Positions 1 to 64,000 of a stretch of DNA of 64,000 nt are shown here, in pieces (the stretch's first letter is position 1; each line of letters opens with the position of its first letter). The stretch comes from Lepisosteus oculatus. Lineage: Eukaryota > Chordata > Actinopteri > Semionotiformes > Lepisosteidae. Position numbers and translations under genes: made by a program. The notes under the pieces were generated by a model, which was not told the DNA's origin, made no database searches, and saw nothing but the letters and a program-made list of their open reading frames with translations. Location: contig NC_090697.1 of NCBI RefSeq assembly GCF_040954835.1, forward strand, positions 3,918,501-3,982,500, written 5' to 3'.

Positions 1-422
1 TGGTAAATGATCAGATTTATGCAATAGTTTTATTTGAAAATGTGTTCCTTAAGAATAAATATTAGATTTTAATTTTATTTTTGAAAGGATTTTCCAAAAA
101 AGATATTTCCCAAAAATATATCCTAATTTAAAAAAAGTTAAAAAAAGGTTTCTTTAGAAAAAAATGCATTTCAGGAAAAACTTAAATTCTGATCTCTACA
201 AAATGTTCAAAGAATATTCATTATTATTATTTTTTTGAGAAGTGGAATCTGGATCAGGGGATCATGGGTTTTATATCCCTAGAGGGATGCTATTTTTGTA
301 CTCTTGAGCAAGTAACTTTATTCAAATTGCTCCAGTAAATACCCTTCTGTTTGAGTGGTCTTCATTGAAAATGAAAAATCTGTAAAGTGACTTATCTGGT
401 GAAATAAAGTTTTATATGTACA
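1..422. other. AT-rich intergenic DNA
   Basis: A- and T-rich sequence with no coding pattern, RNA gene or recognisable repeat. It lies upstream of the first receptor and could hold its promoter, but I cannot match it to the promoter modules of the other receptors. Confidence 0.5.
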
Positions 423-437
423 GTATGTAATACATGT

Positions 438-615
438 GGGGAGCTGCCTCAGCATGCGTAGGCTGTAAAGGAACAAGTAATAGGCTTATTCCAGGCTGGA
501 AAAAGAAGAGAGAAAACACAATGTTTCGGCTGTGGAGCCTTCTTCAGGTGTGAAGCAGAAACGTTGTGTTTTCTTTCTTCTCTTTTCAGAATGGAATAAA
601 CCTATTACTTGTTCC
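438..615. mobile_element. Fold-back Penelope-like tail element with 15-bp target duplication
   Basis: The left part (438-551) is the reverse complement of the Penelope-like 3' tail seen elsewhere here, starting GGGAGCTGC and running to CTTCTTCAGGTGTG. The right part (about 557-615) is the same tail in plus orientation, ending CCTATTACTTGTTCC. The two arms (about 470-526 and 557-615) can pair into a hairpin with a loop of roughly 30 bases. The insertion is flanked by a perfect direct repeat, GTATGTAATACATGT, at 423-437 and 616-630, so the inverted unit was inserted as one piece. Assignment to Penelope-like elements rests on the fragment at 37.1-37.6 kb, where a GIY-YIG-like coding end runs into this tail. 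Confidence 0.8.
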
Positions 616-878
616 GTATGTAATACATGTCTGAATAGAAAGGTATATAAAGTCATATAGTATAAGAAAAATGTGTTGCACATCAGTATATATACAGTAA
701 TGGGATATATGGATATTAAAGTTCTTTCTGTTAAGAACACCAGAAAGATGTTCCTTATTATGACATGCATAAAGTATAGACTGATATAAAGCTATCTATT
801 AAAAACCTCATGTGAGGAGTTTTATGAATGAAAATTAAGTTTGACACGCTTTTTTCAGGGATCACCACACCTGGAGAG

Positions 879-1934
879 ATGAGCTCCTCGGTCAGACAGA
901 ACTTCAATTTTACTGAAAATTCAAATATACACTTCTGTTTTGAATCCATTAGTGGCTCCTGTAGAAGGGTAACCAAACCAGTTACCTTACGGTTTGTACT
1001 GTACTTTATTATGGTGATAATTATACTGGCCACAGTGTGTGGAAACTTTGTGGTTATAATTTCAATTGCATACTTCAAACAGCTCCATACCAATACAAAT
1101 TACTTGATTCTCTCACTGGCAGTTTGTGACTTTCTGTTGGGAGTGATCACCATGCCTAACACAATGGTTTATGCTGTTGAAGGTTGCTGGTACCTGGGAA
1201 GTTTGTTTTGTCAAATTCACACGGCCACTGACATGATGCTCTCCACAGCTTCCATATTCCACTTGTGTTCCATCTCCATTGACCGTTACTTTGCTGTGTG
1301 TAACCCTCTGAGTTACAGAACCAAAATCACGTCTGGTGTCATACTTCTGATGATCATAATCAGTTGGGTAGTTTCGGGGTTATTTGGCTTTACAATGGTT
1401 TTCCTGAAGCTGAATATAAAAGGGATAGAGGATTTTTATCACAGATATATTGACTGTGTAGGGGGTTGTTTTATGTTTTTCAGTAAATTCTCTGGACCTC
1501 TGTCCACTTTGTTCTCATATTTTATTCCTGCATTTATCATGCTGGGAATTTACTTTAAAATATATTTAGTAGCCAGACATCAGGCCAGGTCTATCAAAGA
1601 TATAACACAGCAAATTCAAGATTCTAAAGAGAACAAGGTTGGAGTTTCAAGTCAGCAGGAGAGAAAAGCAGCAAAAACCTTAGGCATAGTAGTGGGAGTG
1701 TTTGTATTCCTCTGGACTCCTTTTTTTGTTTGTATCTTCTCTAATCCTATTCTTGAGTATTCAATGTCACCTATCCTGGTAGACACCACATTCTGGTTTG
1801 CTTATTTAAACTCCGCTTGTAACCCCATTATATATGCTTTTTTCTACACCTGGTTCAGAAAAGCAACAAGTGTTATTGTCACTGGTAAAATATTTGAAAA
1901 AGACTCCTGTTGGACTGAGTTGCTAGCAGAATAA
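879..1934 (+). CDS. taar1: Trace amine-associated receptor, TAAR1-like (gene 1)
   Basis: Seven-transmembrane class A GPCR of 351 aa, typical TAAR length. Visible landmarks: N-glycosylation site NFT (10-12), N-terminal Cys20/Cys28, GN in TM1 (55-56), Asp118 (3.32, amine anchor), DRY 135-137, ECL2 CVGGC 193-197, Ser209 at 5.42, Trp279 (6.48), Tyr309 (7.43), NPIIY 315-319. The ECL2/TM5 stretch GGCFMFFSKFSG and the tail KIFEKDS resemble TAAR1 of tetrapods more than the other receptors here, so TAAR1 is my best assignment. I start at ATG 879 because a 3' splice site (TTTTTTCAG) ends at 858. The upstream in-frame ATG at 828 would then be intronic. Odd points are MPNTMV instead of MPYSMV at the end of TM2 and FFYTWF instead of FFYPWF after TM7. 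A possible poly(A) signal lies at 2012. Expected at the plasma membrane, Gs/Golf-coupled by family knowledge. Confidence 0.93.
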   Translation: MSSSVRQNFNFTENSNIHFCFESISGSCRRVTKPVTLRFVLYFIMVIIILATVCGNFVVIISIAYFKQLHTNTNYLILSLAVCDFLLGVITMPNTMVYAVEGCWYLGSLFCQIHTATDMMLSTASIFHLCSISIDRYFAVCNPLSYRTKITSGVILLMIIISWVVSGLFGFTMVFLKLNIKGIEDFYHRYIDCVGGCFMFFSKFSGPLSTLFSYFIPAFIMLGIYFKIYLVARHQARSIKDITQQIQDSKENKVGVSSQQERKAAKTLGIVVGVFVFLWTPFFVCIFSNPILEYSMSPILVDTTFWFAYLNSACNPIIYAFFYTWFRKATSVIVTGKIFEKDSCWTELLAE

Positions 1935-3659
1935 ATTAACAAAGATAGCATTCCTTTGGACTTTGGAATTTTGTAAATTTGAAATTTGTAAAGGGTTTTT
2001 TGATACTTATGAATAAATGCATATTGAATATCACTAATTATTTTGTTATGAGCAAAGGCTTAGGCTTCCATCGCCTGTTACACTTATTGAGAATTTCATT
2101 CTAAACATATCTGAACAAAATGCAAAAGTAACAACAAAAATATTGTATCAGAGAATTGTAATTCAACACGATAGATACTTTATTGATCCCCTGAGGGAAA
2201 TTGCAGAAACCAAAGGCAAAGGAAATACTGTAACCTTTAAAAAATATATATTCTTATGTCTGTGAAAGAGTTAGCTAGTTATGCAACCTATTTAATTGAG
2301 AGATGTGTTATGACATTGCAGATACATATTACTTGATTTTCTATCTCTTTTATAGGTTGTGTTTCCAATGACTGCTACTAGATTTACTAGCTTTATTAGT
2401 CTTGAAAATGTTTGTCTAAAAAACAAATTTTGAGAATATGCATCTATGTGAATAATATTTTCCAAACAAAATTCTGAAATTGTTTCTGAAAGTGATGACA
2501 TTGTTTCAATGCTTTATTTGAAATATCAAAACATATTGTAACTTTCTCCACATTCCTTTCCACAACTAACAGAATGTCAATAAAAAAACATTTTTAAAAT
2601 ATTAAAATACTTTAAATTTTAATATTGTGTTGTTGTATTTCATGATTAAAATCTCTTTAATGTTTATAATGATTTTATTTCAGTTCACTATGTAAATATT
2701 CTATCAAGTATTCAGTCCCCTAAACAGGGAGTAATACTGGTCTTATATTAAAGGAACACTACTGAATGTATTGTTACATCTATTTTTTCTTATATTTTGT
2801 CTTTTAAACATTAAGAAAGGTAGACATGCATTCATTGTTAACATTGTTTTCAATGCTATAAAGGATTTTTAAGTATATCACATTACACATCATTTTGCAT
2901 TATTTTTCTGAATCTCTTAAAGGAAGTTTTCAGAAAAGTGACAGAAAATCATCTCTGAATTCACATATATATATATATTACTCCAGAAAATAGGGACTTC
3001 AAATGAAAAATGTTCTTAATCAATTTATAGGAATTAAAAAAACAAAAACAATATATTAAATATATATTAAAAATAATATTAAAATTATTTCACAGCATAT
3101 CATTTTTAAGAGAGTAATTGCGAAAAAGAACCATGTTCTGTGGAAGTAGGAATTATCTGTCTTTGACTGTCAGTCTCATTTCTAATCACAAGCTTAGTGA
3201 AAACTTAAATCATCATATTGCTCAGTACTAAAATGAGAAATTGACCAAAACCAAAGTGACCTTTTCACAATGTTAACTTTAAAGATGTAATTTACACATT
3301 ACACATTCAAAATGTATTAAATTTAAACATATTTATTTTTTATTTATTGGAGTCTCTTTTTAAAGAATGAGGTTATTTTTTTGCCAATAAAATTAAGATA
3401 AAATTGTTTATTTAGAGAGCTACATTACAGTGTATAAATTGAATATAAATGTAAATATAAATGAATTATGTTAGGTAATTTTCTGAATTCATTTATATGG
3501 TGCATCCCATCATTTGGTCTTATAGAAGTATTTGTAATTTTAGAAAGTGCTGTATTAGATTTAGTTGTGTATTAGAATTAATTCAAATAATACAAATATT
3601 AAATACACATAATAGTGTAACAATGCAGAAGTGGGAAGAGCCATAGTGAACACCGTTAA
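1935..3659. other. AT-rich intergenic DNA
   Basis: 3' flank of the first receptor, then A/T-rich DNA without coding signal. A candidate AATAAA is at 2012-2017. A short dispersed-repeat tail occurs at about 2168-2208 (separate entry) and a short TA run near 2966-2980. Nothing else recognised. Confidence 0.5.
2168..2208 (-). repeat. Short retroposon tail of fish type
   Basis: The string GATACTTTATTGATCCC followed by CTGAGGGAAATTGCAG matches, from memory, a very common 3' tail of fish non-LTR retroposons read on the minus strand. Only about 40 bp remains, so the family cannot be fixed. Confidence 0.45.
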
Positions 3660-4262
3660 AAGCTGATGCCCCATTTGAGGGGGCAGGGTAACTGGTGTGA
3701 GGTTAGCAAAAACCGAAAGAAAAGAAAAAACAAAAAGGAGAAAGAAGAAACACACAGCTTTGCACAGCGGCGTCCAGACTGGATCATCCCTATCTAACGG
3801 GGTCCAGTCTGGCAGAAAAAAGAAACAGCTTGGAACAGAGGGATCCAGTCTGGACTATTTAGCGGGGTCCAAACTGGAAGAAAAGGAGCGAAGTCAAAAA
3901 CAAAAGAAAACTCAAGCTGCCCCAGTGAATCATCACTGCGGGACAGGAGAGAAGAAAAAGAAAATAAAAAGAAGCAAAAAACGGGACTGTTGCTGAAGTG
4001 TTCAGGACCGGAGGCCTGCTTGCTCACCCCCTCAGGGATGTGCTAAAAGGCCTCCACAGCTGCAGCTCGTCCTCAATCAGCCAGGACAGCTGCGGTTGCT
4101 ACGGCAACACATCGGCCTTAATCCAGGGCTCCGCCTCCACTCTGAACACGCCCCCCGCGCTACGCAGCAATAGTAAAAATCCATCATCCTCTATAAGGCG
4201 ACTACAATAGTAATGTTATTCCACTGTTGTTTATCAGAAACATCCTGTGAATAAAGCCTGAT
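3660..4262. repeat. Isolated GC-richer block with internal repeats, class unknown
   Basis: About 600 bp much richer in G and C than its surroundings. It contains repeated GGTCCAGTCTGG-like units (about 3768-3880), lysine-biased low-complexity reading frames of no coding value, a GC-rich promoter-like stretch (about 4010-4165) and an AATAAA motif near 4250. A G-run (GAGGGGGCAGGG) precedes it. This mix resembles the non-coding end of an LTR element, but I see no matching pair of ends, so it stays unclassified. Confidence 0.4.
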
Positions 4263-5848
4263 TGCATCTCATTAATGATTTAATGGCATCTGACCATGAG
4301 ATACAGTAGTTGCAGGCCCAGAGCTTAAAATATGCATTATGTATGATTATTCTCTTTACATTTCTGGCAATTCTAGTTATTATTATAATTATTATTATTA
4401 TCCAAATGCATTCAGCAATTAAAAGAAGTCCTGTCCTGATACTATTTTAATCCCTTTGCAGCCCTAGTCATTTCAAAAACTTGCTTTTCTGTACGAAGCA
4501 TTGAACTGTGATTACATTTATCTTCTGACCTTTTTGCTTGAAATAGACCTACTCTAACATATCAGTTAATTAACTGGAGTGATACCATAACAGTTAAAAG
4601 TTATAACAACAGTAGCAATGTAAACTACTTTCAACCAGTCATACATAAGTAATTTAATGTTAATTTTGTATCTGTAGAATTTTGTAGAATATCTGTATTT
4701 AATATCCTTGTTTTTACTTCATGCACAGCTGACTGACAAGAAATTTATGGAAAGTTAATCATTTATGTGATACATTGCCATCTGCTGATAGAACATTGTA
4801 AGTTTCAATGCATCCTCTGCAACACCTTTGAATTACAGTTTACACCTTTTAATTTAAGAGAAATGTAGTACATGTAAGAATAAATATTAAAAACATTCCA
4901 TGTACTACTATGATTTATAGTTTTATGTTATATTTAATTTAAAATAGTTCTAAGTTAAATTTAATAAAAGTACATCTGAATATTAGAGATACCCTTTTTC
5001 TTTTATTTATTTGAGCACACTTTCTATTTTTAGATGTAAAAGACAATTATTTCCTGTAATGGAAATGAAGTCTAAATATTAGATCTAAGTATTACATTTA
5101 CATTTACAGTATTACATTTACAACCACTTCAACTAAGAGCAAGATTATAGACAGCCACAGCAGGACACATCAGTCAGTGATGCCTGACATTTGTTACACT
5201 CATTTCCACATTATCTAAAACCCCTAAGAAAGTTAAAAAAATAATCACAGGTTTAGTTATTTCATATTTGGGATTACTCATTGGTTAGTATATTGTACAT
5301 ATAGACACAGATACAACACGAGGCAGCACATCTGAAGTCGTTATCTGTTTTTAAAACAAAAACCACAAAAATAATTTATTTAGTTCTTTTATTGTTATTT
5401 ACGTGTGATGCAGTACTTATTTTGAAGTTATGTATTGCTAGGTTTTACCACAATTCCCAGCACAACATTACAGAAAGCAAAGTTATTGCAGAAAAGTATT
5501 TGCACATATAAGAAATCATACATCTATATTTGCACATGTATTAATTAGCTAGATTTTATGTGATATGAGAACTTAACACAATTTTCCAAGTGTAGTTATT
5601 CACAGAGTACACTTTTCATGAAGATATGTTATGTACTGTATACAGTTTGTCATTGGAGGAACTAGTTATTTTCACTACATTGTACTGTACTGTGTGTGCA
5701 CATTGAAAGTTACTGATGTGCCAGAGGAAGTTCTAGTAAAAACATACACTAAAGGCTGCCCCGTCTCCTATTGTTTTTTTTATGAAGTAATGTAAGTGAA
5801 CAAGCATAACACATATAATTGAAATAGTGGAAGACATTTCAGTAAGGA
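4263..5848. other. AT-rich intergenic DNA
   Basis: No coding pattern or RNA gene seen. It contains small ATT runs (about 4377-4401) and ATTACATTTACA-type short repeats near 5093-5120. Nothing else supported. Confidence 0.5.
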
Positions 5849-5955
5849 GCTGCGTCAACATGCGTAGGATGCAGAAGGGCAGATAAAGGTTCATTCCATG
5901 CTGAAAGGTAAAGAAGAAAACACATTTTGACTGTGTGGCCTTCTTAAGGTGTGTC
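5849..5955 (-). mobile_element. Penelope-like 3' tail fragment
   Basis: Degenerate copy of the tail family: GGAGCTGCGTCAACATGCG at its left end, then a purine-rich AAGAAGAAAACAC stretch and a CCTTCTTAAGGTGTG end. It is read on the minus strand. Divergence from the other copies suggests an older insertion. Confidence 0.65.
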
Positions 5956-6237
5956 ACCCCTGTTCTACTGAAGTAGTTTGCAGCCTTGGCAATGGCGTAA
6001 CTGTCCTGCCATATGTCAAGTGTGATGACACACTTCAGGGCTAAGATATCAGCCCATCCTAACTACTGTATATACTTAACAGCTGTGTGGACCTTTACTG
6101 GGAAAAGGTCAGTTTTTTACAGCTTTACCTGAACATTAGTATACAGCATTTAATATGTTTTCATTATTTCATTTATAGTTAAACCTGCAGAATGAATCTT
6201 AACACAGTCAGCCAAAGTTTAATTAGTTCAAGTAGGG

Positions 6238-6350
6238 AGCTGCGTCAGCATGTGTAGGCTGCAAAGGAACAGGTGACGGGTTTATTCCATGTTGAAAAGA
6301 AAAGAAAGGAAACACAGCATTTCAGCTGTGGAGCCTTCTTCAGGTGTGAC
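6238..6350 (-). mobile_element. Penelope-like 3' tail fragment
   Basis: GGAGCTGCGTCAGCATGTG start, then GTTTATTCCATG and a GTGGAGCCTTCTTCAGGTGTG end, on the minus strand. It is closer to the family consensus in this window than the copy 280 bp upstream. Confidence 0.7.
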
Positions 6351-6405
6351 GGGTTAAATGTTGTCTCTGTTCAGGTAAATAGTTCCTATGCTTGCTGTGT
6401 GCTCA

Positions 6406-6588
6406 TGTAACAGTTCTTGGGGTTTCCACCCCTGCCGCTCCTGCCCTGCCAGTTCATCCCTCACTGCGTGGGCTCGAACCTGGGTCTCCAGCGTCACGCA
6501 ACAGGGAACTTGCCGGCTGTGCTAAAGTAGAACTCCGCCAGTCTGGGCAGCTGAGATCCCTGTTATTAGCAGGGGCATATTTGTTACA
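6406..6588 (-). mobile_element. Solo-LTR-like element with tRNA-like segment
   Basis: Begins TGTAACAG and ends TTGTTACA, the TG...CA boundary of an LTR. On the minus strand it carries a tRNA-like stretch with an A-box-like TTTAGCACAGCCGG and a B-box-like CAGGTTCGAGCCC. It resembles the LTRs of the miniature elements at 13.1 and 36.1 kb, though diverged, so it is an old relative or solo LTR. No convincing target duplication is visible. Confidence 0.5.
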
Positions 6589-9024
6589 CTTGCATATGAT
6601 CATTACCATGTATGTTTACCATGTATGTTTACCATGATACACTTTGATAATAATTATTCTTTCAACCAATCAGATATCAATACTTTGCTGTGTGAACTAG
6701 GCCCATTTTGGAATACAGACAATATAGAATACAGCACTACCCATTCCACTGATCTGAGGGCTGCACTTGAAGTCAGCATGCTCTCAGTCTTGGGGGAATG
6801 TTCAGGAAGCAGAAGAATTACACCCCCAGGCTAAATCATCAAGTTTAGTCATACCTGTAAAAAATTCTGGCTTTGAGAAATTCTTCTCTGGCAGGTGTAT
6901 AGTATCTAACAATAATTCTATATAAACACAAAACAGGATGTCTTTGTCAAAAATATTCAGAAATCTGAGTTAAAAAAACCCAATTGTCATTATTTATTCA
7001 CAGTCTAATTAAGGATTTTTTGAACATTTTTGTTAAGCATAGTTAGAAATTATGGTGCAAGATAGACAATGCATTAAAGCAACCTGACATTTGGTAAATC
7101 AATCATGTTTTCACAATAATATTAAGATTCTTGCAACATTTAATATTTTTTTAAGGCCTGTGCTCTGTCCACGAGATAAATAGAAGAAAATCTCTGTTTA
7201 AAGAACCCTTTTACAGTATAAACTCTATGTTGCATAATTTAAGTAAACTAGTAAATTATTTTAAATGATGACAGTTATCTTGCATCATTAAATCAACTAT
7301 GGTTATTATTTTTAATAACGAAAGGGCAATGTTCATATTCTAGCATCATCTACATTGTTGTGCTTTTACCATGTTTTGTTAAATATAAATTAAAATATAA
7401 TTACTACATTTTTATAATTATTAATATAATTATAATTAACATTAAATTATTTTGTATTTTTTTACATAAACTAGATTAACAGATATAGTTTTGTTTAAGG
7501 AATAAATGAAAAGAACAATTTTAGACTTTATATAATTGTTATTACACTGAATTAACCATTCTAAGACTTCAACACAAAATTATATCACGATGACTCAAAC
7601 TATGCACAATGATTTTTATATGTATTGCAATTTACACAAAATTCAGTTAAAATATATATTTGTTGTGTGAACTGCTGGGTTTATAATAAACATAGCAATC
7701 ACAAAGCGATGCATTAATTTAATGTTAAATGCATTATAGAGAGGATTGATTGTTCATGGATTTTCACATGCAATGTCTAACTACTGTAGTTCTGTTTGAG
7801 GCATCTGTACACAAAAATATTTCTTATTATTCCAACATCTTCTTGTCAGGTCTTTGTCAGGACCTTTAGAGACTTGTTATACACAACAGGTTTCTCAAAC
7901 AGCATCTACCTTCTGAACCAAGCCCAGAGGAAAGAGGCATTACATCATTTGGCATGTTTGTGTTTTTTGACACGTCTGATTAGCATGAAGCCAGTGAGAG
8001 TTAAAGCAGACAAATGAGCACAGGTGTTAATAGTGCCCTCTGGTCAAACATTACGTGTGCTTGGCAGCAGTAAACAGCATGATTATGAAGGTGTGTGAGC
8101 AGCTGTCTCTCCACATTAATGATGCAAAATCCCTTAGATATTTATTGATGAGTTGTTGGAAAACAGTAAATGGTGTTCCACAAAAACAAATAGGGCACAA
8201 AGGAATACTCAGTTAACAAACTGCACCTATTAATATTATAATCAGGCTGATGGTTTTACAGTGCAACCATAAAACATGAAATATTATTTGAACTAGAATT
8301 TATCTTTAAAAGAATAAAAGACAATATACCAGTTGTCATTCCTTTAGTTGAAAGTTCCAATTTGAAAATAATTTACTAACAGCACATCTGTATGGAATAC
8401 AGACTTTTTTCTTTAAATGTGTTGCACATGTCAGAAATTGTCTGTGAAATACTGTACATGACTTAAAAGGGAACTGATACAAAACAGACCTTTTCATATA
8501 GACTGACGCTGTCCAGAAGCACAGTGAATTATAAGCAATACACTATCAAATAATACCAGTACAATTGTTATTCTGTTTGCAAATTTTTCTGTCCTCTCAC
8601 CCTGCTCTCTGTATTATATGAGCTATTTATTACAATTTCATTTGCATCTGAATCACATCCTGTGCTTGTACAGTATGTGTTAAGGGATGTCAGTGAACAC
8701 CTACACTTTGGAGAATGGGTGTGTAAAATTAGACTATTGTAATATCTAGAAAAATGGATGTATGGTTTGTAACATCATAGCAGATAGCATGCAATTTTAC
8801 AGTTTTAAATATTTTCTCAGAAAACATTAACCAATTTTTCTGACAGTACCTTAACTCGATATAGCCTAGTCTTATACTGAAAATCGACTTTAAATTTGCT
8901 TTGCAAATCTTAAGTAATAAAACTACACAACCACTTAAATATATTTTAAATATCTTCTACTAAAAAATCCTAATGAAAGTTACAGGGGTGCAAATGTATT
9001 ATTTTTATTGCTATCGCTATTGTT
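6589..9024. other. AT-rich intergenic DNA
   Basis: Long A/T-rich stretch with short random reading frames only. No receptor remnant, RNA gene or named repeat recognised. Confidence 0.45.
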
Positions 9025-9300
9025 ATAATCTCAGCAAGCTATGGGCACAAGGCAGGTTACACCCTGGTTAGCCATGCACACACTCAAATCAGGCCCAGTT
9101 TTCCCAGAAGTCAAGTGCATGGAGTGCATGGAGGAAACCCATGCTATCATGGAGAAAACATTCAAACTCCAAGCAGACAGCATTTCAGGTCCAAAATTGA
9201 ACCCAAAGCCCAGTGTTGCTGAGTGCGCCTGCCTCGAGACGCATCCCTGCATGCACCACTGCACCACACAGCTCAGGATCTGTTGAGTGCTGCTCACAGG
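9025..9300. repeat. Dispersed fish repeat, degenerate
   Basis: The order of segments (GGAGGAAACCCATGC, then ACATTCAAACTCCAAGCAGA, then ATTGAACCCAAAGCCC and a CACCACTGCACCAC end) matches a widespread fish repeat with the layout GAGGAAACCC / CATGCAAACTCC / TGCGCCACC. The match is from memory and diverged. The small open frames across it are incidental. Confidence 0.5.
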
Positions 9301-10965
9301 CCGGATGCACGTGGAAGGCAGGATGGGAGGATAACTCAGTTATCATCATCATCATTATTATTATTATTACTGTTTTCTTTCACTTACTTCACTAGATATT
9401 CTAGATACAGTATGTCAAGAGCTAGTTTGATTAAATCAGGCAGGATTTAGATGATTGTATTTTAGGATTTGAAGCCACAATTTAACCAATAGTTAGAATT
9501 CAGAAATCACAATCAGATCATTTTAGATTCATGTCATATTTACTGATTGTTAATGTATTTTTGAAAAAACATATTTTTACCATTTTCCTTCAGTCACCCA
9601 TATTATATAAATGTATTTCCTGATGTTTAACCAGCAGTAGATCAGCATCATGCCAAAGGTCATGCCTTTTACTGTACAGTACTGTATATACAGTACACAT
9701 AACACTGTTATTCTCTCCACTTCTGCACGTAATTTAGGCTTACAAAAACAATGAACTGTTTATACAATGAATTATGTATGATAAAAAATACTGCCTAGAA
9801 TAATACCTTGTTTGGAGAAAGACCAAAATGTCTTAGGTTTCAGTAGCTGGACAGAATGCTAATACACTATATACTGTATAGCTACAGCATGTACTGGACA
9901 GTTACAACCATATGGGACAAATGTGAATGAAACTGTGCTGCAGCTATAATCCCTGCACTAACACAGGGGGAACAAGCGGTATGAACTGCCTCTTCCCAAT
10001 GCCTAATATCAAGGTGATGATAATCTGATACACTGTAAATTCCAGACTCTATAAAGTTCTTTATAAGATAATTAGCAATAACACTGAAATCTTCCTGGAA
10101 CCTGGCATGTCTCAGGGGGATGGATATCTGTTCTGGGGCTTACTGAGGATATCCTGGCCAACTAGTCTAACACTGGTCATGTTCAGCCAGTGCTGCTCTG
10201 CTGCTTGGGAAATGCCAATTACAGTCGTCTAATGATATACAGTAACACAGGCTTGAGCTGTTTACAGTCTACAGTCTACATCCAGTCTACAGGCCCTGAG
10301 AAAATGTGTTTAATTGTGTTTCAGGCTCAGGAATTTCTCAGGCAGCACCACACACTTTACATAGCATCACCTGGGTAGATATAATGTTAGTAGGCCAGAG
10401 GTCTGGTGGTTTTCCAGCTAAAATGGACCTGTGAGATTTGCCACTTTGAGGTTCTTTAAAAATAACTAAAAAATAACTCTATTGCTGTTAGGTGCAAGTA
10501 GCCTGGCAGTGTTGTCAGAGAGAGATTTCCCACTTGTGCAATTTGTGCTATCTCTTCTGTCATATGCTACCATACCTGTATCTTCCAGTTCCTTGGTGCC
10601 TGCATGCTTCCCGTAATGCAAGTGAGATGTGTGCTAATAGATGGATACTGAAGAGCTTGGAGTGTGTCAACTCACAGATGGCTCCTTTTTCCATATGTGC
10701 AAGTTTGACTTAATAGCCTAAATTAGTTAAATAGTTGGAAGACCAAAAACTTTCCAACTTTGTCTTGTAAGACCAGAAAACCGTTTGCAACATGTTTGCA
10801 GTATCATTTAGAGGCTTTGCTGCAAACCCCATGTAAGATTTTTTTTCAGTTCCATGCAGCCACCCTTTCTGGAATGACAAGATATTGATGATCCTTGGAC
10901 ATTTTTTTCTCATCTCAGCCACTGAACTCTGTAATACTGAATAAGGCTCCATAGCCGAGACATAG
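9301..10965. other. Intergenic DNA with a trinucleotide run
   Basis: Contains a TCA/TTA trinucleotide run at about 9340-9369 and otherwise unremarkable DNA. The part around 10.0-10.7 kb is slightly less AT-rich, but no family or gene is recognised. Confidence 0.45.
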
Positions 10966-10966
10966 T

Positions 10967-11040
10967 TTCTTTTCTTTTCAGCATGGAATGAACCTTTACC
11001 TGTTTGTTTGCGGCATATGCCTGTTAACTCAGCTCCCTAC
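10967..11040 (+). mobile_element. Penelope-like 3' tail fragment
   Basis: Plus-strand tail: CTTTTCAGCATGGAATGAACC followed by a diverged ACCTGTTTGTTTGC segment and CAGCTCCCTACTCGAACC at the end. Short and diverged. Confidence 0.6.
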
Positions 11041-11269
11041 TCGAACCACTTTCCTCCCTGCCTATCTGCTCTATTTGGAGGAACAGTATGATCTAAGCAG
11101 TGTATGGATGATGTCCGCTTCTTAATAATCAAGTTCACTATGCTGAATAAGATAGCAAGGGTCTATATTGGTGTTCATGGTTGAATCTTTGCTAAAAACA
11201 TAACTATCCCATGAGAGACCTTACAGAGATATTTGTATTTATTCTGAAATCATGTCAACCCATTTTTTT

Positions 11270-11600
11270 GAATACAGACAGGCCACCCCACTAATTGTGT
11301 GGGCCCTTATTCTTTGCACCATCACGCATGGTGGTGACTGCATTATTTTACGGGATGACTTCTCACCAACAAGAACTACAAGGATTAACAGGAGAATGGA
11401 TGGGAAACAAGCAGATCCTGGAAGAAAACCTGTTTCAGTGTGTTAAAAACCTAAAACCTAAAAACTCACCCTTCAGCAAGACAATGAGCCAAAGTACTGT
11501 ACAAGGCCAAGGCTATACCAGAGTGGTTTAAGAATAAGAAAGTGGCCCAGTCAAACTAATTATAATCAGACTGAAAATCTGAATTTAGACTTGAATATTT
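11270..11600 (+). mobile_element. Tc1/mariner transposase relic (Tc1 type)
   Basis: Shifting plus-strand frames spell Tc1-transposase-like segments in the correct order: THGGDCIILRDDFS (compare KHGGGSIMLWGCFS of Tc1), then ILEENLFQCVKNLK, then a diverged DNEPKY and RIRKWPSQT (compare DNDPKHTA and EWPSQSPDLNP). Only the C-terminal half of the catalytic domain is represented and it is broken by frameshifts, so it is inactive. No terminal inverted repeats found nearby. Confidence 0.7.
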
Positions 11601-11993
11601 CTGTCCATCAGTAATCCCCAATCAACAAGACAGTACAAAGACAAATAAATAAAAAGTGAATCATCCCAGTTTGAAGCTAGTTTGTGTGTCTCTTCCTCTT
11701 TCTGTTTTGCACGCACCGGAGGAAAAGGAGCACATTTTTTTATACAGAGGACAGTGCAAAGCACAGTGGTCAGATATCAGAATCATAAAAAACGAAAGCT
11801 GCATCCTCGACCATGGTCGATAACTTAGACATCTTTGGAAGAGGGTGAATACTTTTGCAAGTATTAAATATCTTCAAGAACATGAAGAACATCTCATTTA
11901 TTTCATATCGACTTTAAGGCCTGATTTATATTAATAATAATAATAATAATATTATATTATATTATTATTTATATTAGGCACTTGTTAGATATT
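11601..11993. other. Intergenic DNA with a TAA run
   Basis: No gene seen. A TAA/TTA microsatellite lies at about 11931-11972, just before the fold-back element that follows. Confidence 0.5.
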
Positions 11994-12137
11994 CAGGTGG
12001 GTAGCTGCATCAGCATGCGTAGGCTGCAAAGAAACAAGTAATATGCTGAAAAGAGAAGAAAGAAGAAGGCTGAAGAAGGCTCCATGACCAAAACGTTGCT
12101 CTTCTCTTTTCAGCATGGAATAAACCTATTACTTGTT
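11994..12137. mobile_element. Second fold-back Penelope-like tail element
   Basis: Same architecture as the element at 438-615: a minus-strand tail (GTGGGTAGCTGCATCAGC onward) joined to a plus-strand tail (CTTTTCAGCATGGAATAAACC to CCTATTACTTGTT). The arms pair across a short centre near 12050-12090. The flanks ACTTGTTAGATATT at 11980-11993 and 12131-12144 form a direct repeat. Part of the right copy overlaps the tail's own TACTTGTT end, so the true target duplication is between 7 and 14 bp. Confidence 0.72.
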
Positions 12138-12941
12138 AGATATTACAGGTTGCACTTTTGTCCATACATACATGATTGACTTAGATTTGTTTTTCATCCT
12201 GCATACATTTTATACATTTTAGAAGTATCCAGTATAGGTTACGTTCAGGTTTAATATTCCATGTTCATTATTCTAAATTCTAAATTCTAAATTCTCTGTT
12301 CTCCCTGGGAGCTCCTATTTGATGACAACTCTAATCTGCGTACGTTCTACCAGCAAGATCCGATTGGCTGATCTTATAGTAGCTAAACCAAAATGTGTTT
12401 TTCGTTGTGTTGTGAGCCTCCACATTTCCTGTCAACCTTCAGTCCTGGTCTATCATTTAAGTGGAACTCTCTGCTGCTCACGTCTGAGGTGCTGTTGGGG
12501 ACAGGGGCTGCTTTGAGTGCTGATGCTCATGTAGTCAAGGTCTTGCAGCATGGGGCTTGTGCTGCAGCTCTCTAACTTTATTTTATCCATCTATATGGGG
12601 AGATGGGAGGGTGAAGGAAGATGGGTTAGAAGAATGTATTAGTTTTTGTTTTTTTTTTAAGTTGAAAAAAGACTGTTCCTGGCATGTTACTGCTAGTATT
12701 AACAGAATATTTACAATATTAGTGCCCCTGTAAGAAAAATATTTTGTCTGTTTTTGAAGTTTCCCACATACAGTTTAAGTGTTGTAACTATTAAAGCCAG
12801 TTATTTTTTAGTTTGTCTGTTTATGCATTGAGGTTTTAAGAAATCTTATCTTTATACGTATGCACAATCATCAATTTACACTGCGAAAATTACTGTTCAA
12901 CAGGTATTTATGCAAAATACAGTATATGTATCTGCATCTTC
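12138..12941. other. Intergenic DNA, nothing recognised
   Basis: Includes a somewhat GC-richer stretch at about 12300-12575 with no coding support, and AT-rich DNA after it. Confidence 0.45.
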
Positions 12942-14085
12942 TTCTTCTTCTTCACAGCCTTAGTCCCAGACTGTCCTGGGGTCAGCTGCTTTGGTTGCTG
13001 TTCTCCACTTGTCTCTGTCGATCACATCTTCCTCACTCACTTCACATACCTCCATATTGTAACGCAACGGGGGCTCTTGCGGGCGCCCTTGCCGCATTAG
13101 GTCGGCCCCTGCACCGTCCGGGGCTCGAACCCGGGACTTCCGCGTCTCTCTGCAGCGACCTAGCCCCGTGAGCCAAAGAGAGATCTCTCCACAGCCCAGT
13201 AGCTGTGGTCCTGCTATCACAGGGAAGGGCGGTGACGTCACCCGCTCTGGTACGCCGGCTCTTACACAGCGCCTGTCGGCCGTAAGCGTTACACTCTCCC
13301 CCGCTTAAATCGCCGTCCCCGGCGAAGGGCTATCCCGCCCCGCTTCTGACACCAATGTAACACAACGGGGGCTCAGGCGGGCGCCCTTGCCGCATCTGGT
13401 CGGCCCCATCCCGACTGGAGGCTCGAACCCGGGACTTCCGCGTCTCTCTGCAGCGACCTAGCCCCGTGAGCCAAAGAGAGATCTCTCCACAGCCCAGTAG
13501 CTGTGGTCCTGCTATCACAGGGAAGGGCGGTGACGTCACCCGCTCTGGTACGCCGGCTCTTACACAGCGCCTGTCGGCCGTAAGCGTTACAATATCTTTT
13601 CTCACACAATCTATCCATCTCTTTCTAGGCCTGCCTCTTCCTCTGTTACCTTCCACCTCAAATTCCATTACCCTCTTTGTTACTTCCTCAACGTCCCTCC
13701 TCATGATATGTCCATACCACCGTAACCTCGCCTCTCGCATCTTCTCAACCACATCCACCACCTTACATCGTCTACGGATTTCTTCATTTCTGATCTTATC
13801 CTTCATTGAAATCTGCAGAATCCATCTCAACATCCTCATTTCAGTTCTTCTCATCAAGTTCTCTTCCCTCTTTCCAACTGCCAAGCATTCAGCTCCATAT
13901 AGTACTGTAGTACAGGTCTAATCACAGTCTTGTACATTTTGCACTTTAACTTTCTAGGAATTTTCCTGTCACAGATTATTCCAGTTATTTCTCTCCACTT
14001 GTTCCATCCAGCTTTCATTCTTTGTTTTACTGCCTCCAGTGTTTCTCCTCCCTTTACCAGTTTTGATCCAAGGTATTTAAAGTAT
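12942..14085 (-). mobile_element. RTE-like LINE, 3' part, with nested LTR element
   Basis: Read on the minus strand, two overlapping frames give the C-terminal part of a LINE reverse transcriptase: FKYLGSKLVKGGETLEAVKQ, then KMYKTVIRPVLQY, then TEMRMLRWILQISMKDKIRN, and RLRWYGHIMRRD with GRGRPRKRWIDCV. These are the thumb and post-RT motifs of RTE-type LINEs. The 3' end finishes in a CTT/AAG microsatellite (about 12940-12954), as RTE tails often do. The 5' part is missing, there is at least one frameshift, and a miniature LTR element interrupts it at 13058-13591. Confidence 0.78.
13058..13591 (-). mobile_element. Miniature LTR retrotransposon (TRIM) with tRNA-like promoter in the LTR
   Basis: Two 236-bp direct repeats (13058-13293 and 13356-13591) flank a 62-bp core. 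Each repeat runs TGTAAC...GTTACA. On the minus strand the core starts TTGGTGTCAGAAGCGGGG, a primer site matching the 3' end of tRNA-Leu (CCCACTTCTGACACCA) with one mismatch, and ends in the purine tract GCGGGGGAGAG before the second LTR. A 4-bp target duplication ATAT flanks it (13054-13057 and 13592-13595). Each LTR also contains, on the minus strand, A-box-like TTTGGCTCACGG and B-box-like GGGTTCGAGCC at tRNA spacing. No coding capacity, so it is non-autonomous by design. It sits inside the RTE-like LINE and is therefore younger. Confidence 0.8.
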
Positions 14086-14244
14086 ATGTATCTGCATATG
14101 CACATAAAAAGCAATATACTGTACAACAAATTTAAAATAGGTTACAATTACTGTATACATCTTATGTAAGTATAAGATTCAAACCCATAAATAAAAACTA
14201 ATAATTATGTATACTGTATGTAATTAAAAAGTTAGTAAAAGTTA

Positions 14245-15064
14245 GTTACAGATGCAGCCATTCAAAATGCGCAGGCGATACCGCATTATTTTCCGGTGCG
14301 CTGTACGCAGTCTACCGCAAGCTACCGGTAAATACCGCTAGTTACCGTAAATTCTCCTATAATACGACAAGCAAAATATTAGTATCCGGAATTACCGCAA
14401 GGTGGAGCTAATAAAGCTCAACCTCTTATGTTTGGGCTGTCGCCATCAAAGTCTTTAACGAAGATATTACTAATAGTATTAATAATGAATGACCTTGGAC
14501 AAGCTGTAAGTGTAAACTCAAAGTATTGCCCTGGTCCACATTCTTTTTTTCATTGACCGTCTTTGTAAAAGTAACACCACAGGATTTCGCAATCACGCAT
14601 TTGTTTCCAATCATGCAAAGTACAGTAATTTTTGAGAATCGATTCACCATGCCTTTCACATGCTCATAAAAGAGATTGATTTAGGAACATAAACATATTA
14701 CCGTATGCAAACTGTATTGTATACAGTATGTATATGTATGTTTAATGTCTTAACTGTGCCCGTTTAAGTATTGAATATTTATATGGAATTTTACCACTGA
14801 AGGGAAATCTTAGTGCCTAAGCATAAAAAGAATAGGAGCATACTGCAACGCATGTGAAGGCCATAAACGATATTAATTTTGGAACTTATACAGTATATGG
14901 CTGGTCTCGGTACTTTAAAGAAAACATACACACCAGTATTCCATTTCTCCCTAAACATTTTAAGCATCGAAGTCTTTAACTAACGTGATACCGGAGTCAA
15001 CAAGCATACTTTTAGAATTTGATTAATAGGGAATATAATATGGAATCGCGTATCTAAAGAAACA
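14245..15064 (+). repeat. Repeat family R1, copy A (most complete)
   Basis: Unclassified dispersed element of about 0.8 kb. It starts GTTACAGATGCAGCCATTC, has a cluster of TACCG motifs (about 14280-14400), the landmark GGTGGAGCTAATAAAGCTC, then GACCTTGGACAAGCTGTAA, GCATTTGTTTCCAATCATG and TCACATGCTCATAAA, and ends near GAATCGCGTATCTAAAGAA. Further copies lie at 30.3, 35.1-36.6 (reverse), 47.1 and 58.2 kb. No coding frame or terminal inverted repeat is evident. Confidence 0.65.
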
Positions 15065-16840
15065 AATTTTTGTAACCCCCTATTTGGAACACTATTGAGT
15101 TAGAAGATTGGGTGTCTGGACCTCTAGTCCCACAGTGTTGATACAGTATTGATTTAGTTCTGTATTACTAAAAGTCCATTTAGAATTTGTCAAGAGATAC
15201 AAGGACGCATTTTATGACTGAAATAACAATGGAATGATTGGGATTGACCCCATCCAGCAGATTAGGTTTGACACATCAAATCCACAGATTAACCAGAGCA
15301 CCATGGCACTGGGAGAAAAGTGATGGAGAATTAAGGCAAAGCTGGGTGTAGCTGAGATGATGATCACCAATGGATGCCCTTACCAACAGGCTTGCAGTCC
15401 AGGTCATTAATGTATAAAGAAATTAGGAATGCGTTTGATAAACAATGTATTTTGTATTTTGCTTTGACATACTGTACTTGATTAAGATGGATAGTCTGGT
15501 GTACCATTAACATATGTAATACAGATTAAAACACTTGGCATCATGAAAGATAGAACACTGACTTCTGAAGCTCTGCATTGACCCATGCTTTTTTGACTAC
15601 AGCATACCTACTATAAAAGCAGACACTAGTTTACCTACTATTTAACAAACATTATTTATATATAACCATACATATATTTATATATAAATATATAATATTT
15701 TATTTTTATATATATACAGTAAATTACCACTCCAGTGTGCTCTGAGACAGCTTAAAACAAAATGGATGACTTATGGTTGATCAGAGAACTCAGTCACAAT
15801 GGGTTGCAATGGTTAGAGCTCTGGACTTTTTTAGTTTTGAAAAAGCATTGTTAATAAGATTATGACGTACAGTGATGCACTTGATAACTGAGGCTTTTGA
15901 TAAATTTTTTTAATTGATTAGAATAATAATAAAAGCTTGTTCACTAGTGTAATTATTATTATTATTATTATTATTATTATTTGTATTGTAATTCTGTAAT
16001 TTATTATCAAATTCTGAAAAATAAAAACAAATGTCTTAGGGAACGTAAGCAAAAATAATCAATAAAGCTTTTAAAGGGATGCATGGCATATGTACAGTAT
16101 GTTTACAGTTAATATGAGTTTTATATTAGTCTATATATAAAGTTTACTAGGTTACATGTTTCTAAATGACTTAATTTTATAATCATGAATATTATTCCGT
16201 GTTACATTAGCCCATGTAAGTATATAGTTTGGTTTACTTAAACATACATAAGGAAAGCCAATAATTCTTTATGTTAGTTGAAGACTGATTATGTTTCCAG
16301 TTTCCCTTTATCATAAATCAAATTAGGCCATAAACTACTGTTTTAAAAGTAACATCATTCTGGTAGTGACTAGTTTACTTTTTTACTTGTGTAGGAGTGT
16401 CTAGAGATTAACCAGCACCATCTAATGGACACCTTTGTAAAAACAGGTGAAAGCTGCACAGCTCTTGAATTGACCAATATAGTGCTACAGCATATGAGAT
16501 TTCCAGCATCCTCTCATAAAAGCACAGACTTTTGAAAGGTCACAATAAAGAAGAAGAGACAATATGTCTTTTTGTCATTTATGTGGTGCACACAGCCAGA
16601 ATATGTCAACACAATTTAAACCTCATCTGTAATCAACTAATAAGACATCTATATCTTGAACTACGATGTGAATAAATAGACCTTTAGCATTGTTCTTTAA
16701 CCAGATTGTCTCGGTTAATATTAAACATATGATGACCTTATAATTTTGTGCCTAAACTAATGCAATCAAAATCTGTCAACAGAATACCTTACAGTTTCTG
16801 AAACAAAGGAACATTTATAATTATGGATGAAAAAGTGACC
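15065..16840. other. AT-rich intergenic DNA with TTA microsatellite
   Basis: Contains TA-rich runs near 15655-15720 and an ATT/TTA microsatellite at about 15949-15981. No coding or RNA signal recognised. Confidence 0.5.
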
Positions 16841-16890
16841 TGTGGGAAATCACGAGGTCACACCATTCAAGTCATTCACACTTCAAATTG

Positions 16891-17070
16891 ATGTGGGTGT
16901 AACCTGTTACTCAAGGTTTTGAGATAAATATTTGAGTCAAAAACATTAATAAACGCAAGGCACGCATTCATGTATATCAACCATACTGATTCTGGTTTTC
17001 AATACATTAAAATTATATAATCTATAAAATAAAAAAAGACACAGATTTCTTAGGATAGTGTTGCAAAAAG
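16891..17070 (+). promoter_or_regulatory. Promoter and untranslated first exon of TAAR gene 2
   Basis: Holds the motif ATGTGGGTGTAACCTGTTAC (16891-16910), a TATA-like ATAAATATTTGA (16924-16935), a short leader and the splice donor CAAAAAG|GTAGGT with GT at 17071. The same order and spacing recur upstream of genes 3 and 6 and of the ghost gene. A 3' splice site (TCTGTTTTAG ending 17305) gives a 235-bp intron just before the receptor ATG. The exon start is inferred, not observed. Confidence 0.65.
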
Positions 17071-17332
17071 GTAGGTAGGATTATGAATATATGTTTGACA
17101 AATTGGTAGCATTTGAGCTTATATATAGTATTGTAACAGTGAACAGAAATATTTTAATTTAGTCTGAAATATATTGTATATTTTATTTAAGTACAGCTTA
17201 AAAGGTATGTTACTTCTTTATGTTCCAAATATATCACATGCACCTAAAACATTAGGAAATTACATTTTAAGTGAAATGTAAGCGATGTCTTATCTTCTGT
17301 TTTAGCAACACCATTTGCTGGACAACTTCATC

Positions 17333-18370
17333 ATGAATTCTACAACGGAGTTTGAAGAAATGCAGTATTGTTTTCAGTATCTAGAAGGATCTTGTCCCAA
17401 AGCACACAGGACAGCAGTTATTAAAGTTGCTATGTACATATTTATGGTTGGAACAATGTTAGCTACCGTGAGTGGAAATTTAATGGTCATTATTTCAATT
17501 GCTCACTTCAAACAGCTTCATTCTCCAACTAATTTTCTTACTCTATCGTTAGGATGTGCTGACTGTCTTTTAGGCGCTTTTGTAATGCCATACAGCATGG
17601 TAAGATCTGTGGAAACCTGCTGGTACTTTGGGGACTTGTTTTGTAAAATACATTCAAGTCTTGACATGACAATTTCCGTAGCATCTATTTTGCATTTGAC
17701 TTTCATTGCTGTTGATAGATATGTCGCCATATGTGATCCTTTACGGTATAGAAGCAAGATCACCACATTCGTTGTAGCCATTTTTATTGGCATCAGTTGG
17801 ATTTATTCACTGGGGCTTGGCTTTGGAGTGGTGTTTTCTAAAATAAATTTAACAGGCATTGAGGAATTTGTGATTTTAAACTCTTGTGTGGGTACATGTT
17901 TCTTAATTTTTAACAAACACTGGGGAGTGCTGGCGGCATTACTAGCATTTTTAATACCAGGAACAGTGATGATTTCTCTTTATGTGAAAATTTTTATGGT
18001 TGCTAGTAGGCATGTGAGAGTGCTAAATGATACATCAGGGAAAATATGTGCTCGTAATGATCATAAACGAAAGATAGTAGAAAACAGGGAAAGGAAGGCT
18101 GCAAAAACATTGGGTATTGTAATGGGTGTTTTCCTCATTTGCTGGTTGCCATTTTTTATGGCTACGATTATTGATCCTTTCATTGGTTTTTCAACTCCTG
18201 TCATTCTTTTTGATGCTCTCGTATGGTTTGGCTACTTTAATTCTACATGCAATCCTGTAATTTATGGATTTTTTTACCCCTGGTTTCAAAAAGCATTCAA
18301 AATAATTATAACAGGGAAGGTATTTTGCTATAACTCTTCATCAACACATCTCTTTACAGACAAGCATTAA
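17333..18370 (+). CDS. Trace amine-associated receptor (gene 2)
   Basis: Class A GPCR of 345 aa. Starts MNST, which gives an N-glycosylation site at Asn2. The ATG lies 27 bp after a good splice acceptor. Landmarks: N-terminal Cys13 and Cys21, Asp111 (3.32), DRY 128-130, ECL2 CVGTC 185-189, Ala201 at 5.42, CWLPFF with Trp271 (6.48), Tyr301 (7.43), NPVIY 307-311. The pocket has one acidic anchor, so a monoamine ligand is likely. The stretch DPFIGFSTP before TM7 and the FFYPWFQKAF tail recall tetrapod TAAR4, but I do not assign a subfamily. It is closely related to genes 3 and 6, with shared MNST start, QYCFQ motif and LFTDK tail. It should act at the cilia of olfactory neurons by family knowledge. 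Confidence 0.95.
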   Translation: MNSTTEFEEMQYCFQYLEGSCPKAHRTAVIKVAMYIFMVGTMLATVSGNLMVIISIAHFKQLHSPTNFLTLSLGCADCLLGAFVMPYSMVRSVETCWYFGDLFCKIHSSLDMTISVASILHLTFIAVDRYVAICDPLRYRSKITTFVVAIFIGISWIYSLGLGFGVVFSKINLTGIEEFVILNSCVGTCFLIFNKHWGVLAALLAFLIPGTVMISLYVKIFMVASRHVRVLNDTSGKICARNDHKRKIVENRERKAAKTLGIVMGVFLICWLPFFMATIIDPFIGFSTPVILFDALVWFGYFNSTCNPVIYGFFYPWFQKAFKIIITGKVFCYNSSSTHLFTDKH

Positions 18371-20128
18371 TATATAATACCAGAGTGGCCGATGGCACAC
18401 TAGTGCAGTTTTTGCGAGCTTTTTTAAAATCATTTCAAAATGTTTGTTTTAGTTATTTCTGAAGAGTTGGTATTGCTTATGTTAGCTTCGCAAAACTCTT
18501 AACCATACTATAAAAAATCTTATAAAGTTAAATTATGTGGATTTATATTTTCATGTAAAAATGTTTTGCCAATTAAGAAAAACAGTACATTCTTTTGTGG
18601 TTTTGCTACATTGTGTCTTCACATTTTGAAGAAAAATTAACCTAAATTATTTATCAAGTTCCCTATACTGTATATTCTGGCTCAGGTAGCGATATTTGCT
18701 ATACTTGGCTCCATTAACCTTTTTTTAACAGTTCAACTGGGTTACTCAGGTGTGTTCACCAAAGTGTGCCATTATCATGTATGGGAAACATTAAATAATA
18801 TTTTCAATCAATTAATCAATCAAAGTTTATTTATCAAATGCACAACAATACAGCATGCAGCAGTAGTTGCTGGCAATGTAATGTATTTTCTATGAGCTCA
18901 CCGGGGTGGGCATAAAAATCACAAAATTAAAGTTACAAAATAAGGATACATAATGATAGATAATAATGCAATAGAAATTGAATAAGATAAACTCAGGCAA
19001 AACTCAATCAGCTTTTACTTAGTTAATCGCCAACTGAAGGAGTCTAAATTGTGTCTAAATTCTATGTCAATGAGAGACAGTTAAATTCTCAAATAATAAG
19101 TTAAAAATGCTTTTTTATTTTAACAATATGTCCGATTATCATAGTAAATCAATAATTTGACCAATATACTGTATTAATCAAATACTTGGATTCTAAAATT
19201 GGTAAGGAACACATTTTTGTGAGACTAATTTACAGTATGTGTCTAAAACTCAAAAGTGTGTTGAATACTGTGTAGTCTAAACACATACAGCTTATGAATT
19301 CATAAATATGTACAGTACCAAATAGTGGCTAGATGAAATCCCCAGTTCCTTTGCTTTAAACAGGATTTTTTTTTCACATAGTCTTCAGGGAGAAGTCAGT
19401 CATAACTGGAAAGCTGGGAATTCCAATTTTTAAAATGTAATTGTTTCCTACTGTATATAACAATATATAGTAAAATAAAAAAAAACAACAACTCTTTCTT
19501 TCATCTTGTGTTTTGTAATAATCATGATAAGTTGTAGTTTTAAAAGTATACATTGGAAAATTCTGACAATCAAGAAGATACTTAATAACAGCCCACAGTC
19601 TGTCAGTTGAAATAATAGTCTTCACATCAGTTCATGAAGTGACTTGATTATTTTCTCGTGGCTCTGTACTTGAAATGAGTGTATTTAAAATGTTGAGACT
19701 CACCTGTGGATTTCAAAGATGTTTAAGTGTAACAAATAAGATTTTTACTGTCTCAATTTGTAACCTACACTGGTTTCTGTACTTTGACATGAGGGTTACT
19801 TTTACACCTTTGGTGGGTTAATGTAAATGCAAGAAATGTAAAGTACAGGTCTAGCCTGGTCATTCCACCAGCAGTACTCAGTGTCACGTAATTTAATTTA
19901 TTGTTTTTAGTATTAAAGCAATATTTTTTTACCACTCCAAATTGGAAATGACCATTTCTAATCAACATGTGTTACATGTGCTGTCAGTTCCCTTCCTTCT
20001 TATTCACTTATTCAGCACCAACATGAGCATCTACAGTAGGTGAGGGTGTACAGTATGCAGTGCTCATCACTAACACTTAAAACCCACAGGTCCTGGGTAA
20101 GCCATACTGTACATTATGCTGTTGATGG
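18371..20128. other. Intergenic DNA, mostly AT-rich
   Basis: 3' flank of gene 2. A retroposon-like TTTATTTATCAAATGCACAAC segment at about 18812-18905 is probably a dispersed-repeat fragment, family uncertain. No gene seen. Confidence 0.45.
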
Positions 20129-20457
20129 TGTCACGCCCTCTGCAGCCAGAGGGCGCTCCTTCTCTGACCTGTCCCTAGTTTCCGGTCTGCTGTCCTTCCT
20201 GTCCCTCTCTTTCCCTTGGGCTATATATTTCCGGGTCTTCCACTCTGTCCTGGCTCAGCATTGACGTTCGGATGTCCTGAGACCCACCTAGCACCAGGGC
20301 GCCCCACGTCCGCTCCCTGAGAGCATAGGTTTCTATACGGCATTCCTGAACTCTTTGCACTATGAGCCCGGGCCTTTTTCCCGTCTCGCCGCTACGCATA
20401 TGGGTCTTTTTCCACTCTCCTGCTCCCCACGGTTAGTCCCTTTGGACGTCCGTGACA
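20129..20457. mobile_element. Solo LTR, Ty3/gypsy type
   Basis: Starts TGTCACGCCCTCTG and ends GTCCGTGACA, with a perfect 5-bp target duplication GATGG (20124-20128 and 20458-20462). It shares CAGCCAGAGGGCGCTCC, CCTAGCACCAGG and GCATAGGTTTCTATACGGCA with the 3' LTR at 24539-24769, so both belong to one family. Only the LTR remains, as expected after LTR-LTR recombination. Confidence 0.82.
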
Positions 20458-22884
20458 GATGGGTATACCAAGGATAACCTGACTGATTTGCTCAGCCAGT
20501 CAGTGATATGCTTTTACCTGAGCAGTCCTTGTCATGACTGGCAAATCATTCCCTAGAGTTAGATTTGTTGTCCGCACAGATGCAATTACTGGTTAAATCA
20601 CTTGAGAGGCTCCATAATATTTGTTAAATTTAAGTGCAAGTGACCAGCTGTGTAATGTGGACAATGAAAAATCAAACTTTTCTAGCAGGAAGAAGTGTTT
20701 GCTTGTTTTTCATACATCTAAAGAAAAAGCACTTTCCCGATGTCTGTATTTAATTAAAATAATAAAAAATATTTTTTCTTTCTGTCAATGCCCATCAAAT
20801 CTAATATTTAGGCTGTAAAAATAAACTTGTAGTTAGTGGACAGTTTCCTGCATAAAATCGCGTCCAGAAATCTATTGGCAAGCTTATTTTTTTCTATGTA
20901 TTATTAAGTCCTGTGACATCTGTTTAATAATTTAGAATTTTGTTTGAGTCTTCTAATTAAACTTTTAAAGAAGCCAGTGACTGCTAAGAATGTTCAACTC
21001 TCTTATCATTCTATGAATGACATAAAGTAAGAAACGTCACCTTTGTTTACTTGTTGGTAATCAAGGTTGGTATAGCCTCCACATAGGCAAATACCAATGT
21101 CAGTACTGAAAACACCTTGTATGACCTAGACTAAATAGTCCTTAGTCCTCCCCACAAAAAAGACAAACATATACCATTACACCCTGCCAATGTTTGTGTT
21201 AGACTTTTGGCCAATGACCTACCACAGTATATAACAAACATCAAAGTTAAGTTGTTAATGTCTTTGCACAGCAGCAACATACATGTATCTCAGTGATACC
21301 ATCTACAGTAAATAGCAAATGTAATGATTATACTTGTAGTGGCTCACTACAAATAATCACTTTGTATTATAATATATATTATTGTAATATTATACAGTAC
21401 TGTATGAAATAATATACAGTACAATTCAGCAAATTGATGAATGAACTGAATGAGTAAACTTCGATGTCTCAATAAGGCAGTGTGTTGAATGCACATGACT
21501 GCCCTGTTGTAGGTCTTCTTGTATTTTCTGGTTTTACATTATGATAATACTCTACATGCCAATTGATTATCCAGTATACAGTATTAAGATCATCATACTG
21601 TCACTGAACAATTATTTGTGTGGAACCTATAGAAGACAATAAAAGCAAAAGCAAACAGTGCAGAACACTAGGGCAATATTTTGAGAGCCACAAAAGAGAA
21701 CACAGACAAGAAGAGCACTTTTTACAAAAGAGAAGAAAAGAAGTATAGGCATCCAACATGTTCTGAATTGTATAGTATATCACCTCCCAGCACCATCATC
21801 CCTACATTAAGGCAAAGGATTTGGGGGAATCAATCCCTTCACACTTCTTTCAAAAACTATGGCCTTGTATATAATATTTCTGCAAAATTATGAATACATG
21901 GTTATGTAGCTTCTGGGAAAAACTGGCCCTAGAGTGAGAGTGAGTTTGTGTTTGTGTCTCTGTGTGCACTGTGATGGACTAGTGTCCTGTCCACAGTGTA
22001 TCCTGCCTTGCACACATTGCATTACAAGATGAAGCAGTTAGAAAATGGATGAATGGACTTGTATTATGTTTTAAGAAAAGTAATAGTACCTTGGCTCAGC
22101 TTTTCACAGAATTATAACTTCTTACTACAGCCTCTCACTGACAAAACTGATAGCGTCCAAATAAAACACAAATGCAGTAACAGAAAGGTAAGGCCATTCA
22201 AACAAAATGAATGTCGTAAACAGGACAATCCTGTTCTGTAAACTGATTTAACCTTTTCTAAATTTAAATTGCATCACTTAAGATCTCAGTCTATTACCTG
22301 GCAAAATTCTTTACTTTAAGGACAAGGCTCAACACATTTGAAGTCTGTCAGGCCTGTAAATGCACCAACCCATGGTTTAGTGGACTTTGTCATTTAAACT
22401 AGAGAAATAGCCTGACCTTCTTAGCATAAGAATTGATCTCTTAGCATGGCCATTCATTAAATAACTAGAGCATTTTTCACAAGGTTTTATCCTATTTACT
22501 GTATACCTCATTTTCAAGGAAGGGCAGAGGTTTAGCATACAGTATGTGGCTTGCTTTATCTTCACATCTTACCTTTGTATGTGTTTGAATTATCACTTGG
22601 CTATGTAGTAATCCATATATAATCCTATATATGTATCCTTAATATCCCTAAAGTGCATAAGACTTGGAACATGACAGTTTATCACAACTGGTTTTATGTA
22701 GAGGAAAATGCAGCCGGCCAGTTGGCATCCTTATAGTGTTCCAAAGTGTTTAGTAGCCTGGCATTACTTAATTTAAGCCATTGTAGTTGGCTTTTTAATT
22801 GAGAGTTTTTAACTCTCATAGAGGCATAGAGGAGGCTTTATTTAAAATCTTTAGGATTTTTTTTTATTCCTGTCCCAAGGAAGC
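20458..22884. other. Intergenic DNA between LTR insertions
   Basis: Mostly AT-rich. Apart from a SINE tail at about 21910-22055 I recognise no gene, RNA gene or repeat. Confidence 0.45.
21910..22055 (+). repeat. 3' part of a tRNA-derived fish SINE
   Basis: Segments TTCTGGGAAAAACTGGCCCT, then GTGATGGACTAGTGTCCTGTC, GTGTATCCTGCCTTGC and AAAATGGATGAATGG are the usual 3' half of a common fish SINE. The tRNA-like head is absent. Related copies with the head lie at 38.3 and 46.0 kb. Confidence 0.6.
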
Positions 22885-23425
22885 TGTCATAATCGTAAGC
22901 CCCTCTCCTTAAGGGCGCTCCAGCTCTTTCTTGTTTGTCTCGATTTTGTGCATCTGCCTCCTGTTCCAGCCCCTCCCTACAAAAGCCCCACTATTCCAGG
23001 CTCAGCTTTGGAAGATGAACGCCCGGAAGCCTGCCTACCAGAGAGTCCAGGAGAGGCTGGAAGGGCATAGGCTTCGCAGTGGCGTCCTGACCATCTGGAT
23101 CCAGGGCTTGGAGTGCCTGGCCCTGTTACCCCTTTTATTCCCCCGACCCTTCGTTGGATCCCTCTCCGGCTTTTAACTCCTGTCTTGTCTGTCATGGATG
23201 GATTACCCGGCTTTGGACTTTTGCTCATTCCGGATTACCCGACAGACTGCCTTAGGACTTGTTTACCTTGGCCACGCACCACCCCTCACCCCCCCGAGCA
23301 CCAGCGCACCATCAACATGCCTCCCTGTTCTTCTTCCAGCCCCGATACTAGTCTTTTCCCCCGTGTTAGTTTCACTCCTTTCTGGATTCTGCCATCTGCA
23401 TAGGGTCCTGAAAAACGCTTTGACA
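22885..23425. mobile_element. Solo LTR, second Ty3/gypsy-type family
   Basis: 541 bp running TGTCATAATCG to CGCTTTGACA, with a perfect 5-bp target duplication GAAGC (22880-22884 and 23426-23430). GC-rich against its surroundings. The sequence differs from the LTR at 20.1 kb, so it is a different family. Open frames across it are not genes. Confidence 0.75.
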
Positions 23426-23527
23426 GAAGCCCATGCATTGTTAACTGAAACTACATACAAACATACAGCACATACAAGAAAAGATGCCTTGTTCATGGAT
23501 TGTAAAACCAGGCACTTGCACTATTGT

Positions 23528-24769
23528 TGTCACGCCCTCTGTCCTTCCCAACATGCGTGACAGAATGCTGAGCCATTTTCGACCCCGCGAGCGGCGTTTT
23601 TTGTTTTTTCCTCAGCTTTTTTTCTTTTTCTCTGGGTTTTTTTTTCGGTTCTTTTATTCTAATCGCAGGATAATACTCCTGACTTCCAAGTCTGTGAGCA
23701 GGTCAGTCTGTGTCATGCTGTTTCGACATACACTCCTGAATAACTGGCTTTCCTCGGGTTGTCTCTCCTGGCATCCGTGATTGAATGTTGAGCTGGCTCT
23801 CCCATCCTTATTGCTGGATATCACTCCGGTCTTCCGTGTCTGTGAGCGGGTCCTGTACCTGGCTTTCCTCGGGTAGATCACTCCGATATCACTGAAAGTA
23901 TTCTAAGCTTATTTCCTCTCCCTTTCTAATCGCTGGATATCACTCCGGTCATCTATGTTTGTGAGCGGGTCCTGTGCCTGGCTTTCCTCGGGTTGTCCAC
24001 TCCGATATCAGCGTTAGTTTGGTGAGTTTTTGGCGGTTCCTCCATTCTCTTTGCTGGATATCTCTCCGGACATCTGTGGCTGTGAGCGGAATATGGTTTG
24101 GGTTTCCTCCGGTTGTCCACTCCGATATCAGTGTTAGAATTTGAATGTGCCTATTGCCCAGTCTGCAGTATTTCCTCCCGGGTTTTTTGTTTTTATTCTT
24201 GTTTTTGCCTGGTGTTTTGATTTTTCACTTCCTGGTTTCCCCTTCTATTTGGTCCCCCTGACCCCTGTGTCTCGGAACTTTTGTTCCTATCTGTTTTTTG
24301 TTGTTTGTCACCCTGGTCTCCCAGGTTTTTGTTTGTTGTGGTTTGTGCTTGTGTACTTGTCTTTTTGTTTTAAGTCTCCGGGGCTCTACTCCACCCCCCC
24401 CTTCCTCTACCCAATAAAGGTTTATACCTGGAGGAGTGGGCAGCTCTCAGCTGTGGACTCCCAGAGGTATCCTTTCAGTTAAATGAGGTTTTACCTCCCC
24501 CCAGTGCTGTCAGGAGCCACCCATTAAAGGGGGGGTACTATCACGCCCTCTGCAGCCAGAGGGCGCTCCTCTTCGCTCAGCATTGACATACAGATATACT
24601 GAAACCCGCCTAGCACCAGGTCACCCCACTTCTGTTACCTGAGGGCATAGGTTTCTATACGGCATTTCCTGAACAGCTTAGCTAGGTATAACCCCCGTCT
24701 CGCCTCTACGCATAGGGTCTTTTCGCTCTCCTGTCATTCCACGGTTCGTCGTTTCCAACATCTGTGACA
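23528..24769 (+). mobile_element. Non-coding Ty3/gypsy-type element
   Basis: Bounded by a perfect target duplication ATTGT (23523-23527 and 24770-24774). Left end TGTCACGCCCTCTG. Right end is an LTR (24539-24769) of the same family as the solo LTR at 20.1 kb, preceded by the polypurine tract TTAAAGGGGGGGTA. The interior has tandem repeats of roughly 120 bp (about 23.66-24.14 kb, unit landmarks GCTGGATATCACTCCGG and TGTGAGCGGGTCCTG) and a T-rich gypsy-like 3' untranslated region. No gag or pol is recognisable. A fossil, internally reduced copy. Confidence 0.75.
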
Positions 24770-25224
24770 ATTGTGTCTAGGCACATGCCTGATTGTATTC
24801 TTTAATACAAAATGTTCTGTGTTCTGGTAAAATCTATTTCATTAACACAATTCCAAACTCACACTGTGCTTGCAGTATAATCCCCATGTTATGTAAATAA
24901 ACTGACTGACTGTATAAGGACTACTGTGATATGTGACTGATATGTGACACTTAAAGTGTCTCTCCTCCTATAAATTGTGAAAGCTGAAAAACAAATGTGA
25001 TAACTAACTTTATTGTATGAAATGATAGCTAAAGTGTGATTTATAACTTAATAAAAAAAATCTCACATAAAGTGAAAGCATGTTAATTTTAACCAGTCCT
25101 TTTATTATGAATATTAAACTATACAATATTTAAATTATGCCTGTTAGTTCTTATCATTTATTGTAAATTTCTGAGATTATCCATTACATTGATTAAAAAA
25201 CAATACACATTTTTTTCTTAGCAT
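24770..25224. other. AT-rich intergenic DNA
   Basis: Nothing recognised between the gypsy-type element and the LINE. Confidence 0.5.
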
Positions 25225-26345
25225 GATCAATATAATGTGCCGAGATTTTGAACATAACTGCAGCTCTCTTGCAAAAACATGGCAACTTAAAAGTTACGAA
25301 TATCAATATCTCTACAGCAATCCTAAACACTGGAGCCCCACAAGGCTGCTGTCTCAGTTGTAGGCTGTACTCCTTGTTCACCTACAACTGCACAGCCACC
25401 TACAGCAGCACCCACATCATTAAAATGCAGATGACACCACTTTTATTGGGCTGATCAACAACAACAATGAGTCTGCATACAGGAGTGAGGTGGAGCATGT
25501 TACAAGATGGTGTCTTGACAACAATCTGGTCAACAAGACAAAATAACTCATTGTGGACTTTAGGAGACCCAGAGAGAGTCTTGCCCCAATTAGCATTAAT
25601 GGCACAGCAGTGGAAACTCTCAGCTGCCTCAGGGTCCTCGGCCTGCAGATCTCCAGCAATCTGGCTTGGACTCACAACATTGTAGCCAGTCTGAAAAAGG
25701 CACAACAGCACTTGCACTTTCTGCGGTGCTTAAAGAAATGCAGCTTGGGGAAGCCGCAACACCATAAAAAGTGTCCTCACTAGTGGCATCACTGTGTGGT
25801 ACAGCAGTTCTACCATGGATGACAGAGGTGCACTAGAAAGGGTTGTGGTTACGGCACAGGGGATCATAGGATGTGATTTACCATCAATCAGTGAGATCTA
25901 CACCATCCATCCCAATCCATCATTCAGGATCCCAGCCATCCTGGCCACAAACTGTTCTCCTCCCTATCCTCTGGCAAGCGGTACTGCACTGTTAAAGAAA
26001 GGACCTCCAGACTCAAGACCAGCTTCTATCCCACTGCAGTACACATCCTCAACAGTTAACTGCAGTCCCTCAATACACATATGTACTATGCACTTTTTGT
26101 ATGGCCTACTGTACCATGAATTTTTGTCTCACTACTACCTGTACATATTTATTGTTCCACAACGTTTTTACATAGTCTACCCTTTTTTTCTCTCAGTCTA
26201 CTACATATTTATTTATTTTACCACAATATATTTATTGCTCCTGTTGTCTACATTGTTGTCTGTTGTACTGTGTTCTGTATGTCCTGAGAGATCATTGTGA
26301 TTAGGAATTCCAATGTTTGTGTACATATGGCAATAAACTACTGTT
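25225..26345 (+). mobile_element. L2-like LINE, 3' part
   Basis: Plus-strand frames carry LINE reverse-transcriptase motifs in order: NTGAPQGCCLSCRLYSLFTY (RT motif before the catalytic site), a diverged KMQMTP where FADDTT is expected, CLDNNLVNKTK with LIVDFRRPRE, INGTAVETLSCLRVLGLQIS, LKKAQQHLHFLRCLKK, and LERVVVTAQGIIGCDLPSI. The 3' end finishes TTGTGTACATATGGCAATAAA, as in L2-type tails. The 5' part is missing, frames shift several times, and the catalytic Asp pair is not readable, so it is dead. Confidence 0.78.
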
Positions 26346-26387
26346 CTCTACTAATCTACTATAGAAAGGAGATTGGGAAAGATGTGG

Positions 26388-26663
26388 CTTTTGGGAGGCA
26401 TAAAGCAAACACCTGTCAAATACTTCACACTTCATATCACTGTGGGTGTAACCTATTACCAGAGATTAGGGAATAAATGTTTGATTGTCAAATCCCATCT
26501 TAATAAATCCAAGCAGCAGACAAACACTGTATGCAACATACAGTATGAACATCTGGTATAATGATGCACATCTAGTTTAAACTATGTGAAGTCTATAAGA
26601 GAACTTGTGATATAGAATATAATTTTTATTTTTTCATTATTTTAGTATAAGGGTGGCAACAAG
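26388..26663 (+). promoter_or_regulatory. Promoter and untranslated first exon of TAAR gene 3
   Basis: CTTTTGGGAGGCAT (26388-26401), CACTGTGGGTGTAACCTATT (from 26438), the TATA-like GAATAAATGT (26471-26480), then a leader ending at the splice donor CAACAAG|GTAGGT with GT at 26664. The corresponding acceptor is TTCAAG ending at 27881 or 27899, giving an intron of about 1.2 kb. The module is shared with genes 2 and 6 and the ghost gene. Transcription start is inferred from the TATA position. Confidence 0.7.
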
Positions 26664-27925
26664 GTAGGTTATACTATACATGTATACTGTATTACAACAG
26701 ACAATTTTATTCTGAAGGAAATAAAATGTAAACTACAGAGTAGAAAATCTAAGATTTAAACTTGCATAAAATGAGGATTATGTTCTTTAATTAGGTACTG
26801 TATACATGAATGAATATTTTCAGGTTTCTATGCAATACTGAAATACCGTGACTAAAATATTATAAGCAGAGCTATGACTATACTGTACATTACAGAAAGA
26901 AATAGCTAACCCCAAAAAAATGTTTAGCTTTTATTATATTGCATGTAAAATGGATTTAAAGTTGGATTTGTGTTGTCACATTTCTTTTCTATTTAATTAA
27001 TTTGCTGGTAATGGTAAATATTTTTTAAATATTTTTTAATAATAATTACTAGCTCAACTTTAAATATATCAGCAAATCTATACAGTAAAGAAAATAATAG
27101 GTCATATTCAAAGTTTATTAGTAAAGGCAGAACATATAATTTGCAATAAATATGGAATAATAAAGAAGAACAAGAAGCAAAGAACACAATGGAATTTTGA
27201 ATCTCTAATTCCATGGAATTAGAAACAGGAACTAATAGGACATGATTTTGAGGACATTTGGAACAATATGCCAATGTCAATCATAAACAATATTATAGGC
27301 ATAATTAAGAACAGAGTACAAACAGACAGAAAATAAAAGTTAAAACATAAGCATACAGAATATTAAATCATTTTAGATACATTGATTATATGGTGAAATG
27401 TATACATTTACCAGAACATTAGTAAGTGCAATTTATTACCTACCTTCATTAACCTGTTGTTATTTATTTTATTATTTCTTAAATGTATTCTTTCTTAGCT
27501 GCTGTAAAGTCTTGAACTTTGTCATAAAAGCTTCTGTATGACCTCTTGAAAATTTCCTCCTAACTTTCCTGAGTGTAGCTATCAACTACTGGTCATGAGA
27601 TACTTGTCTTAAATCTTCAAGTTCTTCTGCTACTTACTTTATCATTGTATTGACAAGACTTCACTCTGTTTCAACCATATTAAATAGATAATATTCATTT
27701 TATCTGATTCAATAATAATTATTATATTATTTATAAGAATTGTATTAAGTGTTTTTGTGTGTGTTTGTGAAAAGTTACAACACTGGATTATCTCAGTGCA
27801 ACCAATAAAATGTTATGTGAATGCACCTGGGGCATTTAAATTTAAATTATTTTAAATACATCTTGTTTGTGTGTGTTCAAGGAACTAACTAACTTCAAGC
27901 ACATCACGTATTGGGGAGTTTCAAT

Positions 27926-28948
27926 ATGAATTCAACAGAAGTCATTGAAGAGATGCAGTACTGTTTTCAGCACCTGAAAGGATCATGTCCAAAAGTACGC
28001 AGGCTTGCAGTTATTAAAGTTGCTATGTACGTGTTTATGGCTGGAACAATATTTGTGGCAGTATGTGGAAATTGTATGGTGATTATTTCCATTTCACATT
28101 TCAAACAACTTCATTCTCCATCTAATTTCCTTATCCTTTCTTTAGGATGTGTTGATTGCTTGCTAGGATCACTTATTATGCCTTACAGCATGATAAGATC
28201 TGTAGAAAGCTGCTGGTATTTTGGAGAAATATTTTGTGCAATACATTCCAGTCTTGATATGATGATGTCAATAGCATCTATTTTACATCTTGGTTTCATT
28301 GCTGCTGATCGATATTTTGCAATATGTGATCCTCTAAGGTATAGAAATAAAATGACCATGTTTAATATAACTCTTTTTATTGTTATAAGCTGGCTTTTTT
28401 CTTTTGCATTTGGTTTTGGGGTGGTGCTCTCCAAGGTTAATTTAGCAGGCATTGAGGAGTTTGTTGTTTCAAGCTCTTGTGTTGGCGCATGTATTGTAAT
28501 TCTTAATAAAGAGTGGGGGATGCTGTCTGCATCAGTAGCATTCATTATTCCAGGAACAGTGATGATATCGCTTTACATAAAGATATTTTTTGTTGCTAGA
28601 AGGCATGCCAGAGTCATAAATGCAGCAGCTCCAGTTGATGATAAAAGCAGCATAGCTGATAAAAGGGAAAAAAAAGCTGCAAAGACATTAGGTATCGTAA
28701 TAGGAGTTTTCCTCCTCTGTTGGTTACCGTTTTTTATTACTATTATTATTGATCCTTTCATTGATTTTTCTACACCTGTAATTGTATTTGATACCCTCAT
28801 GTGGTTAGGCTACTTTAATTCTGCCTGCAATCCCATGATTTATGGATTTTTTTATCCCTGGTTTCAGAAAGCCTTTAAAATAGTTGTAACAGGGAAGGTT
28901 TTCTGTGTTGGTTCTTCATCAATAAATCTCTTCACAGACAAATATTAA
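27926..28948 (+). CDS. Trace amine-associated receptor (gene 3)
   Basis: Class A GPCR of 340 aa with the MNST start (Asn2 glycosylation site). Landmarks: Cys13 and Cys21, Asp111 (3.32), DRY 128-130, ECL2 CVGAC 185-189, Ser201 at 5.42, CWLPFF with Trp266 (6.48), Tyr296 (7.43), NPMIY 302-306. The third intracellular loop is five residues shorter than in gene 2 and lacks its HKRK stretch. Single acidic anchor plus Ser5.42 fits a monoamine receptor. It is the nearest visible relative of the ghost gene at 32-36.7 kb, since promoter, intron and 3' flank all align. Candidate poly(A) signal at 29162. Preceding non-ATG codons extend the frame slightly but carry no start. Confidence 0.95.
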   Translation: MNSTEVIEEMQYCFQHLKGSCPKVRRLAVIKVAMYVFMAGTIFVAVCGNCMVIISISHFKQLHSPSNFLILSLGCVDCLLGSLIMPYSMIRSVESCWYFGEIFCAIHSSLDMMMSIASILHLGFIAADRYFAICDPLRYRNKMTMFNITLFIVISWLFSFAFGFGVVLSKVNLAGIEEFVVSSSCVGACIVILNKEWGMLSASVAFIIPGTVMISLYIKIFFVARRHARVINAAAPVDDKSSIADKREKKAAKTLGIVIGVFLLCWLPFFITIIIDPFIDFSTPVIVFDTLMWLGYFNSACNPMIYGFFYPWFQKAFKIVVTGKVFCVGSSSINLFTDKY

Positions 28949-30311
28949 TGCAAAATGCTATGATGTCATACAGTGTTTCCATGTTGAGTTACAGTAGTTC
29001 ACATACTGTTTCCCAAAGCTACACGCTATTTTAATCATGACAGTAAAGATTATTACAAAATGCATAGTAGCAAATATCACCATAGTAGATGATACTATGA
29101 TACTATATGATAAACAAGACTATATTGACTAAACAAGACCATAAATGACTTCACAGTGCTGAATAAAGACATTTTATTTACAGGAGATCACTCCTGTAAA
29201 GAAGCAAAAGAAGTTCTAGTGACCAGGTTTGATTTGTCAAGACATTTGATCTAACTTTCATGGTAAATTATGTGCAAACTCATAAAAGAGCATGGAAAGA
29301 AATCATGCATATGATTCAGTAATGTTCTATAATATAGTAATATTACATGTACAACACATACTGGACAATGTTAATTAAATATGTAAATAGGATAACTGGA
29401 CAAACATATTTCATGTTACTTAGGCATACTTTATTTTATATTACTACTTTTCATTCCTAATAACCTTTTAGGGAAAATTATTCATGGAATCTTTTGAAAT
29501 GTTATATTGAGGAACATTTATTTGAAAACTTAAAAACTGCAGAACAACTTTAAAGTGGAATTTAAGTATAAGAATAAGTTATATCCTCCTAACGAATAGC
29601 TTGTCCAGAAAATATTAAATAAAATGTTTTTTGCTTTGTTTTTTAAACGGTGACACACAATTTAATTATACACATTTATAACTATTATAATAAATGGGTA
29701 TAAGATATTTTATTTTAATTGAGAACATGGATTTCCTGACTTGTAACAATTATTATCAATAAAAGTAATAATAATCCTCCACTTTTTTGGAAAAAACCTG
29801 TATGAGTTTGTTTCTCTTTAATGCTTTGTGAACTGAAGTCTTTCTGTTCTCCACCTTTCAGACTTAACAGTAACACATGGTACTTGTTGTTGCTCACACT
29901 GAAGCACAGATCTGTTTTACTAATGTAGTTGACCTCTAGTTTAAACTATTGTTTGATTAAAACATTTTTATGTTTGTGAACAAAATTTCTGTCAGACTTC
30001 CATTATTTAATTGCATGTATATAATAAATATATTACAAAACTTTATTTTATGTGTATTTTATTTACAAAAAATCTAGAATTTAATAAATGTTTAAGGAAG
30101 TGAATGATAAAACGTATTGTATCACAAAATAAATTATAAAAATAAAAAAAATACATTGTTCTCAATAAAATGAAAATTAAATGAGGAATGAAATCAAATG
30201 TTCTTAAAAAGTTTTTAAATGGTGACCAAAGATAATCTAACAATTAACTGGCAAAATCCTGCAATCAGTCTTAATTTCTATAAATGTGTACTGTATTTAT
30301 ACTGCAATACC
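28949..30311. other. AT-rich intergenic DNA
   Basis: 3' flank of gene 3, no other gene. The first 120 bp are the reference for the 3' flank match of the ghost gene. Confidence 0.5.
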
Positions 30312-30930
30312 ATCCAGAATACGACTACCAGGGGGTGGAGCTTCTCTTTAGAGAGGGGCCATTACTAGATGACCACATCTGAAGGAACTATAACACAAGA
30401 AGCAGCTGTGGGCATTCAGAAAACACCAGACCAGGAGTGAGACAGTACCTCCCATATTTATACTGTATGTTGCCTTATGAAGAAATATTTTATGCATCAA
30501 AGTATTTAACGAAGATATTACTAATAGTATTAATAATGAATTACCTTGGACAAGCTGTAAGCTCAAAGTATTACCCTGGTCCACTTACTTTGTAACCGTC
30601 TTTGTAAACGAAAGTACAATTTTTTCATGGACAAAAAGTAACACCACAGCATTTAGTTGATCCGATCACATATTCGTTTCCAATCATACAAAGTAAGTTT
30701 TGAGAATCTCCGGATTCACCATGCCTTTCACATGCTCATAAATGATATTAATTTAGGAATATAAACATATCATGTAAACTGCATATGGCTGGTCTTGGTA
30801 GTTTAAAGAAAAAATACACACCAGTATTCCACTTTCTCCCTAAACACTTTAAGCATCAAAGTCTTACATGTGGTTATTTTGGAAACGTTTCTACCTTTTT
30901 ATGTAGAACATTTCAAATTAATGTAGATCA
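30312..30930 (+). repeat. Repeat family R1, copy C
   Basis: Shares GGTGGAGCTTC, AACGAAGATATTACTAATAG, TTACCTTGGACAAGCTGTAA, TCCAATCATACAAAG and CACATGCTCATAAATGATA with copy A. The part before the GGTGGAGC landmark is mostly absent, and about 130 unrelated bases lie at 30345-30480. Confidence 0.6.
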
Positions 30931-30984
30931 TAAAAAGATGATCAGGTCAGAGCAGCAGACCCTGGAAAACCATGAGCCCTCATG

Positions 30985-31873
30985 AGAATAATAATTAATA
31001 ATAATTGCTTACACTTATATAGCACTTTTCTGGACACTCCACTCACAGCGCTTTACAGAAAATGGGGTCTCCCCTCCACCACCACCACTGTGCAGCCCCG
31101 CCTGGATGATGAGGTGGCAGCCATAGATTATAAGGAGACCATGATTGGCAAAGGCCATAGGGAAATTTGGCCAGGACACTGAGGTGATACCCTGGGATTA
31201 TTAATGAACACGGAGAGCAGACAAATAAAGCAGATAAAAAAATTCTAAACAAAATAAAACAAAGTCTCTCAATAAACTTTTTAAATCCAATCCTGGTTTC
31301 CAACCATGTTTCATTTACCCGATAAAATACTGCAGATCCCGAAGAAGGTGCAATGCAAATGATTTCTGGGAGAAATATAAAGAAAGAATAAAGTTTCTAG
31401 ATTTCTGAGACATAAAAACACAAGAACAGTTACAAACAAGATAAGGTCATTCTGTCCATCTATCCAGTTCGGTAGTTAACCTTTAATTGATGTTGTGAGA
31501 TAACATCATCATGGAAAATGTGGTAAGGACAGCCCAAAGAAAATATGTAATATTGCTTGCAAAGAAAAGAAATAAAACATTTTAGAACACCTGAGTTTTC
31601 AGAACATTTAGTGAAACACCGCAGACGTTTGAAATTAGCCGTAATAACCATAAAAAGCAAATGCAAAGACTGTGCCTCTTTGCTACTCAAAGGGACTGTT
31701 TCAATGTGAGTTACAGACCCCAACATTTATACATTTACACATCAATGAAACTGCTGCTACCTGTGTTTATCATACATTACTACAGGATGTGTAGATACTA
31801 TACACAGCTGTCATGAAGAAATATAGGCTACAAACAGTTTACTAAAATCAGGTGCCATTGATGATTCATTGTT
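30985..31873 (+). repeat. 0.9-kb block repeated at 43.7 and 56.3 kb
   Basis: Starts with a common fish repeat (ATTGCTTACACTTATATAGC, GCTTTACAGAAAATGGGG, CCACCACCACCA, GGCCAGGACACTGAGG) and continues through unclassified DNA to CAGGTGCCATTGATGATTC. Nearly the same sequence recurs at 43735-44607 and, shortened, at 56336-56822. It therefore predates or took part in the segmental duplication. Confidence 0.7.
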
Positions 31874-32100
31874 CCAGCAACAAAAACTTTGATCATTAAG
31901 CAGGATATTAGTATAATTTTATTTTAGATATACAGGTATCATGTTAAAGTTAATGTAAAAAGGAAGTTGTTTAAGAAGGTATATTTCTGTGTCTACCCAA
32001 ATGTAGCATTTGGTGAATTACAATTAAAGATAAAGCAGTTGCAATACTATCAGTTTCGTCTTATTCACTGTATAAAAAGATTAACAGACATGAGCAAAGA

Positions 32101-32396
32101 GATGGCTTTTGGGAGACATCAAGCAATAGAGCTTTAAGATAAGCAAACACCTATCAAAACCCACTCAGAACACTGTGGGTGTAACCTGTTTCCATAGATA
32201 AGAATATAAATAGTTAATATTAATAAATTAACTATTTATTAATAAATCCAAGTAACTGTTAAATAACATATGCAAAAATGAAGCATCCAGTATGATTATA
32301 TAAATCTAATATAAACTTTGTGTGAAAGTTCTCCAAGTTGCTGTTAATATAGTTATTCTATTACTTACTGTACTTTAGAGTAAAGGTGGCAACAAG
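32101..32396 (+). promoter_or_regulatory. Orphan TAAR promoter and first exon
   Basis: CTTTTGGGAGACAT (32107-32120), CACTGTGGGTGTAACCTGTT (32171-32190), TATA-like GAATATAAATA (32202-32212) and the donor CAACAAG|GTAGGT with GT at 32397, in the same order as upstream of genes 3 and 6. No receptor exon follows. The next receptor, at 40.2 kb, has its own different promoter. See the ghost pseudogene entry. Confidence 0.65.
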
Positions 32397-33419
32397 GTAG
32401 GTTAAACCTGAACATTTCTTTAAAGCAAAACAAAAATATGATTTACAGGGTAGAAAAAAAGTTTAAAACATTTAACAAAATCATATGTTCTGAGGGGTAG
32501 TCAATAATTTATTTGTATTATGAACAGTATAAACACTAAAGTGTTGCAAGTTTCTAAGCAATACTGAAGCATTGTGGCTGAAATATCATTTATAGAGCTT
32601 TTAAGGTGCAGAACGAAAAAAAAAACTCACACCTCTAGCTTTCACTAAATTGCATGTGCATGCCCATTGTGTGTGTCTGTTTGGTTATATGTTTATTTGT
32701 TCGCGTTTTACACAAAGCGAATCTGTTTAAGTAAATCAAAAGAGTAAAAATTAAAAGCTAGGTAAATGTTTGACATACAGTATCCATTGAGATGTTTCTT
32801 GATGGAAACATCCAAGAAAAAGACGAAAAGGCCTAGAATCAGGGGAGGAATTTAGAATGTTTTTGACATTTTGGAATTGTTTTGTAACAATATTACAATA
32901 TCAACCATAACAATATACAGGCAGTACTAAGAACTTGTAATGGCTAACAAAATAAAAAAGGTCTTACACAATGTTAATTGTATACTGTATGTATACCGCC
33001 TTACAGTATGAATAACAGTCTGTCGATAACTGGGTGAGTGCAATTATTTAGCTATCTACAGTAACCCGTTGTTATATTTCTCATCTTCTCTTTTTCAATA
33101 TATTGTTTCCTGTTTCATCTGAAAATGTTAAATTAGCTTTCTTGAAAAAATTACCCCATCAGATATGTTCCTGTGTATATTCTCTAGTAAATTATCTTTT
33201 AGACTTGTAATGTTCTAGAATTGTCTAGAGATGTACAGTAATATTTTTCACAAGTCTTTCACCTTTCTTTTCTTTTTTTGATTCACTAAACTTCAAAACA
33301 CAAATAATGGATTTCTTTGCAAGTCATCTCATGCTGTAGTTTTGTTGTTCAAGAGCTTTTTTGACATATACATCTGGAATACTGATTGATGAAAATGTTT
33401 GGTTTTGAATGCAATTCAC

Positions 33420-33760
33420 TGTCAAAGTGCAATGAAATACAATATGCTGGACAGTATGCTTCTCAAAGTGCTTTACAGGATAACAACAACAATAACAACA
33501 ACAATTTACAAGTTCTGGGAGGAAGAACTGACAGAACAAAACTGATACTGAGTCACTTTGTCTGCATTGTTGGTAAACAAACCGGTTTCACAGGTATTTT
33601 CAACCCCCAGTAAATTCAAAAGTCACAAGATTTCGAAACACGAGGGCAGTGTAGCGGTCGGCTCTGGCTTTCCCATCTATGCCGAGGCACTGCAAGTCCC
33701 CGTTACCCCCATTTTGATTGAAATCGCAAACTCGTGTTTAATTAAATGTCTTTATTGATT
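33420..33760. repeat. Dispersed-repeat patchwork, partly shared with 59.0-59.4 kb
   Basis: CTTCTCAAAGTGCTTTACAGG with an AAC-rich run (33455-33510) is the common end of a fish retroposon. CTCTGGCTTTCCCATCTA and GGTTTCACAGGTATTTTCAA recur at 59.3-59.4 kb. The order of the pieces differs between the two sites. Family unknown. Confidence 0.5.
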
Positions 33761-34062
33761 CACAATCTGACAAATGCAACGTAAATTGTTGTCTTTGTCT
33801 TCTAAGTATCTTAATAAACTTTCAGCATAGCTTTCTCCCCGTTTAGATGTATTTTTCTTGGAATCTTGGGATCAAACATGGAAAGATTAGATTGTAATCA
33901 TTTTTATTTTTTAAATACATTTTAGAAAAGTGTAATCTATACTAAAAAGCTGTATTTATTTAATATCACTTGATAGTTATATTAATAAAGATAAGAATTC
34001 AAGTTGATACTGTTTAGACTTTTAATTATTTTTAACTGTATTACAGAATCATATACATGCTT

Positions 34063-34745
34063 AAAAGAGAAGAGAGAAAATGCAATGTTTCGGCTGTGAA
34101 GCCTTCTTCAGTTGTGAGGGTCTTCAGCTCAAAATGAAATGCTGAAATGTAATGTAGGCTCTGAACGGGTTCGACAATGGGGTTGCTTGAGGTCACTGCC
34201 TTTCATCTGAAATCCTGCTTGAATCCTGCTAAACTAAAAATTAGACACAAGAAGAGAAGAGGCTCTGGTGAAATTTCTCTGTGAACTGAAGAGTTAAAGT
34301 GTAAAGTGTCTCCTCCTTTTAACAGGAAGAGACATGGTGCTTTAAACGAGAGTGTGGCATTACTTTTTGTCAATGAAAATGTGTGTGTGTCTCTCTCTCT
34401 GTGTCTCTCTCATGAGATGCCTCACCCTGTTCAATCCATTGGAAAAAAGAAAAGGAGCATAACGCGTCTGATGGTCATAAACAATATTAATTTAGGAATA
34501 GCATCAGAGATATTTTTAACTGCACTGCATCGGAGAGAATACCATAGCGCGTTTTTTTTACTCCCTTGTGGAAACAGGCTCCCATAAGAATCAGTACACT
34601 GTAGCTTCGGGGAAATACATTTTTCCTGCATTAAAGTTTAACCCGTTCAGAGCGCCTTACATTACAAACTCCAAGCATTTCATTTTGAGCTGACGATCCT
34701 CACACCTGAAGAAGGATTCACAGCCGAAACGTTGCAGTATTGTAT
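34063..34745. repeat. Large inverted repeat with Penelope-like tails in both arms
   Basis: The left arm (about 34068-34193) contains a minus-strand tail segment (AATGTTTCGGCTGTGAAGCC) followed by AGCTCAAAATGAAATGCTGA and GAACGGGTTCGAC. The right arm (about 34636-34733) has the complements: AACCCGTTCAGAGC, AGCATTTCATTTTGAGCTGA, then CACCTGAAGAAGG and CACAGCCGAAACGTTG. Between the arms lie about 440 bp with a TC/TG run near 34380-34412 and a small R1-like piece. Confidence 0.6.
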
Positions 34746-34978
34746 TGCAGTAAATGTTTATATCATTATATCTAATTTTTTATTTCTTTTTTAAAAATTA
34801 AAAAAATCATTTGCCCAGCCTAAGAGGGGGGGGTCTGCTCTCATTGATAGCTGACACTCCTCCATACACTAAAGTGAAAAATTAATAACACCAATGTAAA
34901 CATCGTATTTACAATTTGTTGATAATAAAAATGTTAAGTTTTCTAAAGTCTTTCTCAGTCAAGTATGATAATGTACCT

Positions 34979-35020
34979 AGGGAGCTGTGTAAGCATGTGT
35001 AGGCAGCAAAAGATCAGCTA
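34979..35020 (-). mobile_element. Short Penelope-like tail end
   Basis: GGGAGCTGTGTAAGCATGTG followed by TAGGCAGCAAAAGATCAGC is a diverged copy of the extreme tail end only. Confidence 0.45.
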
Positions 35021-35172
35021 TACTGGGAAGATGCGACACTGAAGATATTAGATATTATGAAGTGGTGAAACAGCGATACACATATCAATAGATAAATAAA
35101 CTATCTATCTATAAACTAAATAAATAAACTACAATAAACTACTGTTTGTGTTACAGTACATGAATATAATTA

Positions 35173-35532
35173 GTTCAGGTGGGTAGCTGCGTCAGCATGC
35201 GTAGGCTGCAAAGGAACAAGTAATAGGTTTCCATGCTGAAAAAAAGAAGAAAGAGAACACAACGTTTCAGCCGTGGAGCCTTCTTCAGGTGTGAGAGAGA
35301 CAGGGCAGTAGGCAAAGGTAAAGTAGCGGGAGAACAAAGGTTGGGAGGGAGGAGGAGCGAGAGGCGGGAGCAGGGGACAGAAAGAGAGGCCAATCAAGAG
35401 GTGTGAAGTCAGAATGGGTGCAGAGAGGTGTGAAATGAAACTTCCAATGAATGGAGAAAATTTAAAAGAACAGTAGTCTGTCGTTAAGGGAAGGGAGAAT
35501 GTGTGATCCTCATGAATATATGAATATATCCG
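35173..35532 (-). mobile_element. Penelope-like element, 3' end
   Basis: Minus-strand copy of the 3' end: the tail GGTGGGTAGCTGCGTCAGC at the left, the AACGTTTCAGCCGTGGAGCC and CTTCTTCAGGTGTGA segment, then the same C-rich stretch as in the 37.1-37.6 kb copy. It is flanked by CATGAATATAATTA at 35159-35172 and 35533-35546, a 14-bp target duplication. Severe truncation at the 5' side is usual for this class. Confidence 0.75.
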
Positions 35533-36105
35533 CATGAATATAATTATATCGTTATTAATTTCTTTAGATACACGATTCCATATTATATATTATATTAATC
35601 AAATTCTAAAAGTATGCTTGTTTACTCCGATATCAAGCGTATTCGCAGAAAAACTATCACTTTTCTCACAAAGTACTGTATACTGTATAAACCTACAGTG
35701 ACATGGTCATAAGGAGCAAGGAGCACGTAAAAAATAACCACATGTAAGACTTTGAGGCTTAAAATGTTTAGGGAGAAATGGATTACTGGTGTGTATTTTT
35801 TCTTTAAAATACCAAGACCAGCCATATACAGTACAGTTTACATACGGTAATATGTTTATGTTCCTAAACTAATATCTTTTATGAGCATGTGAAAGGCATG
35901 GTGAATCAGAGATTCTCAAGAATTACTTTGTATGATTGGAAACAAATGCATGATCGGCTCAATGAAATGCTGTGGTGTTACTTTTGTGTTACTTTTCATC
36001 AATGAAAAAATAAAGTATTTTTGTTTACAAAGACAGTTACAAAGAATGTGGACCAGGGTAATACTTTGAGTTTACAGCTTGTCCAAGGTCATTCATTATT
36101 AATAT

Positions 36106-36438
36106 TGTAACGCTCGGGGGCTCATGTGCGTTATACTCTCCCCCGCTTAACTCGCCGTCCTCGGCGGAGGGCTATCCCACCCGGCTTCTGACACCATTGT
36201 AACGCTCGGGGGTTCACATGGGCGCCCTTGCCGCTGCCACATCAGGTCGGCCCCCCCACCGTTGGGGACTCGAACCCGGGTCTCCGGCGTCACTCAACAG
36301 GGACCCTGCCTGTTGAGCTAAAGAGAGATCTCCCCTCAGCCCAGCGGCTGCAGCCCCTGCTATCAGAGGGAAGGGCGGTGATGTCACCGCTCTGGTTAGC
36401 CGGCTCTTACACACTCAATGGTGGCCGTATGCGTTACA
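36106..36438 (-). mobile_element. Second miniature LTR retrotransposon (TRIM) copy
   Basis: Same design as at 13.06-13.59 kb: LTR at 36198-36438 (241 bp) running TGTAACGC...GCGTTACA, a core of again exactly 62 bp (36136-36197) with the primer site TGGTGTCAGAAGCCGGG and the GCGGGGGAGAG tract on the minus strand, and a much abbreviated partner LTR at 36106-36135. On the minus strand the LTR carries A-box-like TTAGCTCAACAGG (about 36309-36321) and B-box-like GGGTTCGAGTCC (about 36265-36277) spaced 44 nt apart, as in a tRNA gene. Flanked by ATAT and ATAC. A fossil with one evident break. Confidence 0.75.
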
Positions 36439-36836
36439 ATACTATTAGTAATATCTTTGGTAAAGACTTTGATGGCAACAGCTCAAGCGTTGTACATGAG
36501 AGGTTGAGCTTTATTAGCTCCACCTGGCGGTAATTCCGGATACTATTATCTTACTTGCGGTATTAAGTGGTATTTCTATCTCTTCACAGAAAAAAACATT
36601 AATGCAACATGTGAGTTCCCAGTGTTTCTCTATAGTCCCAGAATCATGACAGGAAATGCTATAACAAAATATTAACTCCCAGTCAATTTATTGTTTCTTC
36701 TTTGCTTTCTTAATGTCACACAAAACCCGTTCTTCTAGCGAGTATCAAATATCAGCATGACAGCTTGATCAAAAAAGACAGATTGTGCAGTGCTGACAAA
36801 AAAAATGTTTCTAGCTTGTCAGTTTTGGCGGTTTGA

Positions 36837-37094
36837 CTTGTATGAGCCATTCATTATTTGACTGGTCTGGCAGGATGCATCGATCACTTCAGGGAAAAAA
36901 AAGGAGTTGCAGCTAAGTGGTTCAAGAAGACAAAAGAATTTAAGTCTTACAAGAACAGCTCACTCTTTTGCAGTGCTGGTAACCAGGGTGAGACCTACCT
37001 TGATTACCTCCAAAATAATTATGAGGAGATTTTTAAAGAATATAGGTTACAGACAAAGTCTGCAGAAACATTAAGCATCCAAGAGATATTATAA
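36837..37094 (+). other. Unexplained open frame of about 85 codons
   Basis: An open stretch between stops, without a good ATG at its start, giving a lysine- and tyrosine-rich peptide containing DHFREKKGVAAKWFKKTKEF and GETYLDYLQNNYEEIFKEY. Composition looks more protein-like than the shadow frames around it. I do not recognise it. It could be an exon remnant, part of the Penelope-like insertion that follows, or chance. Confidence 0.25.
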
Positions 37095-37117
37095 ATATAT
37101 CTACATTTCACAGGAAG

Positions 37118-37566
37118 GAGGAAACAGGAAGGAGACTCGGAGACCACTTCAGAGAACAGATCAGGGCTGTGAAGATTAAAGATCTCTCCAAGCCCATTGT
37201 TTCTCATTTCACCTCTGACGGCCACGACCACTCTAATCTCTCCGTCTGTGTTCTCAAAGATGGTTTTCCGAACTCATACATCAGAAAGACCACCGAAACT
37301 AAAATTATTCTGCAGCTAGGATCACACATTCTCCCTTCCTTAACGACAGACTACTGTTCTTTTAAATTTTCTCCATTCATTGGAAGTTTCATTTCACACC
37401 TCTCTGCACCCATTCTGACTTCACACCTCTTGATTGGCCTCTCTTTCTGTCCCCTGCTCCCGCCTCTCACTCCTCCTCCCTCCCAACCTTTGTTCTCCCG
37501 CTACTTTACCTTTGCCTACTGCCCTGTCTCTCTCACACCTGAAGAAGGCTCCACAGCCAAAACGCA
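37118..37566 (+). mobile_element. Penelope-like element: GIY-YIG end and start of 3' tail
   Basis: Plus-strand frame ETGRRLGDHFREQIRAVKIK, then LSKPIVSHFTSDGHDHSNLS and VCVLKDGFPNSYIRKTTETK is the C-terminal part of a Penelope-type GIY-YIG endonuclease domain. It runs directly into the C-rich stretch and the CACACCTGAAGAAGGCTCC motif of the tail family. This copy ties all the short tail fragments of the window to a Penelope-like element. The reverse-transcriptase part is absent and the extreme tail is missing. Confidence 0.75.
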
Positions 37567-38081
37567 TATCTACATTTTGTTTTATATTTGCCTTTATAAT
37601 TAAGGATTTTACGCTTTTTAGGTATTGTTTTATTACAACAAATTTTGCAATATGTATGTGAACATAATTTCATGCATTTATATTTTATAAATCAATTAAA
37701 TTGGTATTTGTGTTTTTTTAAAACATATTTCAGAATTTGTGGCTCCTTTTAATACAAGATGTGAAACAAAACATTTTTTTACAGATATTATGACAAATGA
37801 GCTTTGTCTTAGTACTCTTACATGAAAAAAGAAAATGGAAATGAATCACCAGAAACTCATTAATAGTATTAGTCATGTTGAAAGGACCAGAAAGACACTT
37901 TCAAGTTTTTGTTAAGCAGCTTGTTTCTCTATAATATTTTCTCAGCAGAGTATCTTTCTGATCATTTCACTATTTACATGATCTGTAAGATAACATTATG
38001 TATTATTGCAGCTGATCAAAATTGGTAATATGTGCTGTATGATGTATTTTTATGTTTGACAGTCACAGAAATTGTATTAGC
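37567..38081. other. AT-rich intergenic DNA
   Basis: No gene or repeat recognised up to the start of the duplicated block. Confidence 0.5.
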
Positions 38082-38707
38082 TAACCTTTGTTATGCATGA
38101 CTGCATACAATAAATGTGTAAAGTATTACTATTGTGTGTTTGCTTATTTGAAACTGCTAAAAATTACATATTTGTAATGCAATGAAAACAGATTTTTAAG
38201 TTAATCTTAACGAATTTAACACAAATAATTAGTGAAATCCTATATTAAGTCTCAATAGTCATAAATGTTATCTAGGAAAAAATGCTGCATATAATTGTAA
38301 CTAGTTATTGGTATCATATATAATTCTGTTGCACAGTGGGGTAGTGGTTTGCATGGCTGCTTCACACTACTTGGGGCCAGAGTTTTATTATGGGCCTGCG
38401 TGTTATCTGCTTGGAGCTTGTATGTTCTCCCTGTGCTCATGTGAGTTTCCTCAAAATTTTGGTTTCATCAAAAAGTCCAAAAACATACTGGTAGGTGAAT
38501 TGATTTTTGGGAAAACTGGTCCTAATGTGAGTGCGGATCTGTGTCAGACTGGTATCCTATCGATGCTTAGATAGGCTCTGGATTCCTCTATGACCCTAAT
38601 TGGGATGAAGGGGATATAAAATGGATTGATGTATATACACAGTTGTGCAGAAATGTTTCTACTCTTTTCACTCATATCTTTCTTTCATTATGGAGGACAC
38701 AAATCAT
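38082..38707 (+). repeat. Duplication-flank block, first of three occurrences
   Basis: TAACCTTTGTTATGCATGAC onward is repeated at 45776-46400 over the whole 0.62 kb and at 58152-58234 for its first 83 bp. Here it is preceded by ordinary DNA. At the two later sites it is preceded by the Ty3/gypsy fossil. These are tandem-duplication junctions. Confidence 0.8.
38330..38640 (+). repeat. tRNA-derived fish SINE
   Basis: Head GCACAGTGGGGTAGTGGTTTGC and a degenerate B box, then GGAGCTTGTATGTTCTCCC, AAAAACATACTGGTAGGTG and GATAGGCTCTGG, ending in AAAATGGATTGATG. This is the layout of a common fish SINE. The duplicate is at about 46010-46325. Confidence 0.65.
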
Positions 38708-38810
38708 TCAGATTTTATGAAGATTGGCTACAATCTGTACTATAAACTTCCTATCTGTTGAGGGCTGCCTGTTAGCTTGAACTAAACATGGCTAAGCTGC
38801 CAGTAATTCA

Positions 38811-38852
38811 GGTGGGTAGCTGCGTCAGCATGCATAGGCTGCAAAGGAACAA
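38811..38852 (-). mobile_element. Short Penelope-like tail end
   Basis: GGTGGGTAGCTGCGTCAGCA followed by TGCATAGGCTGCAAAGGAAC. It sits where the first duplication unit lacks about 5 kb that the second unit contains (46.4-51.5 kb), so it marks a rearrangement point. Confidence 0.65.
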
Positions 38853-39094
38853 TAATATATAAAATGATGATAAAATATTTAATTGAAGGTTAATTGCCTT
38901 TTTAAACTACAGGTCTAATCCATTGTTTACAGGTGGAACAGCAAACAGCTGCTAGTCAGGCACTGTATCTCTTTCTCTCATTGTCTGTTTACAATGCTGG
39001 ATTATTCATAATTATGTGTATTGTCTTTGACCAATAGCTTTTTGATATTCCCCTTGACATCCACACAGTGTTGAACATAACAAAGTCCCAGTGC

Positions 39095-39182
39095 TATATA
39101 AAAGCCTGTTTTCTAACAAGAATCAACAAAGAAAGAGAAAGCAAGTTTCTGCAAGATGTCTTTATGAGGAGCCTGTTAAATA
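39095..39182 (+). promoter_or_regulatory. TATA box and untranslated first exon of TAAR gene 4
   Basis: TATATAAAAG at 39095-39104, then a leader with GAATCAACAAAGAAAGAGAA and the splice donor AATA|GTAAGTATT with GT at 39183. Acceptors are TTTCTTTCAG ending 40201 and an alternative TTCCTTACAG ending 40150. The leader has short upstream reading frames (ATG at 39156 ending in TGA after three codons, and ATG at 39164), which may lower translation. Upstream ATTCCCCTTGACA and GGATTATTCATAATTATG could be Ebf-like and homeodomain sites of the kind found at olfactory receptor promoters. That reading is inference. Confidence 0.65.
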
Positions 39183-40225
39183 GTAAGTATTGTTTTATGA
39201 TTTCACAATTCATTGTGTTTGAGTTCATAATATATTAGTGTGTAAGAGTTACCTCAGTTAATTATATATACACATTCAATATAAACATAGGTTAATAGAT
39301 AAATATCAATGGGCTGTTTTTACTCTGAATCTTCTGTACTTTTAGCCTATCAGGCAAGAGGAGTATTTTGTTATTCATTTAAAGCTTTCAGTCAATAAAT
39401 GTGGAATAAAAAAAACTTTATGGATTGAATCAATTAGAAATTGTGAGTATCCCGAATGTTAACCTGATCTCTGACAAAGGCAGTATTGAAGTGGTAATTT
39501 GAGTTTGTTATATAAATATAATAAGTTGTATCCCCTCTGTAAACACGCAGTGCAATTCAAACGCAATTTATTGATATTGTACATTACTTCAAACAGGATT
39601 CTATTTCAAACAAATGATTTATAGTTTATAGTATTTACAGTATGATGAACGAGAGTTATAGTTTCCTAGTTTAATTAATTTAAACAAACATTTTAAATAT
39701 TTTGCGAAAGACTACGTTAAAAATTTAATAATCTTCCCGTCCCTTGAGGAACTGCAACTTAATTGCGAACCAGAAATCATTAAGCATCAACAGTCTAATA
39801 CAGTGTATTAAAGCACAGGATTCTACTGGCATTTTAAGATTACACTTCAGAAATTTGAATCACTAAAAGATACAAAACACAATATATTATTTTGAAACAT
39901 TTAAAAAAGTGTGTACAATATGATTTATCATTTATCCCAATAAAACTTCCCCGGCACTCTAGTATTTCACATTGTTTAGGGAATTTAAGACACCCAATAG
40001 AGCATTTTTCACTATATTAAGATTTTCTTTGTTTCAACAATACATGCAGGCAACAGGAAATATGATATTTGTAATAATCCCTTATGATTTCAAGTAAACA
40101 TCCAAATATCTTTGACAAATGTTTAATTTGATTCTCTTTCTTCCTTACAGAAGTAATTTAAAATAGGTTTCATTGAAACACGTGGCTTCTGTTTCTTTCA
40201 GCCTCATTTTGTGAATCTCAGCATT

Positions 40226-41257
40226 ATGAATTCAACATTATTGGAGATGGACACAATAGAATACTGCTTTGAAGACATGAACAAATCCTGTATAAAAGAG
40301 CACAGAACTGTTGGTATGAAGGTAGCTATGTATTTTGTGTTTGGTCTTACAGTCCTTATTACAATTGGTGGAAATCTTGTAGTGATTATTTCCATCTCTC
40401 ACTTCAAGCAGCTTCACTCACCAAATAACTTTCTTGTTCTTTCACTGGCAACCATTGATTTTCTCTTAGGTTTAATTGTTCTCCCATTTAGCATGGTCAG
40501 AATGGTTGAAACTTGCTGGTATTTGGGATCATTCTTTTGCAGACTTCATACATCTTTTGACATGTTGCTTTCCTTTGCCTCCATTTTCCATTTATGTTTT
40601 ATCGCTATTGATCGGTATTATGCAGTATGTGAGCCTCTTCATTATGCAAACAAAATCAGCATCAGAGTGTCCTGTGTGTTTATTATTATTGGTTGGATAT
40701 TGCCAGCATTATACACTTTTGGAATACTTTACACCAAATCTAACGACCAAGGCCTAGAAGATGTGGTTGCCATACTATCATGTGAGGGTGGTTGTTTACT
40801 TGTTTTTAATAAGTTATGGGCATTACTGGATTCAGCTGTTTTTTTTGCTCCCTGTTTTGCCATGATTGGAATATATGCGCACATTTTCAGTGTAGCTAGA
40901 AACCAAGCAAGAATGATACAAATTATGGAAAATAGAATATTTTCGGTGGATGGCAGTAAAAAGAAAACTCAACAGAACAGGGAACATAAAGCTGCTAAAA
41001 CACTAGGTATAGTTATGGGTGTCTTTATAGTCTGCTGGGTCCCTTTCTTCATAGATACAATGATAGACGCCTATCTCAATTTTGCAACTCCTTTGTTCGT
41101 GTTTGATGGCCTAATATGGTTGGGCTATGTAAATTCAACTTTTAATCCATTAATATATGCTTTTTTCTATCCATGGTTTCGAGAAGCACTGAAACTTATT
41201 GTTACATGTAAAATATTTCACCGTAATTCATCTAGAATTAAACTTTTGTCTGAATAA
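40226..41257 (+). CDS. Trace amine-associated receptor, diamine type (gene 4)
   Basis: Class A GPCR of 343 aa starting MNST, 24 bp after a splice acceptor. Landmarks: Cys14 and Cys22, Asp112 (3.32), DRY 129-131, ECL2 CEGGC 186-190, Asp202 at 5.42 in ALLDSAVFF, CWVPFF with Trp271 (6.48), Tyr301 (7.43), NPLIY 307-311. The two acidic residues match in position and even in numbering Asp112 and Asp202 of zebrafish TAAR13c, where they bind the two amines of cadaverine (established for that receptor). A diamine ligand is therefore inferred. Candidate poly(A) signal at 41337. About 95% identical in protein to gene 5. Subfamily not assigned. Resembles fish TAAR13-type receptors. Confidence 0.95.
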   Translation: MNSTLLEMDTIEYCFEDMNKSCIKEHRTVGMKVAMYFVFGLTVLITIGGNLVVIISISHFKQLHSPNNFLVLSLATIDFLLGLIVLPFSMVRMVETCWYLGSFFCRLHTSFDMLLSFASIFHLCFIAIDRYYAVCEPLHYANKISIRVSCVFIIIGWILPALYTFGILYTKSNDQGLEDVVAILSCEGGCLLVFNKLWALLDSAVFFAPCFAMIGIYAHIFSVARNQARMIQIMENRIFSVDGSKKKTQQNREHKAAKTLGIVMGVFIVCWVPFFIDTMIDAYLNFATPLFVFDGLIWLGYVNSTFNPLIYAFFYPWFREALKLIVTCKIFHRNSSRIKLLSE

Positions 41258-41769
41258 AGTTGTCGAAATGTATAGCTGGGATAGTACACTTTGAACAATT
41301 TCAATTCATCATTATAGATGTGTTTGTGTTTATTTAAATAAAATGTTTAAGACCAGCATCTGCTTTCATTACTTACAGTATGTGACTTTTTATTGTGATA
41401 ATAAATCTTAATAAGCCTTTATCGAACTGTAAATTTCAAACACTAAAAACTTCAGAAATGTCTGATTAAGAAATTTAATGAGATACTCCAATATGTTTGG
41501 AAAAAGATGTGCAGTATTTGAATACAACAGAGATATAACTTGTGGTTGGCTGTAAGAAAAAGGAAGAATTAATTGTGACACTACAGTCAGTAATAAAAAA
41601 AACAGGCAAGTAATCTAGGGTACAGGTACATTTATTATATTGCAAGAACATTTCATTATTATATGAAAACTGTGTTCAATATTAATAAAAAATCCCTTTA
41701 TTTCTGATGTATTACACATAGATGAGAATAAAAATCTTCATGTTTACTCAATTTATTATTCAGTTCCTC

Positions 41770-43734
41770 TTTTCCTTTAATCATGGTTCATCATTGTTTC
41801 TTTTAACCCATCCAGTTTGTACTACTGCTTTCTGATCTCCTGTTCGTCGGGCAGATGCCTCAGCTGCTTTTCTGGAATTCTAAGCCCATTCGCACCCCTT
41901 TCTTTGGTTCTCGACACCATTCCGCTCCAAAGTCGAATAGCTCTTCAGCCTGGGGGCACAGCAACAGGATTCCACTCCAAAACCGAGATACCCTAGTGTC
42001 CTCATTTTTCTTGGGTGTTCAGCACAGGATTCCAATCCGAAACTGATGCTCCCCAATTCCTGTCAAAGGGCTGATTTGCCAGGGTTGTGATCTTTGGGCT
42101 CTATACTGACACCCTCACTTCTCGCCGCTGAAGCTGCTCTGACTCCAGTCCAAGACACTACGTCACCCTGCACTGCAGTGCCCTGTTCCAGTCTGTTCTG
42201 TCTCCAGTCCAGGACTTCACGTTACCCTGCACTGCAGTGCTCTGTTCCAGTGTGCTCTGACTGCAGTCTATGACTTCAAGCCTCTCTGCACTGCAGATCT
42301 CTTTTCTAGGTTGCCTCTTCTCCAGAACTTTATTCTGTACTCCTGTCCCTGACTGTTTGCAGCTCCTGGACTCCACCCCAGAATCCTTGACTTTTCCCCG
42401 CTGGTCACCTGCAGTTCTGTCCTGCCCACAAGAGGAAACTTCTGTTGTCCAGGACCCCAGGGTTATCCCCATGCAGCTGTTTGTCCTCTCCCTAGCCTAG
42501 CCCCATTCTTGCTCTTTTGGGTCCTGCCATAGTAGTTTAGTTTTTTTCTGTTATCGTTCCTGCTGCCTTCTCAGCTATTCTTGAAGTGACTTCTTCTCCT
42601 GACTCAGGGCTCTTTATCCTCACCTTTTTCTTTTGAGCTATCTGGGTAACTTTTCTTTGCTATCATTTTTCCCAGTCTCCTTTCAGCATTCCAGCAGAAC
42701 CTTCTGTATCTTTCTTAGGGAGTGAAGCATCCTGTTTCCACTTCGATGCCTGAGAGCATCTCTCTGTTAGCCTGAGCCCCTTAAGGATTCCTAGTTGTCA
42801 GGCTCTGACAGGGACTGCCCCCTGCTGCTGTGATGACAAAGGGACTCTCAGAATTGAAAGAGTACTTTTGAAAGGCCTATTGCCTCCCACCTGACGCAGA
42901 TCTCAGGAGTGCCAGGGGTGTGGGTTGGCAAACACAAGGGTCGACGCGGTGAGCAGTGAAACGAATAAGTGGGGACTAGAATATGAAACTGCAGCATCAG
43001 GAGATGCAGAGAGCAGCCAAAGAGCTAAAGCTGGCGTGTTGGGTGATGTTGGAGCTGATTCTGCTGCGCCGGTGAGGCTGAATGCCGGCTTGGATTTGAA
43101 GCTGCTATATGTTTGATGCTGAGAGCTAAGGCTGCTGCACAGAGCGAAGCTCTATCCTAATGCCGAAATAGCTGCCAATCACAGTCCGCTAGTCAGAGAC
43201 AGAGAACCTTGGGTATGGGTGCAACTGAATGGAGAGTCTCCTGAAAAGGGAGCTGGATGGATCTGAAGCACTGGCTTAAGGCTGCAGAGACTGCTGTGCA
43301 AAGCGAGGGCTGGCTTGGTGTGCCTGGTGACGCTGGACCTGAGGCTGGTGCGCTGGGCAATGCTGAGGCTGAAAACTGCTGCACAGAGTGAAGAACTGGC
43401 TTAAAGCCAAAACTGCAAACACAATAAGCCGGTCTGAAACATGAGGGCCGAATAAGAAGGGAGCCAGGCGGAGTTAAAGGGCTGTCTTGAGGCAGACAAT
43501 TGCTGCACAGCCCGTGGGGTGGAAAAAAAGGAGCCTCAGGTGAAACCGAATAGCGAGCCTCTTGAAAAAGGGGGACCAAAGGGGTTTGCAAGACAGGCTC
43601 GGCTGCAACCTCTGCACAGAGTTAAGTGCTGTCTTGCTCAGCGGAGATATGTGGAGAGCAGCTTGGGTTTAAGTAGAAAACCAGGAATTGAATACTTAGT
43701 AGAACATTTCTAATTAACATTGATATTAAAAAGA
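41770..43734. repeat. GC-richer block with tandem repeats, unknown origin (unit A)
   Basis: Starts after AT-rich 3' flank. It holds about three tandem units of 60 bp at 42137-42312 (landmark CCCTGCACTGCAGTGC) and a second degenerate repeat at 42920-43690 built on CTGCTGCACAGAGYGAAG. Small frames across it are identical in unit B only because the DNA is identical, and none looks like a protein. It may be the untranslated part of a retroelement, perhaps of the Ty3/gypsy fossil 1 kb downstream. That is a guess. Confidence 0.5.
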
Positions 43735-44607
43735 TAATTAATAATAATTGCTTACACTTATATAGAACTTTTCTGGACGCTACCACTCAGCGCTTTACAG
43801 AAAATGGGGTCTCCCCTCCACCACCACCAGTGTGCAGCCCCACCTGCATGATGAGGTGGCAGCCATAGATTATTAGGAGACCATGATTGGCAAAGGCCAG
43901 AGGGAATTGGCCAGGACACTGAGGTGATCCCCTGGGATTATTAATGAACACAGAGAGCAGACAAATAAAGCAAATAAAAAATGTCTAAACAAAATAAAAC
44001 AAAGTCTCTCAACAAATTTTTTAAATCCAATCCTGGTGTCTAACCATGTTTCATTTACCGATACAATACTGCAGACCCCGAAAACGGTGCAATACAAATT
44101 ATTTCTGGGAGAAATATAAAGAAAGAATAAAGTTTCTAGATTTCTGAAACATAAAAACACAAGAACAGTTACAAATAAGATAAGGTCATTCTGTCTATCT
44201 ATCCAGTTCGGTAGTTAACTTTTAATAGATGTTGTGAGATAACATCATCATGGAAAATGTGGTAAGGACAGCCCAAAGAAAATATGTAATATTGCTTGAA
44301 AAGAAAAGAAATAAAACATTTTAGAACACCTGAGTTTTCAGAACATTTAGTGACACACCGCAGACGTTTGAAATTAGCCGTAATAACCTTAAAAAGCAAA
44401 TGCAAAGACTGTGCCTCTTTGCTACTCAAAGGGACTGTTTCAATGTGGGTTACAGACCCCAACATTTATACATTTACACATCAATGAAACTGCTGCTACC
44501 TGTGTTTATCATACATTACAACAGGATTTGTAGATACTATATACAGCTGTCATGCAGAAATAGAGGCTACAAACAGTTTACTAAAATCAGGTGCCATTGA
44601 TGATTCA
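43735..44607 (+). repeat. 0.9-kb block, second copy
   Basis: Aligns with 30985-31873 from AATTGCTTACACTTATATAG to CAGGTGCCATTGATGATTC with scattered differences. Followed at once by GGTCCTTTGTCCTGAGTG and the Ty3/gypsy primer site, unlike the copy at 31 kb. Confidence 0.7.
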
Positions 44608-44645
44608 TTGGTCCTTTGTCCTGAGTGAACTCAAAAATGCTACAT

Positions 44646-45775
44646 TGGTGTCAGAAGCGGGCAGGATGGACAACCCGTGGCAGATTCTAGCAGACTCTGT
44701 CAAGCGCCGCCTGACCCTGTGCGGGAGGAGCTCGCCCCGCACCCAAAGTCTGTGATGGCCCTCTGCTCCCTGTGGGAGGCCTTGGAGGTAAGGGATGGGG
44801 TGCTGCACTGGGGGTGGTGGGTACCCTCCATCGGCAAGATCTGGTGGCAGCTGATGGTGCCACAGTCGCTCAGGGGGCTGTGCTCCAAGCAGTGCACGGC
44901 CAGCCGGGCGTGGGACATTTCGGCTGTAAGAAAACCCTGCAGCGTCTCTAAGGCCACTTTTATTGGGGTCTGTCCCACTGGGACATGGAGTAGTACTGCT
45001 GAACGTGTGCGGTGTGCGTGGCGCAGAAGGGTCCCCCCGGGCGCTCTCAGGCCCCCCTCCAACAACACCAAGTGGGGGCTCCCATGGAGCATGTGGGGGT
45101 GGGTGTTTTGGGCCCATTTCCGTGCACTGAGGCTGGGAACCGCTACGTCCTGGTGGCAATGGAGTATTTCACAAAGTGGCAGGAGGCCTATGCCCTCCCA
45201 GACCAGAGTGCCTCCACAGTGGCCAATGCCCTACTGGAGGGGATGTTTGCCAGGCTAGGGGTGCCAGAGGATTTACACTGTGACCAGGGACGTAACTTCG
45301 ATTCCCAGGTCTTCGCCAGAGGGTGCCAGCGCCTGGGGTTATCTAAGACGTGGACCACCCCGCTGCATCCCCAGAGCAACGGGTTGGTGGAGTGGTTTAA
45401 TCGGACACTCGTCACCCAGCTGGCTACCCTGGTTTCCCGGCACTAGCGGGACTGGGACCACCACCTCCCCCTTGCACTCTGGGCATATCGGACCGTGGTC
45501 CAGGAATCTACCAGGTGCACCCCGGCCTCACTCATGCTGGGCTGCAGGGAGCCTGCCTTCCAGCCTGGGGACTAGGTTTGGGGGTACAGCCTGTACCGCC
45601 GTAAAGGCCTCAGCCCTAAGCTGGCACCGTCGTGGGAGTGGCCCACTGAGTTCCTCTTGGTGGTGGGCGATTTCTGCTACCGGGTCCGGTTGCGAACACG
45701 GGGGAGAGTGGCGGTCCTGCACCTAGACTGCCTGGCACCCTACCAGGTCCGGGAGGAGGACCCTGGCGGGGAGGG
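44646..45775 (+). mobile_element. Ty3/gypsy retrotransposon fossil (unit A)
   Basis: Begins with the primer site TGGTGTCAGAAGCGGG (tRNA-Leu type) and a short gag-like start, then passes to the integrase region: zinc-finger-like segment near 44.87-45.03 kb and the catalytic core (VLVAMEYFTKWQEAYALPDQ onward) near 45.1-45.45 kb, ending in a C-terminal stretch LHLDCLAPYQ. Protease and reverse transcriptase are absent and the copy is broken. Its right edge is the duplication junction at 45775/45776, and no 3' LTR follows. The same fossil is in unit B, so it inserted before the duplication. Confidence 0.8.
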
Positions 45776-46400
45776 TAACCTTTGTTATGCATGACTGCAT
45801 ACAATAAATGTATAAAGTATTAATATTGTGTGTTTCTTATTTAAAACTGCTAAAGTTACATATTTTTAATACAATGAAAACAGATTTTTAAGTTGTTCTT
45901 AATGAATTTAACACAAATAATTAGTCTCAGTAGCCATAAATGTTATATAGGAAAACATGCTGCATATAATTTTAACTAGTTATTGGTATCATATACAATT
46001 TGCTGGCACAGTGGGGTTCTGGTTTGCATGGCTGCTTCGCAGTACTTTTGCCTTGAGTTTTATTACGGGCCTGCGTGTTATCTGCATGGAGTTTGTATGT
46101 TCTCCCTGTGTTCATGTGAATTTCCTCAAAATTCTCCGGTTTCATCCAAAAGTCCCAAAACATACTGGTAGGTGAATTGATTTCTGGGAAAACTGATTCT
46201 AATGTGAGTGCTGGTTTGTGTACGATTGGAATCCTATCAAGGGTGTACCCATTACTTGCTTAGATAGGCTCTGGCTTCCTCTAAGGCCCTTATTGGGATG
46301 AAGGGGATATAAAGTGGATGGATGTATATACACAGTTGTGCAGAAATGTTTCTACTCTTTTCACTCATGTCTTTCTTTCATTATGGAGGACACAAATCAT
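45776..46400 (+). repeat. Duplication-flank block, second occurrence (with SINE)
   Basis: Aligns with 38082-38707, including the SINE (about 46010-46325). Its left neighbour is the Ty3/gypsy fossil, so this is the join between units A and B. Confidence 0.8.
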
Positions 46401-47145
46401 CAACTGGAAATTTTGTTTTGCTTTAAGCAAAGATTTTGCAAAACAAAGGGTGGCCTTATAGAGCTATAGATGTAAAGAGAAGAACCAATTATGTTAATGA
46501 GGAGGAAGATCTGATCAAGAGTGTTTGATATACAGTATGAGCGAAAAATGTAAGGGATTAATGTAATGGATCTAATGGATTAATTACTTAATTAAAAGAA
46601 TGTAGGCTTACTGTAAGTGAAGACTATTCACATGGAATTGCCTAGAGGTGTGATGCCACTTGGGAGCTATATAATGCAGTGCTCAAATTTGAAAGAATAA
46701 GTTTAAATCAGCCATGGAAGTAGAGTTAGGTAGTATGATTCATACAGTGTATGCTGTATGTTCAAAGGATATTTTCATTTGAATCAGCATTTTACTTGAA
46801 CTAATTACTGTATTACTGATTGTTACTGAAATTACTCTGACATAATGACATAGCCAAAGTGCTGAAACAAGTCTGACTGAACAAATTGGCGCTGCTCTGT
46901 CTCTGATTCACAGAAAAAAATACTGAAATGAGCTTCTGTCATTTACCAAAGTACAGATGTATCCACTCAGAACATGCGGTATTTCTTCCAACGTCGGAAA
47001 GTCGTGTGCTGCGTATCGGTATGTATTTCACTGGCCAAAGATGATCGATAGGTGGCACTTGTGGTGTGTCTGCTTTATATGGCATATTACTATGGAATTT
47101 TATAACTAACGTATAATTTTGGTAGCTGAACATAACAATATAAGG
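46401..47145. other. AT-rich DNA present only in unit B
   Basis: No gene or clear repeat. A GCGGTATTTCTTCC stretch near 46978 may be the degraded edge of the R1 copy that follows. Confidence 0.45.
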
Positions 47146-47520
47146 GCTATAATGTCTCTGAACATCATTTAGAATTTTAATTTAGGAATATAAATACAGT
47201 ATATCATACATACTGTACTGTATATGACTGGTAGTGGAAGCTAAAAAACGTACTCCACCTATTTCATAAACATTTTATACATCAATGTCTTTAACTCGGT
47301 TACTTACTGTGGTTATATGGAAATGGTTTGACATGCTAGTTCTAACTATATAAAGTTTGTATACTTTATAAAAAACTATAATGCTTTCATCTTTTTTATG
47401 AATGTCTAAATGAATTTATTGACTTCCTTTCAATATTGTGGTAAATAAATGTGTACTTTTTAGAATCCACTTAAAAGGGAATAATAATAAGGAATCACAT
47501 AACTAAAGAAATTAATAATT
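47146..47520 (+). repeat. Repeat family R1, copy E (degenerate)
   Basis: TTTAATTTAGGAATATAAA, CATCAATGTCTTTAACTCGG and the end AAGGAATCACATAACTAAAG align loosely with the second half of R1 copy A. Much older than copies A to D judged by divergence. Confidence 0.45.
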
Positions 47521-47730
47521 ATTTTTTATTTTTTTTAAATGACAAGAAAAAAACAAAGACACAAATATACATATAAATAAAGGAAAAAAGACATCCACTG
47601 ATGCAGAAGACAAAGAAAAAAGAAAAAAGAGAACTCAAATATTAATATTTAAATACCTTTAGAAGGCTTATAAATGAAGCCAAGGGAAAATATAAATAAT
47701 AAAACCATCAAAGATTCTTCCATTTTTACC

Positions 47731-47771
47731 TCATAAGCATAGATAATCATCTATGCTTATCTATGCTTATG
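47731..47771. repeat. Short hairpin of CATAAGCATAGAT units
   Basis: CATAAGCATAGAT is followed by ATCTATGCTTATCTATGCTT, giving a near-perfect inverted repeat with a duplicated right arm. Probably a local replication product, with no regulatory role implied. Confidence 0.5.
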
Positions 47772-47869
47772 TTTCTTGTTTAAAATAACATCACTCTGTT
47801 AACAGAAATAACATTTTTACTCAGTCCCACCTGATTGCTGTCAGGACCTGGGACAGGACAGTGGGTTTC

Positions 47870-48650
47870 TGAATCATAACGCATCATAGCGAATCATAAC
47901 CAGCTTTCTACCAACCTCAAATCCAAAGAAAGAACAAAGTTGCTTATAAGGCAGTGCGGATTTCCTTTGCCACCTTGCTATGCAGTGATGTTTCAGAATC
48001 CAGTACTGAAAATACTCCGAGCCCGTGACCCCAGTCCTCTCCGTGAGCAAAGACTGGGGTGATCTACATGTCTGAGCTCTGCAGCGGTACCCGGCCCTGC
48101 AAGGCATTACTACTGCTCTCTAGAGGCAGTAGTTCTAGGTGTATATTGCGCTGGTCTTTGGATCCAGTGACCAGCAGCCTCAGGCTAGCCTCTGCTGATC
48201 GCGCCGAAGCAAAGTTCCTCTGGTCCTCCCGGATAGACAGATGGGAAATCTCTACTCAGACCCGCAGCTGGAGTTTTTGCTCTCCATCAGGTGACCAGGC
48301 ACAGATGATGGCCTCCGCAGAGCCCGCAACACCTCTCAGCTTCCCCTGGTTAAAGTCAAGGTACATGACCAGCTGTGCAAAGGCAGACATGCGGCTCTAC
48401 AGGCTGTCTTCCTGGCCCTCGAGTAGCCGGGGGCTGCAGCCGGAGTCAGGCTGCCAGAGCCATTAACACATGGGCATGCCCAGCCAAGCCTTCGGGTCTG
48501 GGCTGCAGACTGGCACAGCGCATCACCCAGATCTGCTGTGGTGAGCGCTAGCATGTAGAGAAAGTCATTGCCCTGCTTTTTTATCTAGCACTTAATGAAA
48601 AGGTCAATGTAGAGCATGTTATTATTACTGCAAGGAGATGTTTGCCGAGA
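47870..48650 (-). pseudogene. Retropseudogene-like relic of an unidentified protein
   Basis: On the minus strand one frame reads MSAFAQLVMYLDFNQGKLRG at 48391 downward, then CAWSPDGEQKLQLRV, a stop, VEISHLSIREDQRNFASARS with HLELLPLESSSNALQGRV, a second stop, and VFAHGEDWGHGLGVFSVLDS up to about 47950. A preceding frame gives QGNDFLYMLALTTADLGDAL. The block is GC-rich inside AT-rich DNA, has no visible introns, two in-frame stops and at least one frameshift. These fit a processed pseudogene, but I do not recognise the parent. A gene fragment carried in by another element is the alternative. Confidence 0.5.
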
Positions 48651-49759
48651 TCTAGGGGTGCAAGATTCCGTGATCAAAGCAATTGCAAAGGAGTTAATAC
48701 ATTTGGGGTAAATTATTAATTGTCAAACAACAGTTCAGGTAGACAGCATGAAACAGGCAGTTAGGAAGAAAAAGAGGTAGGAGAGAAAAAAAGAGGATAC
48801 AGGAAGACAGGGGAAGAGACCGAATGGGAGAAGGCAAGACCTCCCCTCCCTCATAAAGATCATCCATAAAAACCAGATTCAAGTTAACTATTTGAAACTT
48901 AAATATTTAAAACTTAGAAACTTTGTTAAGAGAGCTATTCTGTGACTTTGATTTGTTTAAAGAATTCCTCAGTTAAACATGGCCTCCCCTGCTTAGTGAG
49001 TGCATTTTTAGAAGAGGTAGATAAGTTTCTATTCATTTTGTAGCATCCTGGATTACAGAGAGATTTTTAATCGTAGGTTGTATTGTGTCAGATTTAGAAG
49101 TCAGCTTTATCTCTTCTGTTGGCCTTTGCAGGCATTATAGAGGAGTTGAATACTTGGTAGCAGTCTGGGGCTTTCCTGGGTGGTTAGGATATACAGTAGG
49201 CTCCTGAAATGCCCTGCTTGAGTGTTTGCTAATAGCATAACGCATATATTGTATGTTTATGTTGTGTGTGTTATTAAGTGTGTCATTGTCATTATTAATA
49301 AATGTTTGTCTAACCTGAGTTATTACTCTTTTCATCAAAGTTGCATCAATAAAAAAATGGAGGTGCCTCCGATTATACCAAACACTTGGATGTATTCTTG
49401 AAAAAATATTTGCAAGTTGGGGGGTTATGATTACTTAGCTTTAATCTAAGCCATAAACCAGGCTTCTACTGTATAAACTTCCAGAGATATTTTTAACAGT
49501 TTGAGGGAACATCATACCAGGGGGAAAGTGACTCTTTTTCCAGAGGCAAGAAAGTGTTAATTTGCTCAGCTATCTCTGATATTCTCTTTTTTTGTAACCC
49601 TCTATTCGTAACACAACAAATTTCACATAGATAGCACCTGAGGAATTGAACCCAGGGTTCCTGTGCTGCAGGGTAGCAATGCTAATCAATGTACTTCAAA
49701 GGTTTGAGCCTGGGTCATGTCACTATTCCACTGGGAACCCTGACTGGGATTCTCTAAAT
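48651..49759. other. Intergenic DNA
   Basis: A purine-rich stretch (about 48750-48840) and AT-rich DNA. Apart from the SINE-like fragment at 49615-49690 nothing is recognised. Confidence 0.45.
49615..49690 (-). repeat. tRNA-derived SINE head fragment
   Basis: On the minus strand: TTAGCATTGCTACCCTGCAG, then GGAACCCTGGGTTCAATTCC, i.e. A-box-like and B-box-like segments in order, as in the head of fish tRNA-derived SINEs. The body is missing. Confidence 0.5.
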
Positions 49760-51176
49760 TAGGGGTTCTCAAACTGCCAGGTGGTACGCCATATAACCCT
49801 GGATCTTTGTTAAGTGCACTGAAAAATCGGGACAGGTTTTCCTATTTTCTATTTTAATACGTGTCGAATACACAGCCCACCACACAGCCAATCTTGTAAG
49901 CAGAGGAAAGCATAGAAATGCGTGTTACGAACATAAGTGACCAATTGTATCTAAAAAAACATATCTCCTACAAATAGGAAGGTAAGAGAACGTGCGTGGT
50001 TTTGGACCAATGCCAGTGTTATAAGCACAGTAATGCATAGAAATGTGTGCTCTGACGCTGGCAATCGTGTGAGCACAGGAATGCGTGATAGATAACAGAA
50101 AAATATTTAAGAACTGTTCTAGGTTAATTTGAGAAAAATACACCGAGCGTCTCTGTGTTTTAGCTTCCATGCGCATGAAATAAATACTTCTTTTAACTTC
50201 TGAGACGGGATTCCTGAAACGGAAACGGGGAAAAATACAAGCTTGTGGATTGCTAAAGCAGGTAAGCCCCACACTATTTTTGAAGAACCTTATTTACCAT
50301 TGACAAAAGAGCTGACACGTATTGTCTGTGGAGAAAAAGCTGCTAAACACCTCGACTTGCTGCCCCCCTTCCCCTGAAAGACACAGTCACTCATAGAATT
50401 ATTGATATGGCGGATGATATCAAAAGTACCCTGATAGAACGCGTCAAGATGAGCAGCTGCTTTTCACTGCAATTAGACGAGTCTGTAGATGCCTTTGATT
50501 TGGCCAATTTGCTCGTTAACGTTAGATACGAGTTTGAGAGTATGTCCCATAAGGACTTTTTGTTCTGTAAGCCGCTACCAACAGAAACTACAGGAGAGCC
50601 CATATTTCAGCTTCTGGATGAATTCAACGAAGAGAATGGCATCAACTTGAAAAATTGCGTTGGAGTTGTACAGACGGTGCTAGAGCAATGACAAGCCGAC
50701 ACAGCAGTGTAGTTGCACGAATTAGAGAGGTTGCTCCAGAAATGAATGGACTATTTGCAACATCCACCACGAGAACTTTGCCCTTCAAGAACATGCCTGA
50801 CGATTTTAAATCTGTTAGACTCTGTTGTGAATTGTATCAAGGCTCGACCAATGAATTCATATCTGCTTTGCTCGACTAAACAGACTCACCCCTCTCACTG
50901 AAATGGTGCTTTTTTATTGTTTATTTTTAATTGTTGTTGTTCCTGTTTTTTTTCTTTCTGTAAAGCACTTTGATAAGCCACCTTTAAAGGTGCTATATCA
51001 AATAAAGTTTATTATGATATTTATTATATGTGTATGTAAGTGTGTGTGCACATGCACACTCATGTTAGTCATTGAGAATTTCTGGGTTTCCTATGAGAAA
51101 ATGACTTTCAGGTGGTACTTGGATGCTTTGGTTTGTTCAGGGGTGGTACTTGGTCCAAAAAGTTTGAGAACCACTG
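49760..51176 (+). mobile_element. hAT transposon relic with ends
   Basis: Ends TAGGGGTTCTCAAACT and AGTTTGAGAACCACTG form hAT-type terminal inverted repeats. The flanks CTCTAAAT and CTTTAATA could be a decayed 8-bp target duplication. Inside, plus-strand frames give transposase pieces in order: IAKAGKPHTIFEEPYLPLTK with VCGEKAAKHLD (from about 50246), MADDIKSTLIERVKMSSCFS with LQLDESVDAFD, then CTDGARAMTSRHSSVVARIR (from about 50672). These fit the ZBED5/SCAND3-like hAT branch. One stop and one frameshift separate the pieces and the C-terminal dimerisation region is missing. A retroposon-type tail (AAGCACTTTGATAAGCCACC, 50960-51010) is also present inside. Confidence 0.75.
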
Positions 51177-51699
51177 CTTTAATATGTAGAAACGGGTCAC
51201 TTCAGGGTTCTTGTAAGCAAGAGGTGCTGTTGACAAGGAAGGCCTCTCTTCTAATGCAGATCTATACATCAGCAGTTAACCTCTACATGGGGATGTATTA
51301 CCTATTATGTGTTAAAATATAAATGGTTAGAATTTCAATAGTGGAATGTACTGTAGAGCTAATGTTCTACAATGGAGAAAAGCTACTCATCTGTGTACAG
51401 AAAGTTGCTTTTGTGCTTTAGTGTTCCTATCCTACTTCTTTCTTTTCTAGACGTCTTTATTAAATAAAATAAAATATTTAATTGAAGGTTAATTGCCTTT
51501 TTAAAATACAGGTCTAATCCATTGTTAAAATAATACAGTTGGAACAGCAAAGAGCTGCTAGACAGGCACTGTATCTCTTTGTCTCATTGTCTGATTACAA
51601 TGCTGGATTATTCATAATTATGTGAATTGTCTTGACCAATAGCTTTTTGAAATTTCCCTTGACATCCACACAGTGTTGAACACAACAAAGTCCCAGTGC

Positions 51700-51787
51700 T
51701 ATATAAAAGCCTGTATTCTAACAACAATCAACAAAGAAAGAGAAAGCAAGTTTCTGCAAGATGTCTTTATGAGGAGCCTGTTAAATA
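51700..51787 (+). promoter_or_regulatory. TATA box and untranslated first exon of TAAR gene 5
   Basis: TATATAAAAG at 51700-51709, a leader nearly identical to that of gene 4 and the donor AATA|GTGAGTATT with GT at 51788 (GTAAGT in gene 4). The acceptor TTTCCATCAG ends at 52801 and its pyrimidine tract is slightly weaker than in gene 4. Confidence 0.65.
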
Positions 51788-52825
51788 GTGAGTATTGTTT
51801 TATGATTTCACAATTCATTGTGTTTGAGTTCATAATTAATTACTGTGTAAGAGTTACCTCAACTAATTATATATATACACATTCAATATAAACATAGGTA
51901 AATATCAATGGGCTGTTTTTACTTTGAATCTTCTGTACTGTTAGCCTATCAGGCAAGAGGATTATTCTGTTATTCATTTAAAGCTTTCAGTCAATAAATG
52001 TGGAATAAAAAAAAACTTTATGGATTGAGTCAATTAGTAATTGTGAGTATCCCAAATGTTAACCTGATCTCTGACAAAGGCAGTATTGAAGTGGTAATTT
52101 GAGTTTGTTATATAAATATAACAAGTTGTATCCCCTCTGTAAACACGCAGTGCATTTCGAAGGCAATTTATTGATATTGTACTTCAAACAGGATTCTATT
52201 TCAAACAAATGATTTATAGTTTATAGTATTTACAGTAAGATGAATGAAAGTTATAGATTCCTAGTTTAATTTATTTAAACAAACACATTTTAAACATTTT
52301 GTGAAAGACTACGTTAAAAATTCAATCATCTTCCCGTCCCCTGAGGAACTGCAATTTAATTGCAAACCAGAAATCATTAAGCATCAACAGTCTAATACAG
52401 TGTATTAAAGCACAGGATTCTACTGCCATTTTAAGATTACACTTCAGAAATTTGAAGTTTAACATCACTTAAAGATGTGAAACACAATATATTCCTTTGA
52501 AACGTTTTAAAAAGTATGTACAATAAGATTTATCATTTATCCCAATAAAACTTCTCCAGCATTTTCGTATTTCACATTGTTTAGGGAATTTAAGACACCC
52601 AATAGAGCATTTTTCACTATATTAAGATTTGTTTTGTTTTAACAATACATGCAGGCAACAGGAAATATATTTGTAATAATCCCATATGATTTCAAGTTAA
52701 CATCCAAATATCTGGCAAATGTTTAATATGATTCTCTTTCTTCCTTACAGAAGAAATTAAAAATAGGTTTCATTGAAACACGTGGCTTCTGTTTCCATCA
52801 GCCTCATTTTGTGAATCTCAGCATT

Positions 52826-53857
52826 ATGAATTCAACAGTATTGGAGATCGACACAATAGAATACTGCTTTGAGGAGATGAACAAATCCTGTATAAAAGAG
52901 CACAGAACTGTTGGTATGAAGGTAGCTATGTATTTTGTGTTTGGTCTTACAGTCCTTATTACAATTGGTGGAAATCTTATTGTGATTATTTCCATCTCTC
53001 ACTTCAAGCAGCTTCACTCACCAAATAACTTTCTTGTTCTTTCACTGGCAACCATTGATTTTCTCTTAGGTTTAATTGTTCTCCCATTTAGCATGGTCAG
53101 AATGGTTGAAACTTGTTGGTATTTGGGATCATTCTTTTGCAGACTTCATACATCTATTGACATGTTGCTTTCCACTGCCTCCATTTTCCATTTATGTTTT
53201 ATTGCTATTGATCGGTATTATGCAGTATGTGAGCCTCTTCATTATGCAAACAAAATCAGCATCAGAGTGTCCTGTGTGTTTATTATTATTGGTTGGATAT
53301 TGCCAGCATTATACACTTTTGGAATAATTTACACCAAATCTAACGACCAAGGCCTAGAAGATGTGGTTGCCATACTATCATGTGAGGGTGGTTGTTTACT
53401 TGTTTTTAATAAGTTATGGGCATTACTGGATTCAGCTGTTTTTTTTGCTCCCTGTTTTGCCATGATTGGAATATATGTGCACATTTTCCGTGTAGCTAGA
53501 AACCAAGCAAGAATGATACAAATTATGGAAAATAGAATATTTTCGGTGGACGACAGTAAAAAGAAAACTCAACAGAACAGGGAACATAAAGCTGCTAAGA
53601 CACTAGGTATAGTTATGGGTGTCTTTCTAGTCTGCTGGGTCCCTTACTTCACAGATACAATGATAGATGTCTATCTCAATTTTGCAACTCCTTCAGTCGT
53701 GTTTGATGGCCTAATATGGTTAGGCTATGTAAATTCAACTTTTAATCCATTAATATATGCTTTTTTCTATCCATGGTTTCGAGAAGCACTGAAACTTATT
53801 GTTACATGTAAAATATTTCACCGTAATTCATCTAGAATTAAACTTTTGTCTGAATAA
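52826..53857 (+). CDS. Trace amine-associated receptor, diamine type (gene 5)
   Basis: 343 aa, duplicate of gene 4 with 16 amino-acid differences. Keeps Cys14/Cys22, Asp112 (3.32), DRY 129-131, Asp202 (5.42), Trp271 (6.48), Tyr301 (7.43) and NPLIY, so a diamine ligand is again inferred. Differences from gene 4 include Phe111Ile (3.31), Phe117Thr (3.37), Phe274Tyr (6.51), Ile276Thr (6.53), Leu290Ser and Phe291Val (7.32-7.33), and Ala218Val and Ser222Arg at the cytoplasmic end of TM5. Several face the ligand pocket in class A receptors. By hand count the two coding exons differ at 26 bases, 19 of them changing amino acids. Open throughout, with a candidate poly(A) signal at 53937. Confidence 0.95.
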   Translation: MNSTVLEIDTIEYCFEEMNKSCIKEHRTVGMKVAMYFVFGLTVLITIGGNLIVIISISHFKQLHSPNNFLVLSLATIDFLLGLIVLPFSMVRMVETCWYLGSFFCRLHTSIDMLLSTASIFHLCFIAIDRYYAVCEPLHYANKISIRVSCVFIIIGWILPALYTFGIIYTKSNDQGLEDVVAILSCEGGCLLVFNKLWALLDSAVFFAPCFAMIGIYVHIFRVARNQARMIQIMENRIFSVDDSKKKTQQNREHKAAKTLGIVMGVFLVCWVPYFTDTMIDVYLNFATPSVVFDGLIWLGYVNSTFNPLIYAFFYPWFREALKLIVTCKIFHRNSSRIKLLSE

Positions 53858-54375
53858 AGTTGTCGAAATGTATAGCTGGGATAGTACACATTGAATAATT
53901 TAAATTCATCGTTATAGATGTGTTTTTGTTTATTTAAATAAAATGTTTAAAACCAGCATCTGCTTTCATTACTTAAAGTATGTCACTTTTTATTGTGATA
54001 TTAAATCTTAATAAGCCTTTATCGAACTGGTAAATTTCAAACACTAAAAAAACTTCAGGAATGTCTGATTAAGAAATTTAATGAGATACTCCAATATATT
54101 TGGAAAAAGATGTGCAGTATTTGAATATAACAGAGATATAACTCGTGGTTGGCTGTAAGAAAAAGGAAGAATTAATTGTGACACTACAGTCAGTAATAAA
54201 AAAAACAGGCAAGTAATCTAGGGTACAGGTACATTTATTATATTGCAAGAACATTTCATTATTATATGAAAACTGTGTTCAATATTAATACAAAATCCCT
54301 TTATTTCTGATGTCTTACACATAGATGAGAATAAAAATCTTCATGTTTACTCAATTTATTATTCAGTTCCTGTTT

Positions 54376-56335
54376 TCCTTTAATCATGGTTCATCATTGT
54401 TTCTTTTAACCCATCCAGTTTGTACTACTGCTTTCTGATCTCCTGTTCGTCGGGCAGATGCCTCAGCTGCTTTTCTGGAATTCTAAGCCCATTCGCACCC
54501 CTTTCTTTGGTTCTCGACACCATTCCGCTCCAAAGTCGAATAGCTCTTTCAGCCTGGGGGCTCAGCAACAGGATTCCACTCCAAAACCGAGATACCCTAG
54601 TGTCCTCATTTTTCTTGGGTGTTCAGCACAGGATTCCAATCCGAAACTGATGCTCCCCAATTCCTGTCAAAGGGCTGATTTGCCAGGGTTGTGATCTTTG
54701 GGCTCTATACTGACACCCTCACTTCTCGCCGCTAAAGCTGCTCTGACTCCTGTCCAAGACACTACGTCACCCTGCACTGCAGTGCCCTGTTCCAGTCTGT
54801 TCTGTTTCCAGTCCAGGACTTCACGTTACCCTGCACTGCAGTGCTCTGTTCCAGTCTGCTCTGACTGCAGTCTGTGACTTCAAGCCTCTCTGCACTGCAG
54901 ATCTCTTTTCTAGGTTGCCTCTTCTCCAGAACTTTATTCTGTACTCCTGTCCCTGACTGTTTGCAGCTTCTGGACAACACCCTAGAATCCTTGACTCTTC
55001 TCTGCTGGTCACTTTCAGTTCTGTCCTGCCCACAAGAGGAAACTTCTGTTGTCCAGGACCCCAGGGTTCTCCCCATGCAGCTGTTTGTCCTCTCCCTAGC
55101 CTAGCCCCATTCTTGCTCTTTTGGGTCCTGCCATAGTAAGTTTAGTTTTTTTTCTGTTATCGTTCCTGCTGCCTTCTCAGCTATTCTTGAAGTGACTTCT
55201 TCTCCTGACTCAGGGCTCTTTATCCTCACCTTTTTCTTTTGAGCTATCTGGGTAACTTTTCTTTGCTATCATTTTTCCCAGTCTCCTTTTAGCGTTCCAG
55301 CAGAACCTTCTGTATCTTTCTTAGGGAGTCAAGCATCCTGTTTCCACTTCGATGCCTGAGAGCATCTCTCTGTTAGCCTGGGCCCCTTAAGGATTCCTAG
55401 TTGTCAGGCTCTGACAGGGACTGCCCCCTGCTGCTGTGATGACAAAGGGACTCTCAGAATTGAAAGAGAACTTTTGAAAGGCCTATTGCCTCCCACCTGA
55501 CGCAGATCTCAGGAGTGCCAGGGGTGTGGGTTGGCAAACACAAGGGTCGACGCGGTGAGCAGTGAAACGAATAAGTGGGGACTAGAATATGAAACTGCAG
55601 CATCAGGAGATGCAGAGAGCAGCCAAAGAGCTAAAGCTGGCGTGTTGGGTGATGTTGGAGCTGATTCTGCTGCGCCGGTGAGGCTGAATGCCGGCTTGGA
55701 TTTGAAGCTGCTATATGTTTGATGCTGAGAGCTAAGGCTGCTGCACAGAGCGAAGCTCTATCCTAATGCCGAAATAGCTGCCAATCACAGTCCGCTAGTC
55801 AGAGACAGAGAACCTTGGGTATGGGTGCAACTGAATGGAGAGTCTCCTGAAAAGGGAGCTGGATGGATCTGAAGCACTGGCTTAAGGCTGCAGAGACTGC
55901 TGTGCAAAGCGAGGGCTGGCTTGGTGTGCCTGGTGACGCTGGACCTGAGGCTGGTGCGCTGGGCAATGCTGAGGCTGAAAACTGCTGCACAGAGTGAAGA
56001 ACTGGCTTAAAGCCAAAACTGCAAACACAATAAGCCGGTCTGAAACATGAGGGCCGAATAAGAAGGGAGCCAGGCGGAGTTAAAGGGCTGTCTTGAGGCA
56101 GACAATTGCTGCACAGCCCGTGGGGTGGAAAAAAAGGAGCCTCAGGTGAAACCGAATAGCGAGCCTCTTGAAAAAGGGGGACCAAAGGGGTTTGCAAGAC
56201 AGGCTCGGCTGCAACCTCTGCACAGAGTTAAGTGCTGTCTTGCTCAGCGGAGATATGTGGAGAGCAGCTTGGGTTTAAGTAGAAAACCAGGAATTGAATA
56301 CTTAGTAGAACATTTCTAATTAACATTGATATTAA
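54376..56335. repeat. GC-richer block with tandem repeats (unit B)
   Basis: Copy of 41770-43734. From about 55470 to 56370 I see no difference at all from the unit A copy, whereas the part before (54.4-55.4 kb) differs at several places and by small indels. Confidence 0.7.
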
Positions 56336-56822
56336 AAAGATAATTAATAATAATTGCTTACACTTATATAGCACTTCTCTGGACGCTACCACTCAGCGCT
56401 TTACAGAAAATGGGGTCTCCCCTCCACCACCACCAGTGTGCAGCCCCACCTGGATGATGAGGTGGCAGCCATAGATTATTGGGAGACCATGATTGGCAAA
56501 GGCCAGAGGGAAATTTGGCCAGGACACTGAGGTGATCCCCTGGGATTATTAATGAACACAGAGAGCAGACAAATAAAGCAAATAAAAAATGTCTAAACAA
56601 AATAAAACAAAGTCTCTCAATAAACTTTTTAAATCCAATCCTGGTGTCCAACCATGTTTCATTTACCGATACAATACTGCAATACACATCAATGAAACTG
56701 CTGCTACCTGTGTTTATCATACATTTCTACAGGATTTGTAGATACTATATACAGCTGTCAAGCAGAAATAGAGGCTACAAACAGTTTACTAAAATCAGGT
56801 GCCATTGATGATTCATTGGTCC
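56336..56822 (+). repeat. 0.9-kb block, third copy, internally shortened
   Basis: Matches 43735-44607 at both ends but lacks about 400 bp in the middle: the sequence passes from CGATACAATACTGCA straight to ATACACATCAATGAAACTGC. Confidence 0.7.
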
Positions 56823-56853
56823 TTTGTCCTGAGTGAACTCAAAAATGCTACAT

Positions 56854-58150
56854 TGGTGTCAGAGCGGGCAGGATGGACAACCCGTGGCAGATTCTAGCAG
56901 ACTCTGTCAAGCGCCGCCTGACCCTGTGCAGGAGGAGCTCGCCCCGCACCCAAAGTCTGTGATGGCCCTCTGCTCCCTGTGGGAGGCCTTGGAGGTAAGG
57001 GGTGGGGTGCTGCACTGGGGGTGGTGGGTACCCTCCATCGGCAAGATCTGGTGGCAGCTGATGGTGCCACAGTTGCTCAGGGGGCTGTGCTCCAAGCGGT
57101 GCAGGGCCAGCCGGGCGTGGGACATTTCGGCTGTAAGAAAACCCTGCAGCGTTTCTAAGGCCACTTTTATTGGGGTCTGTCCCACTGGGACATGGAGTAG
57201 TGCTGCTGAACGTGTGCGGTGTGCGTGGCGCAGAAGGGTCCCCCCGGGCGCTCTCAGGCCCCCCTCCAACAACACCAAGTGGGGGCTCCCATGGAGCGTG
57301 TGGGGGTGGATGTTTTGGGCCCATTTCCGTGCACTGAGGCTGGGAACCACTACGTCCTGGTGGCAATGGAGTATTTCACAAAGTGGCCGGAGGCCTATGC
57401 CCTCCCAGACCAGAGTGCCTCCACAGTGGCCAATGCCCTACTGGAGGGGATGTTTGCCAGGCTAGGGGTGCCAGAGGATTTACACGTTGACCAGGGACGT
57501 AACTTCGAGTCCCAGGTCTTCGCCAGAGGGTGCCAGCGCCTGGGGTTATCTAAGACGCGGACCACCATGCTCCATCCCCAGAGTGATTGGTTGGTGGAGC
57601 GGTTTAATCGGACACTCGTCACCCAGCTGGCTACCCTGGTTTCCCGGCACCAGCGGGACTGGGACAGTCATCTCCCCCTTGCCCTCTGGGCATATGGGAC
57701 CGTGGTCCAGGAATCTACCAGGTGCACCCCAGCCTCACTCATGCTGAGCCGGGAAATGCGAACCTGTTCTTTGGGCCCCCTGGCCGGAGACGTGTCGGCA
57801 CCGCCAGCTGGACTGGACAACGAGTGGGACCTGCGACAGTGGATGCAGCGAGTGCACAGCTTTGCCCGAACCCACCTGACTCAGGTGGGAGTCCGGCAGC
57901 AATGGCACTACAACCTGCGCTGCAGGGGGCCTGCCTTCCAGCCCTGGGACAAGGTTTGGGTACAGCCCGCACCGCCGTAAAGGCCTCAGCCTTAAGCTGG
58001 CGCCGTCGTGGGAGGTGCCCACTGAGGTCCTTTTGGTGGTGGGCGATTTCTGCTACCGGGTCCGGTTGCGAACACGGGGGAGAGTGGCGGTCCTGCACCT
58101 AGACTGCCTGGCACCCTACCGGGTCCGGGAGGAGGACCCTGGCGGGGAGG
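56854..58150 (+). mobile_element. Ty3/gypsy retrotransposon fossil (unit B)
   Basis: Duplicate of the fossil in unit A and somewhat fuller at the integrase C-terminal side. Primer site TGGTGTCAGAGCGGG, gag-like start, integrase zinc-finger-like segment, catalytic core (57.22-57.6 kb; VLVAMEYFTKWPEAYALPDQ, then GVPEDLHVDQGRNFESQVFA and HPQSDWLVERFNRT) and a C-terminal part (LPLALWAYGTVVQESTRCTP onward). A single open stretch of about 250 codons covers most of the integrase. Protease and reverse transcriptase are absent, and no LTR is seen on the right. Broken. Confidence 0.82.
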
Positions 58151-58237
58151 CTAACCTTTGTTATGCATGACTGCAGACAATAAATGTGTAAAATATTAAT
58201 ATTGTGTGTTTCTTATTTAAAACTGCTAAAGTTACAG

Positions 58238-58605
58238 ATGCAGCCATTCAAAACAAGCGGGCGATACCGCATTATTTTGCAGTGCACTTTACGCAGTCTA
58301 CCGCGAGTTACCGTAAATTCTCCTATAGTACCGCAAGTAAAATAATAGTATCCGGAATTTCCGCAAGGTGGAGCTAGTAAAGTTCAACCTCTCATGTTTG
58401 AGCTGTCGCCATCAAAGTCTTTAACGAAGATATTACTAAAAGTATTTATAATGAATGACCTTGGACAAGCTGTAAACTGAAAGTATTGCCCTGGTCCACA
58501 TTCTTTTTTTCATTAACCATCTTTGTAGAAGTAACACCACAGCATTTCGCAATCACACATTTGTTTCCAATCATGCAAAGTACAGTACAGAATCGCGTAT
58601 TTAAA
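58238..58605 (+). repeat. Repeat family R1, copy B
   Basis: ACAGATGCAGCCATTCAAAAC, TACCG motifs, GGTGGAGCTAGTAAAG, GACCTTGGACAAGCTGTAAA, then an internal shortening to AGAATCGCGTATTTAAAGAA and TTAATAACGATATAA. It abuts the right end of unit B at a GTTACA shared by both, so the R1 end and the duplication edge coincide. Confidence 0.65.
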
Positions 58606-58715
58606 GAAATTAATAACGATATAAGTATATTCATGTACCGCAACACAAGAATTGTACATGCTGTACGATGTCTGTTGATAATGTTTGTAGGGCTTTTTCA
58701 ACACTGCTCATGTGA

Positions 58716-58805
58716 CCTTGCTGGTGGTGCTGTGGGTTAGGTTCCCGACTACCACATCACATGTTGGGTGTTCGAATCCCGCTGGAACCTTGACTTTTTT
58801 TTTTA
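58716..58805 (+). repeat. tRNA-like Pol III unit (SINE head or tRNA pseudogene)
   Basis: A-box-like TGGTGCTGTGGGTTAGG (58725-58741) and B-box GTTCGAATCCC (58770-58780) at tRNA spacing, followed after 14 bases by a run of ten T residues, a Pol III terminator. The cloverleaf is not clean, so it is a SINE head or decayed tRNA rather than a working tRNA gene. Confidence 0.5.
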
Positions 58806-60736
58806 ACAAACATTTCTTTGAAAAAATAAAACGTTTCCCTGGCTCAGAGATTAAATAAAACTTTACTCGCACCAAACAAATTTATATTTCTAAATATCAC
58901 AACAGGATCGAATTTAAGTCATTTTTATAACAATGAATAGTCACCTATGCGTTACAATATAAACATTTATATTGATTTAAATCACGTTTAAATTGCCTTT
59001 ATTTAAAACCCATAAATAAAGCCGATACTGTTTAGACTTTTAATTATTTAAAACTGTATTACAGCAGCACAATGGACAATGCAATGTAAATCACTATCTT
59101 TGTCTTCTGCGTAATAATGTTCACCTCTCTGTCCAGCAAATTAACAATAGTAATAATAATTAACTTTATTGTATATGGCGCCTTTAAAGGTGGCTCCTCA
59201 AAGCACTTTACAGGATAAAAACAATAACAACAATACTGTTAGGCTGGGCAAACGATTTTTTTAAAAAAGAAATACAAAATGAGATATAGTGATGTGTTCC
59301 GGCTTAGACATTAACGAAGAGCATAACACGCTCTGGCTTTCCCATCTACTGTATACCGATACACTGCAAGTACAACCCCCCTCTCTGCTGGCTGTGACAA
59401 ATAAAACTGGTTTCACAGGTATTTTCAAAGTAGAAGGGGGTGAGATTTCCAGCGAAAGACACCTCCCCCCATCCAAAACCAAGGAAGTACAGTACTTACT
59501 AGTTAAGAAAGCTAGGCTCCTCAATGAAATCGCTTTAACATGCTAATGCGTTTGTGTAACAGTCCGGGCGTGGCAAGCTTCTAATGTCAACCCGACTACG
59601 GCGAAAGGAACCCTTCTTTCATTGGAAGACAATGAAAATATTATAGCCCTAAATGAATAAATAGCAAACGGTTTACATAAAAGACATTTTCCAAGAAAGT
59701 TTAGCCTTTGTCACTAATGAAACCACTAAATAAAGACATAAATATAGAAATCTTAAGGTTTTTAAAATACATGACTTTGCTAAAATGTATTTAAAAATAA
59801 AAATGATTACAACCGCCAACGGAGAGAGAGAACAGGGGAGGGATGTTGGTTTTGCATAAGGGGCGGGGCTATGGAAATGATGTCTGTTTGGGAATGTGGA
59901 GTTACATGTTCTGGCTGTTTGTGAATTATCGTTGTTGAGTATGGAGTGTTGAGGTATTGATTTTGTATAATGCTTTATGTTGAAAATTGAGGTGGGTTTT
60001 GTTTATGATAAAGAGGATAAAGGTACACTACAGGTACACTTTCGTACAGGTCATACAGGTCCACTTTCACATTACATAAATCCCTGTCCTTCCCCCCAAG
60101 TCCCAGGAGTTAACAATATCCCAGACCAGATATCTCCCACTATCCCAGACAGGGTCCCATCTATCCCTTTATTCCTGGGGCAGGCATCACAAGCCCCGTT
60201 GCTGGTCTGCTCAGTGCCCTATCACTGCCTGATGAGTGCACCACGTTATTTTAAAAATATATATTACTGTCATTAGGACCAAAAGGTTTTATTCAACCAG
60301 TTTAAATTGGTGTCTGGAAAATACCCAGCACAATCTCTTCTATGCAATCAGAAACTTCATTTTTGACATGATCACAATGCAACAGAGTGATAAAGTGAAT
60401 ATTCAGAATATGCAGTTTCCTACAGTGACTTGTTGTAATAAAAGCCAAAAAATGTGTAAAGCAAAAATGAAGTGAAATTTGAAGATAGATGCTGTGGTTC
60501 TACTGAAAATTAATTTGTTGTTTCAAAGCAACATAAATGCCTGACATCATATAAAATACTTTTTTATTGTATATGTTAAGATATGTTTTACATTTAGGAA
60601 AATGTATCAGAAATCTCAGTGTAAAACTTTGACATTAATAATTAGATTTTGGCATGTCACTACTACAGTCAAGTTCAACAACAAAAGATAAAGAAACATA
60701 GTCCCTCATTGTGCTTACAAGAGAGTTAAAAATATA
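58806..60736. other. Intergenic DNA with repeat fragments
   Basis: A retroposon end at about 59140-59215 (TTTATTGTATATGGCGCCTT and CAAAGCACTTTACAGG) and pieces shared with 33.5-34.1 kb (59020-59080 and 59330-59430). The part at 59.8-60.2 kb is GC-richer but unrecognised. Confidence 0.45.
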
Positions 60737-61005
60737 CTTTTGGGAGGCATCAAACAAATGGCTGTCAACACGTCAGACCACTGTGGGTATTAGCTGTTAC
60801 TGGAGGTGAGAGTATAAATGTTTGATAAACAAACTGTTCTTAATAAATTCAAGCTATAATGAAACATTGTAAGCAATGTGTAATACTACCACTTCCATTC
60901 ATATTTAATGTAAATCTAGTTTATGTGTAAAATCTTCAAGATAGCTTTCAGATATAATATTACATACTTTTTGTTTTTACAATTACTGTTTATTGTGGAA
61001 ACAAG
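60737..61005 (+). promoter_or_regulatory. Promoter and untranslated first exon of TAAR gene 6
   Basis: CTTTTGGGAGGCAT (60737-60750), CACTGTGGGTATTAGCTGTT (from 60779), TATA box AGTATAAATG (60811-60820) and the donor AACAAG|GTAGGT with GT at 61006. The acceptor is AATTTCTAG ending at 62669, giving a 1.66-kb intron. Order and spacing match genes 2 and 3 and the ghost gene. Confidence 0.68.
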
Positions 61006-62695
61006 GTAGGTAACTAGCTAGAAAATTAATGTATGGGCTTTATTTGCAAAGGAAACGAGACAACATTGCATTTAGAATGCAAAAAAATGAAATTGTTATC
61101 AGATCTTAAACAAGATTTAACATTAATTTTTAACAGTAAAAACTGGAGACAATTTCAACAATTGTTTGGCCTCTGGTAAAATACACCGACAAATGAGTAT
61201 GTTCTTGTCTATAAGTATGAGTGCTTGTAAATGTGTGTTGCATACATTTGTAAAATGAATAAATGTAAATGTATTTCTTTATTTTGCCATTGTTAGATAT
61301 TGTTTGAATGCAGTTCCTTGTAAAACTTGGTACTGGGATGCTGAGGGAGAAAAAACATTGTTCAATTTTTACTGCAGTCTATAGATTAGGTTAGTTTCTT
61401 TGCATCTCTGAGTACATTTCTTTCTCTTCTGAAATTAAATTGCTATCTAGTTTGATGACACAGATCGGTAATTGTGATAGAAGTACTTCTACATCTTTAT
61501 TCATGTATTTGAATATGAATATGCTTAAATTGTAGGTTACAATATACTTTAAGTACTTTAGAATAATAGCAAAAAGTCCGTTTGTCTTAAAAAAAAAGAA
61601 AATTAAAGTAGTAACTCTGAAATAAGTAATGTCTTTTCATATGTTGTGTTCTCTTAGCAAAAATAATAAGTATTGTGTTGGAAGTGTTGTGAAAAAGAAT
61701 GATCAATTTATTTCTCCCTGTTGTCTCTTAATCAAAGTGCTTTCAAAGTTCTTTTACTTTATAGTTGAAATTATATACAGAGAAAGAATATATGTTCATA
61801 CTGTATAGTATATGTACTTTAATTATAGTAAGAATATAAATGTTACCTTGCTTTAATAGGTTTTTGAAAAATTGAATTGAAAAAAAGATTATTACACTTA
61901 ATGCATTGTACCTATTAATGCGAGTGACTTAAGGAAAGCAAATGAATGTATAGGATACAGCACTTAATTTAATTTGTGACCAAGCAAGCTTCACACTTGT
62001 GACAGACTACAATAATGTTTTTAATCAGCACAGGGAACAGACTGAAAACTTACAGTACACAATGTACTACTATTACTACTTATATATTTTCCATGCATTT
62101 CTTATGTTCTTGACCACATATTTGTACCCTGTGTATTTAAAGGTTGTAGAGTATTTTTATTTAGAGCATAATTGATTAAGAAAATGTACTCTGATTCTAC
62201 ATGAGAATATCCACTATTATAACAGTTTTCACTGTTATTGTAAAGTTTAGCTTGAGTGATGAGACTATCACCTTTAAGAAATCTTTTTAAACACAATCTT
62301 TAAATACTAATGTAAAATATTTATCAATCAAATCAAATGTCTCATTGTCATGTATTCATTATCACTAACATAATTTGCTCCTCTCTTTTTTACAGCAACC
62401 TACAGTAGACATACTGTATATCTGGATTATTTTATTGTCTGGAACTAAAATAGTTAACATTTCACTGAGATTAACCATAGAATTGTGTTTATGAATAAAA
62501 ATAAATAAATAACCCAGTGCAGAGAATAGAGACTTTGCACTGCAGTGTACTGTACAAACACAAAGATATGTTATTTAAATATAGAATTTACTATGGTAAA
62601 CATAATTTAAAAGTGTAATTATGCAAAGGTAAATCAAATCTTTGTCTTTTGTGTTTATGGAATTTCTAGTAGATCACGGACTGAAGAGATTCATC

Positions 62696-63694
62696 ATGAA
62701 TTCTACAAATGAGGAGATGGCACGCCTCAAAGCACGCCGGCTGGCAGCTATTAAAGGCGCTATATACACATTTGTATTGGGAACAATCTTAGTTACAGTG
62801 TGTGGAAATTTAATGGTCATTATTTCAATTGCTCACTTCAAACAGCTTCATTCTCCAACTAATTTCCTCATCCTGTCTTTAGGATGTGTTGACTGTCTTT
62901 TAGGCGTTCTTGTAATGCCATACAGCATGGTAAGATCTGTGGAAACCTGCTGGTACTTTGGGGACTTGTTTTGTAAAATACATTCAAGTCTTGACATGAC
63001 CATTTCAGTAGCATCTATTTTACACCTAAATTGCATTGCTGTTGATAGATACTTTGCTATATGTAATCCTTTACGGTACCAAAACATAATCACTACATTG
63101 GTTGTAGCCATTTTTATTGGCATTGTTTGGCTTTATTCCCTGCTGTTTGGTTTCGGATTGGTATTCTTTAAAGGAAGTTTAGCAAGCACTGATGAGCTGA
63201 TCATTTCCAACTCTTGTGTGGGCTCATGTTTTATACAGTTTGATAAACATTGGGCAGTTCTGGGACTATTACTAGTATTTTTTCTTCCAGCTGTATTGAT
63301 GATTTCTCTTTATGTGAAGATTTTAATTGTTGCCAGTAGGCAGGCAAAAGTAATAAAAGAAATATCAGGGACAGTTGTTTCTCAGAATGGCAATAAAAAC
63401 AAAATAAAAGCAAACAGGGAGAGGAAAGCTGTAAAAACTCTGAGTATTGTAATAGGAATATATCTGCTCTGTTATGTGCCATTTTCTGTTACTACTGTTA
63501 CTGATTTGTTCTTGATTTTTTCTCCGCCTGTGGTTATATTTGATACCCTTATATGGTTGGGCTACTTCAATTCTACATGCAATCCCATAATTTATGCATT
63601 TTTTTACCCTTGGTTTCAGAAGGCATTCAAAATAATTATAACAGGGAATGTCTTTCATTTTGGTTCTTCATCCATAAATCTCTTTTCAGATTAA
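62696..63694 (+). CDS. Divergent trace amine-associated receptor (gene 6)
   Basis: Open frame of 332 aa, class A GPCR closely related to gene 2. I start at ATG 62696 (MNST), since an acceptor ends at 62669 and the in-frame ATG at 62657 would be intronic. Retained: Asp100 (3.32), DRY 117-119, ECL2 CVGSC 174-178, Tyr290 (7.43), NPIIY 296-300. Changed: the N-terminal segment is shortened and both extracellular cysteines found in genes 1-5 are gone. The TM6 motif CWLPFF reads CYVPFS, replacing Trp6.48 with Tyr260 and Phe6.52 with Ser. Either it has an altered activation mechanism or it is drifting before visible inactivation. Candidate poly(A) signal at 63871. Confidence 0.92.
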   Translation: MNSTNEEMARLKARRLAAIKGAIYTFVLGTILVTVCGNLMVIISIAHFKQLHSPTNFLILSLGCVDCLLGVLVMPYSMVRSVETCWYFGDLFCKIHSSLDMTISVASILHLNCIAVDRYFAICNPLRYQNIITTLVVAIFIGIVWLYSLLFGFGLVFFKGSLASTDELIISNSCVGSCFIQFDKHWAVLGLLLVFFLPAVLMISLYVKILIVASRQAKVIKEISGTVVSQNGNKNKIKANRERKAVKTLSIVIGIYLLCYVPFSVTTVTDLFLIFSPPVVIFDTLIWLGYFNSTCNPIIYAFFYPWFQKAFKIIITGNVFHFGSSSINLFSD

Positions 63695-64000
63695 TATTAA
63701 TAGATAATTCTAAAGTTGCTAACATGATCCCATAATTCTAGAAAACGTAGGCACAGTTTCAAACTTTCCATGAACAACAAATTGTTTCATTATTCAACAC
63801 TACTTTTTAACATTAAGAAACACTTAAGAATACCCTTTCATAGGAACAGCATTTTTTTCTTAATAATTCAAATAAACATAAAATTACATGAAAATGTGAT
63901 CATAGTTAAAATAGACAACACATGACATGCAGAATGAGAACATGTTGAAAATAATGGAATGATAGAAATGTTGAAATGATAAATTATTAAATAGATTTAC
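63695..64000. other. AT-rich 3' flank of gene 6
   Basis: No gene seen. AATAAA at 63871-63876 may serve gene 6. Confidence 0.5.

Follow-up and report, generated by a model that had tools for sequence, protein, structure and literature searches.

The window, by which we mean the whole 64,000-nucleotide stretch of Lepisosteus oculatus DNA analysed here, carries five intronless reading frames for rhodopsin-type receptors (Pfam 7tm_1; positions 828-1934, 17306-18370, 27893-28948, 40157-41257 and 52727-53857). When one of these was compared with solved structures, the closest was trace amine-associated receptor 13a, which we take to be a zebrafish receptor. A sixth frame of similar length (62633-63694) is 79% identical over most of its DNA to the frame at 17.4-18.4 kb. 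A local duplication links positions 38870-45542 and 51469-57749 (approximately 96.5% identical), and in each duplicate a single receptor frame is accompanied by a single broken relic of gypsy type. On the minus strand, positions 13591-13058 are occupied by a 534-bp element with an LTR-core-LTR layout (copy 1), and two further copies of this element are found within the window (Table 1).

Table 1. Positions of the three element copies, their parts and a gypsy-type relic in the window.
Feature	Positions	Strand	Remarks
Copy 1, complete miniature LTR element	13058..13591	-	534 bp; no gene recognised
5' LTR of copy 1	13356..13591	-	236 bp
3' LTR of copy 1	13058..13293	-	236 bp
Internal core of copy 1	13294..13355	-	62 bp
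Primer-binding site TGGTGTCAGAAG	13343..13354	-	putative tRNA-Leu type
Polypurine tract AAGCGGGGGAGAG	13294..13306	-	adjoins 3' LTR
Target duplication ATAT, one side of copy 1	13054..13057
Target duplication ATAT, other side of copy 1	13592..13595
A box TGGCTCACGGGG, 5' LTR of copy 1	13462..13473	-
B box GGTTCGAGCCT, 5' LTR of copy 1	13419..13429	-	1 mismatch
A box TGGCTCACGGGG, 3' LTR of copy 1	13164..13175	-
B box GGTTCGAGCCC, 3' LTR of copy 1	13121..13131	-
CRE/ATF-type palindrome TGACGTCA, U3 of 5' LTR	13531..13538	-	putative role
CRE/ATF-type palindrome TGACGTCA, U3 of 3' LTR	13233..13240	-	putative role
TATA-like patch TGATAGC, 5' LTR	13511..13517	-	putative role
TATA-like patch TGATAGC, 3' LTR	13213..13219	-	putative role
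Copy 2	36106..36438	-	one full LTR, core, 3' LTR remnant
Full LTR of copy 2	36438-36198	-	241 bp
Core of copy 2	36197-36136	-	62 bp
3' LTR remnant of copy 2	36135-36106	-	30 bp; boxes absent
A box TAGCTCAACAGG, copy 2	36309..36320	-
B box GGTTCGAGTCC, copy 2	36266..36276	-
Third copy, diverged, solo-LTR-like, TGTAAC...GTTACA	6406..6588	-	183 bp
Boxes of third copy	A 6524-6513, B 6480-6470	-	44 nt apart
Broken gypsy-type relic	~44640..45780	+	same primer site, purine-rich 3' end

Structure and insertion of the element

The two LTRs of copy 1 have TG...CA ends and are identical at 222 of 236 positions without a gap, and the element is bordered by ATAT on both sides. On the element strand the core opens with a single T followed by TGGTGTCAGAAG, which we take to be the complement of a vertebrate tRNA-Leu 3' end and on which the assignment of the primer type is based, and it closes with AAGCGGGGGAGAG. 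Pfam searches at E values up to 0.1 returned no match in the two stop-to-stop frames of at least 150 aa with which copy 1 overlaps. If the flanks of copy 1 are joined, one frame of the host sequence is open across the joint; judging by eye, we take this host to be the 3' part of a LINE. A hairpin predicted in the core of copy 1 was considered as a shared RNA signal and dropped, as none is predicted in copy 2.

All 14 differences between the LTRs of copy 1 fall at positions 173-230, on the U5 side, while the first 172 positions are identical (chance of about 1e-8 if differences were spread uniformly). Copy 2 sides with the 3' LTR at seven of these sites and with the 5' LTR at four, and differs from both at three. 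The clustering suggests gene conversion from another copy.

Copy 2 retains a core identical to that of copy 1 at 56 of 62 positions, and an internal deletion has left only the two ends of its 3' LTR. It is flanked by ATAT (36102-36105) and ATAC (36439-36442), and its host is a dispersed repeat family with members at 14360-14723, 30495-30880, 35731-36565 and 58326-58587. The flanks of copy 2 were joined, leaving out the element and one duplication, and aligned to repeats of the window. In all three alignments (30495-30880, 14360-14723 and 58326-58506) the empty site contains a single ATAC with no gap at the joint, and copy 2 therefore arrived by insertion. The third copy is considerably diverged (identical at 120 of 180 aligned positions to copy 2 and at 104 of 174 to copy 1), and its 4-bp flanks, CAAG and TGAG, are mismatched, so that it shows no target duplication. 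Searches with patterns of the element gave no match in collections of viral contigs (two), genome contigs (one) and plasmids; by their descriptions these contain no fish genomes, and the result consequently says nothing about fish.

Promoter boxes in the LTRs

The A and B boxes of tRNA-type Pol III promoters follow the consensus TRGCNNANNNGG and GGTTCGANNCC, respectively, and these were used to scan the element strand. The 3' LTR of copy 1 and the full LTR of copy 2 match without mismatch and the 5' LTR of copy 1 with one, and the A-B spacing is 44 nt in each of these three LTRs. The boxes of the third copy also show no mismatch at the same spacing, such that four of the five LTRs or LTR-like copies carry boxes with zero or one mismatch 44 nt apart, the fifth being the 30-bp deletion remnant. 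Dinucleotide shuffling, 3000 times for each of the three LTRs of copies 1 and 2 that carry boxes, never produced a box pair equal to the real one on either strand. When the whole window was scanned, allowing a distance of 30-60 nt between the boxes and up to two mismatches, eight pairs emerged, and none of them lies outside the three copies. Three are weaker, with two mismatches, and are located in the LTRs of copy 1, both of which have such pairs on the opposite strand; the B box itself is almost a palindrome. The first-pass annotation had described two 236-bp TG...CA repeats around a 62-bp core, with a purine tract and a 4-bp duplication, and had placed A-box-like and B-box-like motifs at tRNA spacing on the element's own strand; both parts of this description are confirmed.

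Between copies 1 and 2 the LTRs have diverged at 45 to 48 of 234 aligned positions. When copy 2 and the third copy are aligned with the 3' LTR of copy 1, 15 of the 16 specified box letters are invariant in the shared ungapped columns, and the same holds for 82 of the 157 remaining columns (one-sided Fisher P = 0.0008). This test is partly selected in favour of the boxes because the third copy was found by similarity; the sixteenth box letter varies inside the consensus (A or G). For the tRNA-like block as a whole, conservation does not significantly exceed that of the remainder (42 of 66 columns invariant versus 55 of 107, P = 0.16). We therefore rejected the block as a conserved module, and the box letters alone stand out.

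The LTR region is tRNA-promoter-like and is not a tRNA. ARAGORN identified no tRNA in the whole window, and Rfam searches at E values up to 5 gave copies 1 and 2 one weak match each, to unrelated families, and none to tRNA. A full tRNA gene in the LTR was rejected as neither program recognises a cloverleaf. The tRNA-like region folds no better than shuffled sequences (z = 0.12, -1.26 and -0.58 for copies 1, 2 and 3). Copies 1 and 2 likewise show no Rfam match to 5S rRNA at E up to 5, and at the gathering score no Rfam family matches anywhere in the window. A tRNA-derived SINE (SINE2) is a single unit with a LINE-type or A-rich tail and a variable target duplication. The element instead has an LTR-core-LTR layout and a 4-bp duplication, and no such tail was seen.

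Upstream motifs and terminators

A perfect CRE, TGACGTCA, occupies LTR positions 54-61 in copy 1. The equivalent site in copy 2 is TGACATCA, with one CpG-type change, and the third copy does not contain this region. For the three LTRs, 5, 6 and 7 of 3000 shuffles have TGACGTCA at some position, the motif having been picked post hoc. An A+T-richer patch lies at LTR positions 75-81, reading TGATAGC in copies 1 and 2 and TAATAAC in the third copy. If the start is assumed to be at LTR position 105, 14 nt before the A box, the CRE would be at -51/-44 and the TATA-like patch at -30/-24; placing the start at any point from 101 to 109 shifts the motifs by no more than 4 nt.

The element strand of copies 1, 2 and 3 contains no TTTT and neither AATAAA nor ATTAAA. 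Absence of TTTT is expected by chance, being found in 3464 of 5000 shuffles. The first downstream TTTT occurs at +141 for copy 1 and at +96 for copy 2. TATAA and TATAT are absent from the element strand of copy 1, and TATA(A/T) occurs once among the three copies, at the start of the copy 2 remnant (TATAAC, altered from the TGTAAC of the LTR).

A gypsy-type relic

The 21-base string TACATTGGTGTCAGAAGCGGG occurs both in the relic at 44.6-45.8 kb and across the LTR end and core of copy 1. The duplicate of the relic (57.2-58.0 kb) contains, in frame 57210-57977, a match to the Pfam rve integrase core (E = 2.3e-11); two frames of 44629-45723 and frame 56833-57462 gave no Pfam match. The 4-bp duplication together with this string, which spans the LTR end and primer site, makes a gypsy-type helper plausible, as was suggested at first pass. 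The sequence of the relic supports its reading as an example of the kind of helper that may be involved, as distinct from a specific partner.

Discussion

The element is very probably a TRIM of Helenus type, a non-autonomous LTR retrotransposon with a predicted tRNA-type internal Pol III promoter in its LTRs. TRIMs with tRNA-like LTRs were named Helenus by Kojima 2024 (PMC10886601), where they are described from fungi, six animal phyla (with wasps and bivalves among the hosts) and one plant species. The fishes mentioned there include zebrafish, carps, other cypriniforms, a catfish, milkfish, sterlet, paddlefish and coelacanth, and zebrafish LTR-11_DR and coelacanth LTR1_LCh and LTR2_Lch are given as examples (PMC10886601). 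The arrangement was thus already in print, having been published in fishes in 2024 (PMC10886601). The first-pass proposal of a TRIM with a tRNA-type promoter in its LTRs stands as regards layout, boxes and LTR-like insertion, and its suggestion that the arrangement might be new for fish does not. Among the matches listed in a literature search covering mostly papers outside subscription, PMC10886601 alone carried the names Helenus and LTR-11_DR.

The resemblance extends to several further features given for Helenus in PMC10886601. Those elements are 311-1263 bp long, a range which includes our 534 bp, the animal families make 4-bp target duplications, the vertebrate families use tRNA-His, -Leu or -Lys as primers, and a gypsy helper is inferred for the animal families (PMC10886601). 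The element described here is likewise miniature and gene-less, with tRNA-like A and B boxes in its LTRs, a primer site apparently of tRNA-Leu type, a purine tract and a plausible gypsy-type helper. The duplication is ATAT/ATAT in copy 1 and ATAT/ATAC in copy 2, and is lacking in the third copy. The Helenus boxes are given as TRGCY ... YGG (A box, most families) and GGTTC (B box) in PMC10886601. GGTTC is present in all four box-bearing LTRs or LTR-like copies (copies 1, 2 and third), and the three LTRs of copies 1 and 2 fit TRGCY (TGGCT, TAGCT) where the third copy has TAGCA. By eye, YGG corresponds to CGG in the third copy, to a CGG lying 1-2 bases earlier in copy 1, and to AGG in copy 2. On the basis of its layout and these described features we assign copy 1 to Helenus as a new copy, possibly of a new family. 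For its upstream CRE and TATA-like motifs the published account offers no discussion under those words: CREB, TATA and cAMP are absent as words from the main text of PMC10886601. That paper itself states that Pol III activity of Helenus is without experimental validation, and there too the origin as a SINE-LTR chimera is offered as speculation (PMC10886601).

Other known systems share parts of this organisation. Cassandra, a plant TRIM, also has a Pol III promoter in its LTRs, but as related in PMC10886601 this is of 5S type and is accompanied by conserved terminators, whereas our element has tRNA-type boxes and no TTTT. Ajax, a nemertean TRIM with partial 5S sequence, resembles it in having a promoter derived from a small RNA in the LTRs and a tRNA-Leu primer, but has 5S-derived boxes and 5-bp target duplications (PMC10886601). 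The 5S-derived LTR sequence that marks both of these is not found by Rfam (E up to 5) in copies 1 and 2. The genes for 7SL, EBER and 4.5SH RNA, for which a CRE near -50 and a TATA-like box near -30/-24 are reported (PMC7279448), offer a parallel of a different kind, combining a type 2 Pol III promoter with upstream motifs much as the LTR would if transcription starts approximately 14 nt before the A box. These genes are not LTR elements, however, and the start used here is an assumed one.

These features can be assembled into a replication scheme. Transcription by Pol III would begin in the 5' LTR, some 10-20 nt before the A box. As the element has no TTTT, the polymerase would continue through R-U5, the core and the whole 3' LTR until it met the first run of T in the flanking DNA. 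A transcript that overran the 3' LTR could still serve, as standard LTR replication requires only that the strong-stop cDNA find matching sequence in the 3' LTR. First-strand synthesis would be primed at the core by a tRNA of Leu type, the strong-stop cDNA would jump to that matching sequence and the purine tract would prime the second strand. Insertion with a 4-bp duplication is observed; a gypsy-type integrase acting in trans would presumably carry it out.

A tandem pair of tRNA-derived SINEs would also give two direct repeats with a tRNA-type promoter in each, as seen in the 236-bp repeats here. A core of the same length, 62 bp, in both copies, the TG...CA ends, primer site, purine tract and 4-bp duplication, and the lack of an A-rich tail all argue against such a pair, and copy 2 and its empty site rule it out; we regard it as highly improbable. 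Chance resemblance of a local duplication to an LTR element deserves mention since the window does hold a large duplication (38.9-45.5 kb versus 51.5-57.7 kb), but the DNA around copy 2 is different and its empty site is precise. Copy 2 and that site exclude this origin also, and its probability is close to negligible.

A more substantial alternative, although we think it unlikely, is that Pol II transcribes an ordinary TRIM in whose LTR the head of a SINE or tRNA was captured in the past, leaving the boxes as a passive relic. It would accommodate the missing tRNA structure (Rfam, folding), the unremarkable conservation of the tRNA-like block and the CRE, which is a typical constituent of Pol II LTR promoters. 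Against this, the boxes and their 44-nt spacing have been kept in four of five cases despite the divergence between the LTRs of copies 1 and 2, and the polyadenylation-type motifs AATAAA and ATTAAA are missing from all three copies, as are TATAA and TATAT from copy 1. Our preferred reading remains a Helenus-type TRIM with a predicted Pol III promoter. A bolder extension of it, which we put forward with considerable doubt, is that the LTR constitutes a complete Pol III unit, with a CRE near -50, a TATA-like patch near -30/-24 and internal A and B boxes, which would free a tRNA-type promoter from dependence on flanking DNA. Because U3 is copied at every insertion, each new copy would land with its own upstream activators, and because there is no internal terminator Pol III could reach the 3' LTR.

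The window confirms a published kind of TRIM from raw sequence: empty sites document precise insertion, and three diverged copies within 64 kb have retained the box spacing. To the published kind it adds a perfect CRE and a TATA-like patch in the U3 of copy 1, and an element free of TTTT. SINE copies are said in PMC7279448 to be without a CRE or upstream activators. Should the CRE and TATA-like patch prove functional, such TRIMs, which bring the upstream half of the promoter along at each insertion, would offer a way to test why SINE copies are mostly silent.
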